Below, in pieces: positions 1-38,414 of a stretch of DNA of 38,414 bases. The notes beneath the pieces are model-generated. The model was not told where the DNA came from. It saw only the letters and a list, made by a program, of their open reading frames with translations, and made no database searches. The stretch comes from Acidimicrobiaceae bacterium (lineage in GTDB: Bacteria; Actinomycetota; Acidimicrobiia; Acidimicrobiales; RAAP-2). Where the stretch lies: assembly GCA_003136415.1 (NCBI GenBank), contig PLEI01000017.1:1-38414 (forward strand), given 5' to 3'. The position numbers and the translations under genes were made by a program. Numbering within the stretch: the first letter of the stretch is position 1; the number at the start of each line of letters is the position of its first letter.

Positions 1-712
1 TGGCGCCGGCGTAGAGGCACCCGAGCGCACTGGCGGTGTTGCCGTCAATGAGGATGGAGTGCGCGGTGGCGTCCATGGGCGCCACGTGGAATTCGAGCGG
101 GCACTCGAAGTTCTCCTGGGCGTAGTCGTAGCCGAGACGCAGGGCTTTCTGGTTGGAGGCGAGGAGTTTCTCGTTGCGCGAGTACGACTCGGTGAGCAGC
201 GTCGCGATCACCTCGAGGTCGAGGTCGAGCAGCGCCACGAGCGCGCCGGCGTAGGCGACGTTCTTCATCAACACACGCTCGCGTGAGGAGGTGAAGTTCT
301 CGAGGCACATCTTGGCGAGCGGTACGCCGAGGAACGTCACGTCCTCGCGCAGCAGGTACGAGTCGAGGGGCCAGGACGAGTCGTAGAGGACGTAGCCGCC
401 CGCGGCCACTTCCTTGATGTCCTCGGCGTAGGTCTGGGAGTTCATCGCGACCATGAGGTCGTAGTCCAGCGCGCGCGCGGTGTAGCCCGACTTGTTGACG
501 CGGATCTCGTACCAGGTGGGCAGGCCCTGGATGTTGGAGGGGAAGAGATTCTTGCCCGAGACGGGAATCCCCATGCGAAAGATCGCCTGCATCAAGAGAG
601 CATTAGCGCTGGCCGAACCGGTACCGTTCACGTTGGCGAGCTTGAGGGCGAAGTTGTTCACCCTCACTCCGGTGTCGGTGCCCTCGGCGGAGTGGGAAAT
701 GGTCGTGGTCAT
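1..712 (-). CDS. 2-oxoacid:acceptor oxidoreductase, gamma/alpha-type subunit (partial, runs off left edge)
   Basis: Reverse-strand reading from ATG at 712 gives MTTTISHSAEGTDTGVRVNNFALKLANVNGTGSASANALLMQAIFRMGIPVSGKNLFPSNIQGLPTWYEIRVNKSGYTAR..., typical of the POR/KOR gamma domain. ATGA overlap with the upstream gene (stop 709-711). Absent from the ORF track because it is open at the edge. Confidence 0.85.
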   Translation of the reverse strand, partial: MTTTISHSAEGTDTGVRVNNFALKLANVNGTGSASANALLMQAIFRMGIPVSGKNLFPSNIQGLPTWYEIRVNKSGYTARALDYDLMVAMNSQTYAEDIKEVAAGGYVLYDSSWPLDSYLLREDVTFLGVPLAKMCLENFTSSRERVLMKNVAYAGALVALLDLDLEVIATLLTESYSRNEKLLASNQKALRLGYDYAQENFECPLEFHVAPMDATAHSILIDGNTASALGCLYAGA

Positions 713-2526
713 GACGAGCTCCTCGTGAGGACGTTGTCGGTCCGGGTCTTGCCCAGGATGTTGAAGTTCCCGGCGTAGGGAATGTCCAGTTCGAACTTCT
801 CCATGTCCCACGCCGCCGTCGGACAGCGCTGGGCGCAGAGCCCGCAGTGCACGCAGACGTTCTCGTCCTTCACCATGACGCGTCCCGTCTGGGGCAGCGG
901 GGCCGAGACCCAAATCGCCTGGTCCAGGTTCTGCGCGGGGGCGTTGAGCCGTCCTCGCAGGTCGTCCTCATCACCGTTGGTGGTGATGGTGAGACAGCGC
1001 ACCGGGCAGATGTCGATGCAGGCGTCGCACTCGATGCACAGGGGAGCCTTGAAGGCCGTCTGCACGTCGCAGTTGAGGCAGCGCTGCACCTCGCGCGCGG
1101 TCTGTTCGGCGTCGAAGCCCAACTCCACTTCGAGGTCGATGGCCGCGAAGCGTTTGGTGAGCTCCACGTGGTTCATCTGCTGGCGTGGCGAGGGGTTGTA
1201 CTCGTTGTGGTAGCTCCACTCGGTCATGCCCATCTTCTGGCTGGCGAGCGTCATGCCCATCGGTGGGCGCTCGTTGACGGCGACGCCCTGGCAGACGTTG
1301 TGCATCGAGATGGCGGCCTGGTGGGCGTGGGCGACGGCCCAGATGATGTTCTTGGGACCGAAGGCCGAGTCGCCGCCGAAGAAGACGTGGGGCAGCGTGG
1401 ACTGGAGCGTCTCCTCGTTCAAGACCGGCGTCTCCCATTCGCCGAATTCAATCCCGAGGTCGCGCTCGACCCACTCGAAGGCATTCTCCTGTCCGATGGC
1501 GAGGATGACGTCATCGCATTCGATGATGACCGTCTCGAGCACGGTGGAGTGGCGCGCACCCTCGTCCCACTCGACGATGTCGAATTCCATGCCGATCAAC
1601 TTGCCGTCGTCGATGACGAAGCGCTGGGGGGAGTGGTTCACCGTGATTTCGATGTTCTCTTCCTCGGCGTCTTCGAGCTCCCAGGGCGAGGCCTTGAAGT
1701 ACTCGCGCGGTCGCCGGGCCATGACCTTGACGTCCTTGCCGCCCATGCGCATCGAGGTGCGACAGCAGTCCATGGCGGTATTGCCGACGCCGATGATGAG
1801 TACCCGCTCGCCGATGGACTCGATGTGGCCGAAGGCGACGGACTTGAGCCATTCGATGCCAATATGAATATGGCCGTTCGCGTCGTCGTGGCGGCCGGGC
1901 AGTTCGAGCTCCTTGCCCTTGGGCGCGCCCACACCGACGAATACCGCGTCGAAGTCCTGCGCGAGTAGTTCGCGCATGGAGCTCACCGGGGTGTTGTAGT
2001 GGATGTCGGCGCCCATGTCGATGATCACCTGCGTCTCAGCGTCGAGCACCTCGGCGGGCAGACGGAACTCGGGGATGTTGACGCGCATGAGGCCGCCGGC
2101 CCTGTCGTACTTCTCGAAGATCGTGACCTCGTAGCCCAGGGGAAGCAGGTCATTGGCGACGGTGAGTGACGCGGGGCCCGCACCGATCAACGCGACGCGC
2201 TTGCCGTTCTTGACTTGCGGTGCGGTCGGGAGGAACTCCGAGATGTCACCCTTCAAGTCCGAGGCGACGCGCTTCAAGCGACAGATCGCGACGGGCGTGC
2301 CGTCGACGCGGGTGCGACGGCACGCCGGCTCACACGGTCGGTCGCACACGCGACCAAGGATGCCCGGAAAAACGTTGGACTCTCGATTGAGGAGGTAGGC
2401 GTCGTCAAATCGACCCTGCGCGATGAGACGGATGTATCCCGGCACGTCGGTGTGGGCGGGACACGCCCATTGGCAGTCAACTACCTGGTGATAATAGTTG
2501 GGATCCTGATCATTCGTTGGTTCCAC
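709..2526 (-). CDS. FAD-dependent NAD(P) oxidoreductase, glutamate synthase small-subunit-like, with C-terminal 4Fe-4S ferredoxin motifs
   Basis: 605 aa; N-terminal Fer4_20-like Cys pattern (CQWACPAHTDVPGYI...CDRPCEPACRR), GAGPASL dinucleotide motif, C-terminal CIECDACIDICP and CVHCGLCAQRCP clusters. GTG start. Confidence 0.93.
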   Translation of the reverse strand: MEPTNDQDPNYYHQVVDCQWACPAHTDVPGYIRLIAQGRFDDAYLLNRESNVFPGILGRVCDRPCEPACRRTRVDGTPVAICRLKRVASDLKGDISEFLPTAPQVKNGKRVALIGAGPASLTVANDLLPLGYEVTIFEKYDRAGGLMRVNIPEFRLPAEVLDAETQVIIDMGADIHYNTPVSSMRELLAQDFDAVFVGVGAPKGKELELPGRHDDANGHIHIGIEWLKSVAFGHIESIGERVLIIGVGNTAMDCCRTSMRMGGKDVKVMARRPREYFKASPWELEDAEEENIEITVNHSPQRFVIDDGKLIGMEFDIVEWDEGARHSTVLETVIIECDDVILAIGQENAFEWVERDLGIEFGEWETPVLNEETLQSTLPHVFFGGDSAFGPKNIIWAVAHAHQAAISMHNVCQGVAVNERPPMGMTLASQKMGMTEWSYHNEYNPSPRQQMNHVELTKRFAAIDLEVELGFDAEQTAREVQRCLNCDVQTAFKAPLCIECDACIDICPVRCLTITTNGDEDDLRGRLNAPAQNLDQAIWVSAPLPQTGRVMVKDENVCVHCGLCAQRCPTAAWDMEKFELDIPYAGNFNILGKTRTDNVLTRSSS

Positions 2527-2751
2527 CGAACGTCCTCCCTGAAAGATGTCGTCACGAGTCCGCCACTATTTCGTGGATTTTCGAACCCTCGCCACCTTAT
2601 ATCGCCATCAACGAAGAGGGGGGCGAAGATGCCCACCGGGACTAGAGACCTAGGTCACCAGCCCTATCGGGCATCGGCTTCCTTTCTCGGCCACCGTAAT
2701 TTTCCCCCGCGCTCGCACGTCCGATTTCGGGTTTCACTCCGGTGCGAGGGA

Positions 2752-3408
2752 TCACCCGGGAACATTCGAGCCGTCGGGGCCATCGTTGAAGCAGGCACCC
2801 AAGAATGAGGCGAGTTGGCCCTCGCGGTTGCGCAGCATCAGGCCACCGCGTTCATCGCGGTCGATGTCCAGGGTCGGACAAAAGGCTTCGTGCGCCCCAC
2901 AGAAAAAGTGTGGTGAGCCCTTGACGCCGCGGATCTGTCCGAGGTGCCACTCCTCGACAACGGCGTCGGTCTGGGACGTTGCATCGTCGGCGAGTGAGAA
3001 GCGCCGGGCGATCTCGCCGAGGACGACCGGGTCGGACACGTCACGGCCCGACTCGAAGAGAGCGTCGCGCAGGGCCCAGCTCACCGCCTCTCCCGTCCCG
3101 GCGTCTCGCCGGTAGGCCTCTCCCGCGAGCGCGAGGGCGGGCAGTGTCGACGACGGGAACGTCGCGACGTTGAAGTCGGCGAAGAGGTCAGGCGCGACCT
3201 GTTCACGCAATTCCTGGACGTGGCGAAGTGTGACCTGCGGGTCGAGGGGTCGGCCGTTGACCAACTCGAGGGGCCAGGGGTGGATGAACATTTTCACCTC
3301 CGAGCGTCCGTGTTGATCGCGTTCGAGGCGGGCGGCCCGCAGTCCGACGTGGGCGAAGGGGCACCATATGTCGGCGTACACCTCGAGGGAACTCGTCACC
3401 GTCCTCAA
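2752..3408 (-). CDS. DsbA/FrnE-like thioredoxin-fold protein
   Basis: 218 aa; YADIWCPFAHVGLRAARLER near N-terminus and VKGSPHFF cis-Pro region; only one Cys in the active-site position (CPFA). Confidence 0.75.
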   Translation of the reverse strand: MRTVTSSLEVYADIWCPFAHVGLRAARLERDQHGRSEVKMFIHPWPLELVNGRPLDPQVTLRHVQELREQVAPDLFADFNVATFPSSTLPALALAGEAYRRDAGTGEAVSWALRDALFESGRDVSDPVVLGEIARRFSLADDATSQTDAVVEEWHLGQIRGVKGSPHFFCGAHEAFCPTLDIDRDERGGLMLRNREGQLASFLGACFNDGPDGSNVPG

Positions 3409-3409
3409 A

Positions 3410-5578
3410 CTATCCGTGCGCGAACGTCACTCGGGGAAGAACCCGGTCGAGCCATTGTGGCAACCACCACGCCGCGCGGCCGGTCAGCCGCAAGAGTACC
3501 GGCACCAGGACGAGTCGAACCAGGAAGGCGTCGAGAAAGACCGCCGCCCCCAGAATGATCCCCATCTCCTTGGGGGGAAGCGGCCCGGAGAGGGCGAAGG
3601 TGAAGAAGACTGCCATCATCACCGCCGCCGCCGAGAAAATGACGCGACCCGAATGGGCCAACCCATTGACCATGGCGTCATGTGGGTCCGTGCTCATCTC
3701 GTAGTGCTCCTTGGCACTCGAGAGCAAGAAGACGGTGTAGTCCATTGAAATGGCGAAGATCATGGCGAAGAAAAAGACGGGTCCCCACGCGTCGAGGAAG
3801 CCCTGGGGGGCGAAGCCCAGCAGGGCGTGACCATCTCCGTTTTGGAAGATGAGCCGGGCGACGCCGAAGGCTCCCGCCGTCGCTAGCAAACTGGTGAGCA
3901 CGCCGATGGCGGCGATGAGCAGAGCTCGCAGTGCGAACACCAAGAGAATAAATCCCAGCATCATGACCAGGCCGATGACGACCGGCGTCTTGGCCGCTAA
4001 TGAACTTTGCAAGTCGTAATTCTCAGCGGGCGCTCCACCTACGAGTGTGCCGGTGGGGAGGTCCGCGCGCAGTCGATTGATGAGCGCACCCATCTTCGGG
4101 CTCGACGGATCGATGCGAGGGATGGCCCCGATCATCGTCAGTTGTGACTGGCCCGTCGCGTGCTGCGCGGGAGTTACGCTCGCCAGACCCGATTCACTCT
4201 TCAGCACGCGCGTCGTCGCGCCGGTCTGCGGCGTGGGCGTTATTACTTCGAGCTCCCCGGGGGCACCCACGCCGAATGCCTGCTGCACCTCCAGGTAGCC
4301 GATTCGCGAAGCGGCGCTGGTGGGCACCACCTTGATCGAGGGCATGGCTATCTTGAGCCCGAGAACTGGGAGCGCGAGCGCTACGAGTACTACCAGCGCG
4401 CCTGCTCCGAAGGTCAGCGGACGCCGCCACAGAAGTTCGCCCCATCGCGCGAAGCGCGCGGAGCGGTGTTCACCGGCGTGAACCCAAGGTAGAGAAAGCG
4501 AGTCCACCCGGTCGCCCAAATGGCCCAGCACGGCCGGCAGGAGGGTGAGCGATGCCGCCAGGACGAAGACCACGGCGATCATGATGCCGCCGGCCATCGA
4601 ACGAAAGGCGGGGGAGGGGACGACCATCACGCTCGAGAGCGAGACGAGGACCGTGACGCCCGAGAAGAGAACCGCCTTGCCCGCGGAGTCCATGGTCTCG
4701 GCGACCGAATGACGAACCTCGCGGTGTCGTCCGAAGTGGGCACCACGAAAGCGCACCACGATGAACAGCGCGTAGTCGATGCCCAAGGCGAGGGCGAACA
4801 TCAAGGCAAAGTTCATGGCCCAAATCGAAATGGGAGTGAATTTAGTTAATAGGTCCAACAGCCCCGCGGCGCTCAGTAGTCCGGCCATCGTCAACAGCAA
4901 GGGCAGTCCGGCGGCCACCAACGAGCCAAAGGCCACCATCAGGATGACCAGGGTCACCGGCCAGGAGAACATTTCTGACTTCATCATGGCGGTCCGGTTG
5001 GCGGTGTTGAAGTCGGACCACAATACCGAGGATCCGGTGGCGGTCACCGAAATTGACGACGTCGCGAGGGACGCGAGTGGGCCCTTGAGCGAGTCGGCGG
5101 CTCGCACCATCGTGTTGGGATCTGACCCGGCGCCGCCAAGAACGACGGCCGTGCGCCGGTCGGCACTCAGGGTGACCCCGGGCACCGGTGCGACGACTTG
5201 AGAAATGTCATGATTCGCCGAGAGCATCGCTTCCACTTGCGCGATCACGTGCGCGGCGGCCGGCGTTGACAGAGGGTCCCCCGAGTGGACGACGACTTGG
5301 AGTGCGGAGCTCGCGTTGCCCCCAAAATCTCGTTGCGCGAGCTGACGAACCGCCACGGATTGTGAGCCGTCGGCCTGCCAGCCCGCGCCGCTCAAGGATT
5401 TTTCGACGTGGGGCGCGAAGATTCCCAGGATGATGACGATCAATAACCAGGTCGCGACGACGCGCCGCTTATGCAGGACCGACCAACTGCCGAGGCGCCC
5501 GAGGATTCCCGAGGTCGGTTCCGGGTCGTTGAGGGGATCGCTCAGTGGGGTGGTGTCGGGAGCTGGGGAAAGAGTCAT
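3410..5578 (-). CDS. MMPL/RND-family transporter
   Basis: 722 aa, two repeats of multi-TM blocks, ALGIDYALFIVVRFR and AISMDYTVFLLSSAKEHYE MMPL signatures. Confidence 0.93.
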   Translation of the reverse strand: MTLSPAPDTTPLSDPLNDPEPTSGILGRLGSWSVLHKRRVVATWLLIVIILGIFAPHVEKSLSGAGWQADGSQSVAVRQLAQRDFGGNASSALQVVVHSGDPLSTPAAAHVIAQVEAMLSANHDISQVVAPVPGVTLSADRRTAVVLGGAGSDPNTMVRAADSLKGPLASLATSSISVTATGSSVLWSDFNTANRTAMMKSEMFSWPVTLVILMVAFGSLVAAGLPLLLTMAGLLSAAGLLDLLTKFTPISIWAMNFALMFALALGIDYALFIVVRFRGAHFGRHREVRHSVAETMDSAGKAVLFSGVTVLVSLSSVMVVPSPAFRSMAGGIMIAVVFVLAASLTLLPAVLGHLGDRVDSLSLPWVHAGEHRSARFARWGELLWRRPLTFGAGALVVLVALALPVLGLKIAMPSIKVVPTSAASRIGYLEVQQAFGVGAPGELEVITPTPQTGATTRVLKSESGLASVTPAQHATGQSQLTMIGAIPRIDPSSPKMGALINRLRADLPTGTLVGGAPAENYDLQSSLAAKTPVVIGLVMMLGFILLVFALRALLIAAIGVLTSLLATAGAFGVARLIFQNGDGHALLGFAPQGFLDAWGPVFFFAMIFAISMDYTVFLLSSAKEHYEMSTDPHDAMVNGLAHSGRVIFSAAAVMMAVFFTFALSGPLPPKEMGIILGAAVFLDAFLVRLVLVPVLLRLTGRAAWWLPQWLDRVLPRVTFAHG

Positions 5579-5588
5579 TCGAACAGTC

Positions 5589-5610
5589 TATATACCCCCA
5601 GGGGTATATA
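5589..5610. promoter_or_regulatory. Perfect inverted repeat TATATACCCC-CA-GGGGTATATA; candidate CsoR/CstR-family operator
   Basis: 10-bp perfect arms with 2-nt spacer in the divergent intergenic region; G/C-run plus flanking AT resembles CsoR/CstR/RcnR-type operators. Confidence 0.65.
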
Positions 5611-5674
5611 ATCAAGTCAACTCGTGGACGACGAATCCGACGAGGAACAGAAAATCACACGAAGAGGAGTTGAA

Positions 5675-5881
5675 GTGGAATTGGTGAAATGGATGGCGAC
5701 GGGAGCGGGTCGGACCGTCCGCATGGTGGTGGGGATCTCAATGATGGTGACGGGATTTTCACTGGGTGGCGGTTGGATTGCACTAGCGATCGTCGGGATT
5801 GTTCCCGCGGCGGCGGGTGCGGGTGACTTCTGTCTCGTGGCGCCGATACTGGGTCAGCCCCTCAAGAGTCATCACAAGTAG
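5675..5881 (+). CDS. Small membrane protein, DUF2892/YgaP-TM-like
   Basis: Within ORF 5624..5881; likely GTG start after an AGAGGAG RBS gives VELVKWMATGAGRTVRMVVGISMMVTGFSLGGGWIALAIVGIVPAAAGAGDFCLVAPILG, typical two-TM DUF2892 pattern ending with C-APILG. Confidence 0.75.
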   Translation: MELVKWMATGAGRTVRMVVGISMMVTGFSLGGGWIALAIVGIVPAAAGAGDFCLVAPILGQPLKSHHK

Positions 5882-6056
5882 GAATCGAACGCTCCTCCTC
5901 GGTGAGGAGTTGACGGTCCGCTTAGAAATCGATTGTTGCGTGGGAATGGCTTCGTCCGTCTGGATTTACGGGTACGGCCCGACTCGAGCGACTGAATGTC
6001 ACCTTCGTCGTCGAAGTTCACGGTGGTGTTCGCGCCAGTGGGATCATCTGACGGCG

Positions 6057-6429
6057 GATCGCGACGGGAGTGCCGTGGACGCGGGTGCGACGGCACGCCG
6101 GCTCACACGGTTGGTCGCACGCGCATCCCAAGATGTCGGGAGGAACGCGAGTCCCTCGAATGAGGATGTGGGCGTCGTCAACACGACCCGGCGCGATGAG
6201 ACGTATATCGCTCGGCACATCGGCGTGGGCGCGGCGCGCTCATTAGTAGTTAACTACCTGATGAAAATGGTTGGGATCCTGATCATTCGTTGGCTCCGCC
6301 GAACGTCTCCCCTGACAATTGTCGTCAAGAGCCCACACAATTTCGTGGATTATCAAACCCTGGTCACGTGATATCGCCATCGACCAAGAGAGTGGGCGAA
6401 GCGGACCTCGGGACGAGAGACCTAGATCA
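6057..6429 (-). pseudogene. Decayed partial duplicate of the 5' end and upstream region of the 709..2526 gene
   Basis: Nearly collinear with 2284..2657 (about one net indel). Reverse strand reads (A)EPTNDQDPNHFHQVVNY* versus MEPTNDQDPNYYHQVVDCQ, then SDIRLIAPGRVDDAHILIRGTRVPPDILGCACDQPCEPACRRTRVHGTPVAI versus GYIRLIAQGRFDDAYLLNRESNVFPGILGRVCDRPCEPACRRTRVDGTPVAI. Start GTG->GCG and in-frame TAA. Confidence 0.88.
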
Positions 6430-6511
6430 TCGCGAGTGACTACCATGGTCCTTCGAAGTGCGCGGCGGTGAACTCGACACGTGAGCGTCAAGTGAATGTC
6501 ATTTTCGCCCC

Positions 6512-6964
6512 TCAGGACTCTTCGACGGTTTCCTTCATCTCGATCAGCGTGATGAGACCCGTGAGAAAGTGTCCGAACTCTTCGTCGCCCAGGGCTTCGT
6601 TGAGTCGTGCGGTCACCTTCGACGTCGCCTCGACCACCGCGTGGGCGCACGCGTGTCCTCGCTCGCTCAGGCTGAACTCTCCTTCGACGTCGTCGACGTA
6701 GCCGGCCTCGATCAGCCGGTCCAGGGTGTGCGTCTTCTCCAGAGTCCGACCACGTGGGCGCACGCTGTCGTCGCGGGTCATCTCGTAGTGCAGAGCGCCC
6801 AGGACGAAGGCTCCATTGGTCGCGAGCGGGTCGAAGCCGCGAGCGGCGAGTGTCTGACGGATCTCTGCGCCGTAGGCGCCGCGCGCCTCACGCAGCAGTA
6901 TCGCGACGGGAGGCAGTGACTCGGTCATCAACTCAAAGTAGCGGATGGCGCCCATTTCGGCCAC
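6512..6964 (-). CDS. MarR-like winged-helix transcriptional regulator
   Basis: 150 aa with THTLDRLIEAGYVDDVEGEFSLSERGHACAHAV winged-helix pattern. Confidence 0.65.
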   Translation of the reverse strand: MAEMGAIRYFELMTESLPPVAILLREARGAYGAEIRQTLAARGFDPLATNGAFVLGALHYEMTRDDSVRPRGRTLEKTHTLDRLIEAGYVDDVEGEFSLSERGHACAHAVVEATSKVTARLNEALGDEEFGHFLTGLITLIEMKETVEES

Positions 6965-7065
6965 TGAACGAGGAGCGTGACGCCGATGAAAACCATCGCG
7001 GCGTCTACGCTGTCGCTAACGCGAGAGCGTCCCCTCGTGCTTGTCCGCCATCGTCAGGAGAATCG

Positions 7066-8235
7066 GTGAACGTCCTCGAGTTCATTCTCGGCCTTCTCAT
7101 CGTGGTGGTGACCATCACGGGCACCCTCTTCGTTCTGGTCCTGCCCCGCCAACCCTTCGGCATCGAGCGATTGACGCTCGTGGTGAATCGCAGCGTCCGC
7201 CTTCTTTTCGTGGGGCTCTCGCGATTGGCCACTACCTACGAGAAGAAGGACGCGATCCTCGCACCTACCGCGCCGGTGGCGCTGCTCGGCCAGATCCTCT
7301 TCTGGGCCGCCTCGCTGATATTTGGTTTTGGCATCATGCTGATCCCGACGACTCATTCGTTTGGTCTGGGACTTCTGCAGGCGCTCACCGCCCTGTTCAC
7401 CGTGGGGACGATTCACGCGGGCGGTCCGGCGAACGTCGGAATCGATATTTGGGCCGGCGCGACGTGGGTCATCGTCGTGGCCCTGCAGATCGCCTACCTA
7501 CCGACGCTCTATGGCGCGTTCAGCCGGCGTGAGGCGCTGGTCGCCATGCTCGAGAGCCGTGCGGGTGCGCCGGCGTGGGGCCCCGAACTCCTCACGCGCC
7601 ATCAATTGGTGGGTATCACCGACACGCTGCCCGACTTGTACAAGGACTGGGAGTTGTGGTCGGCGGACGTCGCCGAGAGTCACAGTACCTATCCCATCCT
7701 GCTGCTCTTTCGCTCCCCCGAACCCTGGCTGTCGTGGATGCTCGGTCTTCTCGCGGTCCTGGACGCCGCCGCGATGCAGCTCGCGCTCTCGCCTTCGACG
7801 GCTCCGAGCCAAGCGCGCCTCTGCTTGCGCATGGGCTTCACCTTGACCAACCGCATCGCCACGTCGCTGGGCTGGGAAGTCGACTTTGACCCCAAGCCCG
7901 ATGAACCCATCCAGCTGACCTTCGAGGAGTTCGAGGTGGCCGTGGCGATGCTCCAGCGGGCCGGCTTCCCCCTCGAGCGCACCGCGCAAGAGGCCTGGCC
8001 GGACTTTCACGGTTGGCGGGTCAACTACGAGGAGTCGATGTATCACCTCACCGATCGCCTGACTGCCCCGCCGGCGAAGTGGTCGGGGAAACGTAGCTAC
8101 CTCCGCGAGGCCTCGGTCGATCCGCACCGTCCGCCGCACCGCCACCCGGGGAGCAACCCCGATGCCACCTTCGAAGTGCCGCTCGTGGTCAACTCCCCGT
8201 GGAGCTTTCGCAAGCGTCATATGCATCGTCACTAG
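7066..8235 (+). CDS. Membrane protein with channel-like pore segment (uncharacterised)
   Basis: From GTG 7066: VNVLEFILGLLIVVVTITGTLFVLVLPRQPFG...; several TM segments; LLQALTALFTVGTIHAGG followed by a TM helix resembles a 2-TM potassium-channel pore loop. Confidence 0.75.
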   Translation: MNVLEFILGLLIVVVTITGTLFVLVLPRQPFGIERLTLVVNRSVRLLFVGLSRLATTYEKKDAILAPTAPVALLGQILFWAASLIFGFGIMLIPTTHSFGLGLLQALTALFTVGTIHAGGPANVGIDIWAGATWVIVVALQIAYLPTLYGAFSRREALVAMLESRAGAPAWGPELLTRHQLVGITDTLPDLYKDWELWSADVAESHSTYPILLLFRSPEPWLSWMLGLLAVLDAAAMQLALSPSTAPSQARLCLRMGFTLTNRIATSLGWEVDFDPKPDEPIQLTFEEFEVAVAMLQRAGFPLERTAQEAWPDFHGWRVNYEESMYHLTDRLTAPPAKWSGKRSYLREASVDPHRPPHRHPGSNPDATFEVPLVVNSPWSFRKRHMHRH

Positions 8236-8486
8236 GGGGTCGGAGGGCGCCCTCGCGGGTCGTTTCACTCTCCTGTTCCACGGTCGCGGTGGGGGCGCCT
8301 CCTGGTATAATTGTTGACATGTCATCTATAGGTGGCGGGGTTGAGTTCGTGGCGCCTCGAGGAGGCAATCGGCGGTCAGCGGGTCAGTGCCGTGTAGTCG
8401 GCGGAGATCCTCGTGTGGGAGATGCACGCCACCGTGGGCGCGTAGTGGGTCCGCTCCGGATAAGTTCGACGTGTGAGGCGCATCGG

Positions 8487-8795
8487 ATGAACGTGACTTT
8501 TGGTGACAACGTCAAGGAGAGTCAATACGAGATCTTCGTTGACGCTCAGCGGGCCGGCGTCGAGGTCTACGAGCTGGGCGAGGGGCGCATCTCTCTGGTG
8601 CACACTGAGATCGACCGCTCCTTTGCCGGTCAGGGCCTGGCACCGCAGTTGGTCGTCTACGCCCTGAACGACGCACGCGCGCGCGGGCTGACGGTGCTGC
8701 CGTTTTGCCCCTACGTCGCGAAGTTCATCCGCGAACACGCCGAAGAGTATCTCGACCTGGTCCCCGAGGCTGTGCGCGCGCAGTTCAATCTCTGA
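8487..8795 (+). CDS. GNAT-family N-acetyltransferase (YidJ/GtnAT-like, short)
   Basis: MNVTFGDNVKESQYEIFVD...ISLVHTEIDRSFAGQGLAPQLVVYALNDARARGLTVLPFCPYVAKFIREHAEE; hallmark of the short GNAT family. Upstream part of ORF 8199..8795 is unlikely to be coding. Confidence 0.88.
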   Translation: MNVTFGDNVKESQYEIFVDAQRAGVEVYELGEGRISLVHTEIDRSFAGQGLAPQLVVYALNDARARGLTVLPFCPYVAKFIREHAEEYLDLVPEAVRAQFNL

Positions 8796-8818
8796 TCCCT
8801 CATCGGGCAGGATTCGCG

Positions 8819-9370
8819 CTAGCGGGCGACCAATTCGGTGAGGGCCAGCACCGTGTTCCAATTTCGCGTCGTCGCACCCTTGAGCAATATGAGTTTCGGC
8901 ACCATCACCGAGCGTCCCATTCCCTCGGGCAGGTGCAGGTAGACCTCACGCCCGTCGACGGTGTACTCCTCGGGTTCCCAGTTGTTGCTTCTCGCGGCGG
9001 TGATCGACGCAACGTCGGGTGCGGTATCGAGGAACGACACGTGCAGTCGCGAGGGTTCGGCCCCGGGATACGGGTTGGCCTCGACGATGCGCGACAGCTC
9101 GCTCGACGAACGCACCAGCACGGGAATCTCCCAACCGGTGTTTTTCACAATGGCATCGCGGACGATTGTCGCGACCTTGACTCGCGCGGCGTGTTCGAGA
9201 ATGACGTTGCCACTTTGTATGTAGGTGGACACCGATACGAATCCGGCGGTGAGCAACCACTGGGTGAGGTCAGCCATCGGCATCTGGTGATTGCCGCCCA
9301 CGTTGATTCCCCGGAGCAGCGCGACCGAGATCATCGAGTCGATCCCGTGGGACGTCGGACCGAGGAGCAC
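8819..9370 (-). CDS. DUF1697 domain-containing protein
   Basis: MISVALLRGINVGGNHQMPMADLTQWLLTAGFVSVSTYIQSGNVI is the DUF1697 signature. Start may be internal (MISVALL). Confidence 0.9.
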   Translation of the reverse strand: MLLGPTSHGIDSMISVALLRGINVGGNHQMPMADLTQWLLTAGFVSVSTYIQSGNVILEHAARVKVATIVRDAIVKNTGWEIPVLVRSSSELSRIVEANPYPGAEPSRLHVSFLDTAPDVASITAARSNNWEPEEYTVDGREVYLHLPEGMGRSVMVPKLILLKGATTRNWNTVLALTELVAR

Positions 9371-9557
9371 CGATCACCACCGTTGTCGTGGGGTACGCGC
9401 TCGTCGCCATTGGCACACATTCATCACTCCTTGAGGATCCGTGTGCCTTCACTGTAGGACTGCGAGTTTGTCGTGGTCAGATGGCCCACTCGAATGCTCT
9501 CGCAGGAGAACCGGTCGGTCACGGAACGCGCGTCTCCCTGACGGTAGCCTCAAGTCA

Positions 9558-10274
9558 GTGACGGTCATTTTGATTCCGGGATTCTGGCTCAACGCCGAAT
9601 CGTGGCACTCGATGGTGCAAGCACTGGAGAACAGCGGACACGACGCCATCGCCCTGACGCTTCCGGGCATGGCGTCGAGAGACGATGACCGCCGCGGTAT
9701 CGGACTTCGCGACTTCGTCAATTGCGTCACTGACGAAATCGACCGGGTGAGTGGACCCGTGGTGCTCGTCGGACACTCCGCGGGGGGAGCCATGGCCCAC
9801 GCCGCGGCCGACGCGCGGCCCGAACGTGTGTCGCGCGTCATCTACGTCGATTCGATGCCGCTGGGAGATGGGGACTGCGTCAACGCGGAGTTGCCCGTCG
9901 TGGGCGCACAAATACCCTTGCCGGACTGGTCGGTGTTTGACGCCGAGGACCTGGTGGACCTCAGTGAGGAGATGCGCGCCAATTTTCGAGAGATGGCCAT
10001 CCCCGTGCCCGCCCGAGCGGCGAGCGACCTCCAACAGCTTCACGACCCGCGTCGCTACGACGTGGCGTCAACGATCATCGCCTGCGCCCACCCGAGCGCG
10101 CAACTTCAGCAGTGGATTGTCGAGGGCCACCCCTGGATTGCGGAACTGGGCGCCATGAAGAATGTTGAGTACGTGGATCTACCCACGGGACACTGGCCTC
10201 ACTTCACCCAGCCCGACGAATTGGCCGACGTCCTCGTGGCGGCGGTCGGTGCTCACGAAAGTCCCCGCGATTGA
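9558..10274 (+). CDS. Alpha/beta hydrolase
   Basis: GTG start VTVILIPGFWLNAESWHSMVQALENSGHDAIALTLPG...VVLVGHSAGGAMAHAAA (GHSAGG nucleophile elbow). Confidence 0.88.
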   Translation: MTVILIPGFWLNAESWHSMVQALENSGHDAIALTLPGMASRDDDRRGIGLRDFVNCVTDEIDRVSGPVVLVGHSAGGAMAHAAADARPERVSRVIYVDSMPLGDGDCVNAELPVVGAQIPLPDWSVFDAEDLVDLSEEMRANFREMAIPVPARAASDLQQLHDPRRYDVASTIIACAHPSAQLQQWIVEGHPWIAELGAMKNVEYVDLPTGHWPHFTQPDELADVLVAAVGAHESPRD

Positions 10275-10314
10275 CTCGATGGAGCAGTAGCTCGATGGCG
10301 ATGGCGATGGTAGG

Positions 10315-11133
10315 ATGACTGATTACGTCGCCATCAATCGGGCGAATTGGGACAGCCGGGTTCACCATCACGTCGTGGGGTACGACCTCGAGTCCTTCCG
10401 ATCCGATCCGCAGTTCATCTCCGAGGTTGTCCGTTTCGACCAGGTGCGTCTGGGGAGCATCGCGGGGCTCGACGTCGTTCATTTGCAGTGCCACATCGGA
10501 ACCGACACACTGTCGTTGTCACGACTGGGCGCGCGGAGCGTTACGGGACTCGACTTCTCGGCACCCGCCCTGGCGGCCGCGAGACAACTCGCGTCGGAGT
10601 GCGGGGCGCAAATTGACTACGTCGAAAGCGAGCTGTACGACGCCGTCAGCGCTCTCGGCGCGGAGCGTTTCGACCTCGTCTACACCGGCATCGGCGCGCT
10701 GTGCTGGCTGCCCGACATTCGCCGGTGGGCCCACGTTGTCGCGAAATTGCTGCGCCCGGGGGGCCGGCTGTTCATTCGCGAGGGACATCCGGTTCTCGAG
10801 TCGGTGAGCGAACCGCGTCCCGACGGGTTGCTCGTCATTGAGTACCCCTACTTCGAATCCGAGGGCGTTCACTTCGTCGAAGAGCAGAGCTACGTCGAAC
10901 ACGAGGGGACGCTGACGTCGCCCGAGAGCGTTTCCTTCAACCATGGGCTGGGCGAAGTGATCACCGCCGTCCTTGATGCCGGCATGACGCTCACTGGTTT
11001 GGAGGAGCACCGTAGCGTCCCGTGGAATCCGCTCGAGGACCTGATGGTCGACCCGGGAGATGGTGAATACCGGTTGAAGGTCGGCCCCGACCGATTGCCA
11101 TTGACTTATACATTGCGGGCGACGAAGGCGTAA
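10315..11133 (+). CDS. Class I SAM-dependent methyltransferase
   Basis: 272 aa; VVHLQCHIGTDTLSLSRLGARSVTGLDFSAPALAAARQLA motif I/post I; RPGGRLFIREGHPVLE. Confidence 0.9.
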   Translation: MTDYVAINRANWDSRVHHHVVGYDLESFRSDPQFISEVVRFDQVRLGSIAGLDVVHLQCHIGTDTLSLSRLGARSVTGLDFSAPALAAARQLASECGAQIDYVESELYDAVSALGAERFDLVYTGIGALCWLPDIRRWAHVVAKLLRPGGRLFIREGHPVLESVSEPRPDGLLVIEYPYFESEGVHFVEEQSYVEHEGTLTSPESVSFNHGLGEVITAVLDAGMTLTGLEEHRSVPWNPLEDLMVDPGDGEYRLKVGPDRLPLTYTLRATKA

Positions 11134-11462
11134 CGAGTTCGCGACGTGCCGGGCCTGGGCCTCGTCCCCACGAATGGGGCTCCCACCACTCAGTCCGTTC
11201 GTTGTCTCAGATCCCAGGGTCGACGCGATCCGTTGCGAAATGCGGCGGGGACGGTTCCTCGTGGCCCGCATCTCGCCCACATTTCCGCACTCTCGACGGC
11301 CGCGGTGGAGTCCGGATTTGGCGCCCGCCGGTCAGACAAGTCTGCCCGCGTTGACTCGGTTGAGTCCGCATCGAGGCGATCGAGCGCCCCTCGTCATGCG
11401 CGCGTGCGCGCGACGGGTCCCCCATGCCCTACATTGGTCATTTAGGGCAAAAGGACGGACGA

Positions 11463-12374
11463 ATGCTGCCATCGGGCGAACAGATTGAGATTACTTTCCA
11501 AGACGAGAAGGCGGTCATCACCGAAGTCGGAGCGACGCTGCGCACCTACCACAAGGGTGGAATTCCCGTCGTCGAGGGATTCGCTCCCGACGAGATGCCC
11601 GACGCCTGTCGCAACCAGCTCTGCTACCCCTGGGTGAACCGCGTGGGATCGGGCGAGTGGACCTATTCCGGGCGTCACGCGTGCGCGGGTGCAGACAACG
11701 TTGTCCAAGCAACGTCGAATCACGGAGTGGCCCGTTGGCGCCCCTTCGCGTTCGATGCGGTGGGTCTCGATAACTGCACGCTGTCACTGGTCTTGCACCC
11801 GGTGCCGGACTATCCGTTTCTTACCAAGTTCGCCGTACACTACGAATTGGGCCCTCGCGGATTGACGGTCACCTCGACGGTCACGAATCTCGACGTCGTC
11901 GCCATTCCCTTCGCCTTGGGTTTTCACCCGTACTGCGCGGTAACGACGCCCACCATCGAAGGCTCACTGCTGACGGTCCCCGCATTGACGTATCTCCAGG
12001 TCGACGAACGCATGCTGCCCACGGGCGAGAAGCGGTCGGTGGAGGGGAGCCCCTTGGATTTTCGCGCGGCGAAGTTGCTGGACGGGATCGAACTCGACGT
12101 CACCTACGCGGACCTGATTCGCGACGAGTCCGGGATGTTCAGTGCGACGTTGCTCGACGCGAACGGCCACGAGATCGAAGTGACCCAGGACGAGGCCTTT
12201 CCCTACTTCCAGGTCTTCAGTGGCGATACTCTCGCACCCGGTCGCCGGCGCACGTCGGTTGCTCTCGAGCCGATGACGGCGCCCGCCGAGGCGCTTCGTT
12301 CCGGCGAGGGATTGATTGCGCTCGCGCCGGGCGAGCAGTGGTCCGGTGTCTGGCGGGTGCGCCGCAATAAGTAG
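11463..12374 (+). CDS. Aldose 1-epimerase family protein
   Basis: MLPSGEQIEITFQDEKAVITEVGATLRTYHKGGIPVVEGF...NRVGSGEWTYSG...FALGFHPYCAV; alternative start at 11424. Confidence 0.9.
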   Translation: MLPSGEQIEITFQDEKAVITEVGATLRTYHKGGIPVVEGFAPDEMPDACRNQLCYPWVNRVGSGEWTYSGRHACAGADNVVQATSNHGVARWRPFAFDAVGLDNCTLSLVLHPVPDYPFLTKFAVHYELGPRGLTVTSTVTNLDVVAIPFALGFHPYCAVTTPTIEGSLLTVPALTYLQVDERMLPTGEKRSVEGSPLDFRAAKLLDGIELDVTYADLIRDESGMFSATLLDANGHEIEVTQDEAFPYFQVFSGDTLAPGRRRTSVALEPMTAPAEALRSGEGLIALAPGEQWSGVWRVRRNK

Positions 12375-12476
12375 CTCCCGCGTCGGCGCGCGAACTTCCC
12401 GCTCGTCTGCTAGAAATCGATGAGGCCGATGCGCCGGGAGTACCGCATTTGAACAGATGAAACGCTCGGGGGGGCA

Positions 12477-13334
12477 ATGACATTCACACCACTCGCACCA
12501 ACGTTGCGCGTCCCACCAACTCGGATCGCGAAGGACACCTTTTTGATCCATCAGGTGCAAGAGGCACTGGGCGCACCACTGTTTGTGTATATCAACTCGA
12601 TGGTGATTGTCGGAAAAGAGCCGGTGATCATCGACACCGGGACGCCCGCCAATCGCCAACAGTGGCTCGAGGACGTCTTCTCCCTGGTGGAACCCGAGGA
12701 CGTGCGATGGATCTTCATTTCGCACGACGACGTGGACCATACCGGAAATCTCGACGACGTATTGTCGGCGTGTCCCAACGCGCAACTGGTCTGCAATTGG
12801 GCCTTCGTCGAGCGATATTCGAACTGCTTCAACTTTCCCCTTCATCGGTGCAGCTGGGTGATGGACGGAGAGTCGTTCGATGCCGGCGACCGGACCCTAC
12901 TCGCAATGCGACCACCGGTCTACGACTCCCCGACGACGCGGGGACTCTACGATCCGACGACGGGGGTTTACTGGGCGGTCGACTCCTTCGCGACGCCCGT
13001 GCCGGATCCGGCCATGGCGGTCGCGGACCTCGACGGGGAGTTCTGGACCTCCTCACTCGCGTTGTTCGCCTTGGGCGCCGTGAGCCCGTGGCTCTCGATG
13101 GTCGACCCCGATAAGTTCGGCGCGTGCGTCGACCGCACGCAGAAACTGGACATCGCGACTATTGCCTCGTGCCACAGTCCCGTGATTGAGGGTCCCTTCA
13201 TCGACAAGGCATTCCAGCGAATCCGCGAACTACCCTCTCTCGAACCGATGATGCTGCCCGGCCAGTCGGTGCTCGATCAGATCATCGAGGCGACGTCACT
13301 ACCTCAGAGCGGTCGTTCAGCCACTGGCAATTGA
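12477..13334 (+). CDS. MBL-fold metallo-hydrolase, ODP/flavodiiron-like
   Basis: VIIDTGTPANRQQW..., FISHDDVDHTGN (H-x-D-x-D-H), VDSFATPVPD, ASCHSPVIEG. Confidence 0.85.
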   Translation: MTFTPLAPTLRVPPTRIAKDTFLIHQVQEALGAPLFVYINSMVIVGKEPVIIDTGTPANRQQWLEDVFSLVEPEDVRWIFISHDDVDHTGNLDDVLSACPNAQLVCNWAFVERYSNCFNFPLHRCSWVMDGESFDAGDRTLLAMRPPVYDSPTTRGLYDPTTGVYWAVDSFATPVPDPAMAVADLDGEFWTSSLALFALGAVSPWLSMVDPDKFGACVDRTQKLDIATIASCHSPVIEGPFIDKAFQRIRELPSLEPMMLPGQSVLDQIIEATSLPQSGRSATGN

Positions 13335-13471
13335 CACCAGGACAATCGATCTCGTCTCAATGGTGTTGCGACGCGGCAAAGACCAAGAACACCTCGACGC
13401 CGCCAGAAAGTCGAGCGGCGAATTCATGAGTCGATTCGGAACCCTCGCCTCGGTCCGAATGCGGAGAATAG

Positions 13472-13625
13472 ATGATCGTCAACAATGCCGTCTACGTCGA
13501 TGGTCGCAGAATCGACCAGCCCGACAAGCCTTGATAAGTCGTACGAAGTAGTTTCGCAACATCATGACATGACATGGCAAGCCCGCTACCGTTCGAACAA
13601 TGAGGAATTAGCGTCAGCCGCCCGA
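13472..13625 (+). pseudogene. Frameshifted N-terminal relic of a CorA-like Mg/Co transporter gene
   Basis: MIVNNAVYVDGRRIDQP then, after a frame shift, [35 protein letters not shown], resembling the actinobacterial CorA N-terminus (MIVDNAxYVDGRR...SLEETYEVxRxxxGMAWIGLYRPxxEELxSVAxEF). Confidence 0.5.
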
Positions 13626-14419
13626 TTCAAGATCTGTCGCGCTTGAGTCACTACGGGTCCGTCCACCATGAGACCACCGACGCGATACACCCCCGCACGG
13701 TCTTTCGAAGCCTCCAAGATATTCTTCGCCCACGCAATCTGTGCCGACGTCGGTCGGTAGGCCGCGCGGACCACTTCAACCTGCGAAGGGTGTACGCAGG
13801 CGCTCGCCGAATAGCCCATGGCCGCCGCATCGGAAGCCTCGTCGCGTTGGCCCTCGAGATTCTCAAATTTGAGATAGACCGCGTCGAGTGCGCAGCGCTG
13901 GTGCGCACCCGCGGCCAGGAGCGTTCGAGCACGGGCGTAGCGTGCGACGTCGCGATAGGAGCCGTCGTCGTGGCGACTCGAATAGCCGCCGAGGGCGGCG
14001 ACCAGGTCTTCGGCCCCCCACATCAGACCGACCGTGTTGGGACACTCGGCAATGGCGTCAGCCGCCATCACGCCCGCGGGCGTCTCGCACAGCGCGAAGA
14101 CGCCAAAACCTGCCAGGGAACGGACCTCGTCGGCGCCGGAGGTCTTGGCCAGCATGACCAGGTGAAAGGGGGACTCTTTCAGCATCGCTAGATCGTTCGC
14201 GTGTTCGGGAGAGGTGACGGGATTGACGCGGACGATGGTGGTGGCGGGATCGAGGGTCGCGACCGCTACGTTGGCGCGGGCCTGCTCACGTTGATCCGGC
14301 GCGACGCCATCTTCTAAGTCCACGATGACGACGTCGGCGGCGGCAGCGGCCTTGGCAAATCGCTCGGGTCGATCAGCGGGGCAAAAGAGAAAAGCCGGAC
14401 CCGGCGCTACCCACTTCAT
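13586..14419 (-). CDS. HpcH/HpaI aldolase / citrate lyase beta-like CoA-ester lyase (CitE-like)
   Basis: [41 protein letters not shown]...[15 protein letters not shown]...[19 protein letters not shown] extends to 14464; start at MKWVAPG preferred. Confidence 0.9.
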
Positions 14420-14907
14420 GCGGGGTTCGTGGGGCGACACTGCACCAGCATGGCCCGGTGACACTGAGCGACGATCACGCCGTGTTGGTTTCGCGCGACG
14501 TGCTGTAGCTCGACGACGCCCTCGCCGGGCCGACTCTGAGAAGGTCGCGCCTCGGTGACGAGGGATTCAGCGTAGAGCGTGTCGCCAATAAAGACGGGCT
14601 GGGGAAAAGTGACGTCGCGAAAGCCGAGATTGGCGACCAGGGTGCCCAGCGTGAGCTGGCTGATCGAGAGCCCCACGAGAGTCGAAAGCGTGAACAGACT
14701 GTTCACGAGTCGCTGACCAAAGACCTGCTCGGCGGACCACACGGCGTCGAGGTGTAGCGGCTGAGTATTCATGGTGAGGGTAGTGAAGAGGACATTATCC
14801 GCTTCGGTGACGGTACGACCCGGTCGGTGGCGGTAGAGGGTCCCGACGGTGAATTCCTCCAACCAGAGCCCCCGCTGCTCCACGATCTTGCTGTCGTCCG
14901 TCGACAT
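14416..14907 (-). CDS. MaoC-like hotdog-fold dehydratase
   Basis: [57 protein letters not shown]; overlaps the CitE-like start by 4 bp. Confidence 0.9.
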
Positions 14908-15190
14908 TCGCACCTCACTGCCTCGCCGGCGCACGTCAATGTCGGCGTGCCGCTCCGTGGACCAAGAGCCACGTGAGCCCCACACTTTGGCGCCACTCTA
15001 ATTTTGATAGTAGGTGGTCTCGCCACCTCGCCCGCGAATCGTCCTGCGCTGAGCGTGGCCGACCCCGTAATCGCCCACCTCCGGCGGTGGGCCGCTACAA
15101 GGGGGGAGTCGCCAAGAGGAGCCTCTCGACGACCAGGTGAACTCTCACTAACCTAGCCAAATGAGCCCAATTATGGGATTTTCGTAACCC

Positions 15191-16819
15191 GTGGTCGAGT
15201 TCGACGACGACGACGTGAAGTGGACTTCGCGAGTCGACACGCGTAGCGAGAAGTATCTCGAGAATTACCGCCACCAGGAGTTCCTGGTCAGTGAACTCCG
15301 TGAGCGCCTCTCGGTCGCCGCACTCGGCGGTTCGGTGCTGAGCCGCGAACGCCACGTGGGTCGAGGCAAACTTCTCCCGCGCCAGCGGGTCGACGCGTTG
15401 CTCGATACCGCGAGTCCGTTCCTCGAACTCTCCCCACTCGCCGCCACCAATCTCTACGACAACGACGCGCCCGGCGCGGGGATCATCACCGGCGTCGGCC
15501 GCGTCGCGGGCCGCGAGGTGATGGTCGTGGCGAACGACGCTACCGTCAAGGGGGGCACGTACTATCCGTTGACGGTCAAGAAGCACTTGCGCGCCCAAGA
15601 GGTCGCCCTGCAAAATCATCTGCCCTGCGTCTACCTGGTCGACTCCGGTGGCGCGTTCTTGCCGATGCAGGACGAGGTCTTCCCGGATCGTGATCACTTC
15701 GGACGAATCTTCTTCAATCAGGCCCAGATGAGCGCGCTGGGCATCGCCCAGATTGCCGCGGTCCTGGGATCCTGCACCGCCGGCGGCGCCTACGTGCCCG
15801 CCATGAGCGACGAGGTGGTGATCGTGAAGAATCAGGGCACCATCTTCTTGGGAGGTCCACCATTGGTGAAGGCCGCGACGGGAGAAGTCGTCGAGGCCGA
15901 AGACCTGGGTGGGGGACTCCTGCACGCTCGCGTCAGCGGCGTCGCCGACCACCTGGCCGATGACGACCAGCACGCCCTACGCATCGTGCGGCGCATCGTC
16001 GGCCAACTCGCTGCTCGTTCGCCGTTGCCCTGGGCGACGAAGGAGAGTGAAGAGCCCCGGGTGAGTCCCCGTGAGCTCTACGGCGTCATACCCAAGGATT
16101 CACGCACGTCGAGCGACGTGCGTGAAGTGATCGCTCGACTGGTCGACGGATCGAGATTCCAGGAGTTCAAATCGCTCTATGGTCCCACCCTCGTCACGTG
16201 TTTTGCCCACATCCACGGCCAGCCCGTCGGCATCGTGGCCAACAACGGCGTGTTGTTCTCCGAGTCGGCGCTCAAGGGTGCACATTTCATCCAACTCTGC
16301 GATCAGCGTCGGATTCCTCTGGTCTTCTTGCAGAACATCACGGGCTTCATGGTGGGTCGGGCCTACGAAGTGGGCGGCATCGCCAAGCACGGCGCGAAGA
16401 TGGTGAACGCCGTGGCCTGTGCGCGCGTGCCCAAACTGACCGTCGTGATCGGTGGCTCCTTTGGCGCGGGGAACTACTCGATGTGTGGTCGCGCCTACTC
16501 CCCGCGCTTTCTGTGGATGTGGCCGGGCGCGCGCATCTCGGTGATGGGCGGCGATCAGGCGGCCGCGGTGCTCGCGACCGTTCGCCGCGATCAACTCGAG
16601 GGTCGGGGCGAAGAATGGAGCAGTGAGGATGAAGAGTCCTTCAAGGACCCCATCCGCGAACGTTACGAGGCCCAGGGCCACGCCTACTACTCGACGGCGC
16701 GCTTGTGGGACGACGGCATCATCGACCCCCTCGACACGCGTACCGTTCTCGCGCTGGCCCTCAACGCCTGTGCCAACGCGCCCCTGGCCGAACCGGCCTA
16801 CGGCATCTTTCGGATGTAG
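15191..16819 (+). CDS. accD1: Acyl-CoA (methylcrotonyl-CoA-like) carboxylase carboxyltransferase (beta) subunit
   Basis: 542 aa; [70 protein letters not shown] and [36 protein letters not shown] start. Confidence 0.93.
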
Positions 16820-16827
16820 GGAGCGAA

Positions 16828-18885
16828 GTGTTCGATACCGTGTTGGTCGCCAATCGCGGTGAGATCTCGGTACGAGTGATCTCAACCTTGAAGCGATTGG
16901 GCATTCGTTCGGTCGCCATCTTTAGCGACGAGGACCAGGGCGCTCGCCACGTGCGTGAGGCCGACGACGCGCTACGCGTCGGCCCCGCCCCGGCTCACCA
17001 GAGCTATCTGAACATCGAGCGAGTCCTCGAAGCGGCCGTGCGGGCGGGGGCGCAAGCCATTCATCCCGGCTACGGCTTCCTGTCAGAGAACGCGGCGTTT
17101 GTTCGCGCGTGTGAGCAGGCGCGCATTGTCTTCATCGGACCGAGCGTCGAATCCGTGGAGATGATGGGGGACAAGATACGAGCGAAGGCGGCGGTGGCGG
17201 CCGCCGGGGTCGCCGTCGTTCCCGGGCGTGCGCACGCAATGATGGATGACCACGAACTCGCCAGCGCGGCGCAGGAAGCCGGATACCCCGTCCTCGTGAA
17301 ACCATCCGCGGGCGGCGGTGGCAAAGGTATGCGCTTGGTGAACTCGCCCGACGACCTCGCCGCAGCGATCGTGTCGGCCCGAAGGGAATCGGCGGCATCC
17401 TTCGGTGACGACACGCTCTTCATCGAGCGCTACGTCGAGAGTCCGCGCCACGTGGAAGTGCAGATCTTGGCTGACAACTTCGGTAACGCGATTCACCTGG
17501 GGGAGCGTGAATGCTCCCTGCAGCGCCGCCACCAGAAGGTGATCGAAGAATCCCCCTCGCCCCTGATGAGCGAACACTCGCGTCGGGCAATCACGGCCGC
17601 GGCGCTTCGAGTAGGCGAGGTGGCCCGCTACCGAGGGGCCGGCACCGTGGAGTTCATCGTTTCTTCAGCGCGGCCTGACGAGTTCTTCTTCATGGAGATG
17701 AACACGCGCCTGCAGGTGGAGCACCCCGTCACGGAAATGGTGACGAATATCGATCTGGTGGAACAGCAACTTCGTGTCGCCGCCGGTGAACGGTTGTCGA
17801 TCACTCAAGACGACGTGCAACCGCGCGGCCACGCCGTGGAGGCGCGCATCTACGCCGAGGACCCCACCCGTGATTTCCTCCCCACCGGCGGCGATCTCCT
17901 CTTTCTCCGTGAACCTCGAGGGACGGGGCTGCGCGTCGACAGCTCGTTGGTGCACGGCACCCACGTGGGCACCATTTACGATCCCCTGCTCGCCAAGGTC
18001 ATCGCCCACGGCAAGGATCGTGGCGAAGCACTCGATCGCCTCGAGAGAGCCGTGGGCGACCTCGTCATTTTCGGCGTGGTGACGAACACGACGTTTTTGC
18101 GACACCTGCTGGCCAATGACGACGTCCGCCGGGGGGCGCTCGACACGAATCTGATCGGTCGCCTGCTGTCGGAAGGTGGAGGCCGCGAGAACCTCGGGAA
18201 AACTTCACTCCTGGAGTGCGCCGCCGGATTCGCCGTCGCACAACTACTGAGATTGGAGAACCAGGTAGCGGGCGACTCTCGCTTCGACGTGCCCGACGGT
18301 TGGCGCATTGGCGAACACGCGACGACGACCTTCTCCGTGGTGATCTCGGAGTCGGTTGCGCTTGACGTGGCCGTTGCGGGTACCTGGCGCGACGCCCGAG
18401 TGACCGTCGACGGCGCTGGTCCGTCGGCGCCGGTGCGCTGTCTCGAGTGGCGAAGGGTGTCGTCGGAGGTCGTGGAGTTGTTCCTCAGTGTGCGAGATCG
18501 AGCGACGCGAGTACTCGTCGGCTTCGAGGGACCGCGTACTTGGATTTGGCAGGGCGGTTGGACCACCCGGTGGCGGGTCGTCATGCCCACCCGTGGCGGG
18601 GGGGAGAGCGACACCCACGACGCCGATGTGCGTTCACCCATGCCCGGGGTCGTCATTCACGTCAGCGTGCAGGAGGGGGACGACGTGTCACCCGGCGACG
18701 CCCTCCTCGTCGTGGAGGCCATGAAGATGGAGCACACGTTGGTGGCGCCCCACACTGGTCGGGTCGTCGGCGTCTTCGTCAATCTCGGCGATCAGGTCGT
18801 CCTCGATCAGGTCGTGGCCCGGGTGACGAGCATCGCGGCCGAGAGCAGTGACGTCCTCGTGGGGTCCGAGACGCCGACAGAGTGA
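16828..18885 (+). CDS. accA1: Acyl-CoA (methylcrotonyl-CoA-like) carboxylase biotin carboxylase/BCCP (alpha) subunit
   Basis: From GTG 16828: FDTVLVANRGEISVRVISTLKRLGIRSVAIFSDED...; C-terminal biotinylation motif VVEAMKMEHTLVAP. Confidence 0.94.
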   Translation: MFDTVLVANRGEISVRVISTLKRLGIRSVAIFSDEDQGARHVREADDALRVGPAPAHQSYLNIERVLEAAVRAGAQAIHPGYGFLSENAAFVRACEQARIVFIGPSVESVEMMGDKIRAKAAVAAAGVAVVPGRAHAMMDDHELASAAQEAGYPVLVKPSAGGGGKGMRLVNSPDDLAAAIVSARRESAASFGDDTLFIERYVESPRHVEVQILADNFGNAIHLGERECSLQRRHQKVIEESPSPLMSEHSRRAITAAALRVGEVARYRGAGTVEFIVSSARPDEFFFMEMNTRLQVEHPVTEMVTNIDLVEQQLRVAAGERLSITQDDVQPRGHAVEARIYAEDPTRDFLPTGGDLLFLREPRGTGLRVDSSLVHGTHVGTIYDPLLAKVIAHGKDRGEALDRLERAVGDLVIFGVVTNTTFLRHLLANDDVRRGALDTNLIGRLLSEGGGRENLGKTSLLECAAGFAVAQLLRLENQVAGDSRFDVPDGWRIGEHATTTFSVVISESVALDVAVAGTWRDARVTVDGAGPSAPVRCLEWRRVSSEVVELFLSVRDRATRVLVGFEGPRTWIWQGGWTTRWRVVMPTRGGGESDTHDADVRSPMPGVVIHVSVQEGDDVSPGDALLVVEAMKMEHTLVAPHTGRVVGVFVNLGDQVVLDQVVARVTSIAAESSDVLVGSETPTE

Positions 18886-18940
18886 ACAGCGAGTGGCCAG
18901 CGCCGCGGCGAGCGACGACGTGGCCGAGAAAGTGGGAACG

Positions 18941-20101
18941 ATGATCGACACAAATTTGGACAGCGAACAAGAGATGTTGCGCGACACTGTCGCGGATTTC
19001 GCGATGAACGTGGTCGCCCCGGTGGCTGCGCATCACGACGCTACTGCCACGTTCCCTTACGAGGTGGTGCGTCAGATGGGCGAGATTGGTTTGTTCGGTC
19101 TGCCCTTCCCCGAAGAATACGGCGGCATGGGCGGGGACTACTTCACGTTGTGCCTGGCGATCGAGGAATTGGCCCGGGTCGATCAGAGTGTCGCGATCAC
19201 TCTGGAGGCCGCGTGTTCTCTGGGCGCTATGCCCGTCTACCGATTCGGCACCGAGGCGCAGAAGCAGTATTGGCTGCCGCAACTCTGTTCGGGACGGGCG
19301 CTCGGCGCCTTCGGACTCACCGAGTCTGAGGCCGGGAGTGACGCCGGAGGCACCCGGACCACGGCGCGGCTCGACGGTGACTGGTGGGTCATCAATGGTT
19401 CGAAGAGCTTCATTACGAATTCTGGTACCACCCTGACCACACTCGTGACCGTGACCGCGGTGACCGACGCCGAGGAGGAACGTCACCGCATCAGTTCCCT
19501 CCTGGTGGAAGTACCGGCCGAGGGCTTGGTCGTCGGAAAGGCGTACGACAAGATGGGCTGGCGCGCGTCGGACACCCACCCACTGTCGTTCCAGAACCTG
19601 CGGGTGCCACGCGAGAACCTCCTGGGCGAACGTGGTCGCGGGTACGCCAATTTCCTTCAGATTCTCGACGAGGGCCGCATCGCCATCGCGGCCCTCGCCG
19701 TGGGTGCGGCGCAGGGGTGCGTTGACCAGAGCGTCGCCTACGCCAACACTCGCGAGGCCTTCGGTCGAACCATCGGACGCAATCAGGCCATCGCCTTCAA
19801 GATTGCTGATATGGAGGCGCGTACTCACGTGGCGCGGTGCGCCTACTACGACGCCGCCGCACGAATGTTGACGGGGAGGAGTTTCAAAAAGGAGGCTTCG
19901 ATCGCCAAGTTAGTGGCGAGCAACGTGGCCATGGAGAATGCGCGCGACGCCACGCAGATCCACGGTGGCTACGGCTTCATGAACGAGAGCGTGGTCGCGC
20001 GGCACTACCGCGACTCCAAGATCCTCGAAATAGGTGAAGGCTCGAGCGAGATGCAAAGAATGTTGATTGCGCGACTGGTCGGCGTCGAACACAGCGATTG
20101 A
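18941..20101 (+). CDS. Acyl-CoA dehydrogenase (isovaleryl-CoA dehydrogenase-like)
   Basis: MIDTNLDSEQEMLRDTVADFAMNVVAPVAAHHD...GAFGLTESEAGSDAGGTRTTA...ARDATQIHGGYGFMNESVVARHYRDSKILEIGEGSSEMQRMLIAR. Confidence 0.93.
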   Translation: MIDTNLDSEQEMLRDTVADFAMNVVAPVAAHHDATATFPYEVVRQMGEIGLFGLPFPEEYGGMGGDYFTLCLAIEELARVDQSVAITLEAACSLGAMPVYRFGTEAQKQYWLPQLCSGRALGAFGLTESEAGSDAGGTRTTARLDGDWWVINGSKSFITNSGTTLTTLVTVTAVTDAEEERHRISSLLVEVPAEGLVVGKAYDKMGWRASDTHPLSFQNLRVPRENLLGERGRGYANFLQILDEGRIAIAALAVGAAQGCVDQSVAYANTREAFGRTIGRNQAIAFKIADMEARTHVARCAYYDAAARMLTGRSFKKEASIAKLVASNVAMENARDATQIHGGYGFMNESVVARHYRDSKILEIGEGSSEMQRMLIARLVGVEHSD

Positions 20102-20287
20102 ATTTCATGGAGGGCAATCAAAACGATTTCGAATGGGGGAGACGATCCAGGGTCGCCAGCTATCGGACAACAGCGCGCGAAACTGAGCATCAAGGATTGG
20201 CGGATCTCCTGTGACATTCGCTCAGCGCGCGTATATTCGACGTCGTCAGGACCGTTGGAGCCTTCACGGCACTGTAACGCGAACTCC

Positions 20288-20316
20288 TTGACAGCCCACC
20301 GGCCCACCGTTATGAT
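20288..20316 (+). promoter_or_regulatory. Near-consensus sigma70-type promoter TTGACA-17 nt-TATGAT
   Basis: Direct sequence: TTGACA at 20288-20293, 17-nt spacer, TATGAT at 20311-20316, upstream of the ABC binding-protein gene. Confidence 0.75.
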
Positions 20317-20330
20317 GACCGCTGACTAGT

Positions 20331-20349
20331 GGTCAGAGGTCAGGGACCA
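20331..20349. promoter_or_regulatory. Candidate FadR/GntR operator GGTCAGAGGTCAGGGACCA
   Basis: GGTC-agg-GACC inverted repeat just downstream of the promoter; shares AGAGGTCnG core with sites at 24941, 24982, 27945 and 30480. Confidence 0.5.
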
Positions 20350-20455
20350 TATCTACGTCGACGGTCCTGTTTTGGGTACCGAGTGATGGGATGTGGGGAC
20401 CTGGGCGACGATGGAGCAGTCATTGATTCTGTCCAAGACAGGGGGGGTAGTGAAG

Positions 20456-21493
20456 ATGATCTTTAACAACCGAATGATGCGCAGGGCGCCGGTGACGATG
20501 GCCGCAGCGCTTGCGGCCAGCAGTGTCTTCGCGACGTGGGCGATTGACGCCACGAGTGCGTCGGCGAAATCGTATTTGTCGATCAGTGTGGGAATCGCAT
20601 TGTCACCACCGAAGGCGGTATTCATGGCGCCCTACGTGGCCCAAGCGCAGGGATACTTCGCCAAGGAAGGACTCCAGGCGAACCTCATCTCGATGCCGAA
20701 CGGACTCAGCACGGAGTTGGGCACCACGGCGGGCTCGATCAACTTCGGGTTGAGTTCGGCCACTGACTCGGTCGAAGCGGCAGCGGCGAAGGCGCCGATC
20801 CACGCCATCGCTTCTTATGGCGCCAAGCTCGACACGGAGTGCGTGGCGGCGCCGGGATACAACACGGGAGCCAAACTCCGTGGGCAGAACGTGGGGACGA
20901 CGGGTGCCGCAGGCTTTGCGGCAACCACGTTGGCCGCGTGCCTCAGGCCATTGGGTCTCACCCTGGCCGACGTGCACCCCGTGATAATGACCCGTTCGCA
21001 GTTCGTCGGGGCGCTCGCCACGGGAGCGATCAAGGTCGCTTCATTCCACGCCGATGACGCCTACGTGGTTCTGCACCAGATCAAGGGATCCACGGTCGTC
21101 GACAAGGAGTACCAGACGCTGCCCAAATGGTGGTACGGCGGCGTCTCGTCGCTCGACTCCTACACCAAGACCCACCCAGTCGTCACCGAGCACTTCCTCG
21201 CGGCGTTGATCCTCGCGAACAACTGGATGAATAACCCGAAGAACTTCAAGGCGCTCGTGAACCTGACCGTGAGGGCCACCGGGGAGGACAAGGCGGCCGT
21301 GACGTACGCCCTGAGGTTCAATCTCGCGGCGAAGTCCTTCACCACCACGATGAATCCGGCGAGTGTGATGTGGACGGCCAAGGAATGCAAGGTTGTCGGC
21401 GACACCACGGTGGTGCCGACCTACAACCAGATCGTCGACAATCACTTCCTCTTGGCGGCGCAGAAGTTGGTGAAGAGTCAAGGTAACGGCTGA
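20456..21493 (+). CDS. ABC transporter substrate-binding protein, SsuA/TauA/NMT1-like
   Basis: Sec-type signal peptide MIFNNRMMRRAPVTMAAALAASSVFATWAIDATSASA; KAVFMAPYVAQAQGYFAKEGLQANLISMPNGLSTELGTTAGSINFGLSSATDSVEAAA. Confidence 0.85.
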   Translation: MIFNNRMMRRAPVTMAAALAASSVFATWAIDATSASAKSYLSISVGIALSPPKAVFMAPYVAQAQGYFAKEGLQANLISMPNGLSTELGTTAGSINFGLSSATDSVEAAAAKAPIHAIASYGAKLDTECVAAPGYNTGAKLRGQNVGTTGAAGFAATTLAACLRPLGLTLADVHPVIMTRSQFVGALATGAIKVASFHADDAYVVLHQIKGSTVVDKEYQTLPKWWYGGVSSLDSYTKTHPVVTEHFLAALILANNWMNNPKNFKALVNLTVRATGEDKAAVTYALRFNLAAKSFTTTMNPASVMWTAKECKVVGDTTVVPTYNQIVDNHFLLAAQKLVKSQGNG

Positions 21494-21551
21494 ACCGCGG
21501 GTCGGTGCCGCACGTAACACGTTCCAATGAGTAGCGAAGGAGAGGGCTGTC

Positions 21552-22343
21552 ATGATGATGTCTGAACGGGTTCGCGGGGTTCGATTCGACGAACTCACGA
21601 ATCCCGAGATCGTGGCGGCCCTCTCCGAGCGGCCCCTGGTACTGATCCCGTGCGGCAGCACGGAGCAGCACGGACCGCACCTGCCCACGGGGACCGACTA
21701 TTTCGCCAGCCTGGCCATCAGTGACCTCGTGGCCCAGAGGATCGGCGGACTGGTGCTCGGGGGGATGCAGTTCGGGATCACTCCCATCCACATGGGGTTC
21801 GCGAGCACCGTGACAGTTTCGGCGGCGACGTTCGAGGCGATTCACATGGACATCGCGGCCTCGTTGGTGGCCCACGGGGTCGAGGAGATCGCCTACGTGA
21901 ATTGGCACGAGGGCAACATTGGTTCACTGACCACGGTGGCGAGCCGGGTGACCCAGGAACTGAGAGCCAACGTCGTCGTCGCCCAAGCGTGCTACGTCGC
22001 GGAGGAGCTCTTTGGCGAGAAGATGGCCGGCCTGACGCACGGGGGGGCCATCGAGGCCGCGGCCGTGCTCGGTTGGCGGCCCGAACTCGTGCGCTACGAC
22101 CAACTCGACCCGGCGGAGGATTCGCCCGGCGAGCGACCGGCGGACCACGCGCGACGCGGACGATCATTCCAGACGGTCTTGCGCGACATTCGTGAGATCT
22201 CGAATTCGGGTTGGTACGGCTCGTCACAGCGGGTCAGCGATGAGGAAGGTCGCGAACTGGTGCAACGCGTCGCCGAGGTCGTGGCCCGTGAACTCGACGT
22301 GCGCTTCGAGCACTTGAAGAAGCTTCGTCCGGTCGTTGAGTGA
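21552..22343 (+). CDS. Creatininase-family amidohydrolase/hydrolase
   Basis: LVLIPCGSTEQHGPHLPTGTDYFASLAISDLVAQRIGG...VNWHEGNIGSLTT; metal-binding E-QHG-HLP-TD pattern. Confidence 0.93.
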   Translation: MMMSERVRGVRFDELTNPEIVAALSERPLVLIPCGSTEQHGPHLPTGTDYFASLAISDLVAQRIGGLVLGGMQFGITPIHMGFASTVTVSAATFEAIHMDIAASLVAHGVEEIAYVNWHEGNIGSLTTVASRVTQELRANVVVAQACYVAEELFGEKMAGLTHGGAIEAAAVLGWRPELVRYDQLDPAEDSPGERPADHARRGRSFQTVLRDIREISNSGWYGSSQRVSDEEGRELVQRVAEVVARELDVRFEHLKKLRPVVE

Positions 22344-22708
22344 TGGCCCGGGTCCTGCGTCCGCGCGACGCCGAAGTCCTGCGTCTGCGGGGTCGCAGCG
22401 CGAGCGTCCTGCTCTCCGGTGACGACACCGGGGGGCAGATGACCGTCCGGGTCGTGGAGGTCGACCCGGAGCCTCGCGACGCCGAACCGCGACCACTGCA
22501 CGTCCACGAGGGCGTGGGTGAGTTCATGTGGATCCTTGAAGGGACCGGATTGCTCCACTGCGATCAGGGGGTCCTGCCCGCGCACCAGGGAGAAGTGGTC
22601 TACATCCCCCCGGGTGAGATGCACAAGATCATGCCGAGTGGTGAAGAGTCCTTGCACCTGCTGTGCGTGTTCCCCACGGGTGACATCGCCGCGCGAACGA
22701 GAGAGTAG
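22340..22708 (+). CDS. Cupin-domain protein
   Basis: PLHVHEGVGEFMWILEGTGLLHCDQGVLPAHQGEVVYIPPGEMHKI cupin motifs 1 and 2; overlaps the preceding stop. Confidence 0.9.
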   Translation: MMARVLRPRDAEVLRLRGRSASVLLSGDDTGGQMTVRVVEVDPEPRDAEPRPLHVHEGVGEFMWILEGTGLLHCDQGVLPAHQGEVVYIPPGEMHKIMPSGEESLHLLCVFPTGDIAARTRE

Positions 22709-22711
22709 TCC

Positions 22712-23701
22712 GTGACCATTTCCGACAAGGGAACAACCGTCGTCTGCCTGCGTCCCCGACGCGATTTCGACCAGGTGGGTGTGCCAGTGCCCGACGACCT
22801 CGACGTGACTTTCTTCGATCACGAGCGCAGCCTCGACCGGATCGGTCCGGAGGTTGCCTGCGTGGTCCTACCCTCGGCGGGTCCGGCGTTGGCGCCCGAG
22901 ATGTTCGCTAGCGCGAGTGGCCTCACCCTCGTGCAGTACACGGGTGCGGGAATCGACCGTATCGCCGACAGCGTGATCGCACAATTGGGGTTTGCGGTCT
23001 GCAACGTACCGGGGGCGAGCGCACCCGACGTGGCGGCCTACGTCGTCGTCGCGACTGGCGTCCTCCTGCGCAACGTGATCGAGGGCGACCGATTGATGAA
23101 GGCGGGGATGTTCGACGAGGCCCGCGTGCGCATGATTCCCGCCGTGGTGCGTGGCTACCGGGGGCTACAAGTCGGGGTGGTCGGTTTCGGAAGCATCGGC
23201 CACGAGGTCGCGACATCGTTCCACGCGTTGGGCGCCGAGGTGATGTGGTTCGACCCCGAGCCCGCAGCGGCCGACGCCTCGGGTCTCTTCGAACGTGTCG
23301 AACTGGAAGAGCTCTTGGAGCGTTGCGAAGTATTGACGGTGCACGTTCCGCTTCTCGAGTCCACTCGCGGACTGATTGACGCCGCCGCCCTCGCGCGTCT
23401 GCGGCCCGGGGCGGTAGTGGTCAACGCGGCCCGTGGCGGCATCGTCGAGGAGGCGGCGCTGATGGACGCCCTCGACTCGAAGCACCTCGGGGGAGTAGTC
23501 CTCGACGTCTTCGAACGCGAACCTCTCCCCGCGGATTCACCACTGGTGGCGTGGTCGCAACGTCACGCCGACCGGGTCCTTCTCACTCCGCACATCGCGG
23601 GTGTGACGCCCGAGGCGTCACGGGTTCTCTTCGAACGGGCGTGGTCGAACGTCCACTCAGTGCTCGTCGAGGGGGGTGAGCCTCGTCACCGGTTGAGGTG
23701 A
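22712..23701 (+). CDS. D-isomer-specific 2-hydroxyacid dehydrogenase
   Basis: QVGVVGFGSIGHEVATSFHALGAEVMWFDPEP, LRPGAVVVNAARGGIVEEAALMDAL, LTPHIAGVTPEA. Confidence 0.93.
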   Translation: MTISDKGTTVVCLRPRRDFDQVGVPVPDDLDVTFFDHERSLDRIGPEVACVVLPSAGPALAPEMFASASGLTLVQYTGAGIDRIADSVIAQLGFAVCNVPGASAPDVAAYVVVATGVLLRNVIEGDRLMKAGMFDEARVRMIPAVVRGYRGLQVGVVGFGSIGHEVATSFHALGAEVMWFDPEPAAADASGLFERVELEELLERCEVLTVHVPLLESTRGLIDAAALARLRPGAVVVNAARGGIVEEAALMDALDSKHLGGVVLDVFEREPLPADSPLVAWSQRHADRVLLTPHIAGVTPEASRVLFERAWSNVHSVLVEGGEPRHRLR

Positions 23702-23792
23702 GGGCTCGCGGGTCGCAGTTCAAGGAACCATTGTGGTCGTCGTCACGCTTGTTCGCAGGCGCGGGCGGTCACCGAAAAAAGGAGGATAGTCA

Positions 23793-24875
23793 GTGACGCA
23801 GGGAACGAGTGGGGGACCAACGAGGCTGGCGGCGGTCGGACTGGGGAGATGGGCGCGAATCATGGCGTCGGCCTACTACCAGAGCGACGACGTCGAGCTG
23901 GTGAGCTGCTTCAGTCGCAATCCGGAGCGCCGGGCGCGTTTCGCCGCCGACTACGGCTGCGGCGAGGACGGGTCACTCGAGGCGCTGCTCGCGCGTGACG
24001 ACATCGAAGGCGTGGTGATCACCGTGCCCAATGACCAGCACGCTTCGGTCATCGAGGCCGCCGCGAGAGCCGGCAAGCACGTCTACGTCGAGAAGCCCGT
24101 GGCGGTGGACGTGGTCGACATCAAGCGAATCCGCGCCGCCGTGGCCGAGAGCGGGATCGTCTTCGCCTGCGGCCACAGCGCACGTCGACTGGCCGGGGTG
24201 CGCGAGATGCGTCGTTGCCTCGACAGCGGGGAGATCGGTACGCCGTCGATGGTGGAGGTCGTCTTCTCGAACGAGCGAGGCCTCGAGCTCAATGAGGGGG
24301 ACTGGCGCGGCGATCCCGAGCGAGCGCCCGGCGGCCCGCTCACCCAGCTGGGCATCCATCACATTGACAATCTCAACTTTCTATTCGGCGTGCCGCGCCG
24401 GGTCGTGGCGATGGGTCGCCAGGGCGCGCCGAGGGTGTCCAACACCATGGTCGTTGGTGCGCTGCTCGAGTTCGACGACGTGATCGGGTTCCTGGGCAAC
24501 GACTGGCTCACGCCCGGGGCCTTCACGATGGACCTCTACGCCACCCAGGCCCGACTGCGTTACGAGCTCGACTTCAGTTGGTGGAGCGATTCGGCCGACA
24601 CCGACGCCCACTCACGCCTCATCAAGGTGGAATTCGACTCCCACGGCGACGATCCCGACGCCCGCGTCCTGTCGGAGCGACCGGTCCGACTCGACGCACG
24701 CAACCACCTGCGCGAGGAGATCGTCGAGTTCGCGTTGGCCATCCGCGGCCGCGCCGAGATCGAGGTCGGCCTGGAGACCGCAATAGCCAATGTCGCGGTC
24801 ATGAGGGCAACCCTTCGGGCTCTCGACGAGAAGCGAACCGTAGAGGTCGCCGAGACCATGAGCGAGTTGTCGTGA
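23793..24875 (+). CDS. Gfo/Idh/MocA-family oxidoreductase
   Basis: LAAVGLGRWARIMASAYYQSDDVELVSCFSRNPERRARFAADYGC...GVVITVPNDQHASVIEAAARAGKHVYVEKPVAV; strong RBS AAAAAAGGAGG. Confidence 0.94.
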   Translation: MTQGTSGGPTRLAAVGLGRWARIMASAYYQSDDVELVSCFSRNPERRARFAADYGCGEDGSLEALLARDDIEGVVITVPNDQHASVIEAAARAGKHVYVEKPVAVDVVDIKRIRAAVAESGIVFACGHSARRLAGVREMRRCLDSGEIGTPSMVEVVFSNERGLELNEGDWRGDPERAPGGPLTQLGIHHIDNLNFLFGVPRRVVAMGRQGAPRVSNTMVVGALLEFDDVIGFLGNDWLTPGAFTMDLYATQARLRYELDFSWWSDSADTDAHSRLIKVEFDSHGDDPDARVLSERPVRLDARNHLREEIVEFALAIRGRAEIEVGLETAIANVAVMRATLRALDEKRTVEVAETMSELS

Positions 24876-24889
24876 GGGGTCCGAGAGGG

Positions 24890-24918
24890 TTGACAGTCTC
24901 GATGGACGATGTTAATGT
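24890..24918 (+). promoter_or_regulatory. Candidate promoter with consensus -35 TTGACA (24890-24895) and weak -10 TAATGT
   Basis: TTGACA, 17-nt spacer, TAATGT; intergenic, upstream of the UxaA-type pair. Confidence 0.5.
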
Positions 24919-24940
24919 TTCGCTGATGTGCAGTGGCAAG

Positions 24941-24951
24941 AGGTCCGACCT
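24941..24951. promoter_or_regulatory. Perfect palindrome AGGTCcGACCT; candidate FadR/GntR operator (with degenerate second copy at 24982-24992)
   Basis: AAGAGGTCCGACCTG; matches the tGGTCnGACCa-like half-site geometry of FadR-type (FCD) GntR proteins. Confidence 0.6.
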
Positions 24952-25022
24952 GCGAGCAGGAAGGACCCGGAACCGGGGAAGAGGTCAGAACATGCAGGGA
25001 ATTCTGAGAAATGAGGCGCACC

Positions 25023-25316
25023 GTGGATGAGCAACTGGCGTTCCTGGCGCATCGCCAGAGCGACATGGTGGCGGTCGCCGTGCGCGACGTCGAGGCGGGT
25101 CACGCCGAATACGCATCGTTGGACTCGGACCTACGCCGGCCGATCGAGTTGCCGGAGCCGATCAAACTCGGTCACAAGGTCGCGCTAGTCGAGATCGCCG
25201 AGGGCGCCGACGTCATCGAGTACGGCGAACGCGTGGCGGTGGCCACCGCGGACATCGCCATCGGAACTTTGGTACACGTCCACAATGTAAGGAGCACAAG
25301 ATGGCAACTGGCCTAA
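25023..25316 (+). CDS. SAF-domain small subunit of UxaA/SuyA-type hydro-/sulfo-lyase
   Basis: MVAVAVRDVEAGHAEYASLDSD...ELPEPIKLGHKVALVEIAEGADVIEYGERVAVATADIAIGTLVHVHNVRS; SAF pattern ending VHNV, immediately followed by the large subunit. Confidence 0.88.
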   Translation: MDEQLAFLAHRQSDMVAVAVRDVEAGHAEYASLDSDLRRPIELPEPIKLGHKVALVEIAEGADVIEYGERVAVATADIAIGTLVHVHNVRSTRWQLA

Positions 25317-26455
25317 CTGGATACCGTCGACCGGACGGAAAGGTAGGAATCCGCAACCACGTCCTTATCCTCGGGGTCGACGACCTCTCGAACACGGCCG
25401 TCGAGGGGATCGGACGGCTCGTGCCCGGCACGTTGTCGATCCCGCACTCCTACGGTCGATTGCAGTTCGGCGAGGATCTGGAGCTGACGTTTCGTACGCT
25501 GATCGGCACGGGGGCCAACCCCAACGTGGCGGCAGTGGTCGTGGTGGGGATCGAGCCCTCGTGGACCGATCGCGTGGCTGACGGCATCGCGGTGACCGGT
25601 AAGCCGGTCGTGCGCCTTTCGATCGAACGCTTCGGCGACATCAACGTCATCGCGGCCGGTGCGCGAGCTGCGGCCAAGTTGGTGCAGGACGCCAGTGAGA
25701 TCCAGCGCGTCCCCGTGGAACGCCACGAGGTCATGTTGTCGATCAAGTGCGGCGAGTCGGACACCACCAGCGGCCTCGGGTCGTGCCCCACCACATCGCA
25801 GGCCGTCGATCGCACGGTGGCCGCCAGTGGCACCGTCCTCTTCGGCGAGACCACCGAGTTGACCGGGGGAGAGCACCTCATCGCGGCGCGCTGTGTCGAT
25901 GACGAGGTCCGCGAGAAGTTCCAAGCCTTCTTCGACGACTACCTCTCGATGGTCGTGGCCCAGGGAGTTGACCTCCTCGGGTCCCAGCCGACCCAGGGCA
26001 ACATCCGCGGTGGCCTGTCGACCATCGAGGAGAAGGCGATGGGCAACATCGCCAAGACCGGGACGGTGCCGGTCGTGGACGCCCTGAGTCCGGCGCAGGC
26101 CCCGACGCGCCAGGGTCTCAACTTCATGGACACCTCGTCGGCGGCTGCGGAGTGCATCACGTTGATGGCGGCGGCCGGGGCGGTGATCCACATCTTCCCG
26201 ACGGGTCAGGGCAACGTCATCGGCAATCCGATCGAACCGGTGATCAAGTTGACCGCCAACCCCGTGACGGCCGAGACGATGAGTGAGCACATCGACCTCG
26301 ACGTCTCGGGCCTGCTGAAGTTGGAATACTCCCTGGCCGAAGCCGGTGACCGGTTGATGGAGGTCGTCGACCGGACGATCAATGGTCGCCTGACCTGTGC
26401 CGAGGCGATTGGTCACCGCGAGTACGTGATCACCAAGTTGTACCGCAGCGCTTGA
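25301..26455 (+). CDS. UxaA-family large subunit (altronate/galactarate dehydratase or (2R)-sulfolactate sulfo-lyase beta-like)
   Basis: GYRRPDGKVGIRNHVLILGVDDLSN..., SIKCGESDTTSGLGSCPTTS, QGNIRGGLSTIEEKAMGNIAKTGTVPVVDAL, GQGNVIGNPIEPVIKLTAN. Confidence 0.92.
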   Translation: MATGLTGYRRPDGKVGIRNHVLILGVDDLSNTAVEGIGRLVPGTLSIPHSYGRLQFGEDLELTFRTLIGTGANPNVAAVVVVGIEPSWTDRVADGIAVTGKPVVRLSIERFGDINVIAAGARAAAKLVQDASEIQRVPVERHEVMLSIKCGESDTTSGLGSCPTTSQAVDRTVAASGTVLFGETTELTGGEHLIAARCVDDEVREKFQAFFDDYLSMVVAQGVDLLGSQPTQGNIRGGLSTIEEKAMGNIAKTGTVPVVDALSPAQAPTRQGLNFMDTSSAAAECITLMAAAGAVIHIFPTGQGNVIGNPIEPVIKLTANPVTAETMSEHIDLDVSGLLKLEYSLAEAGDRLMEVVDRTINGRLTCAEAIGHREYVITKLYRSA

Positions 26456-26457
26456 TC

Positions 26458-26493
26458 GGCGTCCCCGGTGGCCGCGAGACCACCGGGGACGCC
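26458..26493 (+). terminator. Perfect 14-bp-arm hairpin in the UxaA-LVIVD intergenic region (no U-tract)
   Basis: GGCGTCCCCGGTGG-ccgcgaga-CCACCGGGGACGCC. Confidence 0.6.
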
Positions 26494-26568
26494 CATCGGC
26501 CCGAGCACCCGATCGGCCGACGGGTCGTGGCGGACACGCGGACATCGGATGAGAAGAGGGGGGTTCTG

Positions 26569-27858
26569 ATGGAGATCAGAGGGATGAAGTTGCTGTCAAC
26601 GCTGTCGCTCGGCGAGGGCATGGCGGGGGGCGAGGGACTCGCCACCCACGTGGGAGCACGCGGTCGCCGGTCCCTCTTCGTGGCGTCGGAGCAAGCGCCC
26701 TACGACTTCGTGGTGGCCGACGTCAGCGATCCCACGGCACCCGAGGTCGTCTACCGCCACGACCTGGTCGGTCCCCACGTGCGCTCGAACAATCTGGCCA
26801 TCCACGAAGACCTGCTCGCGGTCACGCGTCAGGCCAAGGAGATGGGCGCGAGCCCCGCCGGAGTCGAGTTCTTCGACATCTCGACCCCGTCGCAGCCCCG
26901 TTCCGTGGGATTCTTCGACGCGTCGGGCGGTAACTCGATCGGCACGCACTTCGTGTGGCTCGACGGAGCCGGTTTTGCCTATCTGGCCACCCAGGACTCC
27001 GACTACGCCGCGCGGGACCCGCGAGACCAGTTCATGATGAAGATCATCGACGTGTCGGATCCCTCCCGGGCGCACGAGGTGGGTCGTTGGTGGACGCCGG
27101 GTACCCAACGCAGTGACGACGAGCCCGCACCCGTGCGTCCCCACCAGCGACTGGCGAGCGCGCGAGGCGAGTCGCTCACGAGCGAACAGGTGGCCGCACG
27201 GCGCGTCGATCACGGCGGGGTCGCCTCGTGGGACTTCGGCATCCGCGTGCACAACGTCTGCGTCCTGCCCGAGCGGCCCGATCGGGCCTACGTCGCCTCG
27301 ACGTCGGGGGGCGCCTTCATCTTCGACATCGCGGACCGATCGACGCCCCGGGTGGTCGGTGAGTTGCAGTACGGCGCTACTCTGCCCGGCGCCGCGCACA
27401 CGTTCGTCCCGCTCGGGGCGTCGGGCTTCGGACTCCTCTCGGACGAGACCCTCGAAGAGGGTGCTGCGGACTTCCCCCAGAACGTCTGGGTGGTGGACAT
27501 GCGCCTCGAGGACCGGCCCCAGATCGTGGGATCGCTGGAGATGCCCTGGCCCGACAGTGTCCCTTCGGAGGGCCGCTTCGGGGCCCATAACCTCCACGAG
27601 TACCCCCTGGGCCAGGGAGCGTGGCGCGATTTCAACGTTGCGGCGGGTGCCTTCTTCGGCCTGGGTGTCGGTGTCTACGACGTCTCGACGCCACTGCGTC
27701 CTCGAGAGATCGGTCGCTTCGTGCCCGGCGTCGATTCCGAGGGACCCAGTCGCGGTCAGCTGAACGACGTGTTCCTCGACGACCGCGCGATTCTCTACAC
27801 CATCGACCGCAAGAGCGACACGTGCTTCATCCTCGAGCTCGACGGTGCGACTAATTGA
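26569..27858 (+). CDS. LVIVD-repeat beta-propeller protein
   Basis: Repeated FDISTPSQPRSVG, IIDVSDPSRAHEVG, IFDIADRSTPRVVGEL, VYDVSTPLRPREIG units; RBS GAGAAGAGGGGGG upstream of ATG 26569. Confidence 0.85.
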   Translation: MEIRGMKLLSTLSLGEGMAGGEGLATHVGARGRRSLFVASEQAPYDFVVADVSDPTAPEVVYRHDLVGPHVRSNNLAIHEDLLAVTRQAKEMGASPAGVEFFDISTPSQPRSVGFFDASGGNSIGTHFVWLDGAGFAYLATQDSDYAARDPRDQFMMKIIDVSDPSRAHEVGRWWTPGTQRSDDEPAPVRPHQRLASARGESLTSEQVAARRVDHGGVASWDFGIRVHNVCVLPERPDRAYVASTSGGAFIFDIADRSTPRVVGELQYGATLPGAAHTFVPLGASGFGLLSDETLEEGAADFPQNVWVVDMRLEDRPQIVGSLEMPWPDSVPSEGRFGAHNLHEYPLGQGAWRDFNVAAGAFFGLGVGVYDVSTPLRPREIGRFVPGVDSEGPSRGQLNDVFLDDRAILYTIDRKSDTCFILELDGATN

Positions 27859-27917
27859 ACAATAGGGGGGCTGCACCGAATCGAGGGCGGCCGTAATAAG
27901 GGAATGTCACGAGAAGC

Positions 27918-27938
27918 CTCTGGTAGATTTGACCAGAG
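27918..27938. promoter_or_regulatory. Inverted repeat CTCTGGT-agatttg-ACCAGAG; candidate autoregulatory operator
   Basis: Perfect 7-bp arms, directly upstream of the GntR gene; followed by AAGAGGTCTGGAGAC (from 27943). Confidence 0.6.
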
Positions 27939-27962
27939 ACGTAAGAGGTCTGGAGACAGGTC

Positions 27963-28673
27963 ATGGAATCGCTGTTCCACCCAATTCGAGAATCAGGGAG
28001 CCTGTCGGACCGCATCGTGACTCTCATCGAGGAGTTGATCGACAGCGAGGCCTTGGGCGAGGGCCAGCAACTCCCGCCCGAGCGAGACCTGGCCACCATG
28101 CTCGGCGTGAGCCGACCGGCCCTGCGTGAGGCGATCAAGATCCTCGAGGCCCATCAGCGCCTGATCGTCAAGCACGGCCAGGGCGTGTTCGTCGGCCTCA
28201 ACAAGCAGGACCTGGTTCGCCAACGTCTGGCCAACCTGGAGATCTCGCTCATGGAGTTGTTCCGGGTGCGCGAGGTGTTGGAATCGACGGCCGCCAACTG
28301 GGCGGCGAGCTCGGCCACCGTCGAGGAGATCGAGGTTCTGGCGCGGATCTTGGAGGAACAAGAAGAGGCCTACCTCGAACCCGTGGACTTTGTGCGTCTC
28401 AAGCACCTCGACGCGCTGTTCCACATGACCATCGTGTCCATGGCGAAGAACCGCTTCCTCTCCCAGACCTTCGCCGCTCTCCAGGAGATGATCGACGAGG
28501 GGATGGAGACCACGTTGCAGGTCCCGGGGCGTCTGGAGATCTCGCGCAACGACCACTATCGGGTGTTTGAGGCCATCAAGGACCGCAACACCGAGGTGGC
28601 CGCCGCGGCCGCGGCCATCCACATCAACGGCGCGAAGAACGCCGCGATGAAGCGACTCCGCCAGCCCACCTGA
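27963..28673 (+). CDS. FadR-subfamily (FCD-domain) GntR transcriptional regulator
   Basis: LIDSEALGEGQQLPPERDLATMLGVSRPALREAIKILEAHQRLIVKHGQGVFV HTH; FCD-type C-terminal helices. Confidence 0.94.
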   Translation: MESLFHPIRESGSLSDRIVTLIEELIDSEALGEGQQLPPERDLATMLGVSRPALREAIKILEAHQRLIVKHGQGVFVGLNKQDLVRQRLANLEISLMELFRVREVLESTAANWAASSATVEEIEVLARILEEQEEAYLEPVDFVRLKHLDALFHMTIVSMAKNRFLSQTFAALQEMIDEGMETTLQVPGRLEISRNDHYRVFEAIKDRNTEVAAAAAAIHINGAKNAAMKRLRQPT

Positions 28674-28679
28674 CGATCC

Positions 28680-28704
28680 CGGTCGTCGTCCGAGAAGACG
28701 ACCG
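28680..28704. terminator. Hairpin CGGTCGTC-n9-GACGACCG in the convergent gap between GntR and permease genes
   Basis: Perfect 8-bp arms between two converging CDSs. Confidence 0.45.
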
Positions 28705-28733
28705 TCGAGGCGAACGAAGTTGTCCGGCGCGTC

Positions 28734-29618
28734 CTAGTGTCGACGGCCGCGGTCGACGCGTTGCCAGGGGATGACCCAGCGCTGGATCAGCGACAGGATC
28801 AACCGCAGCGTCAGGCCCAGGGCCATGATGAGCAAGATGACGGCGAGGGCGGCTGCCGTGTGGTACGTCGAGGACTGGGTCTGCAGGGCATCGCCGATGC
28901 CGGTCAACTGCGTCTGGACCTCGGCGATGATCACACCGACCATGCCCATTGCCACTCCCTGGGTGGCTCCGGTGACGATGAAGGGCACCGCGCCGGGCAG
29001 GAGAACGTGCAACCAGGTCTGGCGACGGTTCAGGCGCAGCGAGCGCGACACCTCGAGCAACTCGGGGTCGATCTCGCGAATCCCGTGGAACACGGTGACC
29101 GTCACCGGCCAGACGACGAAGAGGGTGACGATCACGACCTGGGCGGTGAAGTTGTAGCCCACCCAGAGGCTGATGATCGGTACGAGGGCGACCATCGGCG
29201 TCGCGTAGAGGGCGAAGATGTACATGGAGATCGCGGCCTCGGCCGCGCGGTAGGCCCCGGTGAGCATTCCGAGAAAGACGCCGATTATCATGCCGAGCAA
29301 GTAGCCCCAGGCGAAGGTCTTCACGCTGATGAACAGCTGGCCTGCCAGTCCGTGTTGGGTGAAGAGCAGGTAGCCCTCATGGATCACGGTGGTGATCGGT
29401 GCGAACAAGATGGCGATGGTGTGGCTGCCGTAGATCTGCCAGCCGACGAAGACGATCGCCAGTGAGGCGACCCTGATCGAGAGGAACACGAGGCGCTGGC
29501 GACGTAGTCGCCGTTGCCGGCGTTGGAAGATCTGTCGGCCGATCTCATCGGTGGAGGTTCGCGGTTCCGACGGGGTCACGGTGCTCGGGTAGGCCACCTT
29601 GTCGTTGTCGATGGTCAC
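28734..29618 (-). CDS. ABC transporter permease, SsuC/TauC-like
   Basis: YGSHTIAILFAPITTVIHEGYLL...SVKTFAWGYLLGMIIGVFLGMLTG...LPGAVPFIVTGATQGVAMGMVGVIIAEV (EAA loop region). Confidence 0.92.
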   Translation of the reverse strand: MTIDNDKVAYPSTVTPSEPRTSTDEIGRQIFQRRQRRLRRQRLVFLSIRVASLAIVFVGWQIYGSHTIAILFAPITTVIHEGYLLFTQHGLAGQLFISVKTFAWGYLLGMIIGVFLGMLTGAYRAAEAAISMYIFALYATPMVALVPIISLWVGYNFTAQVVIVTLFVVWPVTVTVFHGIREIDPELLEVSRSLRLNRRQTWLHVLLPGAVPFIVTGATQGVAMGMVGVIIAEVQTQLTGIGDALQTQSSTYHTAAALAVILLIMALGLTLRLILSLIQRWVIPWQRVDRGRRH

Positions 29619-29622
29619 GACG

Positions 29623-30459
29623 TCACTGTCCCTTCGCGGTCGAATCCGGAGTGCGCAAGAGATCCCAGATCTCTTCGCGCAACGGGGCGTAGAGGGGGTT
29701 GCGCCGCACCGACGCGACCGTTCGTGGCCGCTCGATGGGGATGGGGATCTCCTTGACGATGCGGCCGGGGCGCGCCCCCATCACCACCACCCGGTCGGCG
29801 AGCGTGATGGCCTCGTCGATACTGTGGGTGATGAACACCGCGGTCTGCTTGTGGCGGCCCCAGAGATTGAGGAGCTCCTCCTGGAGGATCTCGCGAGTCT
29901 GTGCGTCGACCGCGGCGAAGGGTTCGTCGAGCAAGATGACCTCGGGTCGGATCGCCAGGGCTCGCGCCAGTCCCGCGCGCTGTTTCATACCGCCCGAGAG
30001 CTGCGACGGGTACTTCGTGTCACTGTCCTTGAGCCCCACCAACTCGATGGCCTCGCGCGCTCGTTGGAGGGCCTCGTCCTTTTTGATGCCGGCCGCGCGA
30101 AGCGGCAACGCCACGTTCTTTAACACGGTCTTCCACGGGAAGAGTCCGAATTGCTGGAAGACGACGGCGACCGTCGGAAGGGGATCGTCGACCCTCGTGC
30201 CCCCAATCTCGATGGTGCCGTTGTCGATATCGGTCAGCCCCGCGATCATGCGCAGGAGGGTCGTCTTGCCGCATCCCGACGGTCCCACGACGCAGACGAA
30301 CTCTTTAGGGGCGATGTCCAGATCCAGGCTCTCGATGATCAGCGAAGTGCCGAACCATTTGAAGATGTCCCGGCATCTGATCTCACCACTGTCGGACTTC
30401 GTTCCCTGTTGAGCGGTCACTTCCTTGTCCGTCGCCGGAGATTGTTCCCGAGTCGTCAT
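29623..30459 (-). CDS. ABC transporter ATP-binding protein, SsuB/TauB-like
   Basis: VVGPSGCGKTTLLRMIAGL Walker A, LSGGMKQRAGLARALAI signature, VILLDEPFAAVD Walker B. ATG 30459 preferred (RBS AGAGGGGGG). Confidence 0.95.
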   Translation of the reverse strand: MTTREQSPATDKEVTAQQGTKSDSGEIRCRDIFKWFGTSLIIESLDLDIAPKEFVCVVGPSGCGKTTLLRMIAGLTDIDNGTIEIGGTRVDDPLPTVAVVFQQFGLFPWKTVLKNVALPLRAAGIKKDEALQRAREAIELVGLKDSDTKYPSQLSGGMKQRAGLARALAIRPEVILLDEPFAAVDAQTREILQEELLNLWGRHKQTAVFITHSIDEAITLADRVVVMGARPGRIVKEIPIPIERPRTVASVRRNPLYAPLREEIWDLLRTPDSTAKGQ

Positions 30460-30470
30460 CGCCCCCCTCT

Positions 30471-30480
30471 GGTCTGACCT
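30471..30480. promoter_or_regulatory. Candidate FadR/GntR operator AAGAGGTCAGACCAGAG (read on minus strand)
   Basis: GGTCtGACC inverted repeat between a TTGACA (-35, complement of 30513-30518) and the RBS of the ATPase gene. Confidence 0.55.
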
Positions 30481-30578
30481 CTTGTCACAAGCTAATCGTG
30501 GTGGACCCGACGTGTCAAATGGTGTCACCGACGCATCGCTCTGGCACCTCGAGATACGCCCCGAGGGACTCTCGCCAC

Positions 30579-31496
30579 TCAGGCGTCGAGCGAGGAGGCC
30601 ACCGCCACGTCGAGGAGACGCCGCGCCGTGGGACCGAGTTTGACGTCACGGCGCCAGACGGCGCGGAAGCTCCGTGAGAGGTCGACGTCGCGAGTGGGTA
30701 CGACGATCAAGCGGCCACCGGCGACGTCGTCGGCGACGGCGATCTCGCTCAGGACAACGGGTCCACCGCCGCGACGCGCGGCCCCGAGCAACGCTCCGGT
30801 GGAGCCCAGGACGACGCTCGATCGCACTCCGCCCCAGGGGGCGAGAGCCGCCTCGAGCACTTCGCGGGTCCCGGAACCGGGTTCGCGGGTCACAATGTCC
30901 GACGCGGCGATGTCCGCGCCCGCGACACCCTCTCGCAGTGATGCCCAAGGATGAGTGGTCGCGACGACGACGACGAGACGGTCGTGTCCGACGACCACGC
31001 TGTCAATGCCGTCGGTGACCTCTTCGATCCCTTCGACGAAACCAAGGTCGGCGTCGCCGGCCACGACGCGCGCGATGACGGTGGCCGAGTTCACCACGTC
31101 CAACGACAGCGCAAGATCGGGCGACTGGCCCGTGAAGACGCGGATCCAGCTCGGCAGGAGGTACTCGGCGATGGTCAGCGACGCGGCCACCTGCACTCGG
31201 GACATGGTGCCACGCCGTAGTGCCGCGGCGGTCGAGTTCATGGCGTCGACCTCGACGAGCACGCGGTCCACAGCCGCGGCGATCCGTACGCCCTCGGGGC
31301 TGAGGCGCGTTCCGGTGGGACCTCGTTCGAAGAGGGTGACGCCGAGACGTCGCTCGAGGAGGCGCATTCGGGCGCTCACCGCCGGTTGGGTCATGGTGTG
31401 ACGCCGAGCGGCGCGGCCGAAACTGCCGAGTTCGGCCACCGAACGCAGCAGGTCCAACGATATAAGGTCCGGCGTGGTCGGCGGCAGCACCCCCAC
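30579..31496 (-). CDS. LysR-family transcriptional regulator
   Basis: ISLDLLRSVAELGSFGRAARRHTMTQPAVSARMRLLERRLGVTLFERGPTGTRLSPEG HTH. Confidence 0.94.
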   Translation of the reverse strand: MGVLPPTTPDLISLDLLRSVAELGSFGRAARRHTMTQPAVSARMRLLERRLGVTLFERGPTGTRLSPEGVRIAAAVDRVLVEVDAMNSTAAALRRGTMSRVQVAASLTIAEYLLPSWIRVFTGQSPDLALSLDVVNSATVIARVVAGDADLGFVEGIEEVTDGIDSVVVGHDRLVVVVATTHPWASLREGVAGADIAASDIVTREPGSGTREVLEAALAPWGGVRSSVVLGSTGALLGAARRGGGPVVLSEIAVADDVAGGRLIVVPTRDVDLSRSFRAVWRRDVKLGPTARRLLDVAVASSLDA

Positions 31497-31630
31497 AGTC
31501 TACCTATGGTGTAGTCGGCATTAATCGGCGCTCACAGAAGGATTCACTCCGCCTAGTCATAAGCCAAGGTGACGGGCTCCTAAGGAATTGGACAGTACCG
31601 GTGCGCCCGCGGGACGGGCAGACTCGGATT

Positions 31631-32818
31631 ATGGAACGATCTACTGACTTCACTGCTCGTCGCGACGCGGGAGGTTCCCCTGCTTCCGATCGCGATCGCG
31701 ATCACGACTCGTTGACGCTGGGACCGAACTGGTTTGCGTCGGTGATGGGGACGGGCATCGTGGCGACGGCGGGCGCCACTCTGCCGTTCCATGTCAAGGG
31801 GATGCACGTCTTCACCCTGTCGATCTGGCTGGTCTCCCTCGTCGTGTTGACGGTGTTGATCGTCGCCTTCGCGGTGCACGGGGTCCGTCACCCCGGTGCG
31901 ATCGGACGCTACGCGCGCGACGTCACCCTGGCGCAATTCTTCGGTGCCCCGCCCATGGCACTGCTCACCGTGGGAGCGGGGGCGCTGCTGGTCGGCCGGT
32001 CGCTGATCGGCGACGGGGCGGCCCTCGCCTTGGACTGGGTGCTCTGGTCGGCGGGAACCGTCACGGGTCTGGCGACCGCGGTGGCCGTTCCCTACTTGCT
32101 CTTCACGCGCCTAGAGGTGCGCCACGACGCCGCCTTCGGTGGCTGGCTCATGCCCGTGGTGCCGCCGATGGTGTCGGCGGCGTCGGGTGGACTGCTCATC
32201 GCCCACGTGTCGTCGCAGACCGGTCGGGCGACCTTGCTCTACGGCTGCTACGCCATGTTCGGCATGAGTCTGATCGCGTCGTTGATCATCATCACCCTCA
32301 TCTGGTCGCGACTGGCCCACTTCGGCTCCTCGGGTTCGGTCCGCGTGCCAACCCTCTGGATCGTCCTGGGGCCTCTCGGCCAGTCGATCACCGCCGCGGG
32401 CATCCTCGGTTCTAACGCCTCGCTCGCGGTGGCGTCGCCGATCGCCCGCGGGTTCTCGTTCTTTTCGGTGGCCTACGGTGTCCCTACGTGGGGCTTCGCC
32501 GTGCTTTGGATCTGCCTCGCGACGGGCCTCACCGTCCGAACCGCTCGTCACCACTTGCCTTTTCACCTGACCTGGTGGAGTTTCACCTTCCCGGTGGGCA
32601 CATTCGTCACCGGAACGACGCGGCTCGCTCTGGCCACGCAACTGCCCGCTCTTCGAGTCGCCGCCGGTGTCGCGTACGTGGGGCTGTTGAGCGCGTGGGT
32701 GATGGTGGCCGCCCTGACGCTCCGCGGGATAATCTCCGGTCACCTGCTGCGTTCGCCACTCTCCGGGGGCCGGGGTCCCGAAGCGATGAAGGGCGACCTG
32801 ACGGCCCTCGCGCGGTGA
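31631..32818 (+). CDS. TDT-family transporter (TehA/SLAC1/Ssu1-like)
   Basis: NWFASVMGTGIVATAGATLPF, ~10 TM helices, WWSFTFPVGTFVTGTTRLA, GVPTWGFAVLWICLA. Confidence 0.85.
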   Translation: MERSTDFTARRDAGGSPASDRDRDHDSLTLGPNWFASVMGTGIVATAGATLPFHVKGMHVFTLSIWLVSLVVLTVLIVAFAVHGVRHPGAIGRYARDVTLAQFFGAPPMALLTVGAGALLVGRSLIGDGAALALDWVLWSAGTVTGLATAVAVPYLLFTRLEVRHDAAFGGWLMPVVPPMVSAASGGLLIAHVSSQTGRATLLYGCYAMFGMSLIASLIIITLIWSRLAHFGSSGSVRVPTLWIVLGPLGQSITAAGILGSNASLAVASPIARGFSFFSVAYGVPTWGFAVLWICLATGLTVRTARHHLPFHLTWWSFTFPVGTFVTGTTRLALATQLPALRVAAGVAYVGLLSAWVMVAALTLRGIISGHLLRSPLSGGRGPEAMKGDLTALAR

Positions 32819-33150
32819 ACGAACACACTCGCGAAGCACCGGCTGTCTCTTTTGGCCGGAGGTCAAGCGAACAACATCGCTCGCGCCGGCCTGGTGGGCA
32901 GTTACGCCTTTTGACCAGTCGTTGATCACGGCATTGTGGGCACCGCGCACCGTGGTGAGAACAAGGGCAAGGAACCGGCCGTCTCCATCGAGGCGCTGAC
33001 CGGAACCGACGTCGCTGAAAACGCCGTCGTGCGTCTCGAGAACGACTTCGGCCGCAAGCCAAACGTCTCGATTCCACGTCACGGGGTGGTGGGGTGCGCA
33101 GCACGAGGTGGAGTTGAATTAGGAATCCAACGGCCGGTTTGGACGTAAGG

Positions 33151-33375
33151 TCACCCTCCGCCAAGCATCTCGTCGCCAGGAGTCTCAATGTCGCCGGTCT
33201 CCCACAACAGGGATCCCATGGCGACGGCGGCCTCGTGGCGATCGGGCTCGAGGAGGCGGCCATAGACATCGGAAGTCATCCGGATGGATGAATGGCCGAG
33301 TACCTGGCTGACGACGTGAAGCTTGACTCCCTGGGCCAGCATCAAGCTGGCAGCGGAGTGGCGCAGTGACTAATG
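33151..33375 (-). pseudogene. C-terminal remnant of a tyrosine recombinase/integrase
   Basis: Reverse strand: LRHSAASLMLAQGVKLHVVSQVLGHSSIRMTSDVYGRLLEPDRHEAAVAMGSLL; contains RH..., LGHSSIRMTSDVYG (H and Tyr nucleophile); in-frame stop immediately upstream and no N-terminal domain. Confidence 0.85.
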
Positions 33376-33756
33376 AGCACAACTAACTCAGACTTCATCG
33401 GGCGAAGGGATTTTGGGTGGACACCCAGTCAGCAATTCCAGAAATGATTGCAAGGCATAAGCTCTTTGGAACTAAAGCCATTAGATCTGGGCCGATAACA
33501 CAGGCCAGCAACTTGATCTGAACGTTCACGAAACTGCTCACCGTGAGAAAATGGCGCGTCAGATGTTTAGGCTGTTTCTTCCGTGGCACATCGACACTGG
33601 ACGAACTAAAGTTCGATTCGTTTAGTACGGCGACTCATCACCAAGATTGTTGGCGATCCTGACGGAATGATTGCGATTTTGGGCCGGTATGTTTCTGTTT
33701 CGTCCCGTTGAACCATCGGGGCGATCTTATTTCCGGCGTAACCAGAAAGGGCTGCA

Positions 33757-34638
33757 TTGCTCGGACAACGACCCCAACACGACAACACCCACGCTTTTTG
33801 TGTACTCGCCCACACTGATCCAGTGATGTTCCACCGCTTGACGCAGCGGCTTTTGGAAATTGGTCCGGTGTTCGCTCACCTCGATGCGAAGAGCGACTTC
33901 AGTGGTTGGGCTCACAACAATCCGGATGTGGTCTTTCTCGACAATAGGGTGAAGGTGTACTGGGGCCACTGGTCTATGGTTGAAGCGACCACACGCCTGT
34001 TAGAACGGGTCCTGACAAATGACCACATCAGTCGGATCACCCTGGTGTCAGGATCGCATTACTTGCTTCGGTCTCCCGCGGAAATCGCCACGCGTGCCGT
34101 TTCCGGCGATAATGTCATCGCCGCCAGACGCGCACCAAACATGCCCGACGGGTCACGCCCTGAAATTGAATACCGTCGCAGATTCGTAGCGTCGAAGAAC
34201 CCCGACTCCTTGGCGCATAAGGTAGCCAACGCCTTCGTCAATCGTGTCGTCTTCGCCGGGCGGCCGCTCGAATGGCGTGACCTGGTGGCATCCGACAACA
34301 TGCGCGCGGGTAGTCAATACTGGTCCCTCACGCGAGTGACCGCCGAATACATAGTTCACCGGATCCGGAGTAACGACGACTTAATTCGCTATTTTAAGAA
34401 AATTAACTGCGCCGACGAGAAAGTGTTCGCCACTCTTTTTGCTGAATTTGACTCGTCGCCGCATTTGGCTGGCACCACTTTCGTTAAGTGGGCGCAACGT
34501 GCGAATCCCGAATCCGTAACTCGTGAGGATCTCGAGCAGGCTCGCCGCAACGGGCAGTTCTGGTTCGCTCGTAAGTTCGATTCGACCACTGATGTCGCGT
34601 TGCTTGATTGGCTCGACGATAAAACTGAAGGTGCGTGA
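33757..34638 (+). CDS. Core-2/I-branching-enzyme-like (GT14) glycosyltransferase
   Basis: VFAHLDAKSDFSGW...VYWGHWSMVEATTRLLERVL...TLVSGSHYLLRSP...MRAGSQYWSLTRVTAEYI...CADEKVFATLFAEF. Confidence 0.82.
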   Translation: MLGQRPQHDNTHAFCVLAHTDPVMFHRLTQRLLEIGPVFAHLDAKSDFSGWAHNNPDVVFLDNRVKVYWGHWSMVEATTRLLERVLTNDHISRITLVSGSHYLLRSPAEIATRAVSGDNVIAARRAPNMPDGSRPEIEYRRRFVASKNPDSLAHKVANAFVNRVVFAGRPLEWRDLVASDNMRAGSQYWSLTRVTAEYIVHRIRSNDDLIRYFKKINCADEKVFATLFAEFDSSPHLAGTTFVKWAQRANPESVTREDLEQARRNGQFWFARKFDSTTDVALLDWLDDKTEGA

Positions 34639-34768
34639 GTCCCGTTCCTCCGAATTCCGTGGGACGCATATGGCCTCCAACCAAAGTTTGGAAAAAAGAA
34701 AGCGGTTCTCCTCCCTTTCATCGATTTCGTGAGTTGCCGCTAGTGCTGGTTGGGTTGGAAGAGGTATC

Positions 34769-35893
34769 TCACTTCTCAGTCCGATTCGTTTTTCGGCGCG
34801 CTGCGCTCTTCTTTTCAGACGCACTGCCTAGTCGCTGTTTGAACCTTGACGCCAGCTCTCTAGCCGGCATAGAGACGAATAGCTTGAATAGCGATGGGCG
34901 ATGTTGCAAGTGATGAAACAATCTAAATCGTCCAGCGTCCAGTCCTCGTCGCTCGCAGCGAGGAAGACTCGCTAGCAAGCCGTGGGCAATGGCATCTTGC
35001 CGTCTTGCCGCGAAGTAGTCCGGATGTAAATCAGTTGTCCACATCGGCGTCAAGCATGTCCATCCCCATGGTATGCAAATGTCCTCTAGCCATGTCCAGT
35101 CGCGAAGTTTCAGTCCCGAGATATCTTCGAGCGCAAGTGGTTTGAGTAAGAAAGGCTTCACGGCGACGACCTCTCTTCCAAGCTGGAGCCCCTTGCGGAC
35201 CACTGCAGGCCAGGGTATCGGCGCGACTGTTGGCCATGGATGACAAATCACCTTAAAGCCTTGCGCGAGGTACTTTTGTGCGTGACCGTGTTCGTGGTTG
35301 GCAAATGACATGTCAAACTCTTGCCAGCGCGCTAGATGGTAGATGCCGGTGTCGGTCAAGCCATAATGGCGAAGCCTCGTAAGTTCGCCTCCGCTTGGCC
35401 GCTCAAGCGTGTCACTAAAAGAAGTATCGGAATTGAGCAATTGGGTAAAAATATTGACACAGTGCATCTCCGAATCAAAAATGTTGGCTGCGCGAGAAAC
35501 CACTTCATCGTCCCACCAAAGGACCTGCATGTCGCCTTGCACTAGGTGCAGGAATTCAAATTCCTCTCTGATCGCGAGGTCGAAGGATTCCCGGTAGGCG
35601 TCATACAAGCCCCCAACCTTTTCATTTGTAAGGTTGTTCGAATTCCGAAGGATGAGCCTCATTCGAGGGTCTTCGGCGGCGACGCGAGCAAGTTCGTTTC
35701 TGAGGGCGGTGTCCGGACTCGCATTGTCTACTATGAGGACTTCGTCGTCGGGTGCGACAGACCGGATCGACCGCACAGCATTCAAGAAGCAATTGCGAAG
35801 TCCGTGACCCACGACGACGTGCAACACGCGATGGTTGGTCCGCTCTCCACTTGGATGCAAGACACGGGCTTCATTGTCGAACGATTCTGTCAA
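34769..35893 (-). CDS. GT2-like glycosyltransferase
   Basis: VLHVVVGHGLRNCFLNAVRSIRSVAPDDEVLIVDNASPDTALRNELARVAAEDPRMRLILRNSN GT-A fold start; predicted D-x-D-like QGDMQVLWWDDE. Confidence 0.75.
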   Translation of the reverse strand: MTESFDNEARVLHPSGERTNHRVLHVVVGHGLRNCFLNAVRSIRSVAPDDEVLIVDNASPDTALRNELARVAAEDPRMRLILRNSNNLTNEKVGGLYDAYRESFDLAIREEFEFLHLVQGDMQVLWWDDEVVSRAANIFDSEMHCVNIFTQLLNSDTSFSDTLERPSGGELTRLRHYGLTDTGIYHLARWQEFDMSFANHEHGHAQKYLAQGFKVICHPWPTVAPIPWPAVVRKGLQLGREVVAVKPFLLKPLALEDISGLKLRDWTWLEDICIPWGWTCLTPMWTTDLHPDYFAARRQDAIAHGLLASLPRCERRGLDAGRFRLFHHLQHRPSLFKLFVSMPARELASRFKQRLGSASEKKSAARRKTNRTEK

Positions 35894-36417
35894 GTTGAGT
35901 CCGCTCGTACTGTAGGCGAAGGCCTCATAATAGCGTCAACCTTTTCGGACGATGTGCCGAAGGAGCCAGTGCAACAACCTCAGCGCGTTTCTCCTTGGGC
36001 TTCCAACTAACGAGGGTGGTTTGTTGGGTTTGTGACCAGTCACGACACTTCTGAATTGGCGACTTTACGACTGCCAGATGCGACTGCGCATGGCCGCTCA
36101 TTTAGCGGTTGGGAATGACTGAGGCCAAGGTCATGGCAAATCCACTACCGGGGTATTCCTAGCCGTTTCGTTGTAGCCTTCTCCACTCTGGAGAGTCAGC
36201 GTTGCAGATCAATTCTCTGTTTTTTGAATCGTAGTTCGAATGAGAAACTGAATTCGAGTCGTCGTTCTCGTTTCGAGCTGGACCGGAACTGGCGTGGACC
36301 GCTTGTGCAACGTAAGGCACGAGCGTGTGGCACTTTTGAGGCGATCGTGGACAAGTACCGCAAAATCAGCGCCTGACTTCAGAATGCAACGCGCATGCCT
36401 CTCTCTCACTTTGCCTT

Positions 36418-37521
36418 TCAGTCCTCGGAGTGAAGTGGCACGGCGCGCGCGGACCTCGAAACTTTCGATAGTCGGCGTCGCTCTCTGCGCCACCCGAAAG
36501 TGAACCCCACGTTGGCGACTATTTCTTCCGCGAGCGCCAAGACTGGATAAATCGCTGCCTCTAAGTCGTGCTCACTTAAAGAACTTCTGACCCACCTCCG
36601 CCAGACCACGAACGGAACCATCAGGGCAGAGGCGATAGCAACAATGAAGGAGAAAGGCGCCATTGCTACCAGTAAGACTACGGAAAGGCCGCCGACAGGG
36701 CGCAATCCTGGGATGCCACCTTGGCGCGCCCAGGTTCGACCGTTGGCAGTTCCATAAAGATAGGAGCGGCGCAAGGTGTCTCCAAGTCCGGGCCCAAAAA
36801 AATGTGCGACGACAATCGACTCGTAGCAAACCACCGCATCGTTACCGAATCGACCGCGTAGGTTTACGCAAACAAGTTCCTCGTCGCCCCCAAATCGGAT
36901 CGTTGGGTCGAATCCGCCCACTGCGTGGAGGGCCTCAAGGTTGAAGGACATATTGGCGCCCACGAGTGAATATACGGGCCGAATCGGCGGTCGCGCGGAG
37001 GACTCCTTGTGCATGTATGCGCGCAGGCGTTGGATGAACGTGGTGGCGTGGGCGACGTCGAGTTCAGTGGGGGCTAGCGGGTTGTGGCGGGACAAATACC
37101 TTTGGGTCATTGAAGTGACGTTCGCCACGGTGACGACTCCGCCAATTGCCCTGACGTCAACCGATGCGTCGTCCCACGCAGCCACCAACGCTTCGCACCA
37201 GTCGGGCGGTACAACTACATCATCGTCGGTGAATGCAACGAGTATTCCTTTCGCTCGAGCGACGCCCGCGTTGCGCGCGGCGGACAAACCCCGATTGGTG
37301 CTCAATGTTACGAATTCAACGTCGTAATTGGCGACCACCCCGGCCGTGTCTTCTGTTGAGCCGTCGTCAACCACGATGATATGAATTCTCTCTCGGATTG
37401 TTTGTGCCTCGAGGGCATCCAGGCAATCGGGCAGCAACTTCGTTCGATTATGGGTGCAGACGACGATGGTGATCGCAGGAAATTTGGACTCGAGCGATTC
37501 GGGGAACTGAGAGCCAAACAT
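36418..37521 (-). CDS. Family 2 glycosyltransferase
   Basis: PAITIVVCTHNRTKLLPDCLDALEAQTIRERIHIIVVDDGSTEDTAGVV...NRGLSAARNAGVARAKGILVAFTDDDVVVPPDWCE; C-terminal TM helix. Confidence 0.93.
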   Translation of the reverse strand: MFGSQFPESLESKFPAITIVVCTHNRTKLLPDCLDALEAQTIRERIHIIVVDDGSTEDTAGVVANYDVEFVTLSTNRGLSAARNAGVARAKGILVAFTDDDVVVPPDWCEALVAAWDDASVDVRAIGGVVTVANVTSMTQRYLSRHNPLAPTELDVAHATTFIQRLRAYMHKESSARPPIRPVYSLVGANMSFNLEALHAVGGFDPTIRFGGDEELVCVNLRGRFGNDAVVCYESIVVAHFFGPGLGDTLRRSYLYGTANGRTWARQGGIPGLRPVGGLSVVLLVAMAPFSFIVAIASALMVPFVVWRRWVRSSLSEHDLEAAIYPVLALAEEIVANVGFTFGWRRERRRLSKVSRSARAVPLHSED

Positions 37522-37561
37522 GATAATGATGGTATCCGTGACAACGAGCCTTTGAGTGCCA

Positions 37562-37706
37562 GTATTCGATGACTTGAACGTTTAGTAAAATGATCGTGGC
37601 TTCTCATTCGCGTCAGCTATGCAAGCATTCTTTCAAACGCGAGAAATGCGGTATTCCGGCGGATTAAGAGCGGCGAGTAATGGACTAAGCGGTATTCGAT
37701 GACTTG
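37562..37706. repeat. Direct repeat GTATTCGATGACTTG (37562-37576 and 37692-37706)
   Basis: 15-nt exact repeat, 130 bp apart, upstream of the GT2 gene. Confidence 0.6.
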
Positions 37707-37980
37707 GCGCGATTCAGCATTGAAGTGCATGCTGGCCTACTTAACTGTCCGTCCTTCAGCCCATAGCCCAGCGCCGCCGGACTATTGAAAATTCACGCCA
37801 TTTCGATCCAACACATCTCCGAATTCACTTCAGGAGGAGCCCCACGTGGCTACCTTGCAGTAGGCATGTTTATTTGACTTGTTAACCATTTACCGGTTCT
37901 GGTTCGACGCGTGCGGGTAAGATGCCTCCTTCAAATCGACCTGTTCTTCGAGAGAATTTCTGACCTTTTTTCGAAATCGT

Positions 37981-38414
37981 TCACCCGTAGAGTTCTTTGG
38001 AAGCAATGCTAAACCACTTGCGAAACGCCGCCAAGGACAAGGGCGTCGCGGGCCCAATTTTCAATGTTCCGCCATTACTTGCGTCGAAATACGACTCAAA
38101 TGCGAAGTCTTCATGAGCGAAAGTAGATCCGATGCCGTTGACATACGCTGGATCGTCCCCATTTGGTTTGGGGAGGAGCCCCCATTCTGGAAAACTCATG
38201 GGCTTACCCTGCATCTTCGCGAAAGATTCAAAGGCCAAGAGCCCTGCGGGCTCGTGGGTGAGCTGATTCCAAGAAACTGTTGAGCCGTCGCGAGCCGTGC
38301 ATGATGCGTCATAGAGATCCAACCCCAAAATGTCAACGTACGCATTCCCCGGGTAGTAGTTGACGTAGGGGAAGTTCATGTAGCAGGCGCTCGGGTTCCA
38401 ATCAAAGAGAAAGT
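37981..38414 (-). CDS. Glycoside hydrolase, GH26 (beta-mannanase-like), C-terminal part (open at right edge)
   Basis: Reading continues past the listed Met to the window end: FLFDWNPSACYMNFPYVNYYPGNAYVDILGLDLYD...GKPMSFPEWGLLPKPNGDDPAYVNGI; W-N, YYPGN-YVDI-GLDLYD and EWG motifs typical of GH26. Confidence 0.8.
   Translation of the reverse strand, partial: FLFDWNPSACYMNFPYVNYYPGNAYVDILGLDLYDASCTARDGSTVSWNQLTHEPAGLLAFESFAKMQGKPMSFPEWGLLPKPNGDDPAYVNGIGSTFAHEDFAFESYFDASNGGTLKIGPATPLSLAAFRKWFSIASKELYG

Follow-up and report, generated by a model that had tools for sequence, protein, structure and literature searches.

SuyAB is the known exit of organosulfonates to sulfite. In Cupriavidus pinatubonensis it closes the hpsRNOUPsuyAB cluster, the documented route for dihydroxypropanesulfonate (DHPS) and sulfolactate (PMC11382572), and S. 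mexicanum ITTG R7 is recorded with SlcC, ComC and SuyAB in a paper on sulfofucose (PMC12421959). SuyAB is also the reported exception to the conservation of Fe-ligand cysteines in UxaA and GarD (PMC6336799). The present study concerns a stretch of DNA of 38,414 nucleotides from an Acidimicrobiaceae bacterium (the window), in which eleven genes encode a binding protein, a creatininase-like protein, a cupin, a 2-hydroxyacid dehydrogenase (2-HDH), a Gfo/Idh oxidoreductase, SuyA, SuyB, an LVIVD propeller, a GntR regulator, SsuC and SsuB. The likely function of this set is to take up an organic acid or sugar that contains sulfur and to degrade it to pyruvate and sulfite. Judged from the sequences, it is quite probable that the cassette serves the carbon catabolism of an organosulfonate by means of an importer, a front end, SuyAB and a means of sulfite disposal.

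All the genes named in a preliminary description of this DNA have open frames at the positions it gave and match the families to which it assigned them. They are real and intact genes on which purifying selection acts: dN/dS is 0.09-0.19 for all eleven of the cassette between the window and the sister genome G030, which carries the whole set with protein identities of 78-92% to the window. Counting G030, the set was found, with gene order reshuffled, in five more Acidimicrobiaceae-type loci (G030, G022, L019, L021 and L023), and because it recurs there in spite of the reshuffling and shows such dN/dS values it is not a product of chance. The tight gene order described earlier holds for three junctions: creatininase and cupin overlap by 4 nt, SuyA and SuyB by 16 nt, and cupin and 2-HDH are 3 nt apart. 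Spacing is loose between 2-HDH and Gfo (91 nt), Gfo and SuyA (135 nt), SuyB and LVIVD (113 nt), and LVIVD and GntR (104 nt).

The importer genes are split. The NMT1/THI5-type (SsuA/TauA-like) substrate-binding protein, with an N-terminal signal-peptide-like stretch, is encoded on the + strand (20456..21493), and the SsuC-type ABC permease (28734..29618; PF00528) and SsuB-type ABC ATPase (29623..30528; PF00005) on the - strand, behind the GntR/FadR (FCD) regulator (27963..28673, + strand; PF07729 and PF00392); permease, ATPase and regulator are conserved with the cassette. The binding protein is conserved in relatives at 57-84% and matches NMT1 PF09084 with 58.8 bits but misses the SsuA_fam cut-off (34.8 bits, 163.5 needed); it therefore resembles SsuA but is not filed as such. 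A simple scan for a GntR operator gave TGTCCAAGACA, 5' of the binding-protein gene, as the only palindrome common to the window and G030, which is too weak to support a claim.

The tree and the alignment identify the split UxaA-like lyase as SuyAB, a predicted sulfolactate sulfo-lyase. A two-subunit build, with a small SAF protein and a large GD_AH protein, was confirmed in the window pair. SuyA (25011..25316, + strand; PF08666) is the small SAF-domain subunit, similar to 3k3s, the N-terminal domain of altronate hydrolase, and it stands before SuyB, the large subunit of the (R)-sulfolactate sulfo-lyase (25301..26455, + strand; PF20629/PF04295), in relatives too. In the tree, which had been suggested as a check against UxaA, GarD and SuyB enzymes, the large subunit nests in a SuyB clade of 31 rows with 100/100 support, which also contains the proteins of the Cupriavidus hps cluster and of S. 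mexicanum. UxaA, GarD and further two-subunit members of the UxaA family branch elsewhere; a position among altronate/galactarate dehydratases, named earlier as grounds against the organosulfonate reading, was not what the tree gave. Three of the four reported cysteine positions were resolved in the alignment: C132 of UxaA is Leu29 in the window SuyB, C199 falls in a gap and C264 is kept as C150. This loss of two Fe-ligand cysteines matches the SuyAB exception cited above, and together with the clade placement it speaks against an altronate or galactarate dehydratase identity. The window SuyB is 74% identical to a Rhodococcus protein and 58% to that of the Cupriavidus hps cluster; the closest SuyB proteins outside the cassette (74-84%) have as neighbours aldehyde dehydrogenase, SlcC-like and/or ComC-like genes.

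The front end consists of a creatininase-family metallohydrolase of the VNWHEGN subfamily (21552..22343; PF02633, 176.6 bits), a single-domain cupin (22340..22708; PF07883, 44.9 bits) whose sequence shows the metal motifs H-H-E and P-G-x-x-H, a D-2-HDH (22712..23701; PF02826, 166 bits) and a Gfo/Idh/MocA oxidoreductase (23793..24875; PF01408/PF22725) with the EKP motif, all on the + strand. The predicted model of the creatininase-like protein (pLDDT 90.5) has the creatininase fold, with a TM-score of 0.77 to 1j2t, and its residues E38, H40, D49 and H119 are invariant across 26 relatives. The position of Glu122 in creatininase is taken by Gly121, with a Glu at 120 instead. The protein misses the cut-offs of both the creatininase equivalog TIGR04448 (97 bits, 235 needed) and the IolN profile NF041098 (62 bits, 245 needed). 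The Gfo/Idh protein scores 103 bits against the IolG profile, which requires 355, and its nearest solved structure is 3db2 (396 bits), a structure without assigned function. The idea that the creatininase-like protein is a dihydrophloroglucinol cyclohydrolase was dropped, as that enzyme is akin to isatin hydrolase (PMC10470551).

It had been proposed earlier that in an organosulfonate pathway the dehydrogenases simply interconvert a sulfonated hydroxy acid, which a sulfite-releasing UxaA-like pair then cleaves. The clade and cysteine pattern of SuyB bear out the second half of this proposal. The first half is not supported: the tree puts the 2-HDH in a front-end clade separate from SlcC-type enzymes (row L131 of this tree, whose branch is very long, is a frame artefact), and 2-HDH, Gfo/Idh, creatininase and cupin recur together in many genomes in which no SuyB was found. 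ComC (Ldh_2 family, PF02615) gave no match in the window's genome, so that both canonical SuyAB partners, SlcC and ComC, are missing from an assembly that is about 91% complete; sulfolactate would therefore have to derive from the front end. One sub-case of the organosulfonate explanation is a C3-sulfonate route, in which the substrate would be a small sulfonate, as such or in the form of an amide, ester or lactone, the creatininase-like enzyme would hydrolyse the amide or lactone, and 2-HDH and Gfo/Idh would form a SlcC/ComC-like sulfolactate-inverting pair. The creatininase family includes amide hydrolases, small sulfonates are carried by SsuA-type proteins, and in a genome lacking ComC the inversion would need another pair. 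However, the 2-HDH is not SlcC and, with Gfo/Idh, it accompanies creatininase and cupin where SuyB is absent, and we regard this route as possible but doubtful.

For the LVIVD-repeat beta-propeller (26569..27858, + strand; PF08309) the alignment with orthologues begins at 26569, which makes this position, and not the TTG at 26452, the most likely start. The protein is probably a metal-dependent hydrolase: H228, H277, E293, H340, H343 and E344 are invariant among 14 homologues, and the best PDB match of its predicted model (pLDDT 90) is the Sphingobium phosphotriesterase 5hrm (E 5e-15).

Among 79 loci picked by the creatininase alone, the cupin is present in 67 and the front end as a whole likewise in 67/79, spread over several phyla. 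SuyA or SuyB adjoins the front end in 21 of the 79, a pairing found in Actinomycetota and Alphaproteobacteria. On the creatininase tree the association is scattered, with about 10 changes between presence and absence of SuyAB (11 label changes, at least 9 of them forced), and the two parts have apparently been joined several separate times. An NMT1 binding protein is found in 18/21 loci with SuyAB versus 18/58 without it (p=2e-5, loci counted regardless of kinship). Across the class, SuyB and the creatininase co-occur in 4 of 395 genomes (0.8 expected, p=0.006); this is modest, and the weight therefore rests on physical clustering. Searches for plasmids with creatininase and Gfo/Idh queries returned only distant matches and no cassette. 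Outside the window's group most front-end loci have no SuyAB nearby, and a SuyB-like match at E 1e-60 is absent genome-wide from 26 of the 37 genomes tested; the front end by itself is therefore not sulfonate-specific. Such genomes favour a sugar-acid or cyclitol pathway, in which the UxaA-like pair would dehydrate an aldonate or aldarate supplied by the front end from a cyclitol, lactone or uronate, and so do the partial similarity to the inositol enzymes IolG and IolN and the LacI-type regulators close to some front-end loci. For the cassette as a whole this reading is unlikely, as the large subunit groups with SuyB and has lost cysteines typical of the dehydratases, the importer is of SsuABC/NMT1 type, and sulfite-handling genes adjoin the cassette in the sister genome G022. 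For the front end alone the sugar-acid or cyclitol idea is plausible.

Two further genes may serve sulfite handling, a YeiE-like LysR and candidate sulfite sensor (30579..31496, - strand) and a TDT/SLAC1-family transporter (31601..32818, + strand; PF03595, 238 bits; TIGR00816, 118 of 237 bits). Both stand outside the conserved cassette, since G030 has the eleven genes without LysR/TDT beside them and TDT also occurs in sister genomes lacking SuyB. The two form an exchangeable unit of their own, which through its LysR recalls the YeiE/YeiH pair of the sulfite-stress response. The LysR is 33% identical to E. coli YeiE (96 bits, versus at most 42 bits to YhaJ and TdcA) and 43-48% identical to LysRs adjoining PF03601 or TDT in sister genomes. 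TDT homologues of 62-64% are found in the sister genomes G005 and G028. PF03601, the YeiH/SuyZ-type exporter, is absent from the window's genome, where the LysR partner is TDT, and stands beside the same kind of LysR in G022 and G030. The earlier suggestion that the TDT protein is a candidate sulfite exporter gains from both its YeiE-like neighbour and these PF03601 partners. In G022 the cassette has as neighbours, besides the PF03601 exporter, a molybdoenzyme of sulfite-oxidase type and a pyruvate/phosphate dikinase. Exporter or sulfite-oxidase genes are needed mainly under sulfite excess, which speaks against a sulfur-scavenging island that desulfonates for assimilation only. SsuABC-type importers are best known for scavenging sulfonate sulfur, yet the annotation of the cassette genes shows no oxygenase like SsuD or TauD and the GntR/FCD regulator is of catabolic type, so that scavenging appears very unlikely.

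In the catabolic pathway that we favour, the SsuABC/NMT1-type ABC importer would take up an organosulfonate, and Gfo/Idh, the creatininase-fold metallohydrolase, the cupin and the D-2-HDH would convert it to (R)-sulfolactate, assisted in the window's lineage by the LVIVD propeller hydrolase. SuyAB would split (R)-sulfolactate into pyruvate and sulfite, and sulfite could leave through the neighbouring TDT, presumably outward, under the control of the YeiE-like sulfite-sensing LysR, or be oxidised by a molybdopterin oxidoreductase encoded elsewhere; GntR may regulate the cassette. We infer what the substrate is, and in which order and by what chemistry the front-end enzymes act. As a tentative leading guess, a sulfosugar or its acid would be oxidised to a 2,4-diketone, which a metal-dependent C-C hydrolysis of the retro-Claisen type would split into sulfolactate and a C3 fragment. 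A more specific and slightly more speculative version is that Gfo/Idh and a creatininase-fold retro-Claisen hydrolase cut a 6-sulfo-hexose or -hexonate into sulfolactate and a C3 acid without sulfolactaldehyde. In this version a general front-end module of several phyla would be put to one of its uses, with exchangeable end enzymes, either SuyAB or, in Firmicutes, a CoA-ligase with an HMGL-type lyase. D-configured sulfosugars are expected to yield (S)-sulfolactate (PMC12421959), so that an inversion would be needed before SuyAB, which counts against the favoured explanation. So do the binding protein's score far below the SsuA_fam cut-off, the missing SlcC and ComC, and the search for a GH31 sulfoquinovosidase, which was not found in the three genomes covered.

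Literature searches for a creatininase/SuyAB pathway or for the same gene set found none, in agreement with the earlier description, which did not recognise the combination as a described pathway. SuyAB as the last enzyme is known; what appears to be new is the joint chemistry of the four front-end enzymes, which is absent from the pathway papers found. If the proposal is true, it would describe an unrecognised route feeding a natural sulfonate into the sulfur cycle and give a testable function to the widespread VNWHEGN creatininase subfamily, otherwise only named after creatinine. The gene set is also carried by the named strains Mycolicibacterium agri, Nocardioides caldifontis and Conexibacter sp. 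CPCC 206217, and the question is therefore directly testable.

No signature enzyme of the sulfoquinovose routes (sulfo-EMP, -ED, -TAL, -TK, -ASMO and -ASDO; PMC12890257) is found among the cassette genes. In the YeiE/YeiH divergon (PMC12880088), too, the genes of such a LysR and of a membrane exporter are divergent, but the partner in the window is TDT/SLAC1 and not the YeiH type seen in G022 and G030. The Rhodococcus/Acidimicrobiia clusters of aldehyde dehydrogenase, SlcC-like, ComC-like and SuyAB genes (L006, L130-L132) carry the closest SuyB outside the cassette but differ in having no creatininase/cupin/Gfo front end. IolN, the 3-dehydro-scyllo-inosose hydrolase, opens a cyclic diketone and is comparable as a creatininase-family enzyme acting after a sugar-type dehydrogenation, but the window protein falls short of its profile and there are no cyclitol genes here. 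The tandem sulfofucolytic-SuyAB pathway of Paracoccus wurundjeri (PMC12421959) shares an ABC importer, a sugar-type front end and a SuyAB end, but its SDR, SMP-30 lactonase, enolase-family dehydratase, PF03328 aldolase and SlcC/ComC have no counterpart in the window cassette. The hps cluster of C. pinatubonensis (PMC11382572) shares the terminal SuyAB lyase, but where it has HpsN, HpsO, HpsP and an MFS importer, the window has Gfo/Idh, creatininase, cupin, 2-HDH and an ABC importer. The pathway is likely a mixture of a sugar-type front end and a sulfonate-type end.

The UxaA-like lyase of the window, composed of a small subunit (SuyA, 25011-25316) and a large subunit (SuyB, 25301-26455) on the forward strand, is predicted from its sequence to be SuyAB, the two-subunit (R)-sulfolactate sulfo-lyase. 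The preliminary description had weighed an organosulfonate pathway against a sugar-acid or cyclitol pathway, and the tree of the large subunit with UxaA, GarD and SuyB proteins speaks for the former. In this maximum-likelihood tree the window protein falls inside a clade of 31 SuyB sequences with 100/100 support, which excludes UxaA, GarD and the other UxaA-family proteins. Members of the clade include a Cupriavidus protein from a cluster of the hps-suyAB type (PMC11382572) and a protein of Sinorhizobium mexicanum ITTG R7, a strain discussed in PMC12421959. The large subunit shares 74% identity with a Rhodococcus protein and 55-60% with proteins adjoining either hpsN, hpsO and hpsP or SlcC/ComC-type genes. 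Four cysteines are reported to be conserved throughout the UxaA/GarD superfamily, SuyAB excepted (PMC6336799); in the window UxaA C132 is replaced by Leu, UxaA C199 corresponds to a gap and UxaA C264 is kept. The nearest SuyB proteins outside the cassette (loci L006 and L130-L132, 74-84% identity) have SlcC-like and ComC-like genes as neighbours, and an aldehyde dehydrogenase additionally in L006, L130 and L131.

All the genes named in the preliminary description were recovered. The forward strand carries the binding protein (20456-21493), the creatininase-like protein (21552-22343), the cupin (22340-22708), the D-2-hydroxyacid dehydrogenase (2-HDH, 22712-23701), Gfo/Idh (23793-24875) and, beyond SuyAB, the LVIVD protein (26569-27858), whose start was chosen because orthologues align from 26569, and GntR (27963-28673). 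SsuC (28734-29618) and SsuB (29623-30528) complete the eleven-gene cassette on the reverse strand, next to LysR (30579-31496, reverse) and TDT (31601-32818, forward). A palindrome-like site, TGTCCAAGACA (20430-20440), directly before the binding-protein gene and also upstream of its counterpart in the sister genome G030, is a possible GntR operator. Just upstream of the cassette (15191-20101) are genes for an acyl-CoA carboxylase beta subunit, a biotin carboxylase/BCCP and an acyl-CoA dehydrogenase, a separate acyl-CoA catabolism cluster with no conservation with the cassette. Further upstream are an aldose-1-epimerase (11424-12374) and an HpcH/HpaI-type lyase (13586-14464), families also known from sulfosugar pathways; neither was seen adjoining the cassette in relatives.

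The genome is a 2.64 Mb draft, and its close relatives with names are mostly labelled Acidimicrobiaceae or Actinomycetes. All eleven genes are common to two sister genomes of the genus, G030 (78-92% protein identity, order almost unchanged) and G022 (roughly 50-75%, order shuffled). The set is repeated in the Acidimicrobiaceae-type loci L019, L021 (with only a distant LVIVD homologue) and L023, and in the cut-off L018 and L022. Between the window and G030 dN/dS is 0.09-0.19 across all eleven genes, which are thus maintained. The trait is patchy, as a SuyB-like gene was found in only 3 of the 37 genomes of the genus searched.

A creatininase-only scan of 84,980 species genomes yielded 79 loci that share the VNWHEGN or RFDELT[ND]P motif. 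The creatininase is adjoined by all three of cupin, 2-hydroxyacid dehydrogenase and Gfo/Idh in 67 of these loci, which are spread over Alphaproteobacteria (SAR116 among them), Actinomycetota, Chloroflexota and Bacillota. SuyA or SuyB lies within the fetched flanks of 21 of the 79. Few genomes of the window's class have SuyB (14/395) and the 79 loci add up to 1.25 Mb, so random placement would give far less clustering than this. Mapped onto the creatininase tree, the presence of SuyAB nearby changes state 11 times, at least nine of them forced by well-supported branches, although some changes reflect contig ends that cut off SuyB (L018, L022). With kinship ignored, SuyAB-bearing loci are enriched in the NMT1-type binding protein (18/21 vs 18/58, p=2e-5) and likewise in SsuC (p=3e-4), which links the importer to both the front end and SuyAB. 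A SuyB-like match at E 1e-60 was missing from 26 of the 37 front-end genomes tested, so the module acts on other substrates as well. Its neighbours in loci of the Firmicutes type are an isopropylmalate-synthase-like protein and CoA-ligase-like subunits; in L058, L061, L062 and L063 (Firmicutes/Chloroflexi) an isopropylmalate-synthase-like HMGL protein and succinyl-CoA-ligase-like subunits replace SuyAB, which suggests the same front end with a different end reaction. The L058 genome, Desulfosporosinus fructosivorans (G459), has a 55% SuyB on another contig and may be an anaerobe that carries the pathway. Twelve SAR116/Rhodobacterales front-end loci (L031, L035-L038, L040, L041, L044, L045, L048, L055, L059) have no SuyAB nearby; they carry SsuBC and NMT1 importer genes, glutathione S-transferases, OsmC and often a TauE exporter.

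The pathway as a whole probably comprises import, front-end conversion, SuyAB cleavage and sulfite removal. The ABC system would import the substrate, Gfo/Idh, a creatininase-fold hydrolase, the cupin and 2-HDH would convert it to (R)-sulfolactate, and SuyAB would yield pyruvate and sulfite, the latter then being exported or oxidised. The creatininase-like protein scores far below the models of creatininase, MftE and IolN. It keeps the metal ligands E38, H40, D49 and H119, has Gly at the creatininase Glu122 position, and its predicted model shows the creatininase fold. 2-HDH was rejected as SlcC, as it lies in a clade apart from SlcC-type enzymes; no Ldh_2-family protein was found in the genome, hence no ComC. 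For Gfo/Idh the closest structure is 3db2, which carries no functional assignment. Invariant His/Glu residues occur in the LVIVD protein, a propeller with the Sphingobium phosphotriesterase 5hrm as its best match, and we infer a metal-dependent hydrolase. Mycobacterial/nocardioidal SuyAB loci (L080, L084-L086) encode a fumarylacetoacetate-hydrolase protein, hinting at diketo-acid cleavage; its best model, 2,4-didehydro-3-deoxy-L-rhamnonate hydrolase, is below cut-off. IolN is a cyclic-diketone hydrolase of the creatininase family. With indirect support from this kinship and from the fumarylacetoacetate-hydrolase protein, 2,4-diketone formation followed by hydrolytic C-C cleavage is the favoured front-end chemistry. 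Its weak point is stereochemistry, since the (S)-sulfolactate expected from D-configured sulfosugars would have to be inverted (PMC12421959), and a C3-sulfonate amide or lactone as substrate is a serious alternative to the diketone route.

As regards sulfite, the cassette of G022 is flanked by LysR with a PF03601 exporter, a sulfite-oxidase-type molybdoenzyme and pyruvate/phosphate dikinase; one molybdoenzyme of this type sits elsewhere in the window's genome. LysR and TDT are absent beside the cassette in G030, where a LysR/PF03601 pair is on another contig, and the sister genome G005 has a LysR/TDT pair yet gave no SuyB match. The window LysR shows 33% identity (96 bits) to E. coli YeiE and far weaker likeness to two other LysR proteins. 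The YeiE of Salmonella controls its neighbour YeiH, a PF03601 protein, in resistance to sulfite (PMC12880088). A YeiE-like LysR is common to both systems, whereas the window has TDT where Salmonella has YeiH, which was not found in the window's genome. We read LysR/TDT as a putative exporter unit that senses sulfite, with TDT taking the place of YeiH. None of the six sulfoquinovose routes, as described in a 2026 review (PMC12890257), has the window's front end, and no creatininase-containing SuyAB pathway was found in the open-licence literature, though it may be described elsewhere. SuyAB-terminated catabolism is already known, and the joining of this front end to SuyAB is apparently new.
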